Below are positions 1 to 64,000 of a DNA stretch of 64,000 bases, in pieces. The position numbers and the translations under genes were made by a program. Origin of the DNA: Tropicimonas marinistellae (lineage in GTDB: Bacteria; Pseudomonadota; Alphaproteobacteria; Rhodobacterales; Rhodobacteraceae); contig NZ_LNCI01000014.1 of NCBI RefSeq assembly GCF_001509585.1, positions 1 to 64,000 on the forward strand, read 5' to 3'. Within the stretch, counting starts at the first letter, position 1. The number at the start of each line of letters is the position of its first letter. Below the pieces are notes generated by a model. The model worked only from the letters and a program-made list of their open reading frames with translations, did no database searches and was not told the DNA's origin.

Positions 1-657
1 ATGGCAGCTACGGGCCGTTCGCGACGTTGGCAACGATGTATCGGCTGCCAAGTCTCGCACATACCCAAACGACGTGAACGGCCCAGAGTTGACCTCGGCG
101 CACGTTCGCGGCGCTGCGGTGCAGCCCGCCATTCCGGACCTTCGCTGCGTATGCTTGATCACCCGACGGCCGAACGGCAGGGGCGCGGGACCTTGCTGAC
201 CTTCGACCGATTCCCACGAGCACCCGCAACGTCGCGCAACGCCGACATTGGAGCAGGTTGAGGAAAGGTCGGAAATGCGGGACTATTCCGTCGTTCATCT
301 GCTCGGCCCGTGCGGCTGCTATCTGCGCATTGCCGTCATCGAGCCGATCTCGCAGCTTCGCAGTTGCAGCAACGCTGTTTCAACCGGAGGCGGCCATTTG
401 TGCCCGACGCGACTAAGGGCAGCGAGGAGCCCAAAGCGGATGGTCATTTGACTTGCCGGACACCCCAACCCAGCAGATGACGGTTTCGAGCCGAAAGCAC
501 CTGATACTGCGGCATGCAGTCAGGACTATCCCCATGCGCATTCGCCGAGGATTGTGGTCAGCAAGGCTATCCCCGGACTGACTTCAGACTTGGATCGGGT
601 GAGCAAGATCTCCCTAGACCTTCCCTGTTATTGAACCTACATGCTTGCGAATTCGAA
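1..657. other. Intergenic or decayed DNA with no supported gene
   Basis: I see no convincing gene here. The short open frames on both strands have no recognisable domain and no good ribosome-binding site. The stretch around 95-160 (alternating cacgttcgcgg / gcggtgcagcc / attccggacc blocks) resembles, from memory only, the short decayed intergenic sequences scattered in Roseobacter genomes. The segment may also hold the edge of something that lies outside the window. Confidence 0.4.
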
Positions 658-692
658 GGGGAGGCCTTCCGCAGAAGGCGCCCCTGTTTCTT
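658..692 (+). terminator. Hairpin plus T-rich tail just before the DUF4386 gene
   Basis: GCCTTC (664-669) pairs with GAAGGC (674-679) around a CGCA loop. The outer GGGG (658-661) pairs with CCCC (681-684) across a small internal bulge, and a T-rich tail (tgtttcttcttt) follows. It looks like a Rho-independent terminator. It sits only about 25 bases before the next start codon, so it could end an upstream transcript or act as an attenuator. Confidence 0.45.
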
Positions 693-715
693 CTTTATGA
701 ATCGGAAGGTGCTTT

Positions 716-1360
716 GTGATGGCGCAACTTGGAAAAATCGGTGGGTTTGCCGCACTTTACCTAGGGCTGGCCTATGCTGCCGGGATCGGCTTGTTTTTGG
801 TTGTCCTTGACCTTCCGAGCGTCACAACCGCAGAACAGAAACTGGAACTCGTGGCGGCAAATGCGCTTGTGTTCCATGGCATGCACCTGGCCATCTATGT
901 GATCTTCGGCGTCGTGCTCACGGCCTTCGTATTCGCTTTGCACGAATCCCTGAAGGACGTGGCTCCAATGTCCGCCCGGTTCGCGTCCGTTTTGGGTTTC
1001 ATTTGGGCCGGACTATTGATCGCGAGTGGCATGGTCACGATCGCCGGGATCGACCCCACTCTCCGGCTGATGGAGACGGACCCGAGCGCGGCTGCGCTCT
1101 ACTGGTCCGGTATTGAAACGGTCGCCGAAGGGGTCGGTCTGGGGCAAGGGGAAATCCTTGGCGGGCTGATGACGCTGATTTTCTCATTGGCAGCGCTGCG
1201 CGGTGGGATATTCCCAAAGATCTTGAACTACCTTGGGATCGTCGTTGGAATGGCGGGATTGGTCTCGGTCCTGCCTGGATTGCACGACGTGGCAGCACTG
1301 TTCGGTATCACCCAGATGGTTTGGTTCATCTGGTTGGGGGCGGTCTTTTTGAGGTGCTGA
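716..1360 (+). CDS. DUF4386-type multi-pass membrane protein
   Basis: A 214-residue very hydrophobic protein with about six membrane segments and no cytoplasmic catalytic motif. The pattern (N-terminal GGFAALYLGLAYAAG, a central FHGMHLAIYVIFG segment and a C-terminal VWFIWLG segment) fits the DUF4386 family, whose function is unknown. GTG at 716 or ATG at 719 can be the start; GGAAGG lies 8-13 bases upstream and suits either. The protein ends a few residues after the last membrane segment (AVFLRC), slightly short for the family as I remember it, so small C-terminal erosion is possible. No operon partner is visible: both sides are gene-poor. Confidence 0.7.
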   Translation: MMAQLGKIGGFAALYLGLAYAAGIGLFLVVLDLPSVTTAEQKLELVAANALVFHGMHLAIYVIFGVVLTAFVFALHESLKDVAPMSARFASVLGFIWAGLLIASGMVTIAGIDPTLRLMETDPSAAALYWSGIETVAEGVGLGQGEILGGLMTLIFSLAALRGGIFPKILNYLGIVVGMAGLVSVLPGLHDVAALFGITQMVWFIWLGAVFLRC

Positions 1361-2143
1361 CGTTGTGCCGAACAGCCAAGCGAAGGCGCGCGTCGCTTGA
1401 AACACCTCTCGATCATGGCAATGGCTGCTATGTCAGCATGTGAGACGGTCAACGCGCCTGCAGCGAACGACCGGATTGTCTTTCGACCCGTCTGGCCTTG
1501 TTGAGTGCTGGAGTAATCCAAGGTTCCGCGCATTTCGGCCTGATCATGTGGTTGGCTCGAGGTGGGAGGATCAGCACAGCATTGCCCATCCAGATTAACC
1601 GGCCCAACGACATACACGCACAGGTCTCGGCCATTACACTGGATGGATTTGTCGACTGAGATTATTTTCCGCCGGGCATTCGCGCTCGTCGCCACGTCCA
1701 ACATCCGGCACGTTCAGGGGGAATCTTTGAGGGTACGGATTGGGTTTTGATTCTGAATGATATTTCATATGAATGGCTTGGGAATATTCTGCGAAGCCGC
1801 CCCCGGGCACCATCAATATCAAACAGTTAGACTGAACCGCACGACATTCGTTTCCGGCGGAGTCGTTGTCCAATCTGGGTGCGAATGAGTTACTCCCCAA
1901 TCGTTGGACAGGATCTGGTTCGTTTCAAGCTACGCCCTGCTCTTGCTGATCGGGTTTGATGGTTTCGTTCGTCAGTCAGTGGACCACGGCCGGGTTCTTT
2001 CCGCGTGCTGAATGCGGGCGCTTCCGGCTGACGGCATCCATCCGATCCGCCTTGTCGGCGGCGTACTCATCTCGCGGCGACGAGACGTGATGTGGGCGTC
2101 TTTCACCGGGATCGGCGAGAGCGTCGGGATGGCGGCTAGGGCG
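1361..2143. other. Gene-poor stretch with no recognisable feature
   Basis: About 780 bases between the DUF4386 gene and the 3' end of the sulfatase. Short open frames occur on both strands, but none has a recognisable domain, good start signals or periodicity that I trust. I could not identify a transposase remnant. It may be decayed sequence. Confidence 0.4.
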
Positions 2144-2184
2144 GCCGCTCGTTGAAGGTCCAAGCGAGCGGCTATCCCGTTTTT
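2144..2184 (+). terminator. Perfect 8-bp hairpin beyond the sulfatase stop codon
   Basis: GCCGCTCG (2144-2151) and CGAGCGGC (2165-2172) form a perfect stem with a 13-base loop, followed on the plus strand by tatcccg and then six T. It lies about 20 bases past the sulfatase stop, so it may help end that minus-strand transcript even though the T-run is on the plus side. Confidence 0.4.
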
Positions 2185-2192
2185 TGCCGTCG

Positions 2193-4526
2193 TCACTGCA
2201 CCTCTATCACGACGCTCTCGATCACGCCTGTGAAGGCGAAGGGTGGCTCGTAAGCGGTTGTGACGGGCTGGCCGCTGTCTTCGCCGATGCCGAAGGTGTC
2301 GATGCCGAAGCGCCCGGCCACGGTCGAGTTCATCGTTGCGGCCGCCACCTCAGTGCCGTTGACCGCGAGGGAAATCTCGGCACCCTTGCCAGCCTCGCCC
2401 TCGGCGCCCTGGTAGGCAAAATCGACGGTGATCTGGGCCTCGCCCGCCGGCAGCGGCTCCGTTCCTTTCAGCACCGTATGCTCCTCGAAGAGGTTGTAGT
2501 CGAAGACCGGCACCCCGCCGTCGAGATACAGCACCATCCCGGCAGCGACCCCGCCGAAGCCCATGATCACGCCTTCGGTTTCGGCCCCATCGGTCCCGAC
2601 ACTTGCGCTCAACGCCCAGGAACGGTTCTTCATCGGCGGCGCGGCGGGTTCCGCGATGCGAATAGCGCCTTCGTAATAGGTATAGGTCCTGGTATCCTCG
2701 TCGGCCCCGGGCACTGGCGGTTTGGCGCTGGCAAGGCGGCCCGCGCCCCGATCATCGAGTGGCAACACACCGTATTTTCCGAACGCCTCGTCGAGCATCG
2801 CCTTCAACTCTTCGAGCTTCTCGGGGTTCTCGGCGGCGAGGTCATTCGCCTCGGAAAAATCCTCTTCGAGGTTGTAGAGTTCCCAGTTATCCTTTTCCCA
2901 CTCACCGGGGGCGAAGTCCTGCCGCCAGGGGAAGGTGTGCTGGGCGTTTGCCTTCCAACCGTCGGCGTACATCGACCGGTTGGAGAACACCTCAAAATAC
3001 TGCTGGGTGCGGCCCATATAGCCCGGGTCGGTGAAACTGGTGAGGAAACTTTCGCCCTCCAACGGTTTCTGACCGATGCCGTTCACGGTGTCCGGCATGG
3101 GGATACCGGCCGCGTCGAGAATTGTCGGCACGACGTCCACCAAGTGCAGGAAGGCGGTGCGCGGGGCGGCGTCATGCTCGATCCGCGCGGGCCAGCTGAT
3201 GACCATCGGGTTGCGTGTGCCACCCAGGTGCGAGGCAACCTGCTTCACCCATTGAAACGGCGTGTTCCCGGCCCAGGCCCAGCCTACCGGGTAGTGCGGT
3301 TCGGATTCCGGCCCGCCGAGCTTGTCGAGATTTGCCTTGATGTCGTCGATGTTCGAGGGGATGCCGTTGAGGTTCATGATCTCGTTCAGCGTGCCGTCCG
3401 GTCCGCCCTCGGAGGAAGCGCCGTTGTCGCCGACGATGTAGATGACCATGGTGTTCTCGGCGTCGGGGAGGACCTTCACCGCGTCGAGCAGTCGGCCGAC
3501 CTCGTGATCGGTGAAGGCGAAGTAGCCAGCGTAATTCTCGAAAAGCGCGTTGTAGACTTCCTTCTGTTCCTCGCTGAGGGTGTCCCACGCGGGCACCCAG
3601 TCAGGGCGCGGTGTCAGTTCCGTACCTTCGGGCACGATCCCCATTTCCTGCTGCCGGGCAAAGACCTGCTCGCGGTAAGCCTCCCAGCCCATGTCAAAAG
3701 CGCCGTCGAACTGCTCCCGCCATTCGGCGGTGACATGGTGCGGCGCGTGCATGGCGCCGGGCGCGAAATACATGAAGAACGGCTTGTTCGGTGCGACCGA
3801 CTTGGCAAACTTCATCCGTGCAATGGCCCGATCGGTCATGTCGGTCATGAAGTGATAGCCCTCTTCGGGCGTTGTTTCGGGCTCGACCGGCACGGTGTTC
3901 TCGAACAGCACAGGGTAATACTGGTGCGTCTCGCCCGAGTTGAAGCCGTAGAAATAGTCGAACCCCATGCCGGTCGGCCAGCGATCGAAGGGGCCAGTGA
4001 CGGTCTGCTCCCAGTCCGGCGTGTTGTGGTTCTTGCCGAACCACCACGTGGAATAGCCATTGCCCTTGAGGATCTCCGCGATTGTCGCGGTCTCCTTTGG
4101 CAGCATGGTGGAGTAACTCGGGAATCCCGTCGCCCATTCCATCAGAAAACCGTTTCCGGAGCTGTGGTGGTTGCGCCCGGTCAGAAGCGCAGCCCGCGAG
4201 GGGCCGCAGATGGCGGTGGTGTGGAAGCGGGTGAAGCGCAACCCCTCCTCGGCCAACTGGTCGAGCGCGGGGGTCGGGATAAGACCGCCAAAGGTCGAGG
4301 TCTGGCCGAAGCCCACGTCGTCAAGCAGGATGACGATGACGTTGGGCGCTCCCTCGGGTGCCGCGACCGGCTCCTGCCAGTCGGATTCCGAGTCCTGATA
4401 CGTCTCGCCGATGCTACCCTCGAAGGGAGCAAGTGGAATGGGAAGGTTATTGCGGTCGGGCCAGTCCTGCGCGTGAACTTGGGTCGCCAGAAAAAGGGTG
4501 GCCGCTGCCAAAATGAATCTCGCCAT
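2193..4526 (-). CDS. Exported sulfatase (arylsulfatase family)
   Basis: A 777-residue type I sulfatase that would hydrolyse sulfate esters outside the cytoplasm. Residues 1-20 are a signal peptide ending in VHAQ. The formylglycine motif is complete: C107-G-P-S-R followed by AALLTGR. The usual metal-binding aspartates (LLDD, 69-70) and the later GDNG segment are present. The long C-terminal part (about 560-777) is predicted beta-rich and typical of long arylsulfatases. The ATG at 4526 was chosen because AGGAG lies 6 bases upstream and the signal peptide starts there; the frame is open further upstream. No formylglycine-generating enzyme lies in the window. It is divergent from a Crp/Fnr gene, which may control it. 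The substrate cannot be read from sequence. Confidence 0.9.
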
Positions 4527-4648
4527 ATCAGCTCCTCTGTCTTCAACGGCTGCAAAACTTGTCGGAGAATTCCATGTTTCGAATGGGTTAAACCGGGCCG
4601 AATCGGCCCTTTGTCGCTTTGATTGATTATCACGATGGCACGAAGTAA

Positions 4649-4668
4649 CTTGCACAGAATTGTGCAAG
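4649..4668. promoter_or_regulatory. Perfect inverted repeat, candidate operator between sulfatase and Crp/Fnr gene
   Basis: CTTGCACA (4649-4656), spacer GAAT, TGTGCAAG (4661-4668): perfect 8-bp arms. The repeat lies 13 bases before the start of the Crp/Fnr-family gene and about 120 bases before the divergent sulfatase start. Dyads of this size fit a dimeric helix-turn-helix regulator. Binding by the adjacent regulator is inference. Confidence 0.6.
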
Positions 4669-4681
4669 CCACGGAAATGGT

Positions 4682-5386
4682 ATGAGCCACGCAGACGCCG
4701 CGGAGATATTTCACCGCAAGGGCTGGCTGGCCACACAGCCTAAGCCGTTTCGCGATGCCTGGATGGACGTTGGCGAATTTCGCAGCGTCCCGCGCGGCAT
4801 CCGCCTCTATTCGCTGGGCGATCCTCCCAGCGGGGTCTATGGGATCGCCGAAGGGTTTGCGGATGTGCTGGTGGCTTCGAGCTACCTGCCACCCGTTCTG
4901 GGCCACATCGCACGGCCAGGCTGGTGGGTCGGCGAGGCGGCGGCCGTTGCCGGTTCTCCGCGACGCGTCGAGGTCCGCGCCCGCACGGATCTGCGGGTCT
5001 GCTACGTCTCGCCGCAGAACATCGAAGAACTCGAACGGCGTTTCCCCCGCCTTTGGCGCGCGTTGGGGGAATTGACCGTGATGCATCTGGACAATGCGCT
5101 GATGTATGCTTCCTGCCTGGTGAAGGGAGACGCGAAGACCAAGATCGCCAACACCCTCATCCGCCTTGCCGGCCCCGAGATGATGATTGACGCTGCGGTT
5201 TCGATCCCCTGTTCGCAGCAGGAACTGGGCGAGATGGCCGGCCTGTCGCGCAACAGTGCGGGTCCGGCGCTGAGGGACATGGCGCGCAATGGTCAGATCT
5301 CACGCGAGGTCTATGGCCAGGTTACGTTCAATCCGGTGCAGCTGGCGAAGATGCTGGAGTCTGGCTTGGAACGCGGCGCAAGATGA
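4682..5386 (+). CDS. Crp/Fnr-family transcriptional regulator
   Basis: A 234-residue regulator with an N-terminal cyclic-nucleotide-binding-type beta roll (about residues 30-120, including [14 protein letters not shown]) and a C-terminal winged helix (about 150-225). The recognition-helix region is [22 protein letters not shown]. There is no FNR-type N-terminal cysteine cluster, so it is not an oxygen-sensing FNR. The roll lacks an obvious intact cAMP phosphate-binding motif, so the ligand is unknown. The ATG at 4682 follows a weak GGAA site. The inverted repeat 13 bases upstream suggests autoregulation, and the divergent sulfatase is the likely target. Confidence 0.85.
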
Positions 5387-5747
5387 CCGGCATCTGCGCC
5401 GGCCAACGAGCCTCGCGCCAGAGAGTGGGAATGCGCAATGATGGATGGTGCGGGTCGAATGAGCCAAGCCCGTACGCGCTTCGCGCACAAACTCCGGCGT
5501 CGTTGCTGCATTCCTGATCGCAGGTCATTCCGCGCAGCATGGCGGTTCGATGCGCTGTAGCTGGAAAACTGATAAAGTGCCGGCACGTGGAGGACGTTGA
5601 ATGTTGCGGGAATCGGATAGTGATTGTGTGGAGTTTCGCGGCACATGCGGCGACAACCGGGGAAGTGGCAATTAGGATCAATCGGGCGACTGTGCGCAAC
5701 CAACGTAATCGGCGGGAACATTGCGCGCTGATCCAATGGAGCACGGG
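5387..5747. other. Intergenic stretch before the AI-2E-family gene, nothing recognised
   Basis: About 360 bases with small open frames on both strands but no domain or RNA structure that I can support. The promoter of the next gene is presumably inside it; I could not pick convincing -35/-10 boxes. Confidence 0.4.
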
Positions 5748-6983
5748 ATGACGCGGACCTCTTCCGACACATTGAAATGGATGGCGCTTCTCTCCGTAAC
5801 GCTGATCGTTTCAGTGCTCTTCGTGGGAACGATCAAGTCGTTCCTCATCGCGATGACGCTTGCCGCGATCGCGGCGGCGATGGCTGCGCCGCTACAGGCA
5901 CGCATGATGATCATGACACGCAAACGCGCGGGGCTTGCCGCCGCGTTGACACTGACCATCATCGCCATTGCCGTCATCGCCCCGCTGTTCGGCGTCGTCT
6001 GGCTCGCTGCCTCGCAGGCGGAGGGGCTGGTGGCCGGTGCCGAGGCGCTCGTCGAACAACTGGAGGGATTGTCGCCCGATGATCCGCTGCCCGATTGGGT
6101 GCCGTTCCGGGATGAGATCGGCCGCTATTCCGCGCAGATCACCGCCAAGCTCGGCGAGATCGCCAGCGCCGTGGGTGGGTTCGCCGTCTCCGCCTTGACC
6201 GAAGTGACAAAAGGCACGGTTCAGTTCTTCCTCGATCTCTTCGTCTTTGCCTATGCGCTCTTCTTCTTCGTACAGATGAAACGCCCCGTTATCGCGCAGA
6301 TCCTGACCTATTCGGGCTTGCCGAGCGATACCCAGGCGGAACTGGCGGAGCGCATGGTCTCTATCAGCCGTGCGACGCTCAAGGGAACCCTGTTGATAGG
6401 GGCGGCACAAGGCGCGCTCGGGGCGCTCGGCTTCTGGGCAACGGGCATCGAAGGGGCGGCGTTTTGGGGTGTGGTGATGGCGGTTCTGTCGATCATTCCC
6501 GGGCTGGGACCGCTCTTTGTCATCGCCTGCGGCATCATCTGGCTCTTCTCCCAAGGCGAAACCGTCTATGCCATTGGCCTCGCCGTCTGGGGCTTTGGCG
6601 TCGTCGGCACGATCGACAACGTGCTGCGCCCGATCCTCGTGGGGCGCGATTCCGGCCTGCCGGACATTCTAACGCTGATCTCCACCCTTGGAGGTCTCAC
6701 GGCATTCGGCGCCGCCGGTCTGGTGCTCGGTCCGGTGCTGGCGGGCCTGTTCTTGTCGCTCTGGGAGACGGTGCGCAAAGCCAGCCAAGACGGTTTCACG
6801 AGAGAAAGTGCGACTATCGACTCCAGGGCACCGGGCGACGACGACACCGAGGATCCGGAAAACGAGCCGGACACCTACGACAGTGTCCTGGATGCGGACA
6901 TGATGTCTGAGTTGAGGGAACTTCGGCGTCTGAAAGCCGAGCGGGAGGCGCAAGCGCAATCGAGAAACACGCCGGAGGTTTAG
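5748..6983 (+). CDS. AI-2E family membrane transporter/permease
   Basis: A 411-residue protein of the AI-2E (TqsA/YdiK/PerM) family: paired N-terminal helices, a periplasmic or amphipathic middle (about 90-150), then a cluster of membrane helices ending near residue 350 with the family's conserved ALGFWATGIEGAAFWGVVM and IPGLGPLFV segments. The last 60 residues are charged and probably cytoplasmic. Members export diverse small molecules, and true autoinducer-2 transport is shown for few of them, so the substrate is open. ATG 5748 was chosen because GGAG lies about 6 bases upstream; ATG 5736 and TTG 5721 are in frame. A DUF1269 gene follows after 48 bases. Confidence 0.85.
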   Translation: MTRTSSDTLKWMALLSVTLIVSVLFVGTIKSFLIAMTLAAIAAAMAAPLQARMMIMTRKRAGLAAALTLTIIAIAVIAPLFGVVWLAASQAEGLVAGAEALVEQLEGLSPDDPLPDWVPFRDEIGRYSAQITAKLGEIASAVGGFAVSALTEVTKGTVQFFLDLFVFAYALFFFVQMKRPVIAQILTYSGLPSDTQAELAERMVSISRATLKGTLLIGAAQGALGALGFWATGIEGAAFWGVVMAVLSIIPGLGPLFVIACGIIWLFSQGETVYAIGLAVWGFGVVGTIDNVLRPILVGRDSGLPDILTLISTLGGLTAFGAAGLVLGPVLAGLFLSLWETVRKASQDGFTRESATIDSRAPGDDDTEDPENEPDTYDSVLDADMMSELRELRRLKAEREAQAQSRNTPEV

Positions 6984-7031
6984 GCCCGCGGCCGAGGGCT
7001 TGGACACAGCCGACAGGGGAGGAAGAACACG

Positions 7032-7532
7032 ATGAACTTCGTTGCAATTCTGATGAGAGATGTCGAAGCCGCCAGGGAGGCCCGACGAGAGATTGCCGGG
7101 ATGACCCGGAAAGCGCTGGTGCAACTCGAAGATGCGGTCGTGGCTTATACCGAAGACGGAGAAGTCAAACTCGACCAGACGGTGAACCTCACCACAGCCG
7201 GGGCTCTCGGAGGAATGTGGGTCGGGATCGTTGTCGCCGGCACCCTCGGCTTCATGAGTGGAAACCCGGGGCTGGGCCTTGTTGGCGCAGCCGCTGGCGC
7301 CACCGGAGGTGCACTGACCGGGCCGTTCATAGATGAAGGGATATCGGACGACATGATGAAGCGGACTTCGGAATCCCTCGAAGAAGGAAAGGCGATCCTC
7401 TTTCTCCTTGGCGGAACCGACAATCCTGAATTGGTCCTCGAAAAGCTGTCGTCCTTCGAGGGAGAGGTGATACGGTCCGATCTTCCCGACACACTGGTGC
7501 AGCAGATCAACGAAGCGCTCAAACAGCTTTGA
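7032..7532 (+). CDS. DUF1269 domain protein
   Basis: A 166-residue protein fitting DUF1269: a ferredoxin-like N-terminal part, a glycine-rich hydrophobic hairpin (about residues 58-98, with GGMWVGIVVAGTLGFMSG) and a C-terminal alpha/beta half (KAILFLLGG). The family is linked to membranes and its function is unknown. The ATG has an AGGAAG site about 6 bases upstream. It may be co-transcribed with the AI-2E-family gene 48 bases upstream. Confidence 0.8.
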   Translation: MNFVAILMRDVEAAREARREIAGMTRKALVQLEDAVVAYTEDGEVKLDQTVNLTTAGALGGMWVGIVVAGTLGFMSGNPGLGLVGAAAGATGGALTGPFIDEGISDDMMKRTSESLEEGKAILFLLGGTDNPELVLEKLSSFEGEVIRSDLPDTLVQQINEALKQL

Positions 7533-7930
7533 GATCGGTTGAAGCGCGCGCCAGGATCGCCTTCTTCGGGTTCACGCACGCCGCCGATCACGCCGGCATC
7601 CGTCGAGACAGACCTATGCAGGTGGGTGTCCCCGAAGAACACCCGTGCAGGAAAGTGGTCGTCTACACAGGGCGAATATTAAGCTTTCGGCGCACCGATT
7701 TGATCCTCCGGCGGAAGGGGTCGTGTCTCGTTTGAATTTCCCCGCTGCGGCTTTTGGTAGGGGCCGCGTTTTTTCGGCCTTGCCGGAGGCGTGGCATCCC
7801 TCGGGTGATCGGGTCGCTCGAGATTGGCGGTCGATTTCGCTCAGGCCATTGGCTTATTGCGACATCGAACCGTTTGGTCGCCGCTCGCAGGCCGGGAGAC
7901 CCGGCCTGTTCAGATCGTGCTGCCGGGTCT
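7533..7930. other. Intergenic stretch holding two hairpins
   Basis: About 400 bases between the ends of the DUF1269 gene and znuA. It holds a possible plus-strand terminator (7746-7774) and a perfect CAGGCCGGG / CCCGGCCTG inverted repeat (7888-7908) 22 bases past the znuA stop. The latter lacks a T-run on either strand. No gene is supported. Confidence 0.45.
7746..7774 (+). terminator. Candidate Rho-independent terminator
   Basis: GCGGC and GCCGC arms around an AT-rich loop are followed by G and six T on the plus strand. It could end the AI-2E/DUF1269 transcript, though it is over 200 bases past that stop codon. Confidence 0.4.
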
Positions 7931-8965
7931 CTACTTGAGACAATCGGCGAGGTTGGTGCCGAGGTTCTCCAGCAACAGCGGGTAGAGGTCCGGACCGATG
8001 TCCAGATCCGTACCAAGCGGGTCCAGAATGCCGGTCTTTGCGTCCGTACCCTGGAACACAGTTCGTACCAGACCGGGGTTGAACTGGGGTTCCGAGAACA
8101 CACACGACACACCCAGTTCCTGAACCTTGTCTCGGATCTCCTTGATCCGTGCCGGGCTCGGATCGGAGGCGTCGCCCAACGAGATCGACCCGGCAGCTGC
8201 AACATCGAAACGGTTCTCGAAATACTGGTAGGCATCGTGGAAGACGATGAAATCCCTGCCTTGAACCGGCGCCAGATCGGCAATTACCTGGTCGATAGCC
8301 GCTTCTATCCGGGCTTTTCCGGCCTCGGTATTGGAGCGGTAGGTTTCGGCATTGTCCGGATCGACCTTCGACAGTTCATCCGCGATCACATCCAGCCAGG
8401 CGCGCCCGTTCTCGGGGTCGAGCCAGCCGTGGGGATCGTGGCCATGATGGTCGTGGTGGTCCTCATGACCTGCTTCTTCGTGCCCGTGATCCTCACCTTC
8501 GTGCTCGGCGGTGCCCTCCTCGCCGTGATGGTCCTCTTCACCGTCGGCGTGTTCATCTTCGTCGTGATCGTCATGATGCTCGTCGTCGTCATGCGTGTGC
8601 TTTTCGAACGTGGCGCCTTCGCGAAACTCCAGTTCGGTGGTCCCCTCACTTTCCATCAGCTCGACCACGGTCGCATCGGCGGCGAGCGTTTCGATCGAGC
8701 CTTCGAGCCAGGGTTCGAGTGCTTCGCCGACCCAGAAGACGACATCGGCCTTTTCGAGGGCCTGTGCCTCAGAGGGACGGAGCGCGTAGCCGTGGGGGGA
8801 AGCGCCGGGCTGCACCAGCAAGTCGGGCGATCCGACGCCGTCCATGACCATCGCAACCAGCGAATGCACCGGGGGGATATCCGCCGCAACGGACGGGGTG
8901 TCGGCATTGGCTCCACCGGCCACTCCAAGAGCGGAGACGGTTGCAAGCAGCAGATTTCGACGCAT
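7931..8965 (-). CDS. znuA: Zinc ABC transporter substrate-binding protein
   Basis: A 344-residue periplasmic zinc-binding lipocalin-unrelated cluster A-I protein. Residues 1-21 are a signal peptide (cleavage near NADT). The conserved PxPHGY-like segment with a ligand His is at about 58. Residues 123-179 are an acidic loop with 18 histidines, the flexible metal-collecting loop of ZnuA, here long. FHDAYQYFE and the late EPQF segment match the family. The ATG at 8965 has GGAG about 6 bases upstream. It is divergent from zur-znuCB with a Zur-type palindrome between, so expression should rise in zinc starvation. Confidence 0.93.
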   Translation of the reverse strand: MRRNLLLATVSALGVAGGANADTPSVAADIPPVHSLVAMVMDGVGSPDLLVQPGASPHGYALRPSEAQALEKADVVFWVGEALEPWLEGSIETLAADATVVELMESEGTTELEFREGATFEKHTHDDDEHHDDHDEDEHADGEEDHHGEEGTAEHEGEDHGHEEAGHEDHHDHHGHDPHGWLDPENGRAWLDVIADELSKVDPDNAETYRSNTEAGKARIEAAIDQVIADLAPVQGRDFIVFHDAYQYFENRFDVAAAGSISLGDASDPSPARIKEIRDKVQELGVSCVFSEPQFNPGLVRTVFQGTDAKTGILDPLGTDLDIGPDLYPLLLENLGTNLADCLK

Positions 8966-9009
8966 GGGAGACTCCACGATATAGAATAACATCGACTGGA
9001 CAATTATAC

Positions 9010-9027
9010 GCAATGTTATAACATAGC
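9010..9027. promoter_or_regulatory. Zur-box-like palindrome between znuA and zur
   Basis: GC-A-ATGTTATAACAT-A-GC. The 12-base core 9013-9024 is a perfect palindrome, and the outer GC pair matches too. It lies in the 86-base gap between the divergent znuA and zur starts and resembles proteobacterial Zur operators. Binding by Zur is inference from position and form. Confidence 0.7.
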
Positions 9028-9051
9028 AAGTCGAACCAAACGAGGATCCAC

Positions 9052-9537
9052 ATGGGCGATGTCGCGGTTGGCGAACACAGGCCACCACTTTGCGTAGAGG
9101 GCATGATCTCCGGGGCGGAGTCCTATTGCGCCAAGCATGGACTCCGCTTCACCGATTCCCGTCGGCGGGTTCTCGAACTGCTCCTGGAAGCGCCGAAAGC
9201 CGTGGGAGCCTATGAGTTGCTTGAACAGTTGAGGCGAGAGAAACGCGGCGCACAGCCGCCGGCCGTCTACCGCGCGCTCGACTTCCTGGTCGCGCATGGA
9301 TTCGTTCACAAGATCGACCGGTTGAGCGCCTTCGTCGCCTGCGCGCACCCGCATGAAGACCACCTGCCGGTGTTCATGGTCTGCAACAGGTGCGAGTCCG
9401 TCACCGAGCTTTGCTCGAGCCAGCCGACCGATTTTCTCGACGCGGCCGCGAGGGAAGTCGGATTCCTGCTCGAGGAGACCGTCGTGGAGGCCTTCGGGAT
9501 CTGCACAAGGTGCAAGGAGGCCAAACAACCCGCATGA
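9052..9537 (+). CDS. zur: Zinc uptake regulator of the Fur family
   Basis: A 161-residue Fur-family repressor that would bind Zn(II) and shut off zinc import genes. It has an N-terminal winged helix (about 20-90, with LRFTDSRRRVLELLL and QPPAVYRALDFLV) and a C-terminal dimer domain with the structural zinc cysteine pairs C111/C114 and C151/C154. The AHPHEDH segment supplies sensory-site histidines. ATG 9052 has GAGGA about 5 bases upstream; an internal ATG at 9103 would remove only a weakly conserved leader. The gene overlaps znuC by 4 bases and lies behind the Zur-type palindrome, so the operon is probably autoregulated. Confidence 0.9.
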   Translation: MGDVAVGEHRPPLCVEGMISGAESYCAKHGLRFTDSRRRVLELLLEAPKAVGAYELLEQLRREKRGAQPPAVYRALDFLVAHGFVHKIDRLSAFVACAHPHEDHLPVFMVCNRCESVTELCSSQPTDFLDAAAREVGFLLEETVVEAFGICTRCKEAKQPA

Positions 9538-10274
9538 ATCTGTTTGACGCAAAAAACCTCACCGTGCGGTTCGGGGGCCATGCCGTGCTGCGCGATGTCT
9601 CGGTGAGTATGGAAACCGGTGAGATCGTCACGATAGTTGGGCCGAACGGATCGGGGAAATCGACATTCCTACGCGTCCTGATCGGCTCGCTGACGCCATC
9701 GGAAGGGACGATCATCCGCCAAGACGGACTGCGCCTTGGCTACGTGCCGCAGAAGCTCCACATCGATCCAACGCTCCCCATGACGGTTCACCGTCTCATG
9801 AGGCTGGCGCGGCGCGGCAGTCCGGACCGCATCCGCGACGCGCTTGCGCAGGCCGGTGTCGAAGCGCTCGCGAATCGGCAGGTCAGCGCCCTCTCTGGCG
9901 GGCAATTCCAGCGCGTGATGCTGGCTCGTGCCTTGCTGTGGGAGCCGGAATTGCTGGTGCTCGACGAGCCCACACAAGGGCTCGATCAGCAGGGCACGGC
10001 CGCTTTCTATCGCCAGATCGAGGACGTCCGGCAAAGGCTCGGCTGTGGCGTTCTCATGGTCAGTCACGATCTGCATGTGGTGATGAGCGCGAGCGACCGG
10101 GTGATTTGCCTTGACGGTCATATCTGCCGCCAGGGCGCGCCCCGGCATGTCGCCTCCGCCCCGGAATACCGGGCGCTCTTCGGGACCGGTACGCAAGGCG
10201 CGCTGGCGCTCTACCCCCACCAACATGGCGCCCCCTCGGCCGCCGAAAACACGGAGATCGAAGCGGCCGAATGA
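9534..10274 (+). CDS. znuC: Zinc ABC transporter ATP-binding protein
   Basis: A 246-residue ABC ATPase. Walker A GPNGSGKS is at 36-43, signature LSGGQFQR at about 122, Walker B LLVLDEP, and the H-loop in MVSHDLH. The position behind zur and before the znuB remnant identifies it. ATG 9534 overlaps the zur stop by 4 bases with a GGAGG site before it. A complete znuC next to an internally deleted znuB is odd: its usual membrane partner is not intact. Confidence 0.9.
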   Translation: MNLFDAKNLTVRFGGHAVLRDVSVSMETGEIVTIVGPNGSGKSTFLRVLIGSLTPSEGTIIRQDGLRLGYVPQKLHIDPTLPMTVHRLMRLARRGSPDRIRDALAQAGVEALANRQVSALSGGQFQRVMLARALLWEPELLVLDEPTQGLDQQGTAAFYRQIEDVRQRLGCGVLMVSHDLHVVMSASDRVICLDGHICRQGAPRHVASAPEYRALFGTGTQGALALYPHQHGAPSAAENTEIEAAE

Positions 10275-10705
10275 CCTTCCTCGACGATTTCATGATGCGC
10301 GCGGCGCTCGCCGGGCTGGGCCTGGCAATTGCCGCCGCTCCACTTGGCTGTTTCGTGGTCTGGCGACGCATGGCCTATTTCGGCGATGCCACGGCGCATG
10401 CAGCGATCCTTGGCGTTGCGCTATCCCTTACCTTCTCGGCGTCGATCTTTGCCGGCGTTCTTGTGGTTTCGCTGGTGATGGCCGTCACCGTCTCCACGCT
10501 TTCAGGGTGCGGCTTCGCTATGGACACGTTGCTCGGCGTAGCGATCGCATGCGGATCTGTCGTGGCGGGTTTGCAGGCGTCCTTTCATTTCGACACACCC
10601 ACCGGCCCGACCATCGTCTGCGTCACGGCGGTCCTGTTCGCGCTGTCCCTGTCCGTCGCGGCTTTGCTGCGATCCAAGGCCCTCTCCCGGAAGATCCGAC
10701 CATGA
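10271..10705 (+). CDS. znuB: Internally deleted zinc permease ZnuB (144 residues)
   Basis: The N-terminal part (to DTLLG, about residue 85) and the C-terminal part (from GSVVAGLQASF through DTPTGPTIVC) are clear ZnuB, but the two are joined directly in frame near 10540-10560. ZnuB is normally about 260 residues, so roughly 115-120 residues are missing. The lost part holds the central membrane helices and the cytoplasmic coupling loop (the segment around LFGDIL in relatives). The reading frame and the ATGA overlaps with znuC and the next gene are intact. As it stands it is unlikely to form a working channel. A real deletion and an assembly collapse are both possible. Confidence 0.85.
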   Translation: MTFLDDFMMRAALAGLGLAIAAAPLGCFVVWRRMAYFGDATAHAAILGVALSLTFSASIFAGVLVVSLVMAVTVSTLSGCGFAMDTLLGVAIACGSVVAGLQASFHFDTPTGPTIVCVTAVLFALSLSVAALLRSKALSRKIRP

Positions 10706-11784
10706 CTGACCCCTGTCTCCCTGTCACGCTGCTCACCGGCTTTCTCGGCGCCGGAAAGACAACGCTTCTCAACGCGATCCTCTCAGACGCCTCTTCGGGC
10801 CGCATTGCCGTGATCGTCAATGAGTTTGGCGAGGCCGGACTCGATCACGACCTGATCACCGAGGTCAGCGAAGAAATCGTGCTGATGCAGTCGGGATGCC
10901 TCTGTTGTTCGGTGCGCGGCGATCTCGCCCGGACCATGGCCGAGCTGCTAGACAAGCGGGACTCGGGCGAACTGGTCTTCGACCGCGTGGTGATCGAGAC
11001 CACTGGCCTGGCCGATCCGGCTCCGATCCTGCAAACCCTGCTGATCGACCCGTTCCTCGCCCGCGCGACCCGAATGGACGGGGTTGTCACCCTCGCCGAT
11101 GCGGCCAATGGACATGCGACGCTCGACGCCCAATTCGAGGCCATATCGCAGGTCGCGATGGCTGACTTGATCGTGCTGAGCAAGACCGACTTGGTCATGC
11201 AAGACAGGGTACGGGATCTCGAAAAGCGGCTTCGCGGGATCAACCCGAGCGCCCGGATCATTCACGCCGTGCGAGGCGATGGAGTCTCTGACAAGATCTG
11301 GAGTTTGAGCGCGCTGCGCAAGGGCGCAAACCCAACTGACGTGCTAAGCTGGACGATGGGCTCTGAACGTGGCTCGGATGCGTTGGCGAACCTCTCCGGC
11401 CTTGCCGATCCACCACCGCAGCACTCCGGTTTTTCGCCGCATGACAGCCGGATCGGAACCGCGTCGGTCATCCTCGACGATCCGATCCCGGACGCGATTT
11501 TCGACGCGTGGCTCGACACGCTCATCGGGCTGCGCGGCGCCGACATCCTGCGGGTGAAGGGGATCGTCTTCCTCGAAGAGATCGAGTTTCCCTTCGTCTT
11601 TCACGGGGTCCAGCACGTCTTCGACCTGCCTGTGCCGCTCAAGGACTGGCCGGGCGACGACCGCCGCTCGCGCATCGTGGTCATCGCCCGCGATATCTCC
11701 CGCCCTGCACTCCAGCGCAGCCTCGACATGCTGCGCGCCAGGCAGGTGCCCCTTGCGGAGCAAGATGAGGTCGTACCCACATGA
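10702..11784 (+). CDS. COG0523 (CobW-like) metallochaperone GTPase, first copy
   Basis: A 360-residue G3E GTPase. P-loop GFLGAGKT is at 13-20, the metal-binding CxCC motif is C65-L-C67-C68, the Walker B-like segment is VVIETTGLADPAP, and SKTDL is the guanine-specificity motif. The C-terminal CobW domain (about 255-345) is present. Zur-linked members are thought to deliver zinc to client proteins in starvation. It overlaps both neighbours by 4 bases inside the zur-znuCB operon. It has no long His-rich loop. Confidence 0.88.
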   Translation: MTDPCLPVTLLTGFLGAGKTTLLNAILSDASSGRIAVIVNEFGEAGLDHDLITEVSEEIVLMQSGCLCCSVRGDLARTMAELLDKRDSGELVFDRVVIETTGLADPAPILQTLLIDPFLARATRMDGVVTLADAANGHATLDAQFEAISQVAMADLIVLSKTDLVMQDRVRDLEKRLRGINPSARIIHAVRGDGVSDKIWSLSALRKGANPTDVLSWTMGSERGSDALANLSGLADPPPQHSGFSPHDSRIGTASVILDDPIPDAIFDAWLDTLIGLRGADILRVKGIVFLEEIEFPFVFHGVQHVFDLPVPLKDWPGDDRRSRIVVIARDISRPALQRSLDMLRARQVPLAEQDEVVPT

Positions 11785-12692
11785 TTGACGTCGCAATCAT
11801 CGGCGGCAGCTTTTCCGGTCTTACCGCTGCCCTGCAATTGGGGCGTGCAAGCCGCTCGGTCACGGTGGTCGATGCCGGCGCGCCGCGGAACCGCATGTCG
11901 CCCGCGGCACATGGCGTTCCCGGGTGGGACGGGGTGCCGCCCTCGGAAATCCTCGCGCGCATCCGGGCGGATGTCATGGCCTATCCGACCGTGAGGTTCG
12001 TCTCGGACGAGGTCATGGGCGTGGCCCGCGACACGGACTGCCTCCGGCTCGAGTGTGCCAATAGTGGGTCGGTTGAGACGCGGCGCGTCCTGCTTGCGCA
12101 TGGCATCCGGGACCGGCTCCCGGACCTCCCCGGGGCGGCGGAGGCATGGGGAACGCGCTTGCTGCACTGCCCCTATTGCCACGGATTCGAGCTGCGCAAT
12201 CGGCCGCTTGCCGTGCTGGGCATCCACCCCATGTCGGGCCATCAGGCCACCATGCTACGCGCGGATTGGAGCGATGATGTGACGCTACTCACCGGCATGG
12301 GCGTAGACGTCGACATCGACGGGCTTGGGGGCGTCAGTCTCGACGCCCGGCCAGTTACAGCGCTGCGCGAAAGTGACGACGGCATCACGGCCGTTTTCGA
12401 GAACGGCACGTCCTCCGTGTTTGCAGGCGTGTTCGCAGCGCCGCGCGTCACTCTCGCGGACACGCCAGCCGAAATGCTCGGCTGTGCGATGGCCGATGGT
12501 CCGCTTGGGCCATTCGTTCTCGTCGGGCCGATGGGCCAGACATCCGTGCAGGGTGTCTTCGCGGCCGGCGACTGCGCAAGCCCGGCCCATAGCGTCACGC
12601 CCGCGCTCGGCGCCGGAGCGATGGCCGGCGTCGGCTGCCACCAATCCCTGCTCTTTCCGGACATGTTTCCACCGTTTGAGGTATCCAAATGA
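11781..12692 (+). CDS. Thioredoxin-reductase-like FAD/NAD(P) oxidoreductase with CPYC
   Basis: A 303-residue flavoprotein of the TrxB-like class. The FAD-binding GGSFSGL is at about 8-14, the redox-active disulfide is C130-P-Y-C133 (followed by HGFE), and the C-terminal FAD motif is FAAGDCA. The middle NAD(P) domain is weak: the expected GxGxxA/G is replaced by [10 protein letters not shown]. It overlaps both COG0523 genes by 4 bases, so it is translated as part of the zinc operon. The role is unknown; keeping zinc-binding cysteines reduced is one guess. The altered NAD(P) motif leaves the electron donor open. Confidence 0.8.
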
Positions 12693-13885
12693 CCGACACC
12701 CGCCTTCCTGTCACCGTCCTCTCCGGCTTCCTCGGCGCCGGCAAGACCACGCTGCTGAACAGAGTGCTGAACAACCGGGACGGGCGACGCGTCGCGGTTA
12801 TCGTGAATGACATGTCCGAGGTGAATATCGACGCCGATCTGGTGCGCCAGGGCACCAAGCTTTCGCGCTCCGAGGAGACGATGGTGGAGATGTCGAACGG
12901 TTGCATCTGCTGCACGCTGCGCGACGATCTGCTGAAGGAGGTGCGGCGGCTCTCCGAGGAGGGCCGGTTCGACTACCTGTTGATCGAGTCGACGGGCATA
13001 TCAGAACCGCTCCCCGTGGCCGCCACTTTCGACTTTCGCGACGAGATGGGGCAGAGCCTCTCGGATGTCGCCCGTCTCGACACGATGGTAACGCTCGTCG
13101 ATGCGGTGAACCTGCTCAAGGATTTCTCCAGCCATGATTTCATCAGCGACCGCGGCGAATCCCTTGGCGATGGCGATGACCGCAGCCTTGTGACCCTGCT
13201 GACCGAGCAGATCGAGTTTGCCGATGTGGTGATCCTGAACAAGGTTGCCGATGCCGGACCCAGGGCAACCGAGGCCGCCCGCGCGATCATTCGAAGCCTG
13301 AATGGCGATGCGCGGATCATCGAAACGACCCATGCGGATGTACCGGCCGATGCGATCCTCGACACCGGACTTTTCGATTTCGACACGGCACAGGAACACC
13401 CGATGTGGGCCAAGGAGTTGTACGGCTTCGCCAATCACGTTCCGGAGGACGCGGAATACGGGATCACCTCCTTCGTCTACAACGCACGCGCACCCTTCGA
13501 CCCGACGCGGCTTCACGCGGCGCTCAATGGGCCGCTGCCCGGTACGATCCGCGCCAAGGGCCATTTCTGGATCGCAACGCGGCCCGACTGGGCGGTGGAG
13601 TTCAGCCTTGCTGGCGCCATCTCTTCGATAACACCCCTCGGACGCTGGTGGGCCTCGGTCCCGGAAGAACGCCTGCCGACCCACCCGGAAGTACAGGCCG
13701 AGATTGCCCGAAACTGGGCCGAGCCGTGGGGGGATCGGCGGCAGGAGATCGTCTTCATCGGCGTCGGACTCGACCGCGAGACAATCTGCGCAACCCTGAA
13801 CGCGGCGTTGATCGACGCGCGTGAATTCACACCTGCGGCCTGGGAGGGACTGCCCGATCCGTTTCCAATGTGGGGCCCGCAATGA
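12689..13885 (+). CDS. COG0523 zinc chaperone GTPase, second copy (ZagA/ZigA-like)
   Basis: A 398-residue G3E GTPase. P-loop GFLGAGKT is at 13-20, the metal motif is C72-I-C74-C75, followed by [17 protein letters not shown] and NKVAD. It is longer than the first copy and has the C-terminal domain typical of the zinc-starvation subgroup ([14 protein letters not shown]). The His-rich stretch found in many zinc members is replaced by [18 protein letters not shown], with one His. The ATG overlaps the flavoprotein stop by 4 bases. Together with the first copy it gives the operon two distinct COG0523 proteins. Confidence 0.87.
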
Positions 13886-13975
13886 TGGAGCGGGCCGGTC
13901 TCCCAAACAGGCTCCAATCCGGTGGAGCAAGCCCGCTTTCGACGGTTGACGGCGGTTTCGCCTATCAATCGCCAG

Positions 13976-13991
13976 AAACGTTACAACACAT
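13976..13991. promoter_or_regulatory. Weak Zur-like site before the DUF1826 gene
   Basis: The core ACGTTACAACAC has the same length and spacing as the ATGTTATAACAT palindrome between znuA and zur, differing at a few positions. It lies about 60 bases before the DUF1826 start. A separate promoter for the DUF1826/DUF6525 pair is plausible because 162 bases separate it from the previous gene. Confidence 0.35.
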
Positions 13992-14047
13992 CACACACCC
14001 TGCCGTGTTGCCGATGGGGGCACACGCGCAGGGTTTGGAGGCGCCGA

Positions 14048-14686
14048 ATGAGCGTTGTTGATGAGCTTCACCGGGATGCGGTTTCGGGCGTCAGTGTTAC
14101 CGAGGTGCCGGAAGGCCTGTCGGCTATCGCCAGTTCCAATTGCCCCGCGGTGATCTGGCGACGGGACGCAACGCGGGAGTTCCAGGCTTGGATCGACGCT
14201 CTCCCGCCCGAGCAATTGCCGAAGGCGCGCGCGATCCTGCGTCCTGAAGCCGTACGAGATGCCATGACGCACGTTTGCGAAGCAAGTGGCACGCCGGATT
14301 TTCCGGAACGAAGGCGTTTGATCGACGATATCGCCGCACTGGCGGACGTCTTCGCCTCCGTGATGGGCGCGCCGTGGTTGCGCCTCCGGCTGGATGCGAT
14401 GACCACCAACGCCTGCCGGAAATTCCATGTCGATGCAGTCACCGCCCGGCTGGTCTGTACGTATCGGGGGACAGGCACCCAATATGGGATGTCGGCCGGT
14501 ATGGGCGATCCCGATCGGGTCTTCACGGTCCCAACCAGTGCGCCAATCGTTCTGCGTGGCACGCTCTGGCCAACCGGAGAGGACACCGGTTTCCTGCATC
14601 GCTCGCCTCCGATCGAGGGAACAGGCGAGACGAGACTTGTTCTGGTTCTGGATCCGATCTTTCACCCGGAAGAGGACTTCAGATGA
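14048..14686 (+). CDS. DUF1826 domain protein, HxD...H...R signature
   Basis: A 212-residue soluble protein fitting DUF1826, a family of unknown function that I recall near COG0523/zinc genes. The C-terminal half has a pattern like Fe(II)/2-oxoglutarate oxygenases: H127-x-D129 (KFHVDAVTARLVCTY), H184 (FLHRSPP) and R196 (ETRLVLVLDP). ATG 14048 was chosen because it opens the conserved part; the frame is open upstream to 13922. It overlaps the next gene by 4 bases. Enzyme activity is inference from the motif. Confidence 0.75.
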   Translation: MSVVDELHRDAVSGVSVTEVPEGLSAIASSNCPAVIWRRDATREFQAWIDALPPEQLPKARAILRPEAVRDAMTHVCEASGTPDFPERRRLIDDIAALADVFASVMGAPWLRLRLDAMTTNACRKFHVDAVTARLVCTYRGTGTQYGMSAGMGDPDRVFTVPTSAPIVLRGTLWPTGEDTGFLHRSPPIEGTGETRLVLVLDPIFHPEEDFR

Positions 14687-14970
14687 GCGGCAATCGCGGC
14701 AATACCAGCCTGAAGAAGAAGCGCCGATCAGGCGATCCCATGCGTGAGTTTGACCGGCTTTCGCCGGAAGTCCGGGCGTGGTTGGCCTCGGCGATTCTGC
14801 CCTGGCGGCCGAAATCGGCGCAGCGTGCCTTTGACCGGGCCTACTCGCGTACGCAGGATACGGATCAGGCGCTGAGCGAGCTGGACCGGATGCAGGAGAA
14901 ACTCATCGCACGGGACGCGCGGGAGATCTGGGGAGAGGGGCATCCCTCGGCAACGCAGGCAAACGCATAA
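14683..14970 (+). CDS. Small basic DUF6525-like protein
   Basis: A 95-residue protein with a lysine/arginine-rich start (SLKKKRRSGDPM) and a helical body (MREFDRLSPEVRAWLASA, then SAQRAFDRAY). It resembles the DUF6525 family of Rhodobacterales; the family name is from memory. Its ATG overlaps the DUF1826 stop by 4 bases, so the two are translationally coupled. Function unknown. Confidence 0.65.
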   Translation: MSGNRGNTSLKKKRRSGDPMREFDRLSPEVRAWLASAILPWRPKSAQRAFDRAYSRTQDTDQALSELDRMQEKLIARDAREIWGEGHPSATQANA

Positions 14971-15127
14971 CAGGCGGCTGCAGTCAGGGCACGAGTACCT
15001 CGGCAGTGACGATTGCGTCGGGCCGCCCAGTGGTCGTCTTTATGTCTCCTGACGCCAATCTACAGTTCTGAACCGCGCCGCCGAGCGTCGAAACGGCGCG
15101 GGGGGCAACGAAATCCGGGCACCGGGA

Positions 15128-15787
15128 TCAGAAGCTGTAACTCACGCCGATGTTCAACGCGTTGGTTATGACGTCGGTTTCCATCTCGCCGCCATTGTCC
15201 AACTCGATGTCGTTGGAAGAATAGGAGCCCTTGTACTCCCCGAAGACCGACCAATTCTCGTTGATCGCCCAGGACGCACCCGCGACCAGAATCACCGCCG
15301 GCCCGGTGAACTGGTACTCGAACGTATCGCTATCGCCGCGTTCCACATCCACATGGGGAACCGACACGCCGATACCGCCACCCACGTAGGGCGTCAGTCG
15401 GCCCGTCGCCCACTGGCCGGGCCAGCGATAGAAGACGTTCGCGGTGAACAGGTTAAGCCCGTCGGTCAGTTCGAGGTCGGCGAAACCCTGATCCTCGCGA
15501 TCCGCGTCCGAGGCATAGACCTTTGCATGGTTGAACTCGAGCCCGTACCCCAGCCGCTCGCTTCGCCACCAGGTCGCGCGAAACCCGTAGTAAGGCGGCA
15601 TCGCCGCGGATTTGCCTTCCCAGTCGACGAGGAAGTTGAAATCCTCATCGCCGTCGTTGCCTTTCACGCGGGAGTGCGGCGCATCCTGATAGCCGGTGTA
15701 AAAACTGAGCTCGACTTCGGCCGACGCGGGAAGCGCCAGAACGACGGCGGCGCCCGCCGCCAGAAGGGCAGTCACGGTACGGGACAC
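15128..15787 (-). CDS. Outer-membrane beta-barrel protein
   Basis: A 219-residue exported protein. Residues 1-23 are a signal peptide ending in ASAE. The rest alternates aromatic and polar strands and ends in VSYSF with a terminal Phe, as expected for insertion by the Bam machinery. It resembles proteins annotated in this group as outer-membrane protein or lipid A oxidase (LpxQ-like); I cannot confirm the enzyme assignment. The start is GTG at 15787 with AAGGAG 8 bases upstream. It is divergent from petA with about 300 bases between. Confidence 0.8.
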   Translation of the reverse strand: MSRTVTALLAAGAAVVLALPASAEVELSFYTGYQDAPHSRVKGNDGDEDFNFLVDWEGKSAAMPPYYGFRATWWRSERLGYGLEFNHAKVYASDADREDQGFADLELTDGLNLFTANVFYRWPGQWATGRLTPYVGGGIGVSVPHVDVERGDSDTFEYQFTGPAVILVAGASWAINENWSVFGEYKGSYSSNDIELDNGGEMETDVITNALNIGVSYSF

Positions 15788-16084
15788 TTGCGGGACTCCT
15801 TTTCTCCGGTTCGCTTCGCCATATCACACCCGCGTCGCCGCGCCAGCACAATGCGATTCCCCGTGATCGCCGGAAATCGCGACCAAAAAGCGTGACCGCG
15901 ACCGCGCGACACATGCCAAAATGCCGATCTTTCAAGCCATTTGCGACACCGCGCCGCACCTGCGCGGCTTTGCTGGCTGGACGGGCCTGAGCCATCCCTC
16001 TACTTAGCTGTGCAGACCCGGTTGCGCCCACGCGTTACCGGATACCCGTTTTGCGAATGCCATGCCAGGAAAGGGAGATCACTC

Positions 16085-16663
16085 GTGTCCCAAGCAGAAG
16101 ACCACGACGGCACCCGTCGCGACTTCCTATACTACGCCACGGCGGGCGCAGGCGCTGTGGCGACTGGCGCCGCCGTCTGGCCGCTGATCAATCAGATGAA
16201 CCCCTCGGCCGACGTCCAGGCGCTGAGCTCCATCCTCGTCGACGTCAGTTCGATCGAAGTGGGCTCTCAGATCACCGTGAAGTGGCGCGGCAAGCCCGTG
16301 TTCCTGCGGCGCCGGTCCGAGGCCGAGATCGAGCAGGCGCGCTCTGTCGATCTGGGCGAGCTTCCCGACAAGCTGGCACGCAATGACAACGCCAACGCAA
16401 CGGCAGATGCAGAAGACCAGAATCGCTCTCTCGACGAGGCTGGCGAGTGGCTGGTGATGATGGGTGTCTGCACCCACCTGGGCTGCGTTCCGCTGAACGA
16501 TGCCGGCGACTATGTCGGTCCGGATGGCATCGGCGGATGGTTCTGCCCCTGCCACGGCTCGCACTACGACACGTCCGGACGCATTCGCAAGGGTCCGGCA
16601 CCCGAGAACCTGCCCGTGCCGGTCGCAGGGTTCGAAGACGAAACCACCATTCGGCTCGGCTAA
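16085..16663 (+). CDS. petA: Ubiquinol-cytochrome c reductase Rieske iron-sulfur subunit
   Basis: A 192-residue Rieske protein of the bc1 complex. It passes electrons from ubiquinol to cytochrome c1. A twin-arginine membrane anchor (RRDFL at 11-15, then a hydrophobic helix) is at the N-terminus. Cluster ligands are C129-T-H131-L-G-C134 and C154-P-C156-H157, with the two disulfide cysteines C134 and C156. The GTG at 16085 follows AAGGGAG by 7 bases. petB follows after 11 bases, giving the standard petABC order. Confidence 0.95.
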
Positions 16664-16674
16664 GGGAGAAAAAG

Positions 16675-18012
16675 ATGTCTGGAATTCCCCACGACCCCTA
16701 CGAACCAAAGACCGGTGCCGAGAAGTGGGTCGAGAAGCGCATTGGCGCAATCGGCCTCGTCCACGGCACGATGATGATTCCCACTCCCAAGAACCTCAAC
16801 TGGATGTGGATCTGGGGCATCATCCTGGCCTTCTGCCTCGGATTGCAGATCGTCACCGGTATTATCCTGGCGATGCACTACACCCCGCATGTCGATCTGG
16901 CCTTTGCCTCGATCGAGCACATCATGCGCAACGTCAACGGCGGCCACTTCCTGCGCTACCTGCACATGAACGGGGCGTCGCTGTTCTTCCTCGCGGTCTA
17001 TCTGCACATTTTCCGCGGGCTCTACTACGGCTCCTACAAGTCTCCCCGCGAGATCACGTGGATTATCGGTATCCTGATCTACCTGTGCATGATGGGGACC
17101 GCCTTCATGGGCTACGTGTTGCCCTGGGGCCAGATGTCCTTCTGGGGCGCGACGGTGATCACCGGCCTCTTCGGGGCTATCCCCTTCATCGGTGACAGCA
17201 TCCAGACCTGGCTGCTGGGCGGCCCGGCGGTGGACAATGCCACGCTCAACCGCTTCTTCTCGCTGCACTACCTGCTGCCTTTCGTGATTGCGGGCCTGAC
17301 GATCGTCCACATCTGGGCTTTCCACTCGACCGGCAATAACAACCCGGCGGGCATCGATGTGCGCACCGCATCGAAGGATGAGGTCAAGAAGGACACCGTG
17401 GGCTTCTGGCCCTACTTCGTGATCAAGGATTTCTTCGCGCTTGCCCTGATCCTGGTGATCTTCTTCGCGATCGTCGGGTTCATGCCCAACTACCTTGGCC
17501 ACCCTGACAACTACATCGAGGCCAACCCGCTGGTGACTCCGGCGCATATCGTGCCGGAATGGTACTTCCTGCCGTTCTACGCGATCCTGCGGGCGTTCAC
17601 CGCCGATGTCTGGGTGGTGATGTTCACCGACTGGATCACCTTCGGCATCGTCGACGCGAAGTTCTTCGGCGTCATCGCGATGTTCGGCGCGATCATCGTC
17701 TGGGCGCTGGTGCCGTGGCTCGACACCTCGCGCATCCGCTCCGGTCGGTTCCGGCCGATGTTCCGCTGGTGGTTCGCAATCTACTGTGTGGACTTCGTGG
17801 TGCTTACCTGGGTCGGTGCCATGCCCGCCGAAGGGATCTACCCCTACATCGCGCTGGCAGGGGCGGCTTACTGGTTCGCCTACTTCCTGGTGATCCTGCC
17901 ACTGCTGGGCGTTCTGGAGAAGCCCGAGCCGATGCCGGAAACCATCGAGGCGGATTTCAACGCTCATTACGGCAAGCCCTCGAGCGAAACCGCGGCCACC
18001 CCGGCCGAGTGA
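16675..18012 (+). CDS. petB: Cytochrome b of the bc1 complex
   Basis: A 445-residue full-length (fused, eight-helix) cytochrome b as in Rhodobacter. It holds the two haem-b histidine pairs in helices B and D, the Qo-site PEWY ([13 protein letters not shown]) and the conserved [12 protein letters not shown] segment. The ATG follows a GGGAG site by 7 bases and lies 11 bases after petA; petC follows after 19 bases. Confidence 0.96.
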
Positions 18013-18031
18013 CAGAAAGGATCGTTCTGAA

Positions 18032-18826
18032 ATGTTCAGGAAAATCGCACTCACCGCGGCCGCAACCCTCGCCCTTTCGGGCGGCGCGGCGTTGGCGGCA
18101 GGCGGCGGCGGCCACACCCACGACGTGGCCTTCTCCTTCGAGGGGCCGTTCGGCACCTTTGACCAGATGCAGCTCCAGCGCGGTTTGCAGATCTACACCG
18201 AGGTCTGCGCCGCCTGCCATGGCCTGCAATACGTGCCGATCCGGACGCTCAGCGACGCGAGCGGCCCGGGGCTGCCGGAGGACCAGGTGCGCGCCTACGC
18301 CGAACAAACCTTCGAAGTGTTCGACGAGGAGTTGGACGATTACCGTCCCGCCAAGCCGACCGACCATTTCCCGGCGAACACCGATGCCGGCGCACCGGAC
18401 CTCAGCCTGATGGCCAAGGCCCGCGCCGGCTTCCATGGCCCCTATGGCACCGGCCTCAGCCAGCTCATCAACGGCATGGGCGGAGCCGAGCATATCTACT
18501 CGATCCTCGTCGGCTACACCGGCGAGGAAAAGGAAGAGGCCGGCACCATCTTCTACGAGAACACCGCGTTCGACGGCGGCTGGATCTCGATGGCACCGCC
18601 GCTCTACGGCGAGGACGTGGAATATGCCGATGGCCATTCCAACTCGTTGCACCATGAATCGGAGGACGTGGCAGCGTTCCTGATGTGGGCCGCGGAGCCG
18701 AAGATGATGGCGCGCAAGCAGGCCGGTTTCGTTGGCGTGATCTTCCTCACGATCCTCACGGTGCTGCTTTACGCCACCAACAAGCGGATCTGGAAGCCGA
18801 TCAAGAAGGCTGCCAAGGAAAGCTGA
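18032..18826 (+). CDS. petC: Cytochrome c1 of the bc1 complex
   Basis: A 264-residue haem protein. It has a signal peptide (about 1-23), haem-binding C59-A-A-C62-H63, the distal Met ligand in the [12 protein letters not shown] segment, and a single C-terminal membrane anchor (about 230-250). Third gene of petABC, with a clear terminator 20 bases after its stop. Confidence 0.95.
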
Positions 18827-18845
18827 ACGGATACGAACCGATCTG

Positions 18846-18875
18846 AAGGGGCGTCCTGCGGGGCGCCCCTTTTTG
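18846..18875 (+). terminator. Rho-independent terminator of petABC
   Basis: AAGGGGCG (18846-18853) and CGCCCCTT (18864-18871) pair perfectly around a 10-base loop, and the T-run continues beyond the stem. It ends the petABC transcript and may also serve the convergent DUF1349 gene. Confidence 0.88.
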
Positions 18876-18902
18876 TTTCGTCCGGCGGCGCGGGCGGCGA
18901 CG

Positions 18903-19487
18903 CTACCCGCCGATGTAGAGTGGGTCTTCGGGCACCGGCCCGACCCGCAAGGGAGAGAACCGGACCGCGAGCCCCGCGCTGAGCGGCGAACATGCCATTG
19001 GCCCAACACGCGCGCCACGGGCAACGAAATCGGTAACCCGCAGGATCTGCCACGCGCCGCGCCCCCGTGCATGCAGGATTGTCGCCGAGTCGGTTGCCGT
19101 GAGCCGGATCGTCCAATCCTCCGTTTCCGCGTCGGCAGGCGCCATCGACCAATCCGAATGCCCGTCGGTGACCACGACCGCGAGATTCGGCCGACCATCC
19201 GCAAACTCGACACCCGCCTTGATCCAGCGCGTCTCGTCCTCCCAGAGCAGCAACCCGGCTTGTTCGTACCTTGACTGGAAGCGCCCGGTAAAAGGCTGCT
19301 CGACCACAAACCGCGCTGGTACGTCGAACAGAAGCGCATGGCCCGACGCCCGTTCGAACCCATAATGCGTCCGGCGCCAGAAATCGGTCTGCTCGGCGGT
19401 TTCGATCTCCATCGCCGCATCCTGCACGCGACACACGGGCGGCGGGTTCAACCAGGCTCCCTGATCGAACGGCACTGACTCGAACAT
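18903..19487 (-). CDS. DUF1349 domain protein
   Basis: A 194-residue protein of the DUF1349 family (concanavalin-like fold), with the characteristic TDFWRRTHYGF, EQAGLLLWEDETRWIKAGVEF and WQILRVTDF segments. No signal peptide, so cytoplasmic. Function unproven. ATG 19487 was chosen because AGGAGG lies 6 bases upstream. Convergent with petC and divergent from the SGNH gene. Confidence 0.8.
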   Translation of the reverse strand: MFESVPFDQGAWLNPPPVCRVQDAAMEIETAEQTDFWRRTHYGFERASGHALLFDVPARFVVEQPFTGRFQSRYEQAGLLLWEDETRWIKAGVEFADGRPNLAVVVTDGHSDWSMAPADAETEDWTIRLTATDSATILHARGRGAWQILRVTDFVARGARVGPMACSPLSAGLAVRFSPLRVGPVPEDPLYIGG

Positions 19488-19667
19488 CCCGTCCCTCCTG
19501 TCCGGCTCATCTGCCAGAACCACAATTGCCGCTTTCCGCCTCGACACAACCCATTTGCCGAACATGGAGCCCATGCGAGCGCCTTGGACCGAGCGCGCAT
19601 CGCGGTAGGAGCCGGGCCAGGGCCATGTCCGCTCCCTATCCTGTCCGGTTCCTGCTATGAGGCGGTC

Positions 19668-20318
19668 ATGAAACGGATCCTCTGCTTCGGCGACTCACTG
19701 ACCTGGGGCTATTGCGCCACCGCCGACGATAGCGCCCCGGGGCGTTATCCGGCGCACCAAAGATGGACCGGGCGCCTTGCCGCGCACTTCGGCGCTGATG
19801 CTGCGGTGGTCGAAGACGGGCTCAACGGACGCACCACCGACCTCGACGACCCCGAGGCGCCCTATCGCAATGGCGCCGCCGCGCTGCCCATTGCCCTGCG
19901 TAGCCAGACCCCGCTCGATCTCGTCGTTCTCATGCTCGGCACGAACGACAGCAAGGCGTACTTTCGGCGCACCGCCGTCGATATCGCCGTTTCGTTGTCG
20001 GGGCTAACGCGGCAGATCGCGGGTTTTTCCGGCCCAGATGCCGCTGGTGCACCGGCACCGAAGATCCTGCTCCTGAGCCCTCCCCCTGTCCGTCCGGACC
20101 CCGAAAGCTGGGCCGGCCGGCTGTTCGAGGATGCCAACGCGCGGCTTGGCCCCCTGCCCGGTCACCTCTCGGCGCTTGCCGCCACGCGTGAGGCGGGTTT
20201 CCTGGATGTCGGGCGGGTGCTGACCACCGGCGGGACGGATGGCATCCATTTCAGCGAGGCCAACAACGCCGCGCTAGCGGAGGCCGTTGCCGATGCCGCC
20301 GCACCATTGCTCGCCTGA
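19668..20318 (+). CDS. SGNH/GDSL-family esterase (arylesterase-like)
   Basis: A 216-residue serine hydrolase without a signal peptide. Block I is GDSLTWG (Ser10), the Gly block is in NGRTT, the Asn block is LGTND, and the Asp-His pair lies in [13 protein letters not shown]. It resembles cytoplasmic arylesterases/acyl hydrolases acting on small esters. ATG 19668 has GAGG about 6 bases upstream. aroC follows about 107 bases later on the same strand. Confidence 0.85.
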
Positions 20319-20425
20319 TCCGCACCAGCGGCGCGGCAGACGCACCAGCCCGGCTCGCCGCGCCACCAAGCCTCTTGAGCCGCCACCGCGCGACCACTAA
20401 ACCGGGCGGACAAAGGAGCCCCGCG

Positions 20426-21529
20426 ATGTCGTTCAACACCTTCGGCCACCTCTTCCGCGTCACGACCTGGGGCGAAAGCCACGGGCCCGGCCTGGGCGCG
20501 ACCGTCGACGGATGTCCGCCGGGCATTCCTGTCTCGGAAGAAGCACTTCAACACTGGCTCGACAAACGTCGCCCGGGCACCAGCCGCTTCACGACGCAGC
20601 GGCGCGAACCCGACGCTGTGGAGATCCTCTCCGGGACGTTCGAAGGTGAGACCACTGGCACGCCGATTCAGCTGATGATCCGAAACACCGACCAGCGCTC
20701 GAAGGATTACGGCGATATCGCCGCGAAGTTCCGCCCTGGCCATGCAGACATCACCTATTGGCAAAAATACGGGATTCGCGACTACCGCGGCGGCGGCCGC
20801 TCGTCCGCGCGCGAAACCGCCGCACGGGTCGCCGCCGGGGGCATTGCCCGCGCCGCGCTGGCCGCACTGGCCCCGGACCTGAAAATCACCGGTTACATGG
20901 TGCAGATGGGCGAAAAGACCATCGACCGCAGCCGCTTCGACCTTTTGGAGATCGGCAACAACCCGTTCTTCCTGCCAGATGCGGGCGCGGTGGAGGATTG
21001 GTCCGACTACCTCGACGGGATCCGCAAATCCGGAAGCTCCGTCGGCGCCATGGTGGAGCTTTGCGCCTCCGGCGTCCCCGCCGGCCTCGGTGCCCCGGTC
21101 TACGGGAAGCTGGACACCGACCTTGCTGCCGCGATGATGAGTATTAATGCGGTCAAAGGCGTGGAGATCGGCGAGGGAATGGCCGCCGCCATTCTGACGG
21201 GCGAGGCCAACGCCGACGAGATTACCATGGACGAGAACGGCCCGGTCTACAGTTCCAACCACGCGGGCGGTATCCTGGGCGGTATCTCCACCGGGCAGGA
21301 CGTGATCCTCCGCTTCGCCGTCAAGCCTACCTCCTCGATCCTTACCCCGCGCAAGACGATCACCAAAGCGGGCGAGGCCACGACGATCGTCACCAAGGGT
21401 CGCCATGACCCCTGTGTCGGCATCCGTGCCGTGCCCGTGGGCGAAGCGATGATGGCCTGCGTGCTGCTGGATCATCTTCTGCTCCATCGGGGGCAGGTTG
21501 GCGCAGGGCCGAGAGGCAAGATCGGCTGA
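20426..21529 (+). CDS. aroC: Chorismate synthase
   Basis: A 367-residue enzyme for the last shikimate step: EPSP to chorismate, needing reduced FMN. Family signatures are seen in order: [18 protein letters not shown] near the start, the [14 protein letters not shown] region, the [16 protein letters not shown] block and [17 protein letters not shown] near the end. ATG 20426 has AAGGAG about 8 bases upstream. Length and motifs are normal. Confidence 0.96.
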
Positions 21530-21761
21530 GCGGCGCGTGGTGCGATCCTAGGCCTGCAGACCGGGACGGATTGCAACGCGATCCGCGCTTCTGAGACCCT
21601 GCAAAGGCATTCTCCCTCATTCGGGTACGAGTTGTCTGCGCAACTTCGCCCGCCACAAGTGCGTCACTCGCGCGAAATCCCTCTTTTCCGCTATCTCGCT
21701 GTAAAGATTTACCGATATACAGATGCCGATATTACCGGCAAAAGCCTTCGAAGGAGCCGTT

Positions 21762-22643
21762 ATGAACCAGCTTCCTCTCGCCGGCGGGAGCATCGTCCTG
21801 ATCCTGCTGGCCGTTTTCATCATTCTTTGCGTTTTTCTCGGCGTACGTGTCGTCGGGCAGTCGGAAAAATACGTCGTTGAGCGTTTCGGTCGCTTGCATT
21901 CGGTGCTTGGACCGGGCCTCAACCTGATCGTCCCCTTTCTCGACCGTGTTGCGCACCGCGTCTCGATTCTCGAACGGCAGCTGCCGAATGCCACGCAGGA
22001 TGCGATCACCAAGGACAACGTGCTCGTTCAGATCGATACCTCCGTCTTCTACCGCATCAACGACCCGGCGCGCACGGTTTACCGGATCCGGGATGTGGAC
22101 AGTGCCATCGCGACAACCGTTGCCGGGATCGTGCGTGCAGAGATCGGCAAGATGGAGCTCGACGAGGTGCAATCGAACCGTGCGCAACTCATCCAACGGA
22201 TCCAGGAGTCGGTCGAGGACGCCGTGGACGACTGGGGGATCGAGGTGACGCGGGCGGAGATCCTTGACGTCAACCTCGACCAGGCGACCCGAGAGGCGAT
22301 GCTCCAGCAGCTGAACGCCGAACGCTCGCGCCGGGCGCAGGTGACGGAGGCCGAGGGCATGAAACGTGCGGTCGAGTTGCAGGCGGATGCCGAACTCTAT
22401 TCCGCCGAACAGATCGCAAAGGCCCGCCGCATTCAGGCCGATGCCGAAGCCTATGCCACTGGCGTCGTGGCCAAGGCGATCAAGGAGAACGGTCTTGAGG
22501 CTGCGCAGTACCAGGTGGCCCTGAAGCAGGTCGAGGCGCTACAGGCGCTCGGATCTGGTGAAGGCAAACAGACGATCGTTCTTCCGGCCGACGCGGTTGA
22601 GGCTTTCGGCAACGCGTTCGGGCTTCTGAGGGGACGCGGCTGA
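21762..22643 (+). CDS. SPFH/band 7 membrane protein (QmcA-like)
   Basis: A 293-residue stomatin-type protein: one N-terminal membrane helix (about 8-28), an SPFH domain (GQSEKYVVERFGRLHSVLGPGLN onward to about 190), then a coiled-coil rich in Ala/Glu (about 180-250). Such proteins form ring or cage scaffolds around membrane proteases. ATG 21762 follows AAGGAG by 7 bases; an upstream ATG at 21723 is less likely. Its stop overlaps the NfeD start by one base, the classic stomatin-NfeD pair. Confidence 0.88.
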   Translation: MNQLPLAGGSIVLILLAVFIILCVFLGVRVVGQSEKYVVERFGRLHSVLGPGLNLIVPFLDRVAHRVSILERQLPNATQDAITKDNVLVQIDTSVFYRINDPARTVYRIRDVDSAIATTVAGIVRAEIGKMELDEVQSNRAQLIQRIQESVEDAVDDWGIEVTRAEILDVNLDQATREAMLQQLNAERSRRAQVTEAEGMKRAVELQADAELYSAEQIAKARRIQADAEAYATGVVAKAIKENGLEAAQYQVALKQVEALQALGSGEGKQTIVLPADAVEAFGNAFGLLRGRG

Positions 22644-22927
22644 TGTGGTGGTCGACCTGGTGGGTCTGGATGGTCGCTGGACTCGCGCTCGCGATCCTAG
22701 AAGTTCTGGCGCCCGGCTGGATATTCCTCGGCTTCGCGATCGGCGCAGCGGCAACCGGCGGGCTGCTTTGGATCGGCGGGCCTCTTTCCTTTGCCATCGA
22801 GGGATCCATGCCATTGACGCTTCTGGTATTCGCCGTGGCATCGCTGGTCGCATGGCTCGTTCTACGGAAGGTCTTCGGGCTGCGGGGTGGCTCGGTGAAG
22901 AAATACGACGACGATATCAACGGCTGA
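22643..22927 (+). CDS. Short NfeD-family membrane protein
   Basis: A 94-residue short NfeD. It has two or three membrane helices and lacks the ClpP-like protease domain of long NfeD. The soluble OB-fold part is nearly absent: the protein ends shortly after LRKVFGLRGG. It overlaps the SPFH gene by one base, so it is its operon partner and probably assembles with it. Confidence 0.8.
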   Translation: MWWSTWWVWMVAGLALAILEVLAPGWIFLGFAIGAAATGGLLWIGGPLSFAIEGSMPLTLLVFAVASLVAWLVLRKVFGLRGGSVKKYDDDING

Positions 22928-23035
22928 GTTCCTGCGGCAATTCTCCGGCGGCGACCAGGTGGATGGCTGGCGACCGCCGTCGGCATGCGGTGAAGCGATT
23001 GACTGATTTCAACCGGGAGGGGCCGTCGACCGCGC

Positions 23036-23356
23036 CTACTTCGGTCGGGAAATTGTCAGTCCATTGATGTCCTTGCTCACTTTGAGTTGGCAAGACAATC
23101 GCGAGGAGCGGCTCAGGTTGAATGCGACATCCAGCATGTCCTCTTCCTCCTCGCTTGGCGCTTCGAAGGCGGCCTCGAACGCCGCATCGACCCAGACGTG
23201 ACATGTGGCACAAGCCAACGACCCACCGCATTCGCCGTCGAGAAGCCCCGCTGTCCGTAGGACTTCCATGACCGACAGACCCGGCTCTGACAGGAGGTGG
23301 TGGCGCGTATTGTCGGCATCAACAAACGTGATGGAAATGGCGGCATCTGACGTCAT
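23036..23356 (-). CDS. 2Fe-2S ferredoxin, adrenodoxin type
   Basis: A 106-residue ferredoxin. Ligands C43, C49, C52 and C89 fit the C-x5-C-x2-C...C spacing of the adrenodoxin/FdxB type. The acidic helix (EEEED near 69-73) is a typical partner-docking surface. It is the last gene of the 11-gene minus-strand cluster and overlaps the amidase gene by 4 bases. The flavoprotein at 26929-27969 is a plausible reductase for it and the molybdopterin enzyme a plausible partner; both are inferences from position. Confidence 0.88.
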   Translation of the reverse strand: MTSDAAISITFVDADNTRHHLLSEPGLSVMEVLRTAGLLDGECGGSLACATCHVWVDAAFEAAFEAPSEEEEDMLDVAFNLSRSSRLSCQLKVSKDINGLTISRPK

Positions 23357-24789
23357 GTTCGTGCCTCGGCAAGCATCTTTGGACGTCGTCCAACCAGGTC
23401 GAGGCGTTGCTCCACCGCGCTGCCCAAGCGAAGCAACGTTTCCTCGCCGCCCCTGCGAGCGGCAAGCTGCACACCAAGCGGCAATCCGTCGTCATCAAAC
23501 CCGGCAGGCACGGCCAGCGCCGGCTGGCCGGTCATGTTGAAGATGTAGCAGTAAGGGCACCAGGACCAGTCATCGGGGACCTCTCCCGCAGGCGCTTCGC
23601 GATCTATGTCGAATGCCGGCCCTATGACCGATGGACAAATCACCGCGTCGTATTCGGTAAGAAATGCGTGACTGGCCGCCGTGATTGCCAGCCGCTCGTC
23701 AAGCGCATTGAGATACGTCTCAACCCCAAGTTCCCGTCCCGCTTCGGCAAGGTCGCGAATAAGCGGAGAAACCAGGGCCGCATGTTCCGGCGGGGCGGCG
23801 AAGTACGAACTGACATACCCGGTCTTCCAGAAGATCGAGAAAGGCCTTTCGGGTGGCACTGGCCAACAAGGCGAAGCCGGTTCGACGATGGCCCCGTGCG
23901 CCTCAAGCGCAGTGGCGACGGCATCAAGCGCACGTAGGATCTCAGGCGAGGGCGTCCGGCCCGTTCCCATGTCGGGCGAGACCGCGATCCTCATGCCCGC
24001 AACCGGACCCTGTGCGGCCGACGGCTCGAACGGGACAGGCCATGAAAATGGATCAAGCGGCTCATGGCCGGCCATTGTCGCGATGAACGGCACCAGATCT
24101 TTCACACGCCGGGCCATCGGCCCCGTAACCGAATGCGGCATGTCTGCATCCGGCGGCATGAACGGAACACGACCGAAGCCCGGTTTGAGCCCCGCAAGAT
24201 TGCAGAAGGCCGACGGTATACGGATTGATCCTGCACCGTCGGAACCCGTTGCAAGCGTGCCCATGCCCAATGCGAGCGCAGCCGAAGCGCCGCCGCTCGA
24301 GCCACCTGGCGTCCGGCCCGGATCGTAGGGATTGCGGGTGACGCCATGCACGGCGCTCCGTGTCACGACGCGCGATCCGGCCTCGGGTGTCGCGGTCTTG
24401 CCGAGAAAAACCACCCCGACCTCGCGCAGGCGTTTCACGGGCGGCGCGTCCTCGGACGCGACTGCATCGGTGCCAATCGCCGCAGATCCGCGCCGGCAGG
24501 ACCAACCGGAGAGCTTCGTCAGGTCCTTTACGGACACGGGGATGCCGTCGAGCGGACCAAGCGGCCCTCCCGATGCGTAACGCCGCGCCGAGGCCTCGGC
24601 CATCGCGCGGCTTGTTGCGCGATCCTGATAGACGAAGGCGTTGACACGGGGATCGAAAGCATCGATCCGTGCGAAACTGGCTTCCAGCGCATCGACCGGC
24701 GAGAACTGACCGGCGCGGAACCCGGCCCCGAGATCCGCAACCGAAAGATCGGCGAGGTCTCCGTGCAGATGATCGACGAGTCCGTCCAT
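23353..24789 (-). CDS. Amidase-signature-family hydrolase
   Basis: A 478-residue amidase-signature enzyme with the Ser-cisSer-Lys triad: K88 (PVSVKDL), S164 in the Gly/Ser-rich GGSSGG box and S188 (DGAGSIRIP). It would hydrolyse a C-N amide bond in the cytoplasm. It has no GatB neighbour, so it is not the GatA tRNA amidotransferase subunit. It overlaps the GS-like gene by one base (TGATG) and the ferredoxin gene by 4 bases. A role in releasing ammonia from a glutamylated or amide intermediate is inference. Confidence 0.88.
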   Translation of the reverse strand: MDGLVDHLHGDLADLSVADLGAGFRAGQFSPVDALEASFARIDAFDPRVNAFVYQDRATSRAMAEASARRYASGGPLGPLDGIPVSVKDLTKLSGWSCRRGSAAIGTDAVASEDAPPVKRLREVGVVFLGKTATPEAGSRVVTRSAVHGVTRNPYDPGRTPGGSSGGASAALALGMGTLATGSDGAGSIRIPSAFCNLAGLKPGFGRVPFMPPDADMPHSVTGPMARRVKDLVPFIATMAGHEPLDPFSWPVPFEPSAAQGPVAGMRIAVSPDMGTGRTPSPEILRALDAVATALEAHGAIVEPASPCWPVPPERPFSIFWKTGYVSSYFAAPPEHAALVSPLIRDLAEAGRELGVETYLNALDERLAITAASHAFLTEYDAVICPSVIGPAFDIDREAPAGEVPDDWSWCPYCYIFNMTGQPALAVPAGFDDDGLPLGVQLAARRGGEETLLRLGSAVEQRLDLVGRRPKMLAEART

Positions 24790-26168
24790 CAGTAGAGATC
24801 GAAGTATTCGGCCGTTTCCGCAGCCGGGATCTCGTCCCGCAAACGCGCCGTCTCCTGCCATTTCATCTTGAGATAAACCTGGATGAACTCCTCGCCGAGG
24901 TACTCCCGCAGGGCAATATCGGCATCGAGTGCCTCTAACGCATCCTCGATCGACGTCGGGAGCTTCTCGAAACGGTCGTCATCTTCCTTCGGTCCGGAGG
25001 CGGCCGGGCTGAGTTCGCTGCCCTGGATCACGCCAAGCAAACCCGAGGCAAGCACAGAGGCCGCAAGCAGGTACGGGTTCGCCATTGCCGACGGCACCCG
25101 AACCTCCAGGTGCGTCGCCTCGTCCATACTGGCCTTGACCCGCACACTGGCAGACCGGTCCTGGATGCCCCAGGAGATATTGGAGGGTGCATAGGTGCGC
25201 GGGCGGATCCGCCGGTAACAGTTCGGTGTCGGATTCCAGATCGCCATCGCCGCGCGGGTATGCTCCAGGATGCCTTGAATGAAGGAGCGCATCAGTGCGG
25301 AAAGCCCGTCTTCCATTTCCGGATCGAAGAAGGCGTTCCTTCCGGTGTTCTTGTCGATCAGCGAGACATGAAAATGCGAGCAGCTACCGGACCGGCCCTT
25401 GTACGGCTTGGTCATGAAGGTGCCGTGAAGGCCGTGGAGCGGCAAGAACTCCTTCACTGTTCCCTTGAACACGAAGGCGCGGTCAGCCGCGGCCACGCCG
25501 TCCATCGCGTCGTAGTTGATCTCGATCTGACCGGGTCCGTGCTCGACATTGTATGTGATAATGTCGATACCCTGCTGCTGGAGCGTGCGGACCAATCCGT
25601 CGATGGCCGGATTCTGGTGCGTGCGCGCGGTGACGAAAATCGGCTGGTCCGGGAAGAACGGCTCACCGCTTTCCTTATCGACGGCGTAAAACTCGTACTC
25701 GTGCCCCATCTTGACGGTGAAGCCGAGCGCATCGGCCTTGGCCAGCATCTTCTTCAGGAGCATCCGGGGGGCGGCCCATTGTGGCGTTCCGTCGTACCAC
25801 ATGGTGTCACAGATCACGCGCCCGGTCTTTTCCAGCCACGGCACAGGCGTCAACGTCTCGACGTCCGGGATCATAACCGCGTCGCTGTAGTTGCGCTCCT
25901 CGTTGTAGCCAGACCCGCGTACCGGGATGGAATAGCTGTCGAGTGCAACCGTGCCGCCGTAGAGGTTCAAACCCTTTCGCATGTAGCCGGCGATATGGTC
26001 GATAGGGATCGTCTTGCCGCGCGAGAGCCCCGCCATATCGGCAAATTCGAAGCGCAGGAACTCGAAGCCTGACGCACGGACCTGTTCGACGAAGGCGTCC
26101 GCGTCTTCACGGGTGAACAGCGCCAGTTCGGGGAGCGCTTCTGCAGATTCCTGGAGTGTGTCGGGCAT
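24789..26168 (-). CDS. Glutamine-synthetase-family ligase (gamma-glutamyl-amine ligase-like)
   Basis: A 459-residue GS-fold enzyme, not the housekeeping GlnA: the Tyr-adenylylation region is missing and the active-site segments differ. Seen in order are GHEYEFYAVD (metal Glu), GQIEINYDAMDG, the CSHFHVSL stretch in place of the GlnA HxHxS segment, and LEVRVPSAMANPYL. Family members such as PuuA and GlnT-like enzymes glutamylate amines with ATP, and this one probably does the same to an unknown amine. ATG 26168 follows AGAGGATAG. Flanked by an amidase and a glutamine amidotransferase gene. Confidence 0.88.
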   Translation of the reverse strand: MPDTLQESAEALPELALFTREDADAFVEQVRASGFEFLRFEFADMAGLSRGKTIPIDHIAGYMRKGLNLYGGTVALDSYSIPVRGSGYNEERNYSDAVMIPDVETLTPVPWLEKTGRVICDTMWYDGTPQWAAPRMLLKKMLAKADALGFTVKMGHEYEFYAVDKESGEPFFPDQPIFVTARTHQNPAIDGLVRTLQQQGIDIITYNVEHGPGQIEINYDAMDGVAAADRAFVFKGTVKEFLPLHGLHGTFMTKPYKGRSGSCSHFHVSLIDKNTGRNAFFDPEMEDGLSALMRSFIQGILEHTRAAMAIWNPTPNCYRRIRPRTYAPSNISWGIQDRSASVRVKASMDEATHLEVRVPSAMANPYLLAASVLASGLLGVIQGSELSPAASGPKEDDDRFEKLPTSIEDALEALDADIALREYLGEEFIQVYLKMKWQETARLRDEIPAAETAEYFDLY

Positions 26169-26186
26169 TACTCTATCCTCTTGGGC

Positions 26187-26918
26187 TCAGGCGGTTTCGA
26201 TCCGCCGGGTGACGATCGACATGAAGCGCGCATTCAGCCTTCCGGCGGCGGCTTCGAAGCTGGGGAGTTCGGCATGAACCTCCTGTTCGAGCCTGGCGCC
26301 GCCTCCTTCTCCAAAGATCTCGGCCAGCGACGCGGCGTATTCGGGAAGAGCGCGCCACTCGGGCACTGTTCTCTCCGTCAACTCGACATGGAACTGCAGT
26401 CCATAGGCACTGCTCCCATAGCGGAATGCCTGCACCGCACATGCCTGATTGCGCGCCAGAATCTCCGAATTTGGCGGCAGTTCGGTAACTTCGGCGCTGT
26501 GCCATTGAAAACACTGCATCTGAGGGCCAGCGGGGCCAAGCAGTGGGTCCGCCATCCCCGCGTCGGTTAGCTCGACCGTCCCGAAGCCCACCTCCGAAAC
26601 CGCCCCGGCCGCGACCTTGCCACCGATGGCCTCTGCAAGGATCTGGTGGCCGAGGCAGATGCCCAGATAGGGTCGCTTCAGGTCCAGAACCCAGCGTCTT
26701 ACCGCATCCTTTTCAGCGACGAGCCAGGGGTGCAGGTCTTCCTGCCAGACATCCATCGGCCCGCCCATGACCACCAGCGCATCATAGGCGTCCAGTTCCG
26801 GTATGGGGTCGCCCGCGTCCAGCTCGATCTGATCGAACCGGACACCGTCCTCGCGCCAAAGAGGAAGAAAGGAGCCAGGGTGCTCTACCGGGACATGTTG
26901 AAAGACGAGAAATCGCAT
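26187..26918 (-). CDS. Class I glutamine amidotransferase-like protein
   Basis: A 243-residue GATase1 domain protein. Nucleophile C88 lies in GICLGHQ, with H177 and E179 in LQFHVEL completing the triad. It matches stand-alone GMP-synthase-type amidotransferase domains rather than PuuD. In this setting it may hydrolyse a gamma-glutamyl compound made by the neighbouring GS-like ligase, or supply ammonia; neither is proven. It sits 18 bases before the GS-like gene and 10 bases after the flavoprotein gene. Confidence 0.88.
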   Translation of the reverse strand: MRFLVFQHVPVEHPGSFLPLWREDGVRFDQIELDAGDPIPELDAYDALVVMGGPMDVWQEDLHPWLVAEKDAVRRWVLDLKRPYLGICLGHQILAEAIGGKVAAGAVSEVGFGTVELTDAGMADPLLGPAGPQMQCFQWHSAEVTELPPNSEILARNQACAVQAFRYGSSAYGLQFHVELTERTVPEWRALPEYAASLAEIFGEGGGARLEQEVHAELPSFEAAAGRLNARFMSIVTRRIETA

Positions 26919-26928
26919 CGGCCTACCT

Positions 26929-27969
26929 CTAATCCGTTACTGCTGTCTGAATTGGGTCTGCTCCGACGGGGGCGCCGCGGGACGTCGAATGCTCATGATG
27001 AAGCGCCTGACCCGGGAAGACGCGGCCGTAGGCGGCTTCCGCCGCGCTGGCGGCTTCGGCGAAACCGGTCAGGATGAGCTTGCGCTTGCCCGGGTAGGCG
27101 GCGAGGTCGCCGATGGCAAAAATTCCCGGGCGGGAGGTTTCGAAATGTGCCGGATCAACGCGGACGCACTTGCCCTCGAACTCGATGTTCCAACCCTGTA
27201 ACGCACTGAGATCGCTGGCCAGCCCGAAGAGCGGAATGAGTGCATCGGCTGGCAATACCTGACGGTTTCCCGCCATGTCGGCGATAACGACGCGATCCAG
27301 AACGGGCGCGGTGCCTTCGATACCCGCCAGTTGCCAACCGAGATGCAGCGCGATGCGCGGGTCCGTCGTCATCCGGACGACCTCGGCGGGAGCGGCCCGG
27401 AATCGGGCGCGCCGGTGCACGACCGCGACGCTTGCCGCCACATCGGCCAGCGAAAACGCCCAGTCGACCGCACTGTCGCCACCGCCGGCGATCACGACAT
27501 GACGTCCGGAAAAATCCTCCCGGCGCCTCACATGGTAGTGGACAGACGCGCCCTCAAAGGGCTCGATCCCCGCGAGCGGCGGACGGTTCGGTCCGAAAGC
27601 CCCCAGACCGGCGGCCAGGATCACCGCGCGGGCCGTGACGGTCCGGCCATCGCATAGCGTGACTCCGAAGCGTCCATCGGCCTCTGATACCCGTGTGGCG
27701 GATGTTCCCAGCAGGAACGTCGGACGATAGGGTGCGCCCTGCGCGATCAAGTCATCGATCAATTCGTCCGCGCGTACCCGTGGCCGGCCGGGAATGTCGT
27801 AGATGGGCTTCTCCGGGTAGAGCGCAACAAGCTGACCGCCGGGGTCGGGCAACGCATCTATCACCGCCGACCGCATACCGAGTTGACCGCAGGCAAAGAC
27901 GGAAAACAGCCCGGCAGGACCTGCGCCCACGATGGCGACATCGGTTTCGATATCTTCCCCAGCACTCAT
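26929..27969 (-). CDS. Ferredoxin-NAD(P) reductase-like flavoprotein
   Basis: A 346-residue two-dinucleotide-domain flavoprotein. The FAD motif GAGPAGL is near 15-21, the NAD(P) motif AGGGDSAVDWA is mid-protein, and FAIGDLAAYPGKRKLI is C-terminal. It lacks the thioredoxin-reductase CxxC, and the GGQLxxLYPEKxIYDIPG segment matches the TrxR-like ferredoxin-NADP reductase group (YumC type). It overlaps the molybdopterin gene by 4 bases. It would feed NAD(P)H electrons to the cluster's ferredoxin. Confidence 0.87.
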   Translation of the reverse strand: MSAGEDIETDVAIVGAGPAGLFSVFACGQLGMRSAVIDALPDPGGQLVALYPEKPIYDIPGRPRVRADELIDDLIAQGAPYRPTFLLGTSATRVSEADGRFGVTLCDGRTVTARAVILAAGLGAFGPNRPPLAGIEPFEGASVHYHVRRREDFSGRHVVIAGGGDSAVDWAFSLADVAASVAVVHRRARFRAAPAEVVRMTTDPRIALHLGWQLAGIEGTAPVLDRVVIADMAGNRQVLPADALIPLFGLASDLSALQGWNIEFEGKCVRVDPAHFETSRPGIFAIGDLAAYPGKRKLILTGFAEAASAAEAAYGRVFPGQALHHEHSTSRGAPVGADPIQTAVTD

Positions 27970-30005
27970 TCCGCAGCATCCACCCGCCGGATCGAGACCT
28001 CGATATTGTGGACGGCCGTGGCCTCGGCGATGTCGCTTTTCCGGCCGGCGTGAAGGACATTGACGTTCGCGCCACTGGCCTCCTGTCTCGGCCACCGCCC
28101 TTTGTAGACAATCCCGACACCGGGCTGGGCGATATCGCTGAGCGAAACCCGCAGCGCGAGTTCTCCCGCCGAATTGGCCAGCACGACCGGGTCGCCATCT
28201 GATAGCCCGCGCCGCGCGGCTTCATCCGGGTGCAGCAACACCGAATTGGGGCCGATCTTGGCAACGACACCCGGATCGTTGGCGTAGCTTGCGTTCATCT
28301 GCCAGGCTGAAGCAGGGGAAAGGATGCGTAGCATCCCCTGATCCGACGGCACGTCCGCGTGCGGCTCCGGCACGGCCGGCAACCCTGCTTCTATGGCCGC
28401 CTCCGAGTAGAGTTCAATCTTGCCCGATGGTGTCGGGAAGACAAGGTCCTCGAATTGCCGGCGCGGTTCGGAAAAGAGTTGGACGGTACCTGCTTGGGCA
28501 AGTGAGGCGAAATCGCCGTCAAAGGGCGTCATCGCGAGAATTCGCTCCAGCAGGGTGACGTCCGGTTCGAACAGCTGCGGATCCGACAAGCCTGCCGCGC
28601 TTGCAAGGCGGCGGAAGATTTCCTGGTTGGGCAAGGCCTCACCCGGCGCCTCCATGACCGCGACCTGGGCCGAAAGCGTGTGATGGAAATACGGCGCGAC
28701 GATATCGTCGAATTCGAGGAACGAGGCCGCCGGCAGAATGATATCGGCGAAGTCTGCGGTATCGGTGGGAAAGATATCGCAGACGACCGTGAAAAGGTCC
28801 TCTCGCGCCATCGCGCCGCGCAGACGCGCCTGATCGGGCGACGACGCGAGCGGATTGCAGTTCCAGGCAAAGAAGATCTGGGCCATCGACGGGTCGGCGA
28901 GAGTCGCCGCCAAGTCCATGTGGCTCACCGACTTGCACCCGATATCGAGCGCGGGCGGTGTCAACAGATCCATGTCAATTCCGCGGCTCCCCGGCCCGTT
29001 CATGTAACAGAAGCCGGCGCCGGGTTTGCCGAGGTTTCCGGTGAGCGCCACCAACGCTGAGAGTGCCCGGAATGCATTGCCGCCGCGGGCGGTGCGCTGC
29101 ATGCCCTGCCCCATCCAGAGCAGCGACGGCCCTTCGGCATAGGCGGTTCCGACCTTCACGATCAGATCCGCGGGAACGCCTGTTCGCGCCGACGTGGTCT
29201 CAGGATCGGCCGCCTCGATGTCCGGCAGCAACGCCTCGAAGCCGCGGACATGGGCAGCGATGAAGTCCTCGTCCAGCAATCCCTTATTCAGTGCAACATG
29301 CATCAGCCCAAAAGCCAGCGCCGCGTCCGTTCCGGGACGGGGCTGCAGATGGAGGGCCGCGCGTTCCCGCGCGGTTCCGTGCGCCACCGGGTCGATGGCG
29401 ACAATCGTGGCGTCCGTTTCCCTCAACCAGTTCTTGTGCATATGCGGCGCCGTGTGGCTGGGATTGGCCCCCCAGACGAGAATTGTCTTCGCGTCCTTCA
29501 CGGATTCCGGATCGAACCCTTCGAGGCTGTCGCCGAAAGTCATCTCCAGCGCGACGTGCCCCGCCTTGTTGCACACTGTGTCCGGGTCGACCTCGGTTGC
29601 ACCGATAGCCTGAAAGAACCGAAGCGGATACCAGCCCGCGATCAGCCCAACGGTTCCGGTGTAATGGGCATGGACCACCTGTCTGGCGGGTCTCCCGCCA
29701 ATGTGCGGAGCAAGTTTCCCTGCAATCTCGGCAAGCGCCTCGTCCCACGAGATCGGTGTGAATTTCCCGCTCCCCTTGGGTCCACTGCGGCGCATCGGCC
29801 GGGTCAAACGCGCAGCCGCGTCGCGCCAGACACCATTATAGGCAATTGCGCATTTCCCGCAGAGCGCACCGCGCGCAACGTGGTGCTCGGGGTCGCCGAG
29901 GATTTTCCGCACAACGCCGTTGTCGCGCACCGCCACCATTCCGCAGGCATCGTAGCAATCCCGCGGACATGTCGTTTTGAGTCTCTCCCGGATGGCCTCG
30001 GCCAT
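27966..30005 (-). CDS. Cytoplasmic molybdopterin oxidoreductase (DMSO-reductase superfamily)
   Basis: A 679-residue molybdo-bis-MGD enzyme. The N-terminal 4Fe-4S ligands are C13, C17, C21 and C49 (CPRDC, DACG, ALCGKC). A candidate Mo-ligand Cys lies in DTVCNKAG, and cofactor segments VWGANPSHTAPH and the C-terminal dinucleotide-binding domain (about 560-670) follow. There is no twin-arginine signal, so it works in the cytoplasm. ATG 30005 has GGAGG 6 bases upstream, and the frame runs open further upstream. It is the catalytic core of the cluster, but its substrate cannot be read from sequence. It does not look like formate dehydrogenase or nitrate reductase. Confidence 0.9.
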   Translation of the reverse strand: MAEAIRERLKTTCPRDCYDACGMVAVRDNGVVRKILGDPEHHVARGALCGKCAIAYNGVWRDAAARLTRPMRRSGPKGSGKFTPISWDEALAEIAGKLAPHIGGRPARQVVHAHYTGTVGLIAGWYPLRFFQAIGATEVDPDTVCNKAGHVALEMTFGDSLEGFDPESVKDAKTILVWGANPSHTAPHMHKNWLRETDATIVAIDPVAHGTARERAALHLQPRPGTDAALAFGLMHVALNKGLLDEDFIAAHVRGFEALLPDIEAADPETTSARTGVPADLIVKVGTAYAEGPSLLWMGQGMQRTARGGNAFRALSALVALTGNLGKPGAGFCYMNGPGSRGIDMDLLTPPALDIGCKSVSHMDLAATLADPSMAQIFFAWNCNPLASSPDQARLRGAMAREDLFTVVCDIFPTDTADFADIILPAASFLEFDDIVAPYFHHTLSAQVAVMEAPGEALPNQEIFRRLASAAGLSDPQLFEPDVTLLERILAMTPFDGDFASLAQAGTVQLFSEPRRQFEDLVFPTPSGKIELYSEAAIEAGLPAVPEPHADVPSDQGMLRILSPASAWQMNASYANDPGVVAKIGPNSVLLHPDEAARRGLSDGDPVVLANSAGELALRVSLSDIAQPGVGIVYKGRWPRQEASGANVNVLHAGRKSDIAEATAVHNIEVSIRRVDAAE

Positions 30006-30022
30006 GTCCTGCCTCCGTATTG

Positions 30023-31129
30023 TCAGTTGGATTGGGGCCGGCCGAGCCGGACACCCGTATCGGCGTCGAAGCAGAGGCATTGGCCGATGTCGAATTCGAC
30101 GTTGACCGGTTGGCCCACTGCGAAAGCCTCGCTGTCATGTTCGGGGATCGTCGCGCGGAAGACGCCCTCGCCGGTATCGACCGACAGGGCTGCCCGCAGA
30201 CCAAGTGGCTCGCTGTCGAGCACAATTGCATTGCCCGGACCCGAGCCGGCCGACAGAACGCGAACGTTTTCCGGCCTCAATCCCGCATCGAAACGCGCGC
30301 ATGCGCCATTGAAAATCGTCTTGTGATTGTCGATTGCCGGCATCGTCTTGCCGGCAATGCGGATGTGGCCACCTTGGCCGGGATCATATTCCGCCGGACA
30401 GAGGTTTATCTCGGGCGCCCCGACGAACCGCGCGACGTCGCGATCGACGGGATTGTCATAGACCTCCTGCGGCGTACCGACCTGGCGGACACGCCCGTCA
30501 AGGAGGATCACGAGTCTATCCGCGACGGCCATTGCCTCGGTGAAATCCGGCGTCGCATAGAGAAAGCTCGCGCCACGCTCCCGTTGCAGGCGACGAAGTT
30601 CGGCGCGCAATTCGATGCGGAGTTGCGCGTCCAGACTGGAGAGCGGCTCGTCGAGAAGGAAGAATGCGGGGTTTCGAACCAGAGCGCGGCCGAGCGCAAT
30701 GCGCTGGCGTTCTCCGCCGCTCATCGTTTTAGGTGGCCGCCCGAGGATGTGCGGAACGTGCAGAGTCCGGGCAATGTCGTGAACCAGGTCCTCGATCGAA
30801 GCAGCGTCCATATTCCGGATTCGAAGGGGCGCCGCGATGTTCTCGAAGCCGGTTTTGTCGGGATAGAGCGCCAGGCTGTCGAAGATCATCGCGACATCGC
30901 GATCCCTGGGCTCCAGCGCCGTCGCCTCCTGGTTTCGGATCTCGATATGCCCCGCGTCCGGAACCTCGAGACCGGCGCAGATCCGAAGGAAGGTGGTTTT
31001 GCCCGCGCCCGCTGGCCCGAGCAAAGCCACGAACGCACCATCCTCAAGCGTGAGGTCGACGCCGTCGAGTGCCTGGGTCTTTCCGAACCGCCGGCGGATC
31101 CCGCGCGCATGCATTACCGGACCCTTCAT
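30023..31129 (-). CDS. ABC importer ATPase 2, degenerate Q- and H-loops
   Basis: A 368-residue ABC ATPase with a C-terminal MalK/UgpC-type regulatory domain. Walker A GPAGAGKT (38-45), signature MSGGE (136-140) and Walker B FFLLDEP are good. The Q-loop Gln is replaced by Asp (IFDS, D84) and the switch His by Pro (YATPDF, P194). It therefore likely pairs with the other ATPase in a heterodimer where one ATP site is impaired. It overlaps ATPase 1 by 4 bases and lies 17 bases before the molybdopterin gene, tying transporter and enzymes into one unit. Confidence 0.9.
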   Translation of the reverse strand: MKGPVMHARGIRRRFGKTQALDGVDLTLEDGAFVALLGPAGAGKTTFLRICAGLEVPDAGHIEIRNQEATALEPRDRDVAMIFDSLALYPDKTGFENIAAPLRIRNMDAASIEDLVHDIARTLHVPHILGRPPKTMSGGERQRIALGRALVRNPAFFLLDEPLSSLDAQLRIELRAELRRLQRERGASFLYATPDFTEAMAVADRLVILLDGRVRQVGTPQEVYDNPVDRDVARFVGAPEINLCPAEYDPGQGGHIRIAGKTMPAIDNHKTIFNGACARFDAGLRPENVRVLSAGSGPGNAIVLDSEPLGLRAALSVDTGEGVFRATIPEHDSEAFAVGQPVNVEFDIGQCLCFDADTGVRLGRPQSN

Positions 31130-32226
31130 GCCAGTGCCTCCGTGAGGTTTCTGTTGGTCTCTCCATCGAAGAAGGTGAGCCTGTTTTCGTTGAATGCGAT
31201 GCCGACGGTGTCGCCGTCCTGCGGACAGCCGTGGGACCGGGCCATCGCCGAAACGAAGTGATCGCCAATCGCAAGTGTCAGGATCGTCTCGGCGCCGCGC
31301 GGCTCCACTCCTACCACCCGCGCCGTTCCCTGGCTCACTTCGGGCGCGGCAAGGCGGATTGCATCGGGGCGAATGCCCAGAACCAGCTTTTCCCCACTCG
31401 CCACACGGCCCTCAGCGTCCTGCGCAGGCACTCGAAAGGCATCGGAAACGAACTCGCAACGCCCGTCGGTCACATCCAGCGAGCCGGGCAGGAGATTCAT
31501 CGGCGGTTCGCCGATGAAGCCTGCAACGAAGGTGTGCGAGGGTTTTTCATAAACGACCTCCGAGCGGTCGCATTGGCGCAGCTTGCCGTGGCTCATCACC
31601 GCGATACGGCGCGCCAGCGACAGCGCCTCGATCTGGTCGTGGGTGACATAGATGATGGTCAGCCCCGACTCTGCTTGCAGCCGGCGCAATTCGCGCCGCA
31701 TCGTGGCGCGCATCTCGGTCTCCAGATTGGAGAGCGGCTCGTCCAACAGCAACAACGCCGGGCGCGTTACCAGCGTGCGCCCGATGGCGACTCGCTGGAG
31801 TTGAGAGCCCCCCAAGGACGCCGCGCGCGCATCGAGCATGTCGGTCAGACCGAGCAGTTCCGCCACCTCCTCGACGCGCTCGCGGGTTTCGACCCTACCG
31901 ACCCCGCGCACCTCCAGGCCGAAGGCCAGGTTCCGGCGTACGCTTTGATGGGTGAAGACCGCGTAGTCCTGAAACACAAGGCCGACATTGCGCTTGCCCG
32001 CCGGTTGTTCGGTTGCCGAAACCCCGTCGATCAGGATCTCGCCACGGGTCGGGGTTTCGAGGCCGACGATCATGTTGAGCGTCGTGGATTTCCCGCAACC
32101 GGATGGGCCAAGGATAGCCAGCGTTTCACCGGCCTCGACCACAAGGTCGAGATCCTCGACCGCCACGACCTGACCGCCGTCATATTCCTTGCGCAGGGAA
32201 ACAAGTTCGAGCTTTGGGGCGGTCAT
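31126..32226 (-). CDS. ABC importer ATPase 1, altered signature motif
   Basis: A 366-residue UgpC/MalK-type ATPase. Walker A GPSGCGKST (40-48), Q-loop VFQDY (Q86), Walker B LLLLDEP and switch His VTHDQ (H196) are normal. The LSGGQ signature reads LGGSQ (138-142) and the D-loop reads NLET instead of NLDA. These changes are complementary to those in ATPase 2. Two different ATPases with two permeases and one binding protein is the layout of GlpSTPQV-type glycerol importers, but the substrate here is unknown. It overlaps both neighbours by 4 bases. Confidence 0.9.
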   Translation of the reverse strand: MTAPKLELVSLRKEYDGGQVVAVEDLDLVVEAGETLAILGPSGCGKSTTLNMIVGLETPTRGEILIDGVSATEQPAGKRNVGLVFQDYAVFTHQSVRRNLAFGLEVRGVGRVETRERVEEVAELLGLTDMLDARAASLGGSQLQRVAIGRTLVTRPALLLLDEPLSNLETEMRATMRRELRRLQAESGLTIIYVTHDQIEALSLARRIAVMSHGKLRQCDRSEVVYEKPSHTFVAGFIGEPPMNLLPGSLDVTDGRCEFVSDAFRVPAQDAEGRVASGEKLVLGIRPDAIRLAAPEVSQGTARVVGVEPRGAETILTLAIGDHFVSAMARSHGCPQDGDTVGIAFNENRLTFFDGETNRNLTEALA

Positions 32227-33083
32227 CGTTTCACGGCTCCGAAGGTCATGCCGCGGGCGAGGTGCTTTTGGATCAGGAAGCCGACGACGATGAGGGGGGC
32301 CATGGCGAGCACGGCAAGGGCAGCTTGCACGCCGTAGAGCGTGCCGGCAGTGGCGGTTACGTATTTCGCAAGCCGTACCGGGATGGTCTCGATGTTGGTG
32401 TAGGACAGCACGAGGGCGAAAAGGAACTCCGACCAGTTCAGGATGAAGATGAACAGCGTCGTGGCGAAGAGCCCGCCCTTGATCAACGGAAGGGTGACGG
32501 TCAGATGGGCCTGCAGCCGGCTCTTCCCGTCGATCATCGCCGCCTCCTCGACTTCGCGCGGGACCTCGTCGACGAAGCTCTTCAGCATCCAGGTGGCAAA
32601 GGGCAGCGTGATTGCCACGTAGATCGCGATCAACCCGAGATAGGTGTCGATGAGCTGGGTCGCGGAAAAGATGATCACGAAGGGCACGGCGATTGCGGCC
32701 GGGGGGAACATGCGGCCCGACAGGATCACGAGCGGCGTGAAGCGGTTGATCCTGGCGTAGCGAGCCAGCCCGATGGCGGCAAAGAACCCGATCGAAACCG
32801 AGATCAGCGTCGCCGTGACCGAGGCGAAAATCGAACCGCCGACGGCGGCGGTGGCACTCTCGCTGACGCCGCCGACGCCGTATTTCCCGATGGCTTCCGG
32901 GTCGAACAGGGTCCGGAAATTGATCAGCGTTGGTTCGGAGGGAACCCATACCGCGGGAGCTGCGTTCCAGTCGGTCGGCGGCTTGATCGCCGTCATGAGG
33001 ATCCAGAAGATCGGAAAGAGGGTGAGTGCCAGCGCGACAAGGAGAACGAGCGCCAAAAGCGGAGTGAGCGGGCGTTTTGGCAT
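32223..33083 (-). CDS. ABC importer permease 2 (MalG/UgpE type)
   Basis: A 286-residue inner-membrane permease with six helices. The EAA coupling loop reads VDEVPREVEEAAMIDGKSRLQ-, as in carbohydrate-type CUT1 permeases. It overlaps permease 1 by one base and ATPase 1 by 4 bases. It pairs with permease 1 to make the channel. Confidence 0.88.
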   Translation of the reverse strand: MPKRPLTPLLALVLLVALALTLFPIFWILMTAIKPPTDWNAAPAVWVPSEPTLINFRTLFDPEAIGKYGVGGVSESATAAVGGSIFASVTATLISVSIGFFAAIGLARYARINRFTPLVILSGRMFPPAAIAVPFVIIFSATQLIDTYLGLIAIYVAITLPFATWMLKSFVDEVPREVEEAAMIDGKSRLQAHLTVTLPLIKGGLFATTLFIFILNWSEFLFALVLSYTNIETIPVRLAKYVTATAGTLYGVQAALAVLAMAPLIVVGFLIQKHLARGMTFGAVKR

Positions 33084-34072
33084 CAGGACGACTTTCCGAG
33101 TAGCTGGTCGCGCACCGGCGCAAGCAGCATGTGGACCATGAGAAGCGTACCGATCAGGACGAGGAAGGCCGCTGCGGCGCCATAGGCCAGCTGGAAGTCC
33201 TGAAACGCGAGCTTGTAGATGTAGAGACTGATCGTTTCCGTCGACGTCGAGGGGCCGCCGCGGGTCAGCATGAAGACCTCGTCAAAGAGTTTGACGACTT
33301 CCATCGAGCGGATGACGAGCGCGACAATGATCACCGGTTTCAGCATGGGAAGAACGACGCGCCAGAAGATCTGTCGCGGGTTGGCGCCAAGGATCACCGC
33401 GGCCCGGATCGGATTTTCGGGAAGCGAATTCAGACCGGACAGCATGATCAGGAAGAAGAGCGGGGTCCAGTGCCAGACCTCGGTGATAATGACCGCCGTC
33501 CAGGCGAAGCCGGCGCTCCTGAACCACTCCGGCGCTGTCCCGAAGAGCAACATCAGGACCTGGTTGATCGGGCCGTTCGATTGGAACAGCATCCAGAACG
33601 TGTAACCAACGACCACGGGCATCACCATCATCGGGGTGAGCAGGGTCGAGAAGAGAACCGACTTCCCCTTGAACTCGCGCAGGAAGATCACCGCGAGGCC
33701 AAGGCCGATTGCAAGTTCCAGCGAGAGGCAGATCACCGTGAACGCCAGTGTCCTGAACACGGCTTCGATGAAGCGGGTGTCGTAGACGAGCAGTTCCTCG
33801 TAGTTGAACAGACCCTCGAAGGAGGCGTCGAAGAGAGAACCGCGGGTGGGCGACCACGTGGTGAAGCTCATCGCCAGCGCCACAAGAAGCGGTACGACGA
33901 GGACGAAGAGCGAAATAAGTTGGCCCGGCATCGCGAGATTGCGCGCGAAGCGCTTTCGGCGCCGCCCGGCTTCGCCGTGGCCAAGGACTGAATCTCGTGC
34001 CGGCGATAAAGGTGCCGCGGCAACGGCATGATCGCGCTCGGGCGTAAGGACTGAAACGGAATCCTGGGACAT
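33083..34072 (-). CDS. ABC importer permease 1 (MalF/UgpA type)
   Basis: A 329-residue permease with six helices and the EAA loop GLNSLPENPIRAAVILGANPR-. The first 45 residues are a polar cytoplasmic leader. ATG 34072 was chosen as the first Met with a GAGAG-type site before it; the frame is open upstream to 34120. It lies 78 bases after the binding-protein gene. Confidence 0.88.
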   Translation of the reverse strand: MSQDSVSVLTPERDHAVAAAPLSPARDSVLGHGEAGRRRKRFARNLAMPGQLISLFVLVVPLLVALAMSFTTWSPTRGSLFDASFEGLFNYEELLVYDTRFIEAVFRTLAFTVICLSLELAIGLGLAVIFLREFKGKSVLFSTLLTPMMVMPVVVGYTFWMLFQSNGPINQVLMLLFGTAPEWFRSAGFAWTAVIITEVWHWTPLFFLIMLSGLNSLPENPIRAAVILGANPRQIFWRVVLPMLKPVIIVALVIRSMEVVKLFDEVFMLTRGGPSTSTETISLYIYKLAFQDFQLAYGAAAAFLVLIGTLLMVHMLLAPVRDQLLGKSS

Positions 34073-34150
34073 CGCTCTCACTTGGCTGTGTCTCTGCTGG
34101 GGAGGAACCGGCCGCCGCATCGCTGCCGCGACCGGTCGGAACGTGTCGGG

Positions 34151-35710
34151 TCAGGACCAGCCGTCGGCGCCAGTGGCCTGCTTGATCGGATCCGCAAGGT
34201 TCTGTGCCAGTGACAACCAGGACTGCTTGACCTTGTCGCGGCCAACGCGGCGAGTGATCCTGTCAACGGCCCGGGCGGCATCGTCGAGCGCCTGCTTCGG
34301 TGACTTGTCCCCGGTCATCGCGGCGTGGATTTCCTTGTCGAGCGCATCCTGATACTCGAACCCGCCCGGCAGGCAGAAGTCCGGCACGGTGTTGACCATG
34401 TTGTCGTAGAGCGTCTCCAGATACTCCGGCGAGTAGGTTTCGATCAGCCGCGGGGTCGGCGATTTCATGTGATTGACGCGATAGGGGTCCGAATAGCCGC
34501 CCAGATAGGGAATGGCATCGGCGCCGATGGTGGGCGAGGTCATCCACTGCGCATAGGCATAGGCAAGCTCGGGATTGGCCGAGTATTTCGACACCGCATA
34601 GCCATAGCCCCAGCAGAAGAGGCCCGCATACAGCGTCTCGCCCGACTTGGTGACATCGGCGGGCATCACGGTCGCGGCGATATTGCCGGTGGTCGCGGGT
34701 CCGGTCGACGGCGCCTTGGAATATTTGAAGCCCGAGGGCCAGACGATGTTCATGAAGCCCTCGCCCCGGCCGAAGGCGTTGTAGTTCGATGACCAGGTGA
34801 AGGAGAAGGCATCTGGGTGCAGATAGGGGTTCACCGCCAGCATGTCCTCGATGGCGGCCAGGCCCTCGTCGCCATTGAAGGTCGGGTTCATGTCGCCGTC
34901 GAAATAGAGCATGCCCTTGGACATCAGCCGCTGCATGAACATCCACTTGACGTAGTAGCGCGAGCGGTATTCGAGGCTGCCGTAGAAGCCGTTCTCCGGA
35001 TCGTGGAAGAACGCGGCCATCTCGTGGTATTCTTTCCAGGTGTTCGGCGTGGAAACCTCACGACCGAACTTGTCGGCAAAGGCGACGGCCTTTTCGGCCA
35101 TCTTGTCCGAGCGGCAGAGCAACGTGATCTGATCGCCATCGTTCAGCAACCCTGCGACGCGGCCGTTATAGAGCTGGGCGTGGTGGCTCGCGGGGAAGAC
35201 AACGCCGTAATCGGGATTGAAGAGCTCGGGATTGTATGCCTCGACCCAGTCGGTGAGATCGAAGATCACGCCACTATCGATCCAGTCGGGATACGACATC
35301 GCGGTGGGCATCATCACGTCATAGCGACCGGTCTTGGCGACGGCCTCCTGCATGCCCTTGGTGTGAACCACCTCGTCGGGCTCCTCGATGAATTCGAGGG
35401 TGATGCCCAACTCGTTCTTCCACAGATCCGCATAGGGCGTCATGTTGCCGATCGATCCAGTGGGGATCAGCAGAGTCAGCGTTTTTTTCTCGGCCTTGGC
35501 GGCCATCTCCTTGGCGAGCGCCCAGGCCCGGTCCTCAGGCCCTTTGATTCCGGCCAGCGCCTCCTGCGCACTCAGCGGCGAGGAGGTGATGTAGTTCGCG
35601 ACGCTCGCGGTGGCACCGAGCGCCAGAAGCCGCCCGAGGAGCGCCCTCCGCGTCATTCCGCCTTCGTCAAAAATGACACAGGCCTCTTGGAGTCTGGATT
35701 GGTTCTTCAT
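34151..35710 (-). CDS. ABC importer extracellular solute-binding protein
   Basis: A 519-residue periplasmic binding protein of the UgpB-like type. The N-terminus has a polar leader, twin arginines (MTRRALLG, about 19-26) and a hydrophobic stretch ending in PLSAQ (about 50), so Tat export is likely. Conserved binding-protein features include YDVMMPTAMSYPDW and the late SPTIGADAI region. ATG 35710 has AAAGGGA upstream. First gene of the 11-gene cluster and divergent from the MocR regulator. Ligand unknown. Confidence 0.87.
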   Translation of the reverse strand: MKNQSRLQEACVIFDEGGMTRRALLGRLLALGATASVANYITSSPLSAQEALAGIKGPEDRAWALAKEMAAKAEKKTLTLLIPTGSIGNMTPYADLWKNELGITLEFIEEPDEVVHTKGMQEAVAKTGRYDVMMPTAMSYPDWIDSGVIFDLTDWVEAYNPELFNPDYGVVFPASHHAQLYNGRVAGLLNDGDQITLLCRSDKMAEKAVAFADKFGREVSTPNTWKEYHEMAAFFHDPENGFYGSLEYRSRYYVKWMFMQRLMSKGMLYFDGDMNPTFNGDEGLAAIEDMLAVNPYLHPDAFSFTWSSNYNAFGRGEGFMNIVWPSGFKYSKAPSTGPATTGNIAATVMPADVTKSGETLYAGLFCWGYGYAVSKYSANPELAYAYAQWMTSPTIGADAIPYLGGYSDPYRVNHMKSPTPRLIETYSPEYLETLYDNMVNTVPDFCLPGGFEYQDALDKEIHAAMTGDKSPKQALDDAARAVDRITRRVGRDKVKQSWLSLAQNLADPIKQATGADGWS

Positions 35711-35841
35711 GATCGATCCCTTTCTTGGCCCCATTTCGGTTTTTGGCTTCTGCCGCGCCCGAATTTCGGCTTGGGGGAGGTGGCGATGCGCGGCCAGGTC
35801 GGTCTTGACGCCATAGATCGGTGGGGGGAGAGGAGGAGAAA

Positions 35842-35872
35842 GAACCATTATGAACCGAAGCTTGGAACCATT
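35842..35872. promoter_or_regulatory. GAACC direct repeats, candidate MocR-family operator
   Basis: GAACCATT occurs at 35842-35849 and again in the same orientation at 35865-35872, 23 bases (about two helical turns) apart, with a further GAACC at 35852-35856. The group lies in the 188-base gap between the ABC cluster and the MocR gene, 26 bases before the latter's start. MocR/GabR regulators commonly bind spaced direct repeats. Recognition here is inference. Confidence 0.55.
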
Positions 35873-35898
35873 TTGAGTTTCACGAGGCGCGTGGATAG

Positions 35899-37434
35899 AT
35901 GCCGAAAACCAATGCGAAGGGGCTGAGCCCGTCCGTCACGCTCGACCGAGATTCCCATCGGCCGCTGTACCTTCAGCTCGTCGACAGCCTGCGCGCGTCG
36001 GTTGAAAACGGAACCCTGGAGATGGGCACGCGCCTCGCCTCCACGCGCAAGCTGGCCAGCGATTGGGGCGTCTCTCGAAATACCGTCATTCAGACATTTA
36101 ATGTACTTATTTCAGATGGTTACATCACATCCCGCACGGGTGACGGCACCTATGTATCAGATGCCACTACGCCGCCAGGAACCGCGGCTCAGACGAACTC
36201 GGAAACGACCGCTAGCTATCCGTTCCGCGGCCTCTCGCGTCGCGGGCGGCGGCTGGTTGTCAAGCGTGCCATCGGTGTGCCGGAACGGCCGCTGCCTTTC
36301 ATGCCGGACGTGCCGGATTTGCGGGAGTTCCCGATGCGCTCATGGCTTCGGCTTTTGAACGAGGTATCGGGCGGACTGACCGGCAATGCGTTGGCGGTTG
36401 CATCAAGTATGGGCTATCTGCCGCTTAGGAAGGCAATTTCACATCACGTCTCGGTCACCCGCGGTCTCCCGTGCAGCGCTGATCAGGTTATCATCACGAC
36501 CGGTTCGACTCAGGGGCTCGATCTGGTGATCCGCCTGCTGACGGATCGCGGAGACCCCGTCTGGATGGAAGACCCTGGCTATGTGGGCACCCGTGCGGCG
36601 CTGGTTGCGAATGGCTGCAACCTGCAACCAGTACCTGTCGATGGCGATGGTCTCCACGTGGAGACAGCAATTGCGAACTGCCTTTCCCCCAAGCTCGTTG
36701 CTGTCTCGCCGGCCCGGCAATACCCGTTGGGCACAGTCCTATCGAAGGCCCGCCGCAAGCGCCTGCTTGACTTCGCCGAAAAGACAGGGGCCTGGATTCT
36801 GGAAGACGACTACGATTCCGAGGTCTATTACGACGGCCCACCGCCCAGGGCGCTCAGCACCGAGCGCGGGAACGATCGGATCGTCTTTCTCGGCACCTTT
36901 TCAAAGACGCTCGTACCCTCGCTTCGATTGGGATACCTCATCGTACCGCCCGATCTTGGCGAGCACTTTGCCAATGCGCGGGTGAATTCGCAGGGACACG
37001 CCCCTCTGCTTGAGCAGATGGTGCTCGCGGAAATGATGAACCGCGGCCTCTATGCAGCGCATGTGAGGCGCATGCGCGTGCTCTACCGAGAGCGGCAGAC
37101 GGCATTGGCGCAAGCATTGGCGGAGACCCTGGATTATCGGGTGCCGAAGCGAGAGCTTACGGCCGGTATGCATCTGGTCCTACCGCTCGTCCCATCGGTG
37201 TCGGATGCCGAGATCGCGCTGCAGTTGCTCGACAAGCGCGTCGTGACTCGGCCGTTGTCACCCTATTTCACCGGGTCTCCGGCGCAGCAGGGCCTGTTGT
37301 TGGGGTTCGCCGCCTTCAATCCCGAGTCGATTTGGGAGGCAACCAACCGACTGGCAGCACTTGGCCACCACATCTCCCGCGCGGGATCACACCTCGACCG
37401 AGTTACGCCACCAACGGGGCGACGCAATCCGTAA
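35899..37434 (+). CDS. MocR/GabR-family regulator with aminotransferase domain
   Basis: A 511-residue PLP-binding regulator: an N-terminal GntR winged helix (about 20-88, with LASTRKLASDWGVSRNTVIQTF) and a C-terminal class I aminotransferase-like domain (about 110-490). The PLP lysine is in GTFSKTLVPSLRLGY, and EDDYDSEVYYDG and the ARQYPLG segment are also conserved. Such proteins sense amines or PLP adducts, which supports an amine or amino-acid-like ligand for the divergent cluster. ATG 35899 has only a weak site. Confidence 0.92.
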   Translation: MPKTNAKGLSPSVTLDRDSHRPLYLQLVDSLRASVENGTLEMGTRLASTRKLASDWGVSRNTVIQTFNVLISDGYITSRTGDGTYVSDATTPPGTAAQTNSETTASYPFRGLSRRGRRLVVKRAIGVPERPLPFMPDVPDLREFPMRSWLRLLNEVSGGLTGNALAVASSMGYLPLRKAISHHVSVTRGLPCSADQVIITTGSTQGLDLVIRLLTDRGDPVWMEDPGYVGTRAALVANGCNLQPVPVDGDGLHVETAIANCLSPKLVAVSPARQYPLGTVLSKARRKRLLDFAEKTGAWILEDDYDSEVYYDGPPPRALSTERGNDRIVFLGTFSKTLVPSLRLGYLIVPPDLGEHFANARVNSQGHAPLLEQMVLAEMMNRGLYAAHVRRMRVLYRERQTALAQALAETLDYRVPKRELTAGMHLVLPLVPSVSDAEIALQLLDKRVVTRPLSPYFTGSPAQQGLLLGFAAFNPESIWEATNRLAALGHHISRAGSHLDRVTPPTGRRNP

Positions 37435-37607
37435 CCACTGATCGGCGTCTTTCTGATCCGGAGCATTCAACGCCAGACCGGACGCCGCGTGCCCACCGCG
37501 CGGTTTTCGCGATTCACCGAAGAGACGGGAAACGTCGGAACCCGGCCCCGCGAATCCTGGGTGCCCTTGGCGTCGAAGGGATACCCCTGGCGCACCGCGC
37601 GTGTCGT

Positions 37608-38318
37608 TCAGAGTGCTGCGAGTTCCGCGCGCACCTGTTCAGCGGCCGCCCGTGGATCTGCGGCCTGCCAGATCGGACGACCGACGACAATATGATCGGC
37701 ACCATCCGCGATTGCGCGTGCAGGGGTCGCCACGCGCTTCTGGTCACCGAGCGCGGCGCCGGCCGGGCGCACACCGGGCGTCACGATGAGGCGGCCCGCG
37801 GCCTCGGGAAGGGCACGGATCAACGGGGCTTCCTGCGGCGAGGCGATCAGCCCGTCGGCACCGGCCTCCAGCGCCTTTGCCGCGCGTTCGAGCACGATCT
37901 CCTGCACCGTGCCGGGCTTGATCAGGCTTGCGTCGAGATCGTCTCGGTCGAGCGAGGTCAGGATCGTGACGGCAAGGATCTTGAGATCCTTGCCTCCCTT
38001 TCCTTCCCGGGCTGCCCGGACGACATGGGGGTCGCCATGGACGGTCAGGAAGTCGAGGTCGAACTGTGCAAGTCCGCGCACGGCCGCTTCGACCGTCGCA
38101 CCAATGTCGAATAACTTCATGTCGAGGAAAATGCGTTTGCCGTGCTCAGCCTTCAGCTCATTTGCCAAAGCCAGTCCGCCACCGGTGAGCATACCCAGAC
38201 CGATCTTGTAGAACGACACCGCGTCGCCGAGTCGCCCCGCCAGCTCCAGCCCCGCTATCGCGTTCGGCACGTCGAGGGCGACGATCAGACGGTCATCTGC
38301 GGTCGTGAGATTTGGCAT
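37608..38318 (-). CDS. pyrF: Orotidine 5'-phosphate decarboxylase
   Basis: A 236-residue class I OMP decarboxylase for the last step of UMP synthesis. It has IVALDVP near the start, the catalytic D-x-K-x-x-D in FLDMKLFDIG, and TPGVRPAGAALGDQKR plus GADHIVVGRPIW at the end. ATG 38318 has AGGAGA 8 bases upstream. Stands alone between the MocR gene and the RTX genes. Confidence 0.95.
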   Translation of the reverse strand: MPNLTTADDRLIVALDVPNAIAGLELAGRLGDAVSFYKIGLGMLTGGGLALANELKAEHGKRIFLDMKLFDIGATVEAAVRGLAQFDLDFLTVHGDPHVVRAAREGKGGKDLKILAVTILTSLDRDDLDASLIKPGTVQEIVLERAAKALEAGADGLIASPQEAPLIRALPEAAGRLIVTPGVRPAGAALGDQKRVATPARAIADGADHIVVGRPIWQAADPRAAAEQVRAELAAL

Positions 38319-38606
38319 GGAAACTGTCTCCTGGTGGCTCCGGATCCTCATGGCGGCCGGACACCCTGGGGTCAAGTTGCGATCCCGTCGAGCCGGGCAT
38401 TGACCCGGCGGTCTAAGTAGCGAAGCCAAGGCTTGCCAGTACAGAAACCTGCATGACGGCGGACGGTATCGACGCACAATGAAGGTCGTGCGGACGGTTT
38501 CTGCCGGTTACATCCGGGGCGCGGCCGGGTAACTCGGCAAGGCTGGCGGCCCGGGCAGGCCAATCTGCATGCCCGGACCATTGTGCCTGATTACGATACG
38601 CCGGTC

Positions 38607-41600
38607 CTAGAGTTCGAAGTAGGTCGACGACAGGAAGGTGACGTCATTCAGGAGAACACTGAAATCAGCCGTCCCATCTCCATTAACATCGGCCAAAACC
38701 AGTGCATCGCTCCCCTGAAGCTCGTAGCGCAACTGCCCGGCCGTGCCGGTGAAGAAGCTGGTCCCGATGTACGTGAAGGCCTGGTTTCCCCCGACGGTCG
38801 TGTTTGCATCAATGGCCGAGACGTCGATCCTGTCGCCCTCCGCCCCGCTGAAATCTGCGATCCGATCCCGTCCTGACGTCAGCACGGTCGAGTCCGACCG
38901 CGACTTGTACAGGAATGTATCGGAGTCGTCGCCCCCGCGGAGCGTATCGCCGCCATTGCCGCCCTCGAGCGTATCATCGCCAGCGCCACCGACAAGCAGG
39001 TCCTTCCCGGCGTTGCCGCGCAGCACATCGTCGCCATCGTCGCCGTAGAGGTCGTCATTGCCGGTACCACCAAGCAACCTGTCATCATCTCCACGGCCGC
39101 GGATTTCGTCATTCCCGGCACCACCCTGGATTACGTTCCCGATCGCGCTACCCAGGATCGTGTCGTTGAACTTCGAACCGATTGCATCCTCGATGGCGGT
39201 CTGTGTCGCCAGCGTTGCCGCATCCTTGATCACCTTGACGATGTTACTTGAATCCGCCTCCAGAGAGACCACGCCGCCATAGCCCAGCTCATCCACGAGG
39301 TTCTCGTAGGTCGTGGTCGAAATGTCCGTCACGGCGAAGATCGGGAAGATCCCGGACTTGTTCAACGCCTTCGCGAGTTGCTCTACGCTTGGGTAATCTT
39401 CCTTCGTCCCGTCCCCTTCGATGACGGCATCGCCGTCGTTGGGCGTGGTGATCCCTGCCGAGGCACCGTCGCCCGCTTCATGGTAGGACGCGTCGGTGAA
39501 GATCACCGCGGCGCGCTGTGTACCCTCGCGGAATCCGACCTCGCCATCGGCGCGGGCCGCGGTCTGAAAGAGCGCCTCCAGCTGGGCTTCGTCACCGTCG
39601 GCGCCGCTGAGAATGTCCATCTCGGCATAGGACTCGACGATCCGGCTGCTCGACTTGGTGATCGGGGTGAAGAGCTTGTAGACGTAGTCCGTTGTGCCGC
39701 CGAATGGCGATATGGGCTTGTCCACGAAACCCACCACGCCATAGGCGCTGTCGGGATTGACGTTCTTGATCGCCTTCACCACCCGAGGCACGAGCGTCCG
39801 GACGGTGGTGATATCATCGCCGAACGATCCGGAGAGATCCTGCAGGAACATCAGATCGAGTGGCAACGTGCTGGTTCCGCCTGCCGCGAGCGTCAGGGTT
39901 TCCCCGCCGGATGTCGAGGACTTGCCGGTTGCAAGGTTGATGTCGGCTGCCGACCGGGACTTGCTCGCATCCACGACATCGCGACTGCCGAGCGAGTCCT
40001 CGATGATTCCGGAGCCCTTGCCCGTGCCGAGCAGGTAGCGGTCGTTTCCAGAACCGCCAATCAGGCGTTCATTCTTCCCGGCGCCCGCGTCCAGCACATC
40101 GTTGCCAGCCCCACCGATCAGGATGTCCGAGCCGTCGCCGCCAACAAGACTGTCGTCGCCACGTCCGCCGTCCAAGATGTTTCCGTTCTTGTCTCCGAAC
40201 AGGCGGTCGTTGCCGTTCCCGCCGGTGACGTTCTCGATACTGATCAGCTTGTCCCGGTCACCGCCGCCCGTGTTTTGGAAACCGGTATTCGACAACCGCA
40301 CCGTCACGGCCTTGCCGATGTCGGAGTAGTCGGCAGTGTCGCTGCCGGCGTCACCGCGCAGCACATCCTCGCCGCGACCGCCGCGGAGAATGTCGTCCCC
40401 TTTTCCGCCAGACAACGTATCGTTGCCGTTGTTGCCGATCAGCAGGTTGTTTCCACCGTCACCCTTCAGCGAGTCGTTGGCCGATCCGCCTTCCAGGCCC
40501 TCGATGCTGACAAGCTTGTCTTTTCCGGCCTTCCCGGCCTTTTGCGCGGTGGACGAGGCGAGCGACAGGTTAAGCTTGGTCTTGATCTCGGCATAGGACG
40601 CGACATCGAACCCCGCACCACCGTTCAGCAAGTCGTCGCCAGCCTTGCCCTGAAGGAAGTCGTCGCCACCCCGGCCGAACAGGTCATTCCTGCCTCCGTC
40701 GCCGACCAGCATATCGTCAAACTCGGTACCGCCGAGCCGCTCGATCGAGATCAACTGGTCGCGCCCGGCGCCGCCGGTCTGTTGCTTGCCCTTTGCTCCC
40801 AGATCAACGGTAACGCCAGTGCCGATATCGGAATAGTCGGCCATGTCGCGGCCGCCCTTACCGTTGAGCACGTCGTTGCCAAGGCCGCCGATCAGGGTGT
40901 TCATCTGGCCGTTGCCAGTGAGTTCATCGCTAAAGGCACTTCCGATCAGGTTCTCGATACTGGTCAGCCGGTCGTTACCAGCGCCCCGTGTGTTCTGAAA
41001 TCCTCCCTTGGAAAGCGATACGAACACCTTAGCCGTGGCGTTTTCGTAGCTCGCCGCGTCGGTTCCGCCTTCGCCGTTGAGCCGGTTCCGCCCCAGCCCG
41101 CCGATCAGGATATCGTTGCCCCCGCGGCCAAGCAGATTGTCATCCCCATCGGCACCGTCGAGAGTATTGGCGCCGTTGTTGCCCTTGAGAGTGTCGTTGC
41201 TGTTGCTGCCGATGAGGTTCTCGATCGAGTTCGTTCTAATCGAATAGCTGCCACCGAAACCCCATACGGACCGACCGTTCACGGTCGCGTTCACTTCCGA
41301 GAACGCGTTCTCGAATGAAAGCGTGTCAATGCCGCTCTCGCCGTTAAACGTGGTTCCGCCATAGGTCGCAAGGAAGGTGTCGTCGCCCTTGCCGCCATAG
41401 GCCATGCCAGAGCTGTCGAAGGAGTCCCGGAAGGTATCGTTGCCGCCATCTCCAAAGAGCGTGTTCTTGCCGGCATCTCCGGAGATCAGATCGTTGCCGT
41501 CACCGCCCCGGATGACATCGTTTCCGGCGCCACCGTAGAGTGAATCGGAGCCGTCATTTCCGAGGATCGTGTCTTTGCCGTCATAGCCGTAGACCGTGTC

Positions 41601-42002
41601 GTTCCCACCTTTGCCCTCGATCCGGTTCGCGCCGTCGCTGCCGGTCAGATAGTCGTCGAAGTTGGTGCCGATGAGGTTCTCGATACTCGCAAAGGTCTTG
41701 CTGCCGCCCAGGATGAACTGCGTAAACGTGGATGAGAGCGAGGCAGAAACAGAGCTACCCGCGGTCAGAAAACTGACCGTGTCCGAGCCCTTTCCGCCAT
41801 CGACCGTGTCGGTTCCTTCGCCCGGCAGAAGGATGTCGTTTCCCTCGCCGCCCAGCAGGGTATCGTTACCGGCACCGCCAAACAATTGGTCGTTGCCGCC
41901 AAGTCCACGGAGCGTGTCGTCGCCGTCCAGCCCCTTGAGAATGTCTTTGCCACCGGTTCCCTTGAGATTGTTCGCTCCGGCGTTTCCAGTTTTCGTAACC
42001 AT
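38607..42002 (-). CDS. Large RTX calcium-binding exoprotein with embedded VWA-like domain
   Basis: A 1131-residue acidic protein with no N-terminal signal, expected to leave by a type I secretion system. Residues 10-680 are RTX nonapeptide blocks (GGxGxDxLx) interleaved with six SIE-N-L-x-G modules. Residues about 715-900 form a von Willebrand A-like domain with a DxSxS metal site (LQDLSGSF) and AAVIFTDASYHE. RTX repeats resume at about 945-1020, and a C-terminal secretion-signal region follows (DRIADFSGAEGDRIDVS, ending FLSSTYFEL). No ABC/MFP exporter genes are in the window. GGGGGAA precedes the ATG. Adhesion or matrix binding is a guess from the VWA domain. Confidence 0.9.
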   Translation of the reverse strand: MVTKTGNAGANNLKGTGGKDILKGLDGDDTLRGLGGNDQLFGGAGNDTLLGGEGNDILLPGEGTDTVDGGKGSDTVSFLTAGSSVSASLSSTFTQFILGGSKTFASIENLIGTNFDDYLTGSDGANRIEGKGGNDTVYGYDGKDTILGNDGSDSLYGGAGNDVIRGGDGNDLISGDAGKNTLFGDGGNDTFRDSFDSSGMAYGGKGDDTFLATYGGTTFNGESGIDTLSFENAFSEVNATVNGRSVWGFGGSYSIRTNSIENLIGSNSNDTLKGNNGANTLDGADGDDNLLGRGGNDILIGGLGRNRLNGEGGTDAASYENATAKVFVSLSKGGFQNTRGAGNDRLTSIENLIGSAFSDELTGNGQMNTLIGGLGNDVLNGKGGRDMADYSDIGTGVTVDLGAKGKQQTGGAGRDQLISIERLGGTEFDDMLVGDGGRNDLFGRGGDDFLQGKAGDDLLNGGAGFDVASYAEIKTKLNLSLASSTAQKAGKAGKDKLVSIEGLEGGSANDSLKGDGGNNLLIGNNGNDTLSGGKGDDILRGGRGEDVLRGDAGSDTADYSDIGKAVTVRLSNTGFQNTGGGDRDKLISIENVTGGNGNDRLFGDKNGNILDGGRGDDSLVGGDGSDILIGGAGNDVLDAGAGKNERLIGGSGNDRYLLGTGKGSGIIEDSLGSRDVVDASKSRSAADINLATGKSSTSGGETLTLAAGGTSTLPLDLMFLQDLSGSFGDDITTVRTLVPRVVKAIKNVNPDSAYGVVGFVDKPISPFGGTTDYVYKLFTPITKSSSRIVESYAEMDILSGADGDEAQLEALFQTAARADGEVGFREGTQRAAVIFTDASYHEAGDGASAGITTPNDGDAVIEGDGTKEDYPSVEQLAKALNKSGIFPIFAVTDISTTTYENLVDELGYGGVVSLEADSSNIVKVIKDAATLATQTAIEDAIGSKFNDTILGSAIGNVIQGGAGNDEIRGRGDDDRLLGGTGNDDLYGDDGDDVLRGNAGKDLLVGGAGDDTLEGGNGGDTLRGGDDSDTFLYKSRSDSTVLTSGRDRIADFSGAEGDRIDVSAIDANTTVGGNQAFTYIGTSFFTGTAGQLRYELQGSDALVLADVNGDGTADFSVLLNDVTFLSSTYFEL

Positions 42003-42307
42003 AACTTTCCCCCAACAATGTTCCGCTCTAACGGAAGTCTACACTAAATCTGGTGATTTCCCTCAGTCAATTACCCTACGTCCACTGATCGGATCTTCTG
42101 TAGGCGATTGCGATCCACGGCTCGCTACGACGGCGTCATATCCCCAGATGGTGGAGCGAGGGTTAAGCAACGCAGCAGGACGTCCTGCCACGCAAGTGGG
42201 CGGATATAATGCAAAGGGAGGTTTCGCGCAGCAGCCAGACCACCCCGCCAATGGCCGCTTGGGTGGACGGTATCAGTTGCTCACCGTTTCAAGGTGGAAA
42301 GATCGAC
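42003..42307. other. Gap between the two RTX genes, nothing recognised
   Basis: About 300 bases between the CAP-RTX stop and the large RTX start. I see no gene and no clear terminator. It should hold the promoter of the large RTX gene if the two are not co-transcribed. Confidence 0.4.
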
Positions 42308-43345
42308 TCAGGCAATCACCAGATCATTGCTCAAGTCGGCGGGGCGTTCGAAGTCCACGATCACCAGCTTGTCCTTTCCGAAGTCGAAAACCGTGTTGCC
42401 GTTCTCGACGCTGGCAAATTTCCTGATGACCTCGGCCTTGGTCAGCGTACCTGACCAGAGCCTGTCATCCAGCAGGATCGAATCCAACTCATCCACGAAG
42501 TCAACGATACGGTCTGTGCCGTAGCCTGCGCGAAACTCGAACGTATCCGCGCCCTTGCCGCCCTGAAGCCGGTCATTTCCGCCGCCGCCATTGAGAACGT
42601 CGTCCCGGTTGCCGCCGAACAGCTTGTCACCGCCACGGTTCCCGTTGAGCTCGTCCTCGCCAGTTCCCCCCTCAAGCGTATCGCGCCCGCTACCGCCATT
42701 AAGCCGGTCTGCGCCCCGGTTGCCTGTAAGCCGGTCGCTGTCAGCACCGCCGAACAAGAGGTCCTTTCCCTTTCCGCCTATCAAGATGTCTTCACCGGCG
42801 TGGCCCCGGAGTTCATCGGCTGCGTTCGTCCCGTTCACGACATCGTTGCCCGGGCCCGCGGTTGGGGCGGAGGTTCCGGTATCACCGGTGTCGAGCGCCA
42901 CGGATGCGGAGGTGGCGGCAAACGTCTGCGTTACGATCACCGCATCCCAGCCGTTGTAGTTGCCCCGCTCCACACCGATCCCGACGTAGTCGAAGCTCGA
43001 AGAAAGGATGTTGGCCCGGTGCCCGGGACTGTTCATCAGGCTGTCGAAGAGGTCCTCGACATCGTCTGAGATACCGGATGCGCCGCGTTCGCTCTGCCAA
43101 GCGATATTCTCTCCCCAGGTCCAGCTGCCACTGAACACGACGCCGGCATCCGACATGCGGTCACCCGCCGAAGACCCTCCCTTTCCGGTGTGAGAGAAGG
43201 TGTTTGTATCGAGCATCCAGATGCTGTGGTCTTCGGCGGCCTCGTTGAGGTCGAGAGCGAGCGACAAGGGGTCCACACCGGCCTTGGCGCGTGCCGCATT
43301 TATCAGATCGAGCATTTGCCGCTCAACGGCGGTGGCGACTGACAT
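42308..43345 (-). CDS. CAP/SCP-domain protein with RTX repeats
   Basis: A 345-residue protein. Residues about 5-145 are a bacterial CAP (SCP/PR1-like) domain, with LLDLINAARAKAG-like start (MLDLINAARAK), SHTGKGGSSAGDRM and WGENIAW. Residues about 165-275 are RTX nonapeptides, and the C-terminus (FVDELDSILLDDRLWSG) resembles the M10/RTX secretion end. No signal peptide, so type I secretion is expected, as for the adjacent larger RTX protein. Role of bacterial CAP domains is poorly known. Confidence 0.88.
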   Translation of the reverse strand: MSVATAVERQMLDLINAARAKAGVDPLSLALDLNEAAEDHSIWMLDTNTFSHTGKGGSSAGDRMSDAGVVFSGSWTWGENIAWQSERGASGISDDVEDLFDSLMNSPGHRANILSSSFDYVGIGVERGNYNGWDAVIVTQTFAATSASVALDTGDTGTSAPTAGPGNDVVNGTNAADELRGHAGEDILIGGKGKDLLFGGADSDRLTGNRGADRLNGGSGRDTLEGGTGEDELNGNRGGDKLFGGNRDDVLNGGGGNDRLQGGKGADTFEFRAGYGTDRIVDFVDELDSILLDDRLWSGTLTKAEVIRKFASVENGNTVFDFGKDKLVIVDFERPADLSNDLVIA

Positions 43346-43437
43346 GGTTGCCGTCTCTCTTCTTCCGTTACCAACAACCGATTGGACCGCAGGAATCCGT
43401 CAAGAGAGTGTCAAAAACGAGGCGTTCAATCCTGCGG

Positions 43438-44028
43438 CTAGCGGACAATGTGCCCGCCGTCGATATCGCCCAAGGCCTGAACCAGCGCATTCGAATTCGC
43501 GACACCGAATTTCTTCAGCAGCTTCGCCCGGTAGACCTCGACCGTCCGGTAGGAGATCTCGAGCTTAAGCGCGATCTCCTTGCTGGTGAGCCCGTCCGCG
43601 AGGTAGGAAACGATCTCCCGTTCCCGCCGCGTCAGGTCCCGGTAGGGCCGTATCTCCGACAGATCGGCGAAACTCCAGACGGCCCTCTGCAACGGTCGGT
43701 CGGGGGTGAAGGAATGCCCGCGCACCCGACACCAGAAGAGGCTGCCATCCTTTCGGGCCATGATCCGCTCGTCCCAATACGTGTTGGTTTCACGCAATTG
43801 CTTTACGCCGCGATCGCGCACGTTCGCGAATTCCTCATCGGTCGGGTAGAGAATTGAAAAGACGCGGTCTTTTAGCTCATCCTTCGCGTATCCAAACATT
43901 TCGGAAAAGGCGAGGTTGCACTCCCGGATCACCCGGTTTTCGGTCACCACCAGCCCGACTGGCGCATAGGTGAAGGCCAGTTCCGCGAAGCATCCGTCGC
44001 GGTAGCAGTCGTCGATACGTGTTTCCAC
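43438..44028 (-). CDS. PAS-LuxR transcriptional regulator
   Basis: A 196-residue regulator with one PAS domain (about 15-120, VGLVVTENRVIRECNLAF and KDGSLFWCRVRG) and a LuxR/FixJ-type HTH (about 127-190, LTRREREIVSYLADGLTSKEIALKL). There is no receiver domain, so it senses a ligand or redox signal through PAS. The start is GTG at 44028 with GGAG rather far upstream. Divergent from the branched-chain-type importer operon, which it probably controls. Confidence 0.87.
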   Translation of the reverse strand: METRIDDCYRDGCFAELAFTYAPVGLVVTENRVIRECNLAFSEMFGYAKDELKDRVFSILYPTDEEFANVRDRGVKQLRETNTYWDERIMARKDGSLFWCRVRGHSFTPDRPLQRAVWSFADLSEIRPYRDLTRREREIVSYLADGLTSKEIALKLEISYRTVEVYRAKLLKKFGVANSNALVQALGDIDGGHIVR

Positions 44029-44134
44029 GATATTGCGAGCTCCATGACCGTCTGAGACCCTTGTGGCGGAAAGCTAATCCAAGGGGAGGGCCCGGCGCAA
44101 TGCGCGGGGCACCGTTCGTTTCAGGGAGGAACCG

Positions 44135-45331
44135 ATGACCCTACGTGCAATTCTGGCCGGCGCAGTCGCGCTTGGCCTATCGGTGGCAGGTACGGCATTC
44201 GCGCAGGAACCGGTGAAGATCGCACTGGTCCACGGCGTATCCGGTCATAGTTTCGAGGTGTTCTCGAAACAGGCCCAGACCGGGTTCGAGCTTGGCATCG
44301 AATACGCCACGGGCGGAACTGGAGAGGTCAAGGGCCACCCGATCGAGATCGTCCACAAGGACACCCAGTTCAAGCCGGACGTGGCACGCGCCGTTCTGGC
44401 CGAAGCCTACGGTGACGACGAGGTGCTTCTTGCCGTTGGCGCAACATCCTCGGGAGTCACCAAGGGGTTGCTCCCCATCGCCGAGGAATACGAGAAGATC
44501 CTGATCGTGGAACCGGCCGTCGCCGACAGCCTCACCGGCCCCGACAGCAATCGCTACGTCTTCAAGACATCGCGCAATTCCTCGATGGACATGCAGGCCC
44601 AGGCGCTTGCACTGAAACCCGACGAGAATCTCTTCGTCGCCACGCTGGCCGAGGACTATGCCTTTGGCCGCGATGGTATCGCCGCATTCAAGGCGGCTCT
44701 GGAGGGCTCCGGCGCTACGGTGGTGACGGAGGAGTATATTCCACAAGGCACCGCAGATTTCACCGCCCCGACAGAGCGGATGTTCAACGCGCTCAAGGAC
44801 CAGGACGGCCGCAAGGTGATCCTGATCTACATTGCGGGCGGCGGCGACCCGATGGGCAAGATCAAGGCAATGCAGCCCGAGCGCTTCGATATCGAGATAT
44901 CCACCGGCGGTCATATCCTCCCGGTTCTGCCCACCTACAAAGCTGTCCCCGGCATGGAAGGGGCGATCTACTACTATTACGAGAGCCCGCAAAACGAGGT
45001 GAACGACTGGCTCGTCGCCACGCATCAGGAGCGGTTCGACAGCCCGCCCGATTTCTTCACCGCCGGTGGCATGGCGGCGGCCATGGCTGTGGTCAAGGCG
45101 CTTGAGACGGCTGAGGAATGGGAGACCGAAGCGCTGATCGAGGCGATGGAAGGCATGAGCTGGGAAACCCCCAAAGGCACCATGACATTCCGGCCTGAGG
45201 ACCATCAGGCGCTGCAAAGCATGTACCACTTCAAGATCCGCGTGGACGACGGCGTGGACTGGGCGATCCCGGAGCTGGTGCGCGAGATCAAGCCCGAGGA
45301 GATGGATATTCCGCTCGGCCGCTCCGAGTAA
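44135..45331 (+). CDS. Branched-chain-type ABC transporter substrate-binding protein
   Basis: A 398-residue type I periplasmic binding protein (LivJ-like). The signal peptide ends at TAFAQ (about 24). Family features are QTGFELGIEYATGGTGEVKGHPIEIVHKD-like N-lobe (residues about 50-75), VGATSSGVTKGLLPIAEEY, and EDYAFGRDG. Such proteins bind amino acids, amides, urea or aromatic acids; the ligand is unknown. ATG 44135 has GGAGGA 4 bases upstream. First gene of a six-gene operon. Confidence 0.87.
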   Translation: MTLRAILAGAVALGLSVAGTAFAQEPVKIALVHGVSGHSFEVFSKQAQTGFELGIEYATGGTGEVKGHPIEIVHKDTQFKPDVARAVLAEAYGDDEVLLAVGATSSGVTKGLLPIAEEYEKILIVEPAVADSLTGPDSNRYVFKTSRNSSMDMQAQALALKPDENLFVATLAEDYAFGRDGIAAFKAALEGSGATVVTEEYIPQGTADFTAPTERMFNALKDQDGRKVILIYIAGGGDPMGKIKAMQPERFDIEISTGGHILPVLPTYKAVPGMEGAIYYYYESPQNEVNDWLVATHQERFDSPPDFFTAGGMAAAMAVVKALETAEEWETEALIEAMEGMSWETPKGTMTFRPEDHQALQSMYHFKIRVDDGVDWAIPELVREIKPEEMDIPLGRSE

Positions 45332-45391
45332 TCCATTCCACCCAACTCCCGGCCCCGAGGCGGGCCGGGAGACGCGACACAGGTGCGCTCC

Positions 45392-46156
45392 ATGTCACAT
45401 CCATCCCTGGTCACTGAGGATCTCACGATCCGTTTCGGGGGGCATGTCGCCGTGAACACGGTGTCCTGCGCCTTTCGCCCCGGCGAACTGACAGTCATCG
45501 TCGGACCGAACGGCGCGGGCAAAACCACGTACTTCAACCTGATCTCCGGGCAATTGACTCCAAGCGCCGGAAAGGTGCTGAAGGACGGCCTAGACGTGAC
45601 CCGGTTTGCGCCCTCTGCCCGGGCCCACCACGGAATCGGCCGCGCCTTCCAGCTCACCAACCTGTTTCCGCAGCTGTCGGTTCTCGAAAACATCCGCCTG
45701 GCCGTTCAGGCACGCGCGGGTGAGGGCTGGCGCCTCTTCCGCCGCGTTGACGCGCTGACTGAGCTGACGGCGCGGGCGGAACGCTACCTGGAGGCGACCC
45801 GGCTGGACAGTGTCGCCCACCTGCCCGCCGCCGCCCTGCCGCATGGCGACCAACGCAAGCTGGAGGTCGCGCTTCTAATGGCGATGGAGCCCGACATCTA
45901 CATGTTCGACGAACCGACCGCGGGCATGTCGCTTGACCACGCGCCCGACGTGCTCGACCTGATCGCCGAGTTGAAACACGACCACACCAAGACAATCCTG
46001 CTGGTAGAGCACAAGATGGATGTGGTGCGCGCGCTCGCCGACCGGATCATCGTGCTCCACAATGGCGAGTTGCTGGCCGACGGGCCGCCCGAGGAGGTCA
46101 TGTCGAGCCAGATCGTGCGCGACGTCTACCTCGGCAAGTCGACGGAGGCCGCATGA
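45392..46156 (+). CDS. Branched-chain-type ABC transporter ATPase (LivG-like)
   Basis: A 254-residue ATPase. Walker A GPNGAGKTT, Q-loop AFQLTNLFP, Walker B YMFDEPTAGMS and H-loop LVEHKMDVV identify LivG. The signature region is atypical: ALPHGDQRKLEVALL where LSyGqqR is usual. ATG 45392 was preferred; an in-frame GTG at 45383 is possible. Its stop overlaps the LivF-like start by 4 bases. Confidence 0.9.
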   Translation: MSHPSLVTEDLTIRFGGHVAVNTVSCAFRPGELTVIVGPNGAGKTTYFNLISGQLTPSAGKVLKDGLDVTRFAPSARAHHGIGRAFQLTNLFPQLSVLENIRLAVQARAGEGWRLFRRVDALTELTARAERYLEATRLDSVAHLPAAALPHGDQRKLEVALLMAMEPDIYMFDEPTAGMSLDHAPDVLDLIAELKHDHTKTILLVEHKMDVVRALADRIIVLHNGELLADGPPEEVMSSQIVRDVYLGKSTEAA

Positions 46157-46857
46157 GCCTGCTGTCGCTCACATCCATGCAGACCAATATCGGCCAATAT
46201 GCCGTGCTCCACGATGTGTCCCTGGAAGTGCCGGAGGGCGGGGTCTTCGTCCTGCTGGGCCGCAACGGTGCCGGAAAAACCACAACACTGCGCTCCATCA
46301 TGGGGCTGTGGAAGCCTTCGCCGGGATCGGTCGCATTTCGAGGAACGGACCTCACGGGGCTCCACACCGCCGATATCGCTCGGCTCGGCATCGCCTTCGT
46401 GCCCGAAGACATGGGCATTTTCGGCGGTCTTACGGTGGAGGAAAACCTGGTGCTCGCCACCGCAAACGGCACGTTCGACAGGGACGCGCTGGCCCGCATA
46501 TGGCGTCTTTTCCCGGCATTGGAGACGTTCTGGACCAAGCCGGCGTGGGCACTCTCGGGTGGACAGAAACAAATGCTCTCGGTGGCCCGCGCAATTATCG
46601 AGCCACGGGAGCTGATCCTGATCGACGAACCGACCAAGGGCCTGGCACCGTCGATCATCGACGCGATGGCAGAGGCCTTCCGGGAGATCTCGGCCAACAC
46701 GACGATCCTGCTTGTTGAGCAGAACTTCGAGTTCGCGCGGTCGCTTGGGCGCCAGATGGCGGTGATAGACGACGGGCGCATCGCCCATGCGGGCAGCATG
46801 GAGGACTTCGTCGCCAACAAGGACTTGCAGGAAAACCTGCTGAGCCTGTCTGCATGA
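46153..46857 (+). CDS. Branched-chain-type ABC transporter ATPase (LivF-like)
   Basis: A 234-residue ATPase with Walker A GRNGAGKTT, signature LSGGQKQMLSVARAI, Walker B LILIDEPTKGLAP and H-loop LVEQNFEFA (Gln in the His position, as usual for LivF). It overlaps the LivG-like gene by 4 bases and works with it on the LivHM-type permease. Confidence 0.9.
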   Translation: MSLLSLTSMQTNIGQYAVLHDVSLEVPEGGVFVLLGRNGAGKTTTLRSIMGLWKPSPGSVAFRGTDLTGLHTADIARLGIAFVPEDMGIFGGLTVEENLVLATANGTFDRDALARIWRLFPALETFWTKPAWALSGGQKQMLSVARAIIEPRELILIDEPTKGLAPSIIDAMAEAFREISANTTILLVEQNFEFARSLGRQMAVIDDGRIAHAGSMEDFVANKDLQENLLSLSA

Positions 46858-46861
46858 GGGA

Positions 46862-47857
46862 ATGATGGACGGACTTCGTACAGCAATCGACCGGCTCGGA
46901 GGGGTCAACCTTCTGCCGCTCGCCGTTGCGCTCGTGGCCTTCGCCCTGATCGGCGCACCCTCATCCTGGGTGACGCTGACGGTGGCGGGGCTCGCCATGG
47001 GCATGATGATTTTCCTGATGGCCTCGGGACTTTCGCTCGTCTTCGGCCTGATGGATGTGCTCAACTTCGGCCATTCCGCCTTCGTCAGTTTCGGCGCTTT
47101 CGTGGCGGCAAGCGTACTGGCATGGCTCTCGGGCTGGCTCGGTGCGGAGAGCGTCTTGCTGAACGTCGCCGCACTCCTTGCGGCCTTCCTCGCGGCCATT
47201 GCCTTCGGACTGGCGGCGGGGTGGTTTTTCGAGACCGTCATCATCAAGCCAGTCTATCGCGACCATTTGCGCCAGATCCTGATCACAATGGGCGCGCTGA
47301 TCGTCGCGGAACAGATGATCCTCGCGGCCTGGGGTGGCACGCCGATGAACGTCCCGCGCCCGCGTTTCCTCGAAGGGTCCGTTCTGTTCGGCGATGTAGC
47401 CATCGAGAAATACCGCGCCTTCGCCTTCCTGCTTGGCCTCGCGGTCTATCTCGCGCTCAAGTTGACGCTGAACCGCACCCGGGTTGGCCTGTTGATCCGC
47501 GCCGGCGTGGAGAACCGCGAGATGGTCGAGGCGCTCGGCTTCCGCATCGACCGGCTCTTCGTCGCCGTCTTCATGGTCGGCTCCGCGCTCGCCGCGCTCG
47601 GTGGCGCCATGTGGGCCGGCTACGAGACGCTGATCACCCCCGCGCTCGGAGCGGAGATGATGATCGTCGTCTTCATCGTGGTCATCATCGGCGGGCTCGG
47701 CTCCATCGAGGGCACGCTTCTCGGTGCCATCATGGTGGGGCTGGTGGCGAACTACGTGGGTTTCCTGGCGCCGAAACTGGCGCTGGCGTCCAACATGATC
47801 CTGATGATGGCGATCCTTCTGTGGCGGCCCAACGGGCTCAGACCAGCTGTGAAATGA
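46862..47857 (+). CDS. Branched-chain-type ABC transporter permease (LivH-like)
   Basis: A 331-residue inner-membrane permease with about eight helices and the LivH segments GLSLVFGLMDVLNFGHSAFVSFGAF-like (about 58-80) and ENREMVEALGFRIDRLF. ATG at 46862 or 46865 can serve; GAGGG before them fits 46865 slightly better. Four bases separate it from the LivF-like gene. Confidence 0.9.
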   Translation: MMDGLRTAIDRLGGVNLLPLAVALVAFALIGAPSSWVTLTVAGLAMGMMIFLMASGLSLVFGLMDVLNFGHSAFVSFGAFVAASVLAWLSGWLGAESVLLNVAALLAAFLAAIAFGLAAGWFFETVIIKPVYRDHLRQILITMGALIVAEQMILAAWGGTPMNVPRPRFLEGSVLFGDVAIEKYRAFAFLLGLAVYLALKLTLNRTRVGLLIRAGVENREMVEALGFRIDRLFVAVFMVGSALAALGGAMWAGYETLITPALGAEMMIVVFIVVIIGGLGSIEGTLLGAIMVGLVANYVGFLAPKLALASNMILMMAILLWRPNGLRPAVK

Positions 47858-47864
47858 GGCGAAA

Positions 47865-48938
47865 ATGATCCGTCAAAGCACCCGGGGCGAGATGTTGGTG
47901 AAGGGCGTGGTCCTGCTGATTGCCGCCCTCCTCCTCTTCGCCCCCTTCCTGTTTCAGGACATCCGCTCGCTCGAGGTCGCGGCGCGGATCTGCGTCTTCA
48001 TCGTTCTGGTGGCCAGCTACGACCTGCTTATCGGATACACCGGCATCGTCAGCTTCGCCCATACGATGTTCTTCGGTTTCGGCGCCTATGGCGCTGCGAT
48101 CTCTCTACGGCAGATGGGGCCGGGATGGGACGCGGTGATCCTCGGCGCACTGGCAGGCGTGTTCGTCTCGCTGGTAGTTGCAGTGGCCATCGGGCTGCTC
48201 TCGCTACGGGTGAAGGCGATCTTCTTCGCGATGATCACGCTGGCGGCGGCGAGCGTCGTCATGGTGCTCGCCAGCCAGCTCTCGCAGTTCACGGGCGGCG
48301 AGGACGGCATCACCTACAAAGCGCCCGACCTTTTCAAACCGGCGACAAAGCTCGCGGTGACCGAGGAAGGCAAGGTCGCCCGGCTCTTCGGGGTCAAATT
48401 GAATGGCAAGCTGGCCGCCTACTACTTCGTCTTCGCCTCCTGCCTTGTGCTCTTCGTGCTGATGATCCGGCTGGTCGGCGCGCCCATAGGCACCGTCCTG
48501 AAGGCGATCCGGGAGAACGAAGCCCGGGCAGAGGCCATCGGCTATCGTGTCGTCGCGTACCGGACCTTCGTCTTCTGCGTTGCCGCGGTGATCGCCTCGC
48601 TCGCGGGCACGGTCTATGCCGTCTGGCTGAAATACACCGGTCCGGACACCGCGCTCAGCTTCTCGATCATGATCGACATCCTTTTGATGGTCGTGATCGG
48701 CGGCATGGGCACCATGTATGGTGCCGTCATTGGCGCCGTACTGCTTGTGCTGGCGCAATACTACCTGCGCGACCTCATGGGCAGTGCCGCCGAGGCGCTC
48801 GCGAATGTCCCGCTGCTTCCGTTTATCCTGGAGCCTGACAGGTGGCTGTTCTGGCTCGGCGTGATCTTCATCCTGCTGGTGTACTTCTTCCCGAAGGGTA
48901 TCGCCGGAACCATCGCCGGAAAGGAGGCACGGACATGA
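47865..48938 (+). CDS. Branched-chain-type ABC transporter permease (LivM-like)
   Basis: A 357-residue permease with the LivM signature YDLLIGYTGIVSFAH, the coupling-loop region ENEARAEAIGYRVVAYR and GGMGTMYGAVIGA near the end. It follows the LivH-like gene by 7 bases and overlaps the hydrolase gene by 4 bases. Confidence 0.9.
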   Translation: MIRQSTRGEMLVKGVVLLIAALLLFAPFLFQDIRSLEVAARICVFIVLVASYDLLIGYTGIVSFAHTMFFGFGAYGAAISLRQMGPGWDAVILGALAGVFVSLVVAVAIGLLSLRVKAIFFAMITLAAASVVMVLASQLSQFTGGEDGITYKAPDLFKPATKLAVTEEGKVARLFGVKLNGKLAAYYFVFASCLVLFVLMIRLVGAPIGTVLKAIRENEARAEAIGYRVVAYRTFVFCVAAVIASLAGTVYAVWLKYTGPDTALSFSIMIDILLMVVIGGMGTMYGAVIGAVLLVLAQYYLRDLMGSAAEALANVPLLPFILEPDRWLFWLGVIFILLVYFFPKGIAGTIAGKEART

Positions 48939-49792
48939 CATCCCCCCGGTTCCTGTTTGTCCCAGTCATGGACCACGAGATCCACGTGACGCTCTGGGGC
49001 GATCCCTCCGCCCCGCCGCTTGTCATGTGGCATGGCCTTGCACGCACCGGGCGGGATTTCGACGAACTCGCCGCAGCGCTTTCCGACACATATTTCGTAA
49101 TGTGCCCCGATACCATCGGGCGCGGATTGTCGAGCTGGTCTGAGAATCCCGAAGCCGAGTACTCCATCGAGTACTATTCAGGGATCGCCGCGGACCTGCT
49201 GGACCATTTCGAGATTGACACCGCCGGATGGATCGGCACCTCGCTGGGAGGGCTGATCGGAATGCGAATGGCCTCCGGACCGCTCGCCGACAGGCTCTCC
49301 TATCTGGTTATCAACGACATTGGGCCGGAGATCCCCCAGCCCGCTATTGACCGAATACTCAGCTATGCGAACTCACCGCCGGAGTTCGCGACCATGCACG
49401 AGGCCGAAGCGTGGTTTCGCACGACTTATCGGCCTTTCGGTCCGGCCAGCGACGGGTTCTGGACCCGCATGGCGCGAACCTCCGTCCGCAGACGCGACGA
49501 CGGCAGGTTCACGACACACTACGACCCGCGCATAACGGTACAGTTCCTGGCTTCGCCCGCAGAACTCTCCACCTGGGACAGGTATCAGCGCATCCATATC
49601 CCGGTTCACGTCATTCGTGGCGCCGAATCCGACCTCCTGCCCGTCTCGACCGCGGCCCGCATGGAAACCACCGGTCCTCGCCCGGAAGTTTCGGTGGTCG
49701 AATCTTGCGGACATGCGCCCACTCTGTCCAGAGACGGCGATATCCGCCATGTCCGGACACTGATCGAGTCCCTCGGCGTGCAGGCCAAATAG
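48935..49792 (+). CDS. Alpha/beta-hydrolase at the end of the liv-type operon
   Basis: A 285-residue cytoplasmic alpha/beta hydrolase. The oxyanion segment is WHGLARTG, the nucleophile is S103 in GTSLGG, and the catalytic His is in SCGHAPTLS. The ATG overlaps the LivM-like stop by 4 bases and has a GGAGG site, so it is translated with the importer. It may act on the imported compound (an ester, amide or ring-cleavage product), which would mean the substrate is not a plain amino acid. Confidence 0.87.
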   Translation: MTSPRFLFVPVMDHEIHVTLWGDPSAPPLVMWHGLARTGRDFDELAAALSDTYFVMCPDTIGRGLSSWSENPEAEYSIEYYSGIAADLLDHFEIDTAGWIGTSLGGLIGMRMASGPLADRLSYLVINDIGPEIPQPAIDRILSYANSPPEFATMHEAEAWFRTTYRPFGPASDGFWTRMARTSVRRRDDGRFTTHYDPRITVQFLASPAELSTWDRYQRIHIPVHVIRGAESDLLPVSTAARMETTGPRPEVSVVESCGHAPTLSRDGDIRHVRTLIESLGVQAK

Positions 49793-50422
49793 CCGTAGTG
49801 GGCCGCAGAAAATCAAAGGTCTGCCCTTTGCCGAACAGCACCGCCCCGTCACGGACGTCGGTCTCGACGGGCGCTCTCCAGTTGCGGTTCGGACATGGCC
49901 TCCCTTGGCGACGGTCACACAATGACGCCGTTCGTGCACGGGCACCGATCTTGCTTATCGGGCATGCTGGGCGTTGGCGGGCTGCTATTCCGTGGCGTCT
50001 CTCCTTGGTTTCGTCCGTCCGCTTGGCTGCCCCTAACCAAAATCAAGATCGGATTGCGCCGCCGCGCTCAGGGGCGGTTTCGACACGACAGGCCAGAAGG
50101 CAACGAACTAGGTGATGAAAGCGCCGCTCCATGCGGCGACCGCAAGACCGTGCAGATCGAGCCAAATAGCCTCGCAACCACCAACGTGGATCTCTCGGGA
50201 GCAACCGAGCCGCTCAGGTGACTGTGCCCCGGATTGCCGCTCCGGATGGCCGAGGATTCGCAGTGCGCTCGGGAACCAGCGCATTCCGGATTAAGCCAAC
50301 CCTGATTTTTGGGGACAGGTCACAACCGCGAACACCCGATAGGATTGATCCACATACGTCCCCGGGTTCGAGATACCCAAGGCCCGACAGGCGCGTTCTT
50401 CCAACGATGTGAGTGGTTTCTT
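49793..50422. other. Long intergenic stretch before the tRNA, nothing recognised
   Basis: About 630 bases with only short open frames on both strands and no domain, repeat or hairpin that I can support. It resembles the gene-poor DNA at the start of the window in looking decayed. Confidence 0.4.
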
Positions 50423-50499
50423 TGGTAGCGGAGGAGGGACTTGAACCCCCGACACGCGGATTATGATTCCGCTGCTCTAACCAGCTGAGCTACTCCGCC
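50423..50499 (-). tRNA. tRNA-Met(CAT), elongator type
   Basis: A full cloverleaf on the minus strand. The acceptor arm is GGCGGAG (50499-50493) with CTCCGCT, giving one G-U pair at 1:72, then A73 and an encoded CCA (50425-50423). The anticodon stem is GCGGA/TCCGC with loop ATCATAA, so the anticodon is CAT. The D arm is AGCTCAGCTGGTTAGAGCA and the T arm holds GTTCAAG. The sequence fits the alphaproteobacterial elongator Met tRNA; a lysidine-modified Ile2 reading is less likely. Confidence 0.93.
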
Positions 50500-50662
50500 C
50501 CGAAAACGTAGGCGGGAGGTAATGGACGGGAAGCGAGGCGTCAAGCGGATTCGCGAGATGTGCCGCAATGGTGCTCGGGCGTCGGTCGAGGCGGCGCGCC
50601 GATGCTTCGGATTGGCTCCACATGGCCGGCGAAAGCGGCCAGCGTCATGCGATACATGACCG

Positions 50663-51727
50663 TCACGTCGGGTCTTGTTCAGCAACCTTGTCAACGAGTG
50701 GAAGCAGCGCATCGGCCGCCCGCGCCATACCGTCCGGGTCGAGCGTCACGTCCAGCCGTGCAACGGGTGCGCCAGCGTCCTTGCGCGATGCCGCGTATCG
50801 GCTGTCGTAGTGGCGCGTCACAAGCTCCAGTGCGAGGGCCTCAAACGCGCCGGCATCGACCATCGCCTGCCATTCGGCCACACGCGCACGGCCCTGAAGC
50901 CGTACAAGTTGCCCGAGAATCTCCTTGAGGTGCCCCCTGTCCTGAGAAATGTCGGTGTAGGTGCGGGCAAGGTAACGCGCCCGGTCCTCCACGCTCGCCT
51001 GCATCCTGATCCGCGGAGCCGCGCGCATCGCCGACCAGAGGGACGGCGGCACCAGCAGATCGCCGACCTTGCTGCTTTCGGCCTCGACCAGCACGGGGCG
51101 TGCGGGGTCGAGTGCTGCAAGCGCCTGCACCAGCCGGCTCTCGAGCATCTTCTGACTCGGTTGACCGCCCGGACGCGGCCCGAGGACCGATCCCCGGTGA
51201 TTGGCCAGTCCTTCGAGGTCGAGCACCTGTCCGCCACGCGACGCCACCATGTGCAGCAATTCGGTCTTCGCCGTTCCAGTGTCTCCGTCGATCAATACCA
51301 GACGATGCGCCAGCGCATTGCCATAGAGCGCGGCAACGACGGCACGGCGATAGCTCTGGTAGCCGCCCTGCAGCACATCCGCACGCCAACCGATCTGCGC
51401 GAGGATTGAGGCAAACGAGTTCGAGCGCTGCCCCCCGCGCCAGCAATAGACCAGAGGACGCCAGCCGCCGTCTTTCTCTGCCAGCGCCGTCTCGATATGG
51501 CGGGCGGCGTTTCGCGCCACCAGGGCCGCGCCAACCTTGCGCGCCTTGAACGGGCTATCTTGCTTGTAGATCGTCCCGACGAGCGCGCGTTCCTCGTTGT
51601 CGAGAACCGGCAGCGATATCGCCCCGGGCACGTGGTCCTCCGCATACTCGGCCGGGGACCGCACATCGATCAGCGAATCGAACGGGAAATCCAGCGGTTT
51701 GGAGAGGTTGGGCAGATCATGGGCCAT
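50663..51727 (-). CDS. selU: tRNA 2-selenouridine synthase
   Basis: A 354-residue SelU/MnmH (YbbB) enzyme that converts 2-thiouridine at tRNA position 34 to 2-selenouridine through a geranylated intermediate. It has an N-terminal rhodanese domain with C95 in YCWRGGQRS and a P-loop GDTGTAKT (148-155) in the C-terminal domain. ATG 51727 opens the conserved part; the frame is open upstream. It needs selenophosphate from SelD, which is not in this window. The tRNA-Met next to it is not a SelU substrate type (needs U34). Confidence 0.92.
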   Translation of the reverse strand: MAHDLPNLSKPLDFPFDSLIDVRSPAEYAEDHVPGAISLPVLDNEERALVGTIYKQDSPFKARKVGAALVARNAARHIETALAEKDGGWRPLVYCWRGGQRSNSFASILAQIGWRADVLQGGYQSYRRAVVAALYGNALAHRLVLIDGDTGTAKTELLHMVASRGGQVLDLEGLANHRGSVLGPRPGGQPSQKMLESRLVQALAALDPARPVLVEAESSKVGDLLVPPSLWSAMRAAPRIRMQASVEDRARYLARTYTDISQDRGHLKEILGQLVRLQGRARVAEWQAMVDAGAFEALALELVTRHYDSRYAASRKDAGAPVARLDVTLDPDGMARAADALLPLVDKVAEQDPT

Positions 51728-51861
51728 GGGAGGCCTGTCTAGCGCAGCTTTCCCCGGCACGAAAGAAACGTCTGAAGCCATCGGCCAGACACAATCTGCA
51801 CAGTTTGCGTGCAACGCGAGTTGGCACCGCACAGTCGAAGCCCTTTGGTTAAAAAAGTTCC

Positions 51862-51972
51862 ATGTTTTCCATGCGATCCCTTTGGGCCGATCGTCGCCGC
51901 AAGTCGTACGATGTGATCGTTGACGGTAGTGCGGTTACAAACACGCGACAAAGGGGTGTGAAGATCACCTGA
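51862..51972 (+). CDS. Possible 36-residue small protein or leader peptide
   Basis: ATG 51862 opens a 36-codon frame (another in-frame ATG at 51871) rich in Arg/Lys (WADRRRKSYDVIV in the middle) and ending TGA 17 bases before a strong terminator hairpin. No clear ribosome-binding site precedes either ATG. It could be a small independent protein gene, the leader peptide of an attenuator for the oxygenase gene, or chance. Only its placement before the terminator supports it. Confidence 0.35.
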   Translation: MFSMRSLWADRRRKSYDVIVDGSAVTNTRQRGVKIT

Positions 51973-51988
51973 GGCCGAGCGGCCGAAC

Positions 51989-52031
51989 GCGGCGGGCAGG
52001 ACAGCTCCCACTCTGCCCGCCGCCCTTTTTT
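51989..52031 (+). terminator. Strong Rho-independent terminator before the oxygenase gene
   Basis: GCGGCGGGCAG (51989-51999) and CTGCCCGCCGC (52013-52023) pair perfectly over 11 bases around a 13-base loop and are followed by CC and six T. It is only 37 bases before the TTG start of the next gene on the same strand, so it either ends a short upstream RNA or attenuates that gene. Confidence 0.85.
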
Positions 52032-52067
52032 CGTCGTGCGACCATAAAAGCGAGAGGAGACAATAGG

Positions 52068-52964
52068 TTGATTCCGATACTGGACTGGAGTCGCTTTTCC
52101 CGGGGAAGCGATCGTGTCGGCTTTGTTCGCGAATTCGGTGCGGCCTGCCGGGAGTCGGGGTTTTTCCTGCTGTCTGGCCATGGAATCGACCAGCCATTGA
52201 TCCAGTCGGTATTCGAACAGGCGGACCGTTTTTTCGAACTCACCGAAGCCGAGAAACGCACGCTCTCGGTTCCGTCAATCGCTCAGGAACGCGGCTGGTC
52301 CAAGATCGGCACCGAATCCCTGGAAGAAGGCAGCGACCGGCCGGACCGGAAGGAAGCCTTCGGTATCGGGCCGGAGGCCCCTGGCGACACGCCGGCGGTT
52401 CGTTGGGGGGCGCCCTACCGCGGCGCGAACCTGTGGCCGGACATCCCCGGTTTTCGCGAGACGATGCTGCGGTTTTTCTCCGCAGCGCAGGTACTGGCCA
52501 TGTCGCTGCATCGCGCGGTTGCGGCCGACCTCGATCTGCCCGAGGGATGGTACGACAACCGCGTGAAAGATCCCGACGCCCGCTTGCGGCTCCTGCACTA
52601 CCCGCCGGCCAGCGGCGCGCGGGGGGAGATGGGAGCAGGAACCCACACCGACCCCGGTGTGCTCACCTTGCTCCTGACAGACGGCGAACCGGGCCTCCAG
52701 GTGCGCCCGACGCCCGATGGTCCGTGGATCGACGTGCCACACAATCCGGGAAGCTTCGTCGTCAATGTCGGGGACAGTTTGATGGAGTGGTCAGGCGGAC
52801 GATATATCTCCAGCCCTCACCGGGTCGTCCCGCCGCAACATGTCCGCCGCTCGGTGGCTTTCTTCCTGCGGCCCGAACCGACCCGCTCGCGCGGCTCTGC
52901 CGTCGAGACCCGCTCCGGACAGGCCTGGGCAGACAGCGCCCTGCAAAGCTACGCCCGCGCCTGA
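52068..52964 (+). CDS. 2-oxoglutarate/Fe(II) oxygenase, isopenicillin-N-synthase-like family
   Basis: A 298-residue non-haem iron oxygenase. The N-terminal domain (IPILDWSRF, GFFLLSGHGI) and the double-stranded beta helix are complete, with ligands H193-x-D195 (GTHTDPG), H251 (SPHRVV) and the 2OG-binding R261 (RRSVAFFL). Enzymes of this family oxidise small molecules, and the substrate is not predictable. The start is TTG at 52068 with AGAGGAG about 9 bases upstream, a weak start that suits low expression. Convergent with the YbbP-like gene. Confidence 0.87.
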   Translation: MIPILDWSRFSRGSDRVGFVREFGAACRESGFFLLSGHGIDQPLIQSVFEQADRFFELTEAEKRTLSVPSIAQERGWSKIGTESLEEGSDRPDRKEAFGIGPEAPGDTPAVRWGAPYRGANLWPDIPGFRETMLRFFSAAQVLAMSLHRAVAADLDLPEGWYDNRVKDPDARLRLLHYPPASGARGEMGAGTHTDPGVLTLLLTDGEPGLQVRPTPDGPWIDVPHNPGSFVVNVGDSLMEWSGGRYISSPHRVVPPQHVRRSVAFFLRPEPTRSRGSAVETRSGQAWADSALQSYARA

Positions 52965-52996
52965 GGTCATCGGGCGCCGGGAGCAACCGCGCCGCG

Positions 52997-55531
52997 TCAC
53001 TCCCGAGCCCGCAATACCTGCGCCGGGCGCGCGGATAGCGGGCGCCAGGCAAAGGCCAGACCGGCAAACAGAGTGGCAAGGATACCGCCGATCACGATGA
53101 GCAAAGCGGAGACGGGTTCGAAGGCGAAATCCGTCTCCATGACAAACGTCGTCACCGCCCATCCCGCAAGCCCGCCGCACAGGATGGCGACGGTTCCGGC
53201 GGCTGCGCCGAGCAGCGCAGAGCGGATGGCGAAATACCCCAGCACCTGCGCGCGCACGGCTCCCACCGTCTTCAGGACGGCCGCCTCGAACACGCGCATC
53301 CGCTCACCGGCTGCCGCCGCACCGATCAGTACCGTCACACCGGTCACAAGCGTCGCGGCCGCGCCATAGGTGATCGCCGCCGCGATGCCTGCCAGCACTT
53401 CGGACACCCGGTCGATCGCGTCCCGAACCCGGATCGCGGTGATGTTCGGATAGGCATGGGCCAGATCCCTCAGGATCGCCGCCTCAGCCTCCGGGTCGGC
53501 GTAGATCGTGGCGATGTGGCTGTGTGGTGCCCCAGCAAGGGCGGCGGGATTCATCGACAGGATGAACCCGATTCCAGCGGTTGAAAAATCCACTTCCCGG
53601 AAACTGGTGATTTCGGCGCTGATGTCGCGACCGAGGATATTGACCGTGATCTCGTCGCCGAGTTTCAGCCCCATCTCCGCGGCCTCTTCCGCCGCAAAGC
53701 TCACCTGCGGGTCCCCCGAATAGTCATCCGGCCACCATTCCCCGTTGGTCACGGTCGTCTGTTCGGTCGGCCGCGCGGAATAGGTGACGCCTCGGTCGCC
53801 GTTCAGCACCCAATGGTCGCCCACGGCCTCGCGGGCGGGCGCGCCGTTGATCCGCGTGATGATCCCACGCAGCATGGGCGCGGTTTCCACCCGGCTTACG
53901 CCGGCGTCGCCCTCGACGCGCTCCAGGAAACCGTCGAGTTGGTCGGGCTGGATGTCGACGACGAAATAGGAGGGGGCGACCTCGGGCAGGTCGCGTGCGA
54001 TGGCGCCGCGCAGATTCGCGTCGATCTGCCCCACAGCGGCCAGCACCGTCAGCCCGAGCCCCAGCGAGAGTACGACCGACGTTGCTTCGCCGCCCGGGCC
54101 GCCGACGGCACCGAGCGCGAGGCGCAGCGCGGTACGGCCGCGAATGGCCGGCGCACGTGCCAGGCGGTGCGCCAACCGCCGAATGCCCTGTGCCGCAAGC
54201 ACCAGCAGCACGAGCGACCCGATGACCCCCGCCGCCGCGTAGAGCGCTAGGCGCGGCACTCCGGAAAACCAGGCGGCACAGGCGACAAGACCCGCGGCGA
54301 GCAAGCCGGTCACGGCAAGATACACCGGTCGCGGTGCGCGCCACTTGCCTGAGACCACGTCGCGGAAAAGGGACGCCGCCCGGACCTCCTCGGTGCGCGC
54401 AAGCGGCCAAAGCGTGAAGAGCAGCGCGGTCAGCGCACCGTAAAGCGCGGCCTCCGCGAGCGGCGCGGCATAGAGGTCAAACTCGGCCGGAACGGGCAGC
54501 TGCGCCTCTATCACCGGCGCAAGCAGCAATGGCACGGCACCGCCAAGCGCCAGACCCAACGCGATTCCGGCAAGCGACAGAACGCCGATCTGCATCAGAT
54601 AGGCGGCAAAAATCGTGCGGGCATCCGCGCCGAGCGTCTTCAGGACGGCAATCACCTCGCGCTTGCCGTCCAGATAGGCACGCACCGCCGCCGAGACCCC
54701 CACGCCACCGACCGCGAGCCCTGCAAGCCCGACGAGCACCAGGAACGCTCCGAGCCGATCCACGAATGCCGCGACGCCCGGCGCGCCGTTGCGGCTATCG
54801 CGCCACCGCATGCCGGAATCGCGAAAGAGGCCGCGCGCCTCCGTCTTCATCGCGACAAGATCCGTACCCTCCGGGAACTCCAGGCGATAATGCGTCTCGA
54901 AAAGTGTGCCGGGCGCCAGCAGCGAGGAATTGGCCAATGCCTCGGTCCGAACGAGCGTGCGCGGGCCCAGTCCGAAGCCGTCACCGGCATCGTCGGGCTC
55001 ACGCTCAAGTATGGCCGCGAGGCGAAACACCTGCGTGCCAAGGCGAAAGGTGTCGCCTGTATCAAGCCCAAGGCGCTCCGCGAGAACGCGTTCCATCAAC
55101 GCGCCGGGGAGACCGTCCTGCTCGGCAAGGGCGGTGGCCAGCGGCATCGGCGGATCCAGCCCAACCTCGCCGTAGATCGGCCACATGCCGTCCACGCCCT
55201 TGACCTGCGTGAGCGCACGTTCTTCGGTCTCTCCCTCGCCGACCACCGCCATGGAGCGGAAATCCACGATCTCGGAGATCGTGCTGGCGTTGGCCTCCAT
55301 CCATGCCCGTTCCGCCGGTTCGGCGTAGCGGTAGGTGAAGGACATCTCCGCGTCACCGCCCAGAAGGACCGCGCCCTCCCGTGCGAGCCCCGCTTCGATG
55401 CCCGATCGTACCGAGCCGACCGCGGCGATAGCCGCCACGCCCAGCGCGAGGCAGGCGAGAAACACGCGGAACCCTCGCAGGCCGCCCCGCAGCTCACGCC
55501 GCGCGATCCTGGACGCGACCCGCAGGCTCAT
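52997..55531 (-). CDS. FtsX-family ABC permease (YbbP-like)
   Basis: An 844-residue membrane protein with two FtsX-type permease units: helices at about 20-45, then a large periplasmic part (about 50-240), three helices (about 260-400), further helices, a second periplasmic part (about 500-700) and a final helix trio. It matches YbbP of the YbbA-YbbP-TesA set. It overlaps the ATPase gene by 4 bases. Proposed roles are export or release of lipid-like or toxic compounds, not transport proven for this protein. Confidence 0.88.
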   Translation of the reverse strand: MSLRVASRIARRELRGGLRGFRVFLACLALGVAAIAAVGSVRSGIEAGLAREGAVLLGGDAEMSFTYRYAEPAERAWMEANASTISEIVDFRSMAVVGEGETEERALTQVKGVDGMWPIYGEVGLDPPMPLATALAEQDGLPGALMERVLAERLGLDTGDTFRLGTQVFRLAAILEREPDDAGDGFGLGPRTLVRTEALANSSLLAPGTLFETHYRLEFPEGTDLVAMKTEARGLFRDSGMRWRDSRNGAPGVAAFVDRLGAFLVLVGLAGLAVGGVGVSAAVRAYLDGKREVIAVLKTLGADARTIFAAYLMQIGVLSLAGIALGLALGGAVPLLLAPVIEAQLPVPAEFDLYAAPLAEAALYGALTALLFTLWPLARTEEVRAASLFRDVVSGKWRAPRPVYLAVTGLLAAGLVACAAWFSGVPRLALYAAAGVIGSLVLLVLAAQGIRRLAHRLARAPAIRGRTALRLALGAVGGPGGEATSVVLSLGLGLTVLAAVGQIDANLRGAIARDLPEVAPSYFVVDIQPDQLDGFLERVEGDAGVSRVETAPMLRGIITRINGAPAREAVGDHWVLNGDRGVTYSARPTEQTTVTNGEWWPDDYSGDPQVSFAAEEAAEMGLKLGDEITVNILGRDISAEITSFREVDFSTAGIGFILSMNPAALAGAPHSHIATIYADPEAEAAILRDLAHAYPNITAIRVRDAIDRVSEVLAGIAAAITYGAAATLVTGVTVLIGAAAAGERMRVFEAAVLKTVGAVRAQVLGYFAIRSALLGAAAGTVAILCGGLAGWAVTTFVMETDFAFEPVSALLIVIGGILATLFAGLAFAWRPLSARPAQVLRARE

Positions 55532-56217
55532 TCCGCCGCCCTTGCCGCGCTGTCGAGCCTGCCGTCGCTGAGCCGGAGAACCCGGTCGCAACGTGCGGCG
55601 AGATCCGGCGCATGAGTCACGAGTATCAACGTCGCCCCATGGCGATCCCGCAGACCGAAGAGCAGATCCACGATGGCGTCGCCGGTGTTACCGTCCAGGT
55701 TGCCTGTCGGCTCGTCGGCCAGCAGAAGTCGCGGCCGCGGCGCTGCCGCGCGCGCCAGCGCCACGCGCTGCTGCTCGCCGCCCGAAAGCTGGGCAGGGTA
55801 GTGATCCATCCGGTCTGCCAACCCAACCGCCCGCAATTCCTGCGCTGCCCGGTCGAATGCGTCGCCCGCGCCCGCCAGCTCCAGCGGGGTTGCGACGTTT
55901 TCCAGCGCCGTCATTGTCGGAATCAGATGGAAGCTCTGGAAGACAACGCCCATATGATGGCGGCGAAACCGGGCCAGCGCGTCTTCGCCCATCGCCGACA
56001 GGTCGTGGCCATCCGCCACGATACTGCCGGAGGTGGCGCGCTCAAGCCCGCCCATGAGCATGAGGAGAGACGACTTGCCAGACCCGCTCGGCCCGACCAG
56101 CCCCAAAGTCTCGCCCTCCGCGACATCCAGCGAGATACCATGCAGGATCTCGACCCGGCCCGCATTGCCGTCGAGCGACAGGGTGACGTCCGCAAGGGAC
56201 AAGATGGGCTCGGGCAT
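55528..56217 (-). CDS. LolD/YbbA-like ABC ATPase
   Basis: A 229-residue ATPase with Walker [11 protein letters not shown]-loop VFQSFHLIP, signature [14 protein letters not shown], Walker [13 protein letters not shown] and H-loop VTHAPDLA, all intact and typical of MacB/LolD-type partners of FtsX permeases. ATG 56217 opens the conserved part. It is divergent from the TesA-like gene, and the pair of start regions overlaps or nearly so. Confidence 0.92.
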
Positions 56218-56269
56218 CGGGCGGGCCTCCAGATCGTTCCACCGGCTTGCATATGGGGCGGCGCGCGCG

Positions 56270-56923
56270 TTGAACAAGGTATGCATCGCTGCCGTACTCA
56301 CCCTGTTACTGCCTCTCGCCACCCATGCGGAGACATTTTCCATCGCCGCGCTCGGCGACAGCCTGACCCAGGGGTACGGCCTGCCGCAGGAACAGGGATT
56401 CGTTCCGCAACTCGAAGGCTGGCTTCGTGAACAGGGGCACGACGTCCGCGTGATCAACGCCGGGGTTTCCGGCGACACCACGGCCGGCGGCCTCTCCCGT
56501 GTCGGCTGGACACTCACGCCAGAGGTGCGCGGCATGATCGTGGCACTGGGCGGCAACGACCTGCTACGCGGCATTGACCCGGCCAATAGCCGGGCCAACC
56601 TGCGCGGCATTCTGGAAGCGGCGCGGGAAGCGGATGTACAGGTTTTGCTTGTCGGGCTCCAGGCACCGGGCAACTACGGCCCCGACTTCAAGGCGGACTT
56701 CGACTCCATGTACCCGGAGCTCGCGGATGAATTCGGCACGCACTACGTACCCAGTTTCCTGGCTGGCCTGACCGACGGCATCGCGGAGTCCGAGGCAATG
56801 GGCCGCTTCATGCAACCCGACGGGCTACATCCGAATGCCGATGGCGTCGCCCGGATCGTCGCGACCCTCGGCCCGGAGGTCGAAACCCTGATCGACCGGA
56901 TCGAAGCGGCCTCCCAGGACTGA
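56270..56923 (+). CDS. Exported SGNH arylesterase/lysophospholipase (TesA-like)
   Basis: A 217-residue periplasmic hydrolase. A signal peptide ends near THAET (about 21); block I is GDSLTQGYG, the Gly block is NAGVSGDTT, the Asn block is GGNDLLRG and the catalytic Asp-His is in DGLHPN. The start is uncertain: TTG 56270 gives the best signal peptide, while ATG 56204 (AAGGGA upstream) would add 22 residues and overlap the divergent ATPase start. The tesA-ybbA-ybbP association is widespread in Proteobacteria. Confidence 0.85.
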   Translation: MNKVCIAAVLTLLLPLATHAETFSIAALGDSLTQGYGLPQEQGFVPQLEGWLREQGHDVRVINAGVSGDTTAGGLSRVGWTLTPEVRGMIVALGGNDLLRGIDPANSRANLRGILEAAREADVQVLLVGLQAPGNYGPDFKADFDSMYPELADEFGTHYVPSFLAGLTDGIAESEAMGRFMQPDGLHPNADGVARIVATLGPEVETLIDRIEAASQD

Positions 56924-56938
56924 GCGAGGAAAACACGC

Positions 56939-58351
56939 ATGACCCTGATCGACACCCTTCGATCCGCTCTCGGGGCGTCGCATGTGCTGACCGGAGACGA
57001 CACCGCCCGGTATGCCTCCGACTGGACGAACGTCTACCAGGCGGCGCCGCTCGCCGTCGTGCGCCCGGCAAACACCGAAGAGGTCGCCACAGCCGTCCGC
57101 ATTGCCGCCAAGGCCGGGGTGGCGGTTGTCCCGGTTGGCGGCAACACCGGGCTCTGCGGCGGCGCCCATGCGCCGGGCGCACTGATGATCTCGCTCGAAC
57201 GGATGAACCGGGTTCGGGAGATCCGGCCGGATGCGCGCATTGCGGTGGTCGAGGCCGGGGTGGTACTCGACGCATTGCACGCGGCCGCACGCGCCCATGA
57301 CCTGATCTTCCCGCTTTCCTTCGGCGCCCGCGGATCGGCAATGATCGGTGGCTGCCTGTCGACGAATGCCGGAGGGGTCAACGTCGTGCGCTATGGCTCC
57401 ACCCGACACCTCTGCCTGGGGCTGGAGGTCGTGCTTGCCTCCGGCGAGGTGCTGGACCTGATGACCGCCCTGAGGAAAGACAATTCGGGCTACGACCTGA
57501 AGGATCTGTTCATCGGCGCCGAAGGCACGCTTGGCATCATCACGGCCGCCACACTGCAACTCGCCCCCGCGCCTTCGGCCTATGCCTCCGCGATGGTCGC
57601 CCTGCCAACACTTGGCGACGCGCTGTCGCTGCTCAATCGCCTGCAATCGGCAACCGGAGGAGCGGTCGAGGCCTTCGAATACATCCCCGGTGCGACCGTT
57701 GAGGCGCTGGTCGCCCATTTCGACGGGATGCGCCCGCCGTTCCAGCGGACCTACGACGTGAATATCCTTGTCGAGGTCGGGGCGACGGCGCCATGCGATG
57801 CGACACCTCTGGCGGACGGCACGCTGCCAATCGTGACCTATCTGGAAGAGGTGCTCGGCCAGATGCTCGAAAATGGCACCGTCATTGACGCGGTCGTCGC
57901 CCGGAACGAGGCGCAGCGGGTCGAAATGTGGGCACGACGCGAGGGCATGGCCGAGGTCGCGCTCGCCCACCGGCCGTTCGTGAACACGGATATCTCGGTG
58001 CCCCTCGATCGGGTGCAGGCTTTCCTGGATTCGATGGCACCGCGCTTGGCGGAAGTCGATCCCGGTGCGCGGACGCTGGTCGTCGCGCATCTTGGCGACG
58101 GGAACGTCCACTACACCGTTCAGGCATCCCGAGACGAGGCCGGCTTGCTCGATGCCATCCTTGAGGCGGTGGAGGACCGGGCATTGGCGCTCGGCGGCAG
58201 TTTTTCCGCCGAACACGGTATCGGGATATCCAAGCTCGCATCGATGCGGCGGCGGAAAAATCCGGTCGCGCTTTCCGTGATGCGCGAGATCAAGACCGCG
58301 CTGGATCCGCAGGGTGTCATGAATCCCGGCAAGGTTTTGCCCGACGCCTGA
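56939..58351 (+). CDS. FAD-linked oxidase (D-2-hydroxyacid dehydrogenase type)
   Basis: A 470-residue FAD_binding_4/FAD-oxidase_C enzyme. The FAD-binding PVGGNTGLCGG, SLERMNRVREI and the IGGCLSTNAGGVNVVRYG segments are N-terminal. The C-terminal HLGDGNVHY and SAEHGIG hold the metal/substrate histidines of the D-2-hydroxyglutarate / D-lactate dehydrogenase group. Soluble flavin enzyme that oxidises a D-2-hydroxyacid; the exact acid is not clear. ATG 56939 lies 15 bases after the TesA-like stop. Confidence 0.88.
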   Translation: MTLIDTLRSALGASHVLTGDDTARYASDWTNVYQAAPLAVVRPANTEEVATAVRIAAKAGVAVVPVGGNTGLCGGAHAPGALMISLERMNRVREIRPDARIAVVEAGVVLDALHAAARAHDLIFPLSFGARGSAMIGGCLSTNAGGVNVVRYGSTRHLCLGLEVVLASGEVLDLMTALRKDNSGYDLKDLFIGAEGTLGIITAATLQLAPAPSAYASAMVALPTLGDALSLLNRLQSATGGAVEAFEYIPGATVEALVAHFDGMRPPFQRTYDVNILVEVGATAPCDATPLADGTLPIVTYLEEVLGQMLENGTVIDAVVARNEAQRVEMWARREGMAEVALAHRPFVNTDISVPLDRVQAFLDSMAPRLAEVDPGARTLVVAHLGDGNVHYTVQASRDEAGLLDAILEAVEDRALALGGSFSAEHGIGISKLASMRRRKNPVALSVMREIKTALDPQGVMNPGKVLPDA

Positions 58352-58396
58352 CGCCAGCGGCTTTCGTCCGGCTCCGGAATTTGGCATAGCGGCACC

Positions 58397-59242
58397 ATGT
58401 TCGACGACCTGGACGATATCCACCCGCTGTTTCACGGCGCCCCCTCCACGACGGAGTTCAAGAAGCTCCGGAAACGCATCGTGCGCAATGTGCGCGAGGC
58501 GGTGGAGCAATATGGCATGATCGAACGCGATGCACGCTGGCTGGTTTGCCTTTCCGGCGGGAAGGACAGCTACACGCTGCTTGCGGCCCTCTACGAGTTG
58601 AAGTGGCGCGGGCTCCTGCCGGTGGATCTGCTGGCCTGCAACCTCGACCAGGGACAACCGGGGTTTCCGGCGACTGTCCTGCCGGAGTTTCTGGAGCGGA
58701 TGGGCGTCCCGCACAGAATCGAGTACCAGGACACCTATTCCATTGTCATGGACAAGGTTCCCCAGGGGCGCACCTATTGCGCGCTCTGTTCGCGGCTGCG
58801 GCGGGGCAACCTCTACCGGATCGCGCGGGAGGAAGGGTGCTCGGCGGTGGTGCTCGGCCATCACCGTGACGACATCCTGGAAACCTTCTTCATGAACCTG
58901 TTCCACGGCAGCAGGCTGGCCACCATGCCGCCGAAACTGGTCAACGAGGAAGGCGACCTCTTTGTCTACCGTCCGCTCGCCCACGTCGCCGAGGCAGATT
59001 GCGCGCGCTTCGCAACCGCGATGAACTACCCGATCATCCCCTGCGACCTCTGCGGCAGCCAGGACGGCTTGCAACGACAGCAGGTCAAGGCGCTTATCGA
59101 CGGTTGGGAGGCCAATCATCCCGGGCGGCGCCAGAAGATGTTCCGCGCGCTGATGAACGCACGGCCATCGCACCTTCTTGACCCTGCGCTCTTCGATTTC
59201 GCCGGTCTGGCGCGCGGGAACGGAAGAAATCCCGAAAATTGA
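58397..59242 (+). CDS. ttcA: tRNA 2-thiocytidine(32) synthetase
   Basis: A 281-residue TtcA. PP-loop SGGKDS is at 53-58, and C128-A-L-C131 plus C-D-L-C in [10 protein letters not shown] hold the iron-sulfur cluster. It inserts sulfur at C32 of certain tRNAs. ATG 58397 starts the conserved N-terminus. Stands 45 bases after the oxidase gene. Confidence 0.93.
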
Positions 59243-59334
59243 AGGAATAATGCGGGGGCGCGTTAAGAGACTGCTGAGCCCCCTCTCCTAGCATTCCTCC
59301 GAGTGGCCTTTCGCCCAACCGAGGAACTGGATCC

Positions 59335-60873
59335 ATGTCACGGCCCGCAATCCGCCTGCGCCACATCCGGCGCCGGCTGAACAACGCCTTTGTTCGACCG
59401 CAGACACTTGCCTTTGTGCCCGCGCTGATGTTCGCAGGCTATTGGTTCGGCGGCGAGGGTGTCCTGATGATCACCGGTGTCACGTTTCCCCTTGTGCTGA
59501 TGCTCGGCGGCCTGCTCGAAGGGGACCGGAACATCGAGCGGCTGGACTCGCTCACCGGGCTCGCCAACCGCAACCACCTGATCGACACGCTGGACGAATT
59601 CCTCGTCCACCACGAGGGGCGCGGCCAATCGACCATCGCCTTCGTGATACAGCTGGACGACTTCAGCGAAGTTGCGGAATCGCTGGGCAGTGCCGGTACG
59701 GAGGAGGTGCTGCGGCGGACCGCCGATAGAATCCTCGATGCGATCCGGCCGGGCGACCAGGCCGCCCGCCTTGTGGAGCATCGGTATGGGCTGGCGCTCG
59801 GGCCCGTGCGACAGGCGAACATGGAGATTGCCCTGCGCGTCGCCGAACGGATCCAGGCGGCGATTGCGGAGCCGATCAGCCTCGATGCAAGCACGATCTA
59901 CGTCACCGCCTCCATCGGTTTTTGCCTGGCCCGGCGCGCGCCCGATCGGTCGGCGGAGGCCCTTCTAGACGCGGCGGAGGTCGCCATGGACGAGGCGCGT
60001 CGCGCCGGTCGCTCGCAGATCCGTGCCTATTCCGCAGAGATGAGCGACGCCATAGCAAGCCGCCACCTGCTGTCCGAAGAGATCGTCCGGGCCTTCGAGA
60101 ACGGTGATATCCGGCCATGGTTTCAGCCCCAGATCTCCACCGACACGGGTCTCGTGACGGGGTTCGAAGCGCTCGCGCGCTGGATTCACCCCGAGCGAGG
60201 CGTGTTGCCGCCGGGCGACTTCCTGGAGGCGGTCGAAGCGGCAGGCATGATGGAACGTCTTGGCGAAGTCATGCTGTTCAACGGCCTGTCCGCATTGCGC
60301 ATGTGGGACAAGGCGGGATACCGCGTGCCGCGCGTCGCCTTCAATTTCACGGCGGCCGAGCTGCGCAACCCGCGCATGGTGGACCGCATTCGCTGGGAAC
60401 TGGACCGGTTCGACCTGACGCCGGACCGGTTGAATATCGAGGTCCTCGAAACGGTCGTCGCGGACGCTACCAACGACACGATCACATCGAACATCGCGGC
60501 ACTGGCAAAACTCGGGTGCCAGGTCGATCTCGACGATTTCGGCACCGGTCATGCCTCCATCGCGAATATCCGGCGTTTTGCGGTCAACCGCATCAAGATC
60601 GACCGCTCCTTCGTGACTCACGTGGACACGGACCGCAACCAGCAGAAAATGGTCTCGGCCATCCTGTCGATGGCGGATCAGCTGGATCTCGACACGCTGG
60701 CCGAGGGGGTGGAATCGGTCGGCGAGCACGCAATGATGGCGCAACTCGGCTGCGGGCACGTTCAGGGATACAGCGTTGCCCAGCCGATGCCCTTCGAGGA
60801 TGCGTTGGGCTGGATGGACCGCCACGCCACGCGCCTTGGAACGGCACCGCAGATCGGCGGCCCGTTGCACTGA
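59335..60873 (+). CDS. Membrane-anchored degenerate-GGDEF plus EAL protein
   Basis: A 512-residue c-di-GMP protein with two membrane helices (about 22-60), a GGDEF-like domain (about 70-230) and an EAL domain (about 245-495). The catalytic GGDEF loop is replaced by VEHRYGLAL, so it should not make c-di-GMP. The EAL side looks intact: FEALARW, EVLE, DDFGTGHAS and EGVE, so phosphodiesterase activity is likely. Convergent with nothing and 157 bases before yidC. Confidence 0.88.
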   Translation: MSRPAIRLRHIRRRLNNAFVRPQTLAFVPALMFAGYWFGGEGVLMITGVTFPLVLMLGGLLEGDRNIERLDSLTGLANRNHLIDTLDEFLVHHEGRGQSTIAFVIQLDDFSEVAESLGSAGTEEVLRRTADRILDAIRPGDQAARLVEHRYGLALGPVRQANMEIALRVAERIQAAIAEPISLDASTIYVTASIGFCLARRAPDRSAEALLDAAEVAMDEARRAGRSQIRAYSAEMSDAIASRHLLSEEIVRAFENGDIRPWFQPQISTDTGLVTGFEALARWIHPERGVLPPGDFLEAVEAAGMMERLGEVMLFNGLSALRMWDKAGYRVPRVAFNFTAAELRNPRMVDRIRWELDRFDLTPDRLNIEVLETVVADATNDTITSNIAALAKLGCQVDLDDFGTGHASIANIRRFAVNRIKIDRSFVTHVDTDRNQQKMVSAILSMADQLDLDTLAEGVESVGEHAMMAQLGCGHVQGYSVAQPMPFEDALGWMDRHATRLGTAPQIGGPLH

Positions 60874-61030
60874 ACCGCCGAACCGGCGGTTTTACCGGCG
60901 CCGCACCGCCGCCCGGGCCGCGGCGAGAGGGGGCAATCGCCGCCAAATACCGGGATTCTGCTTGACGTTTCGTCCCGCGACCGATTGAACCTCCGCGAAC
61001 CCGGAGACAAAGGACGTCGGTGATCCCCTT

Positions 61031-62836
61031 ATGGACGATCAGAACAAGAACCTCATTCTCGCCACTGCGCTCAGCTTTCTCGTGATCCTGGTCTGGTTCG
61101 TGCTGTTCCCACCCGAGGAACCGCCCGTGACGCAGACGCCACCGGCAGTCACCGACGTGCAGAACGAGGCAGGCCCGGCCGCATCCGTACCGTCGAGCGC
61201 CGATCCCGGCGCAACGTCCGCGGTCACCGATACGGCCCCGGTCGCCGACGCGCCGCGTCTGCCCGTCGAAACGCCGCGCCTGACCGGCTCCATCTCGCTG
61301 GCCGGCGGCCGTATCGACGATCTGCTTCTGAACGACTACCGCGAAACGCTGGACACCCAGTCGCCCAACGTTCGCCTGCTCGATCCGGTTGGCGGCCCGC
61401 TGTCCTACTACGCGCTTTTCGGTTGGGCCCCCGGCGGCGGGCTGGCCGCGGGCGACGTGCCGGCAACCGACACGCTCTGGTCCGTCGAAACCGGCGAAAC
61501 GCTGTCACCGGGCACACCGGTCACGCTGCGGTGGGACAGCCCGAAAGGCCTTGTCTTCCGGCGCGAGATTTCCGTGGACGACGACTACATGTTCACGGTC
61601 ACCCAATCCATCGAGAACCCGACCGACACCGCGTTCCGCGCGCAGCCCTACGGGTTCATCGCGCGGCACAACCTGCCGGAACTGACCCGTTTCTTCATTC
61701 TGCACGAAGGCGTGGTCGGCATGGCCGACGGAATCCTGACGCAGAAGAAATACGACAAGTTCGAGGATCTGGACGTCGACCCGCAGCTTGGCGCCCATGC
61801 GGAAACCATCCCGGACGCACAGAACGGTTGGATTGGCTTCACCGACAAGTACTGGATGACCACCCTGATCCCGGAACCGGGGAAAGGGCACAAGCAGGTC
61901 ATGCTGTTCCAACCTGGGTCCAATATCTTCCAGACCCAGACCATCTACCCGACGGTCGACATCGCCGCCGGTCAGACGGTGTCGCAGACGTCCCGTCTCT
62001 TCGCGGGCGCGAAGGAATGGGAAACGATCCGCCACTACCAGAACGACGAAGGGATCGAAGGCTTCCTCGATTCCATCGACTGGGGCTGGTTCTTCTTCCT
62101 GACCAAACCGATCTTTGCTGTCCTGCACTTCCTCAACGGCCTGATCGGCAACATGGGATGGGCGATCATCGGCCTGACGCTGCTGATCAAGGCGCTGCTC
62201 TTCCCCCTGGCCTACAAGTCCTACTCGTCGATGGCGAAGATGAAGGAATTGCAGCCCGAGATGGAGAAGTTGAAGGAGCGCGCCGGGGACGACCGCATGC
62301 AGCTCCAGAAAGAGATGATGGAGCTCTACAAGAAGGAGAAGGTGAACCCGGCCTCTGGCTGCTTGCCGATCCTTTTGCAGATCCCGATCTTCTTCTCGCT
62401 CTACAAGGTGATCTTCGTCACCATCGAACTGCGTCACGCCCCCTGGTTCGGCTGGATTCAGGACCTCTCGGCGCCTGACCCCTCCTCGATCCTGAATCTC
62501 TTCGGCCTGCTGCCCTACGGCGTACCGGATCTGGGCGCGCTGCAGATCATTTCGCTGGGCATCCTGCCGATCCTGCTCGGCATCTCCATGTGGCTGCAGC
62601 AGAAGCTGAACCCGGCGCCCACAGACCCCACGCAGCAGATGATCTTCGCCTGGATGCCCTGGGTGTTCATGTTCATGCTCGGCAGCTTCGCCAGCGGGCT
62701 GGTCCTCTACTGGATCACGAACAACACGATCACGTTCATTCAGCAGTACCTGATCATGCGCAGCCACGGCTACAAGCCCGACGTGTTCGGCAACATCACG
62801 TCGGGTTTCCGGAAGAAAAAGCCGGACGCGGAGTAG
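61031..62836 (+). CDS. yidC: Membrane protein insertase YidC
   Basis: A 601-residue insertase. The first membrane helix is at 7-27, a large periplasmic beta domain follows (about 90-340), and the conserved five-helix insertase core is C-terminal (about 350-585, with MGWAIIGLTLLIKALLFPLAYKS-like helix and the PASGCLPILLQIPIFFSLY block). A basic C-terminal tail (RKKKPDAE) fits ribosome contact. It works with or without SecYEG. A MOSC gene and engB follow, but rnpA/yidD, often upstream, are absent; the GGDEF-EAL gene occupies that place. Confidence 0.96.
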   Translation: MDDQNKNLILATALSFLVILVWFVLFPPEEPPVTQTPPAVTDVQNEAGPAASVPSSADPGATSAVTDTAPVADAPRLPVETPRLTGSISLAGGRIDDLLLNDYRETLDTQSPNVRLLDPVGGPLSYYALFGWAPGGGLAAGDVPATDTLWSVETGETLSPGTPVTLRWDSPKGLVFRREISVDDDYMFTVTQSIENPTDTAFRAQPYGFIARHNLPELTRFFILHEGVVGMADGILTQKKYDKFEDLDVDPQLGAHAETIPDAQNGWIGFTDKYWMTTLIPEPGKGHKQVMLFQPGSNIFQTQTIYPTVDIAAGQTVSQTSRLFAGAKEWETIRHYQNDEGIEGFLDSIDWGWFFFLTKPIFAVLHFLNGLIGNMGWAIIGLTLLIKALLFPLAYKSYSSMAKMKELQPEMEKLKERAGDDRMQLQKEMMELYKKEKVNPASGCLPILLQIPIFFSLYKVIFVTIELRHAPWFGWIQDLSAPDPSSILNLFGLLPYGVPDLGALQIISLGILPILLGISMWLQQKLNPAPTDPTQQMIFAWMPWVFMFMLGSFASGLVLYWITNNTITFIQQYLIMRSHGYKPDVFGNITSGFRKKKPDAE

Positions 62837-62843
62837 CCGGCAC

Positions 62844-63605
62844 GTGGCGGGCCGTCTGGCGCATATCGTCCGCCACCCGATCAAGTCGCTCGGGTGGGAA
62901 GAACTGCCGGCGGTGGAGCTCAAGGCCGGGCAGGTGCTGCCCTTCGATCGCCACTGGGCACTGGCCCATGAAGCGGCGGCCTTCGATGGCGCGCCGGATG
63001 GCTGGTACGCGAAGCGGAACTTCGTGCGCGGCGTCGCCGCACCGCCGCTCATGGCGATCTCGGCGACCTTGTCGGACGACGCGCGGTCGGTCCGCCTCTC
63101 CCACCCCGAACGGCCGACGTTGGAGGTCACACCGGACAATGCCGATGCGTCGGTCGGTCTGGTCGACTGGATCGCACCGCTCTGGCCGGCGAACCGGCCC
63201 GCCCCTGCCCGTCTCGTCGCCGCCGAATCGCAGGCCATGACCGATGTCCCCGATCCCTTCGTCGCCGTTTTGAACCTCGCGTCCCTGCGCGACCTGGGCC
63301 AGCGAATGGGCAAAGACCTCTCGATCCACCGGTTTCGTGGCAACCTCTGGGTCGACGGCTTCGCGGAATGGGAGGAATTCGACTGGGTCGGGCACGAGAT
63401 CCGCATCGGCGCAACGCGCCTCAGGGTGGAGGAGCCGATCACGCGCTGCAATGCCACCAAGGCGAACCCGGTAACCGGCCAGGTGGACGGCGATACGCTC
63501 GCCGCCTTGGAGGCAGCCTTCGGGCACCGGGATTTCGGCGTCTATGCAACCGTCATCGAAGGCGGCCGTGTCCAACACGGCGACATTGCGGAGGCCCCGC
63601 TATGA
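62844..63605 (+). CDS. MOSC-domain protein
   Basis: A 253-residue MOSC protein of the MOCOS C-terminal/YiiM-like group: an N-terminal beta-barrel part (LAHIVRHPIKSLGWEELP) and the MOSC core with RFRGNLWVDG, the conserved Cys in TRCNATKANP and GVYATVIEGG. Such proteins handle molybdenum-cofactor sulfur or reduce N-hydroxylated compounds. The start is GTG at 62844, 7 bases after yidC; its stop overlaps engB by 4 bases. Confidence 0.87.
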   Translation: MAGRLAHIVRHPIKSLGWEELPAVELKAGQVLPFDRHWALAHEAAAFDGAPDGWYAKRNFVRGVAAPPLMAISATLSDDARSVRLSHPERPTLEVTPDNADASVGLVDWIAPLWPANRPAPARLVAAESQAMTDVPDPFVAVLNLASLRDLGQRMGKDLSIHRFRGNLWVDGFAEWEEFDWVGHEIRIGATRLRVEEPITRCNATKANPVTGQVDGDTLAALEAAFGHRDFGVYATVIEGGRVQHGDIAEAPL

Positions 63606-64000
63606 CGGCCCTTCCCTTTCCCCTTGCGGAGGCGCCCGAGCCCTTGGCGCTCGAAACCGGCCGCAAGCTCTTCGCGGGGCAGACGGAATTCCTCAAGGGC
63701 GTGGTCGCGATGTCCGGATTGCCGCCCGCCGACCGGCTCGAGGTCTGTTTCGCGGGCCGGTCCAACGTGGGAAAGTCCACGCTGATCAACGCGTTGACCG
63801 GGCACAAGGCACTGGCACGGGCCTCCAACACGCCGGGACGCACGCAGGAGATCAACTTTTTCACCCTGCAGGACAGCCACTACCTGGTGGACCTTCCCGG
63901 GTATGGATTTGCCAAGGCGCCGGTCGCCGTGGTCGAGAAGTGGCAGCGCCTGCTGAAAGCCTACCTCTCCGGCCGCGCCACGCTCCGGCGCGCCTTCGTC
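63602..64000 (+). CDS. engB: Ribosome biogenesis GTPase EngB/YsxC (5' part, cut by window end)
   Basis: The first 133 residues of a YihA/YsxC-type GTPase. G1 is GRSNVGKS (52-59), the G2 region is NTPGRTQEINFF, and G3 is DLPGYG (97-102). It helps late 50S assembly. The frame is still open at the last base. ATG 63602 overlaps the MOSC stop by 4 bases. Confidence 0.95.
   Translation, partial: MTALPFPLAEAPEPLALETGRKLFAGQTEFLKGVVAMSGLPPADRLEVCFAGRSNVGKSTLINALTGHKALARASNTPGRTQEINFFTLQDSHYLVDLPGYGFAKAPVAVVEKWQRLLKAYLSGRATLRRAFV

Follow-up and report, generated by a model that had tools for sequence, protein, structure and literature searches.

A proposed glutamylation gene cluster with a molybdopterin oxidoreductase and a conserved ABC importer in Tropicimonas marinistellae: a tentative amine-catabolic operon

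Glutamylation is a recurring route by which amines are made degradable, and in the described systems it is paired with different redox partners: a flavin oxidase in the Puu pathway, a cytochrome P450 in the Ipu pathway, and a Rieske enzyme in the Atd and Npa pathways. In the Ipu pathway of Paenarthrobacter aurescens TC1, isopropylamine is glutamylated, oxidized, and then hydrolyzed (PMC6776027). The npaA1-A2 genes for 1-naphthylamine are associated with Rieske genes (PMC11335346).

Layout, insertion, and recurrence of the locus

The window analyzed here is a stretch of 64,000 nucleotides of Tropicimonas marinistellae (contig NZ_LNCI01000014.1). Between positions 23036 and 35710 it carries an operon-like unit of eleven minus-strand genes, accompanied by a divergent MocR gene (Table 1). 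The original prediction had described this gene set and named its families; all of the open reading frames are present and the Pfam matches agree with the names. Six of the ten junctions overlap by 1–4 bases and the other four are gaps of 10–30 bases, with the FNR start set at 27969, from which the FNR/Mo overlap is 4 bases.

Table 1. Genes of the unit and the divergent regulator. Starts corrected from the translations: amidase (24789), FNR (27969), Mo (30005), ATPase 1 (32226), and SBP (35710).
Feature	Coordinates	Strand	Evidence
[2Fe-2S] ferredoxin, adrenodoxin/ISC type	23036..23356	-	PF00111 E 6.7e-07; TIGR02007 59 bits, under the cut-off of 132
Amidase-signature hydrolase	23353..24789	-	PF01425 E 8e-89
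GS-like ligase, proposed gamma-glutamyl-amine synthetase	24789..26168	-	PF00120 (Gln-synt_C) E 4.5e-86
Class I glutamine amidotransferase-like hydrolase (GATase)	26187..26918	-	PF00117 E 6.2e-22
TrxR-like ferredoxin/NAD(P) flavoprotein (FNR)	26929..27969	-	PF07992 (Pyr_redox_2) E 3.1e-25, few extra N-terminal residues in the scan
Molybdopterin oxidoreductase (Mo), predicted cytoplasmic, one [4Fe-4S], Cys at metal-ligand position	27966..30005	-	PF00384/PF01568/PF04879
ABC importer ATPase 2	30023..31129	-	PF00005, TOBE_2
ABC importer ATPase 1	31126..32226	-	PF00005, OB_MalK, TOBE_2
ABC importer permease 2	32223..33083	-	PF00528 (BPD_transp_1)
ABC importer permease 1	33083..34120	-	PF00528 (BPD_transp_1)
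Solute-binding protein (SBP), probably Tat-exported	34151..35710	-	PF01547 (SBP_bac_1) E 1.5e-15
MocR-type regulator, GntR + aminotransferase fold	35899..37434	+	PF00392, PF00155 (Aminotran_1_2)

The unit sits as an inserted block between nfeD and pyrF, two genes that are direct neighbors, with no such unit between them, in 6 of 8 congeners, and the importer cluster is found in identical gene order in 12 further genomes or records. Since the order recurs in distant genomes and the unit is inserted relative to most congeners, the arrangement is beyond chance. Conservation beyond close strains, which the original prediction presupposed, is thus borne out for the importer and glutamylation unit. 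The co-occurrence of all the families in the same order, which it had named as a check, holds for the core of importer, GATase, ligase, and amidase; the molybdoenzyme, treated there as a fixed part, is present in 5 of the 12 importer-bearing relatives and absent from the cluster in 7. Allorhizobium borbori DSM 26385 has the Mo-free form and a Roseibium isolate the Mo-bearing one. In the six of these seven genomes that were searched for a hidden, unlinked gene, no copy above 36% identity was found (E 1e-50; the plasmid of L082 lay outside the search). Given this distribution, the constant core consists of the importer, the GATase, the GS-like ligase, and the amidase, in most cases with MocR. 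Between relatives the redox genes are exchangeable, and the role of the molybdoenzyme may therefore be peripheral.

Five Acidocella loci have the order molybdoenzyme–GATase–GS, with no importer seen there; in Acidocella a conserved ORF (c14) with no Pfam match and weak barrel-type matches only follows the GS gene. Among the relatives, glyA lies after the ferredoxin gene in L082, L087, and L090 and on the opposite strand in L091, and serA lies after the amidase gene in L092.

The importer is of the CUT1 type, with a PF01547 SBP, two BPD_transp_1 permeases, and a MalK-type ATPase with TOBE; its two ATPases differ from each other. The SBP is 74–87% identical to 10 relatives, and across the 12 relatives identity is 74–89% for permease 2 and 66–91% for permease 1, so the ligand is probably common to the clusters. 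With such an SBP conserved across families, the question of the substrate is open to direct test. An RR pair near the SBP N-terminus, present in 11/11 aligned sequences, resembles a Tat signal, and Tat export is predicted as probable. The structure model of the SBP, at a mean pLDDT of 54, is too poor for a comparison of ligands. One SBP relative at 42% identity adjoins a glycine-betaine binding protein, with a Rieske gene about 4 kb away.

The ligase and the hydrolases

The GS positions are given in GS numbering, in which the flap glutamate is residue 327. Eight of the nine glutamate and metal positions are kept in 31/31 rows and the ninth (R321) in 30/31; the positions labelled E212 and E220, whose order is doubtful, are both invariant. 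At the flap position, where true GS shows GYEAP, every one of the 31 rows has Tyr or Phe, and Glu is missing there also in NpaA1, IpuC, the GmaS-like protein, and the putrescine-type paralogue. The flap residue is the one feature that disfavors an ordinary glutamine synthetase. In PMC11335346 the flap position at which amine ligases have lost their Glu is printed as Glu357, which we read as the Glu numbered 327; if Glu357 is taken literally, the loss is not seen, the Glu aligned with E357 being retained in 31/31 rows. A second mark given in that paper is the loss of the catalytic Asp 50′ (PMC11335346). Despite this reported loss, Asp aligns at 50′ in the window ligase and in all four of the amine-ligase-type proteins compared.

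The ligase forms its own clade in the GS tree with a support of 100/100; two rows of that tree, L083 and the GmaS-like L122, have very long branches. Its identity to IpuC, NpaA1, the GmaS-like protein, and the paralogue in its own genome is much alike, at 28–32%. The PuuA/GlnT type suggested originally thus gains no special likeness among four different amine-ligase-type proteins, and a PuuA identity is rejected (NCBIfam GGputSyn 255 against a cut-off of 650). NpaA1 ranks first by single-sequence search and fifth by profile, with a mixed fold search; profile and fold searches together place the ligase equally near true glutamine synthetases and NpaA1. Its structure model (pLDDT 78) matches GS folds, among which amine ligases are not separated from GS. 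The catalytic triads of the two hydrolases are conserved: Cys/His/Glu of the GATase in 27/27 rows, and Lys/Ser/Ser of the amidase in 17/17.

The molybdoenzyme and its partners

The molybdoenzyme begins with MAEAIRERLKTTCPRDC, in which a signal peptide is not visible, and the cytoplasmic location originally proposed may stand as a reading of the N-terminus. Its Cys positions are kept in 25/25 rows. The best NCBIfam model is formate dehydrogenase alpha, which scores 236 bits where its cut-off asks for 666; nitrate and S/N-oxide reductases also appear among the models, every one of them far under cut-off. We take the marks of a formate dehydrogenase to be the His after the Cys/Sec ligand and the Arg of the RGQ motif. 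When the positions are paired by alignment to HDCR FdhF, both are replaced, by Asn at the His site in 24/25 rows and by Asn at the Arg site in 25/25; a formate dehydrogenase role is therefore disfavored.

In the tree of the molybdoenzymes, the 11 that adjoin glutamylation genes group together in a single clade (SH-aLRT 99, from a short search without bootstrap and with the L134 fragment left out). Ten of them lie upstream of GATase–GS, with FNR in between in 4 of the 10, and the eleventh, from Acidiphilium, abuts an MgsABC–GmaS-like set; these linked loci were found with a ligase query or in ligase-holding genomes, so that the linkage is enriched by selection. In the wider family, 13 of the 14 other members have no GS-like match in the stretch of 6.7–18 kb examined for each.

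FNR occurs in 4 of 30 cluster stretches, and all 4 come from Mo-bearing clusters; L084 has the molybdoenzyme, with FNR absent from both its cluster and its genome (E 1e-40). FNR relatives that are unlinked (43–52%) are found in 4 of 7 genomes searched, two of which host Mo-free clusters, and FNR is thus not necessarily specific. The ferredoxin Cys pattern is present in the stretches of 7 of the 12 relatives. The PLP lysine of MocR is kept in 16 of 17 rows, the exception being L084.

A proposed pathway and the known systems

We tentatively read the locus, with somewhat less than even confidence, as a catabolic operon that was acquired horizontally and belongs to the glutamylate–oxidize–hydrolyze type, with the molybdoenzyme as the redox step. 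The MocR regulator would induce the operon, and the importer would take up one specific compound that bears or yields an organic amine. The ligase would then use ATP to join the amine to glutamate. The gamma-glutamylated amine would next undergo a redox change, most likely an oxidation with electrons passing to NAD(P), at the molybdoenzyme, which would work with the TrxR-like FNR and the ferredoxin as its partners. The GATase and the amidase may finally cleave the amide bonds and give back glutamate. The order of the reactions, the redox direction, and the substrate class are what we infer here. As for the scheme of import, modification, and glutamylation proposed originally, its importer-plus-glutamylation unit is conserved in the 12 relatives, and the molybdoenzyme proves not to be core.

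The redox step could also run the other way: electrons from NAD(P)H would pass via FNR and ferredoxin to the molybdoenzyme, which would produce the amine by reducing an oxime, an N-oxide, or an N-hydroxy compound, and glutamylation and hydrolysis would follow. A reductase would need FNR and ferredoxin beside a cytoplasmic Cys-type enzyme, the reductases on the NCBIfam list (all far under cut-off) are in keeping with it, and Mo-free clusters could import an amine that is already reduced. However, known GoaS–GATase clusters oxidize after glutamylation, and the very similar SBPs of Mo-free and Mo-bearing clusters favor a single ligand; we hold this order to be unlikely. A substrate that is N-methylated, whose released C1 unit is processed by the molybdoenzyme, would suit the glyA and serA neighbors, the Acidiphilium gene beside MgsABC–GmaS-like genes, and the 42% SBP relative near glycine-betaine and Rieske genes. 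This is distinctly improbable, as the formate dehydrogenase His and Arg are both replaced and formaldehyde or tetrahydrofolate metabolism genes are absent, by Pfam, from the window's eleven.

It is quite improbable, too, that the pathway consists of importer, GATase, ligase, and amidase alone, with the Mo–FNR pair as an unrelated passenger or an accessory detoxification gene. The mostly unlinked wider family would fit such a mixed cassette, but the linked genes belong to one clade and, in importer and Acidocella types alike, stand before the GATase, either next to it or separated from it by FNR. Returning to the catabolic operon with an oxidative step, a more specific form of it, which we consider rather unlikely as stated, would be independent of oxygen: a cytoplasmic, Cys-ligated molybdoenzyme would oxidize or hydroxylate the gamma-glutamylated amine with water and pass electrons via the [2Fe-2S] ferredoxin and the TrxR-like FNR to NAD(P), replacing P450 or Rieske enzymes. 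An acquired operon that combines glutamylation, a molybdoenzyme, and a highly conserved importer would point to an unrecognized nitrogen compound, and perhaps to such oxygen-independent chemistry.

The described systems resemble the locus in different parts. The amine is glutamylated in the N-methylglutamate pathway also, whereas the window cluster has no Mgs genes and its ligase is 31% identical to the Acidiphilium GmaS-like protein, which NCBIfam names a type III glutamate-ammonia ligase; the names MgsABC and GmaS in Acidiphilium, where a molybdoenzyme relative and a MocR gene lie beside the set, are our assignments from gene arrangement. The L117 paralogue in the same genome, which we take to be putrescine-type and Puu-like, also has its ligase close to a class I GATase-like protein. 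It is 28% identical to the window ligase, and such GS–GATase pairs occur in several congeners, whereas the window cluster does not.

The ipuC region of pTC1 resembles the locus in that a single cluster combines a GS-like amine ligase, a class I GATase, and a redox enzyme accompanied by a ferredoxin and a ferredoxin reductase of its own, but its oxidant is a cytochrome P450. IpuC is 32% identical to the window ligase and the Ipu GATase has no BLAST match to that of the window at 1e-3; an ABC importer and MocR are not among the 11 features in 13.4 kb of a table that may be incomplete. In AtdA1A2A3A4A5 and NpaA1-A5, for aniline and 1-naphthylamine, the ligase likewise adjoins a class I GATase-like protein (31.7% identity to NpaA1; 31.6% over 152 residues to NpaA2), but the oxidant is a Rieske dioxygenase; importer, amidase, molybdoenzyme, and MocR are not among the 8 features of the npa record, whose table may also be incomplete.

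Neither a P450 nor a Rieske oxidant is found by Pfam among the window's eleven genes, which have the molybdoenzyme instead. No description of the cluster was found in the open-access PMC literature, as judged on titles and abstract openings, and to this extent the original statement that no described pathway has this set holds. Its logic, on the other hand, lies near that of the Ipu (PMC6776027) and npa (PMC11335346) pathways. The scheme is thus a variant of the known glutamylate–oxidize–hydrolyze logic, in which, by analogy, the molybdoenzyme, FNR, and ferredoxin seem to occupy the slot of the P450 in Ipu and of the Rieske enzyme in Npa/Atd.

Gene content and genomic setting

As the original prediction had it, the ORF listing and Pfam gave eleven minus-strand genes of the named families together with a divergent MocR gene (see table). 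The further statement that the genes mostly overlap by 1-4 bases holds for six of the ten junctions, counted with the start chosen for the flavoprotein, but the other four are gaps of 10-30 bases. The intergenic stretch between the solute-binding protein (SBP) and MocR genes is 188 bases.

Features of the window and of loci in other genomes (gene numbers in transcription order)
Feature	Position	Strand	Basis or remark
1, SBP		minus	Pfam, PF01547
2-3, two permeases		minus	Pfam, PF00528
4-5, two MalK-like ATPases		minus	Pfam
6, molybdopterin oxidoreductase (Mo)		minus	Pfam
7, Pyr_redox_2 flavoprotein (FNR)	start taken at 27969	minus	Pfam
8, class I GATase		minus	Pfam
9, GS-like ligase		minus	Pfam
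10, amidase		minus	Pfam
11, Fer2 ferredoxin		minus	Pfam
MocR regulator	35899..37434	plus	
nfeD	end 22927		
pyrF	start 37608		
1131-aa protein	38607-42002		RTX calcium-binding repeats and integrin-beta VWA domain; adjoins pyrF
Branched-chain-type ABC importer genes, then alpha/beta hydrolase	44135-49792		some of the ORFs scanned
glyA, FAD_binding_6 and Pyridox_ox_2 region	L082:17217-20198		beside the Mo-free operon; L105 has the last two only
Mo relative, MocR and permease	L133:3660-13971		Acidiphilium MAG; beside a second glutamylation system, MgsABC-GmaS-like
Acidocella orphan, ~225 aa	L103:11376-12053		directly 3' of ligase; equivalents in L098, L106, L108, L110
Importer with 42% SBP	L112:3388-15364		Phaeobacter gallaeciensis plasmid; adjoins glycine-betaine binding protein

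Judged by comparison with congeners, the cluster is a discrete and apparently acquired block. With pyrF as the anchor, stomatin, nfeD and pyrF were found adjacent in six of eight congeners; the nfeD-pyrF match distance is 0.15-0.25 kb in four of these, and the fifth and sixth have 0.9 and 2.6 kb. Of the three genes, pyrF alone was found in the stretch in the remaining two congeners. The space between nfeD and pyrF is occupied in the window by the eleven genes together with MocR. Neither the ligase nor the SBP was found in the eight pyrF-anchored stretches, and a search of eight congeners with the ligase gave best matches of 35% identity and no ligase in any of them. The GC content of the cluster (0.629) does not differ from that of its surroundings (0.626 and 0.639). 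In a sample of 292 genomes of the order (those in the rows shown all belong to the same family), Mo matches at E 1e-60 occurred in 14, all of them 31-34% identical except the window's own.

Recurrence and the redox part

Genome contigs were scanned with the ligase as query, which gave 28 loci; all twelve proteins were mapped onto these, and a Rhizobium plasmid and L134, the other half of a split MAG cluster, were added. The co-occurrence that the original prediction set as a check was found in part: the importer cluster recurs in identical gene order in 12 other genomes or records, but only five of these have Mo, namely a Rhodobacteraceae MAG (L084), two Roseibium loci (L086 and L097), a MAG labelled beta proteobacterium (L089) and a Rhodobiaceae MAG on two contigs of one genome (L134 + L088), in which Mo is truncated by the contig end. 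The seven without Mo come from the plasmid of Rhizobium sp. ACO-34A (L082), a Rhodopseudomonas MAG (L085), Ciceribacter (L087), Allorhizobium borbori (L090), a Kiloniellales MAG (L091), Bradyrhizobium (L092) and Paenirhodobacter enshiensis (L105); six Mo-free genomes were searched for an unlinked Mo, and no copy above 36% identity was found. MocR is divergent in 11 of the 12 (in L086, L089 and L097 the edge of the locus leaves only part of it visible), the exception being L091, where a 31% relative runs in the same direction. The importer was not seen in the other 17 of the 28 ligase loci, several of them on short contigs; at the mapping thresholds, 14 of these have GATase-GS and four the amidase. 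Five Acidocella loci (L098, L103, L106, L108, L110) have Mo-GATase-GS followed by one conserved ORF, for which no Pfam family was found and which bears a faint likeness to phosphate-binding barrels. The contig of L098 is only 4.7 kb, and an importer there could have been missed.

Because the SBP is 74-87% identical to that of the window in 10 aligned relatives and the permeases 66-91% across the importer clusters, the imported ligand is probably common to the clusters, with the redox part variable. The ligase is 70-80% identical in the importer clusters, the ATPases 51-65%, the GATase 51-64%, the amidase 46-68% and the ferredoxin 40-58%. Within cluster stretches, the TrxR-like FNR was seen in Mo-bearing ones only (the window, L086, L088, L089 and L097). 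The L084 cluster has Mo and no FNR, and a search of its genome at E 1e-40 found none elsewhere. FNR relatives outside the cluster, 43-52% identical, were present in four of seven genomes searched, and FNR is therefore not peculiar to it. A clean ferredoxin is present in the window, L086, L088, L089 and L097; in L084 the match is limited to a 52-residue piece, and the ferredoxin Cys pattern was not found. Three of the seven Mo-free clusters (L082, L087, L090) have a ferredoxin, followed in each by glyA, and a FAD_binding_6 reductase and a Pyridox_ox_2 protein lie near the cluster in these three and in L105 (protein clustering; Pfam on the L082 copies). In L092, serA comes after the amidase.

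More distant importers were also seen. In L061, L062, L063 and L066, all of one alphaproteobacterial family, a relative has an SBP of 36-39% identity; it lies near a Mo protein of 28-29% identity in L061 and L062. In these two and in L063 it also has a divergently oriented gene nearby that resembles 2OG-Fe(II) oxygenases, by a Pfam scan of the L062 copy alone. In L112, a Rieske gene and a hybrid-cluster oxidoreductase lie a few kb from the importer, and these surroundings hint at a methylated-amine ligand.

Mo lineage and enzyme residues

A tree of 48 Mo proteins (short search, support by SH-aLRT only) places one 11-row clade (99), made up of the window, four importer relatives, five Acidocella and one Acidiphilium, within a 25-row family (support 100). 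In ten of the eleven, Mo is followed by GATase-GS, with FNR between in four. The eleventh, L133, is convergent with, and 32 bases from, a gene set matching class II GATase, FwdC-like, glutamate-synthase-like and type III GS models, an arrangement which we take to be that of MgsABC-GmaS; MocR and an amino-acid-type permease lie on its far side. Among the other 14 family members, a GS-like gene occurs in one stretch only (L039), ~7.4 kb away. Mo and glutamylation genes thus appear to travel together, with the linkage enriched by the search, since the Mo-linked loci were found by the ligase query or in genomes known to carry the ligase; the monophyly of the linked rows is not a product of that enrichment. 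Mo-family members of 52-55% identity without the cluster (L040-L051, L067) occur in several alphaproteobacterial families; their neighbours, judged for the most part by eye on the translations, seem to be housekeeping or unrelated genes.

Amine ligases are marked by having lost both the flap Glu, which is printed as Glu357, and Asp 50' (PMC11335346). At 50' an Asp aligns in the window ligase, as it does in the four amine-ligase-type proteins compared with it. The Glu aligned with E357 is retained in the window ligase. For this reason the flap position used as the mark was that of what we take to be the GS numbering, which also gives R321. It is Tyr or Phe in 31/31 rows, and by alignment its Glu is also missing in NpaA1, IpuC, a GmaS-like protein and a putrescine-type paralogue. 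Of nine glutamate and metal positions, all 31 rows keep eight, and 30 rows keep the ninth, R321. The solved structure nearest to the ligase varies with the method: NpaA1 by single sequence, true GS by profile and mixed by fold search. The catalytic Cys/His/Glu of the GATase (27/27 rows) and Lys/Ser/Ser of the amidase (17/17) are kept, as are the four cluster Cys and the Cys at the ligand position of Mo (25/25). In 24 of the 25 Mo rows the residue next to the ligand Cys on its C-terminal side is Asn, and the formate dehydrogenase Arg position holds Asn in all 25; the best NCBIfam model for Mo is formate dehydrogenase alpha, with a score far under the cut-off.

A candidate route and the known pathways

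In the isopropylamine (Ipu) route, import is followed by glutamylation and by P450 oxidation of the glutamylated amine, with the hydrolysis step postulated for an amidotransferase (PMC6776027). In the Ipu cluster of pTC1, genes for GATase, P450, ferredoxin and ferredoxin reductase lie side by side with ipuC, and the arylamine pathways Npa/Atd have a ligase, a GATase and a Rieske enzyme. Because the window has the same slots, we favor an order in which the importer would bring the compound in, the GS-like ligase would glutamylate it, a Mo-dependent oxidation would follow, and hydrolysis would be carried out by the GATase and/or the amidase; the main rival is an order in which the Mo step is reductive. 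The GATase may serve as the release step or act as a safety valve, and the amidase would then take the other role, since a GAT-like protein is described as holding the glutamylated intermediate at a low level through its hydrolysis and NpaA2 was dispensable for conversion (PMC11335346).

The original prediction knew of no described pathway with this set. No description of it was found in searches of the open-access PMC literature, an absence that is weak evidence, but its slots are those of Ipu and Npa/Atd. We therefore file the cluster as a variant of the glutamylation-dependent amine pathways. It is not placed within Ipu or Atd, since it lacks the oxygenase that defines them. Its redox slot is occupied by Mo, FNR and ferredoxin, and to the slots of the known pathways it adds the importer, the amidase and MocR.
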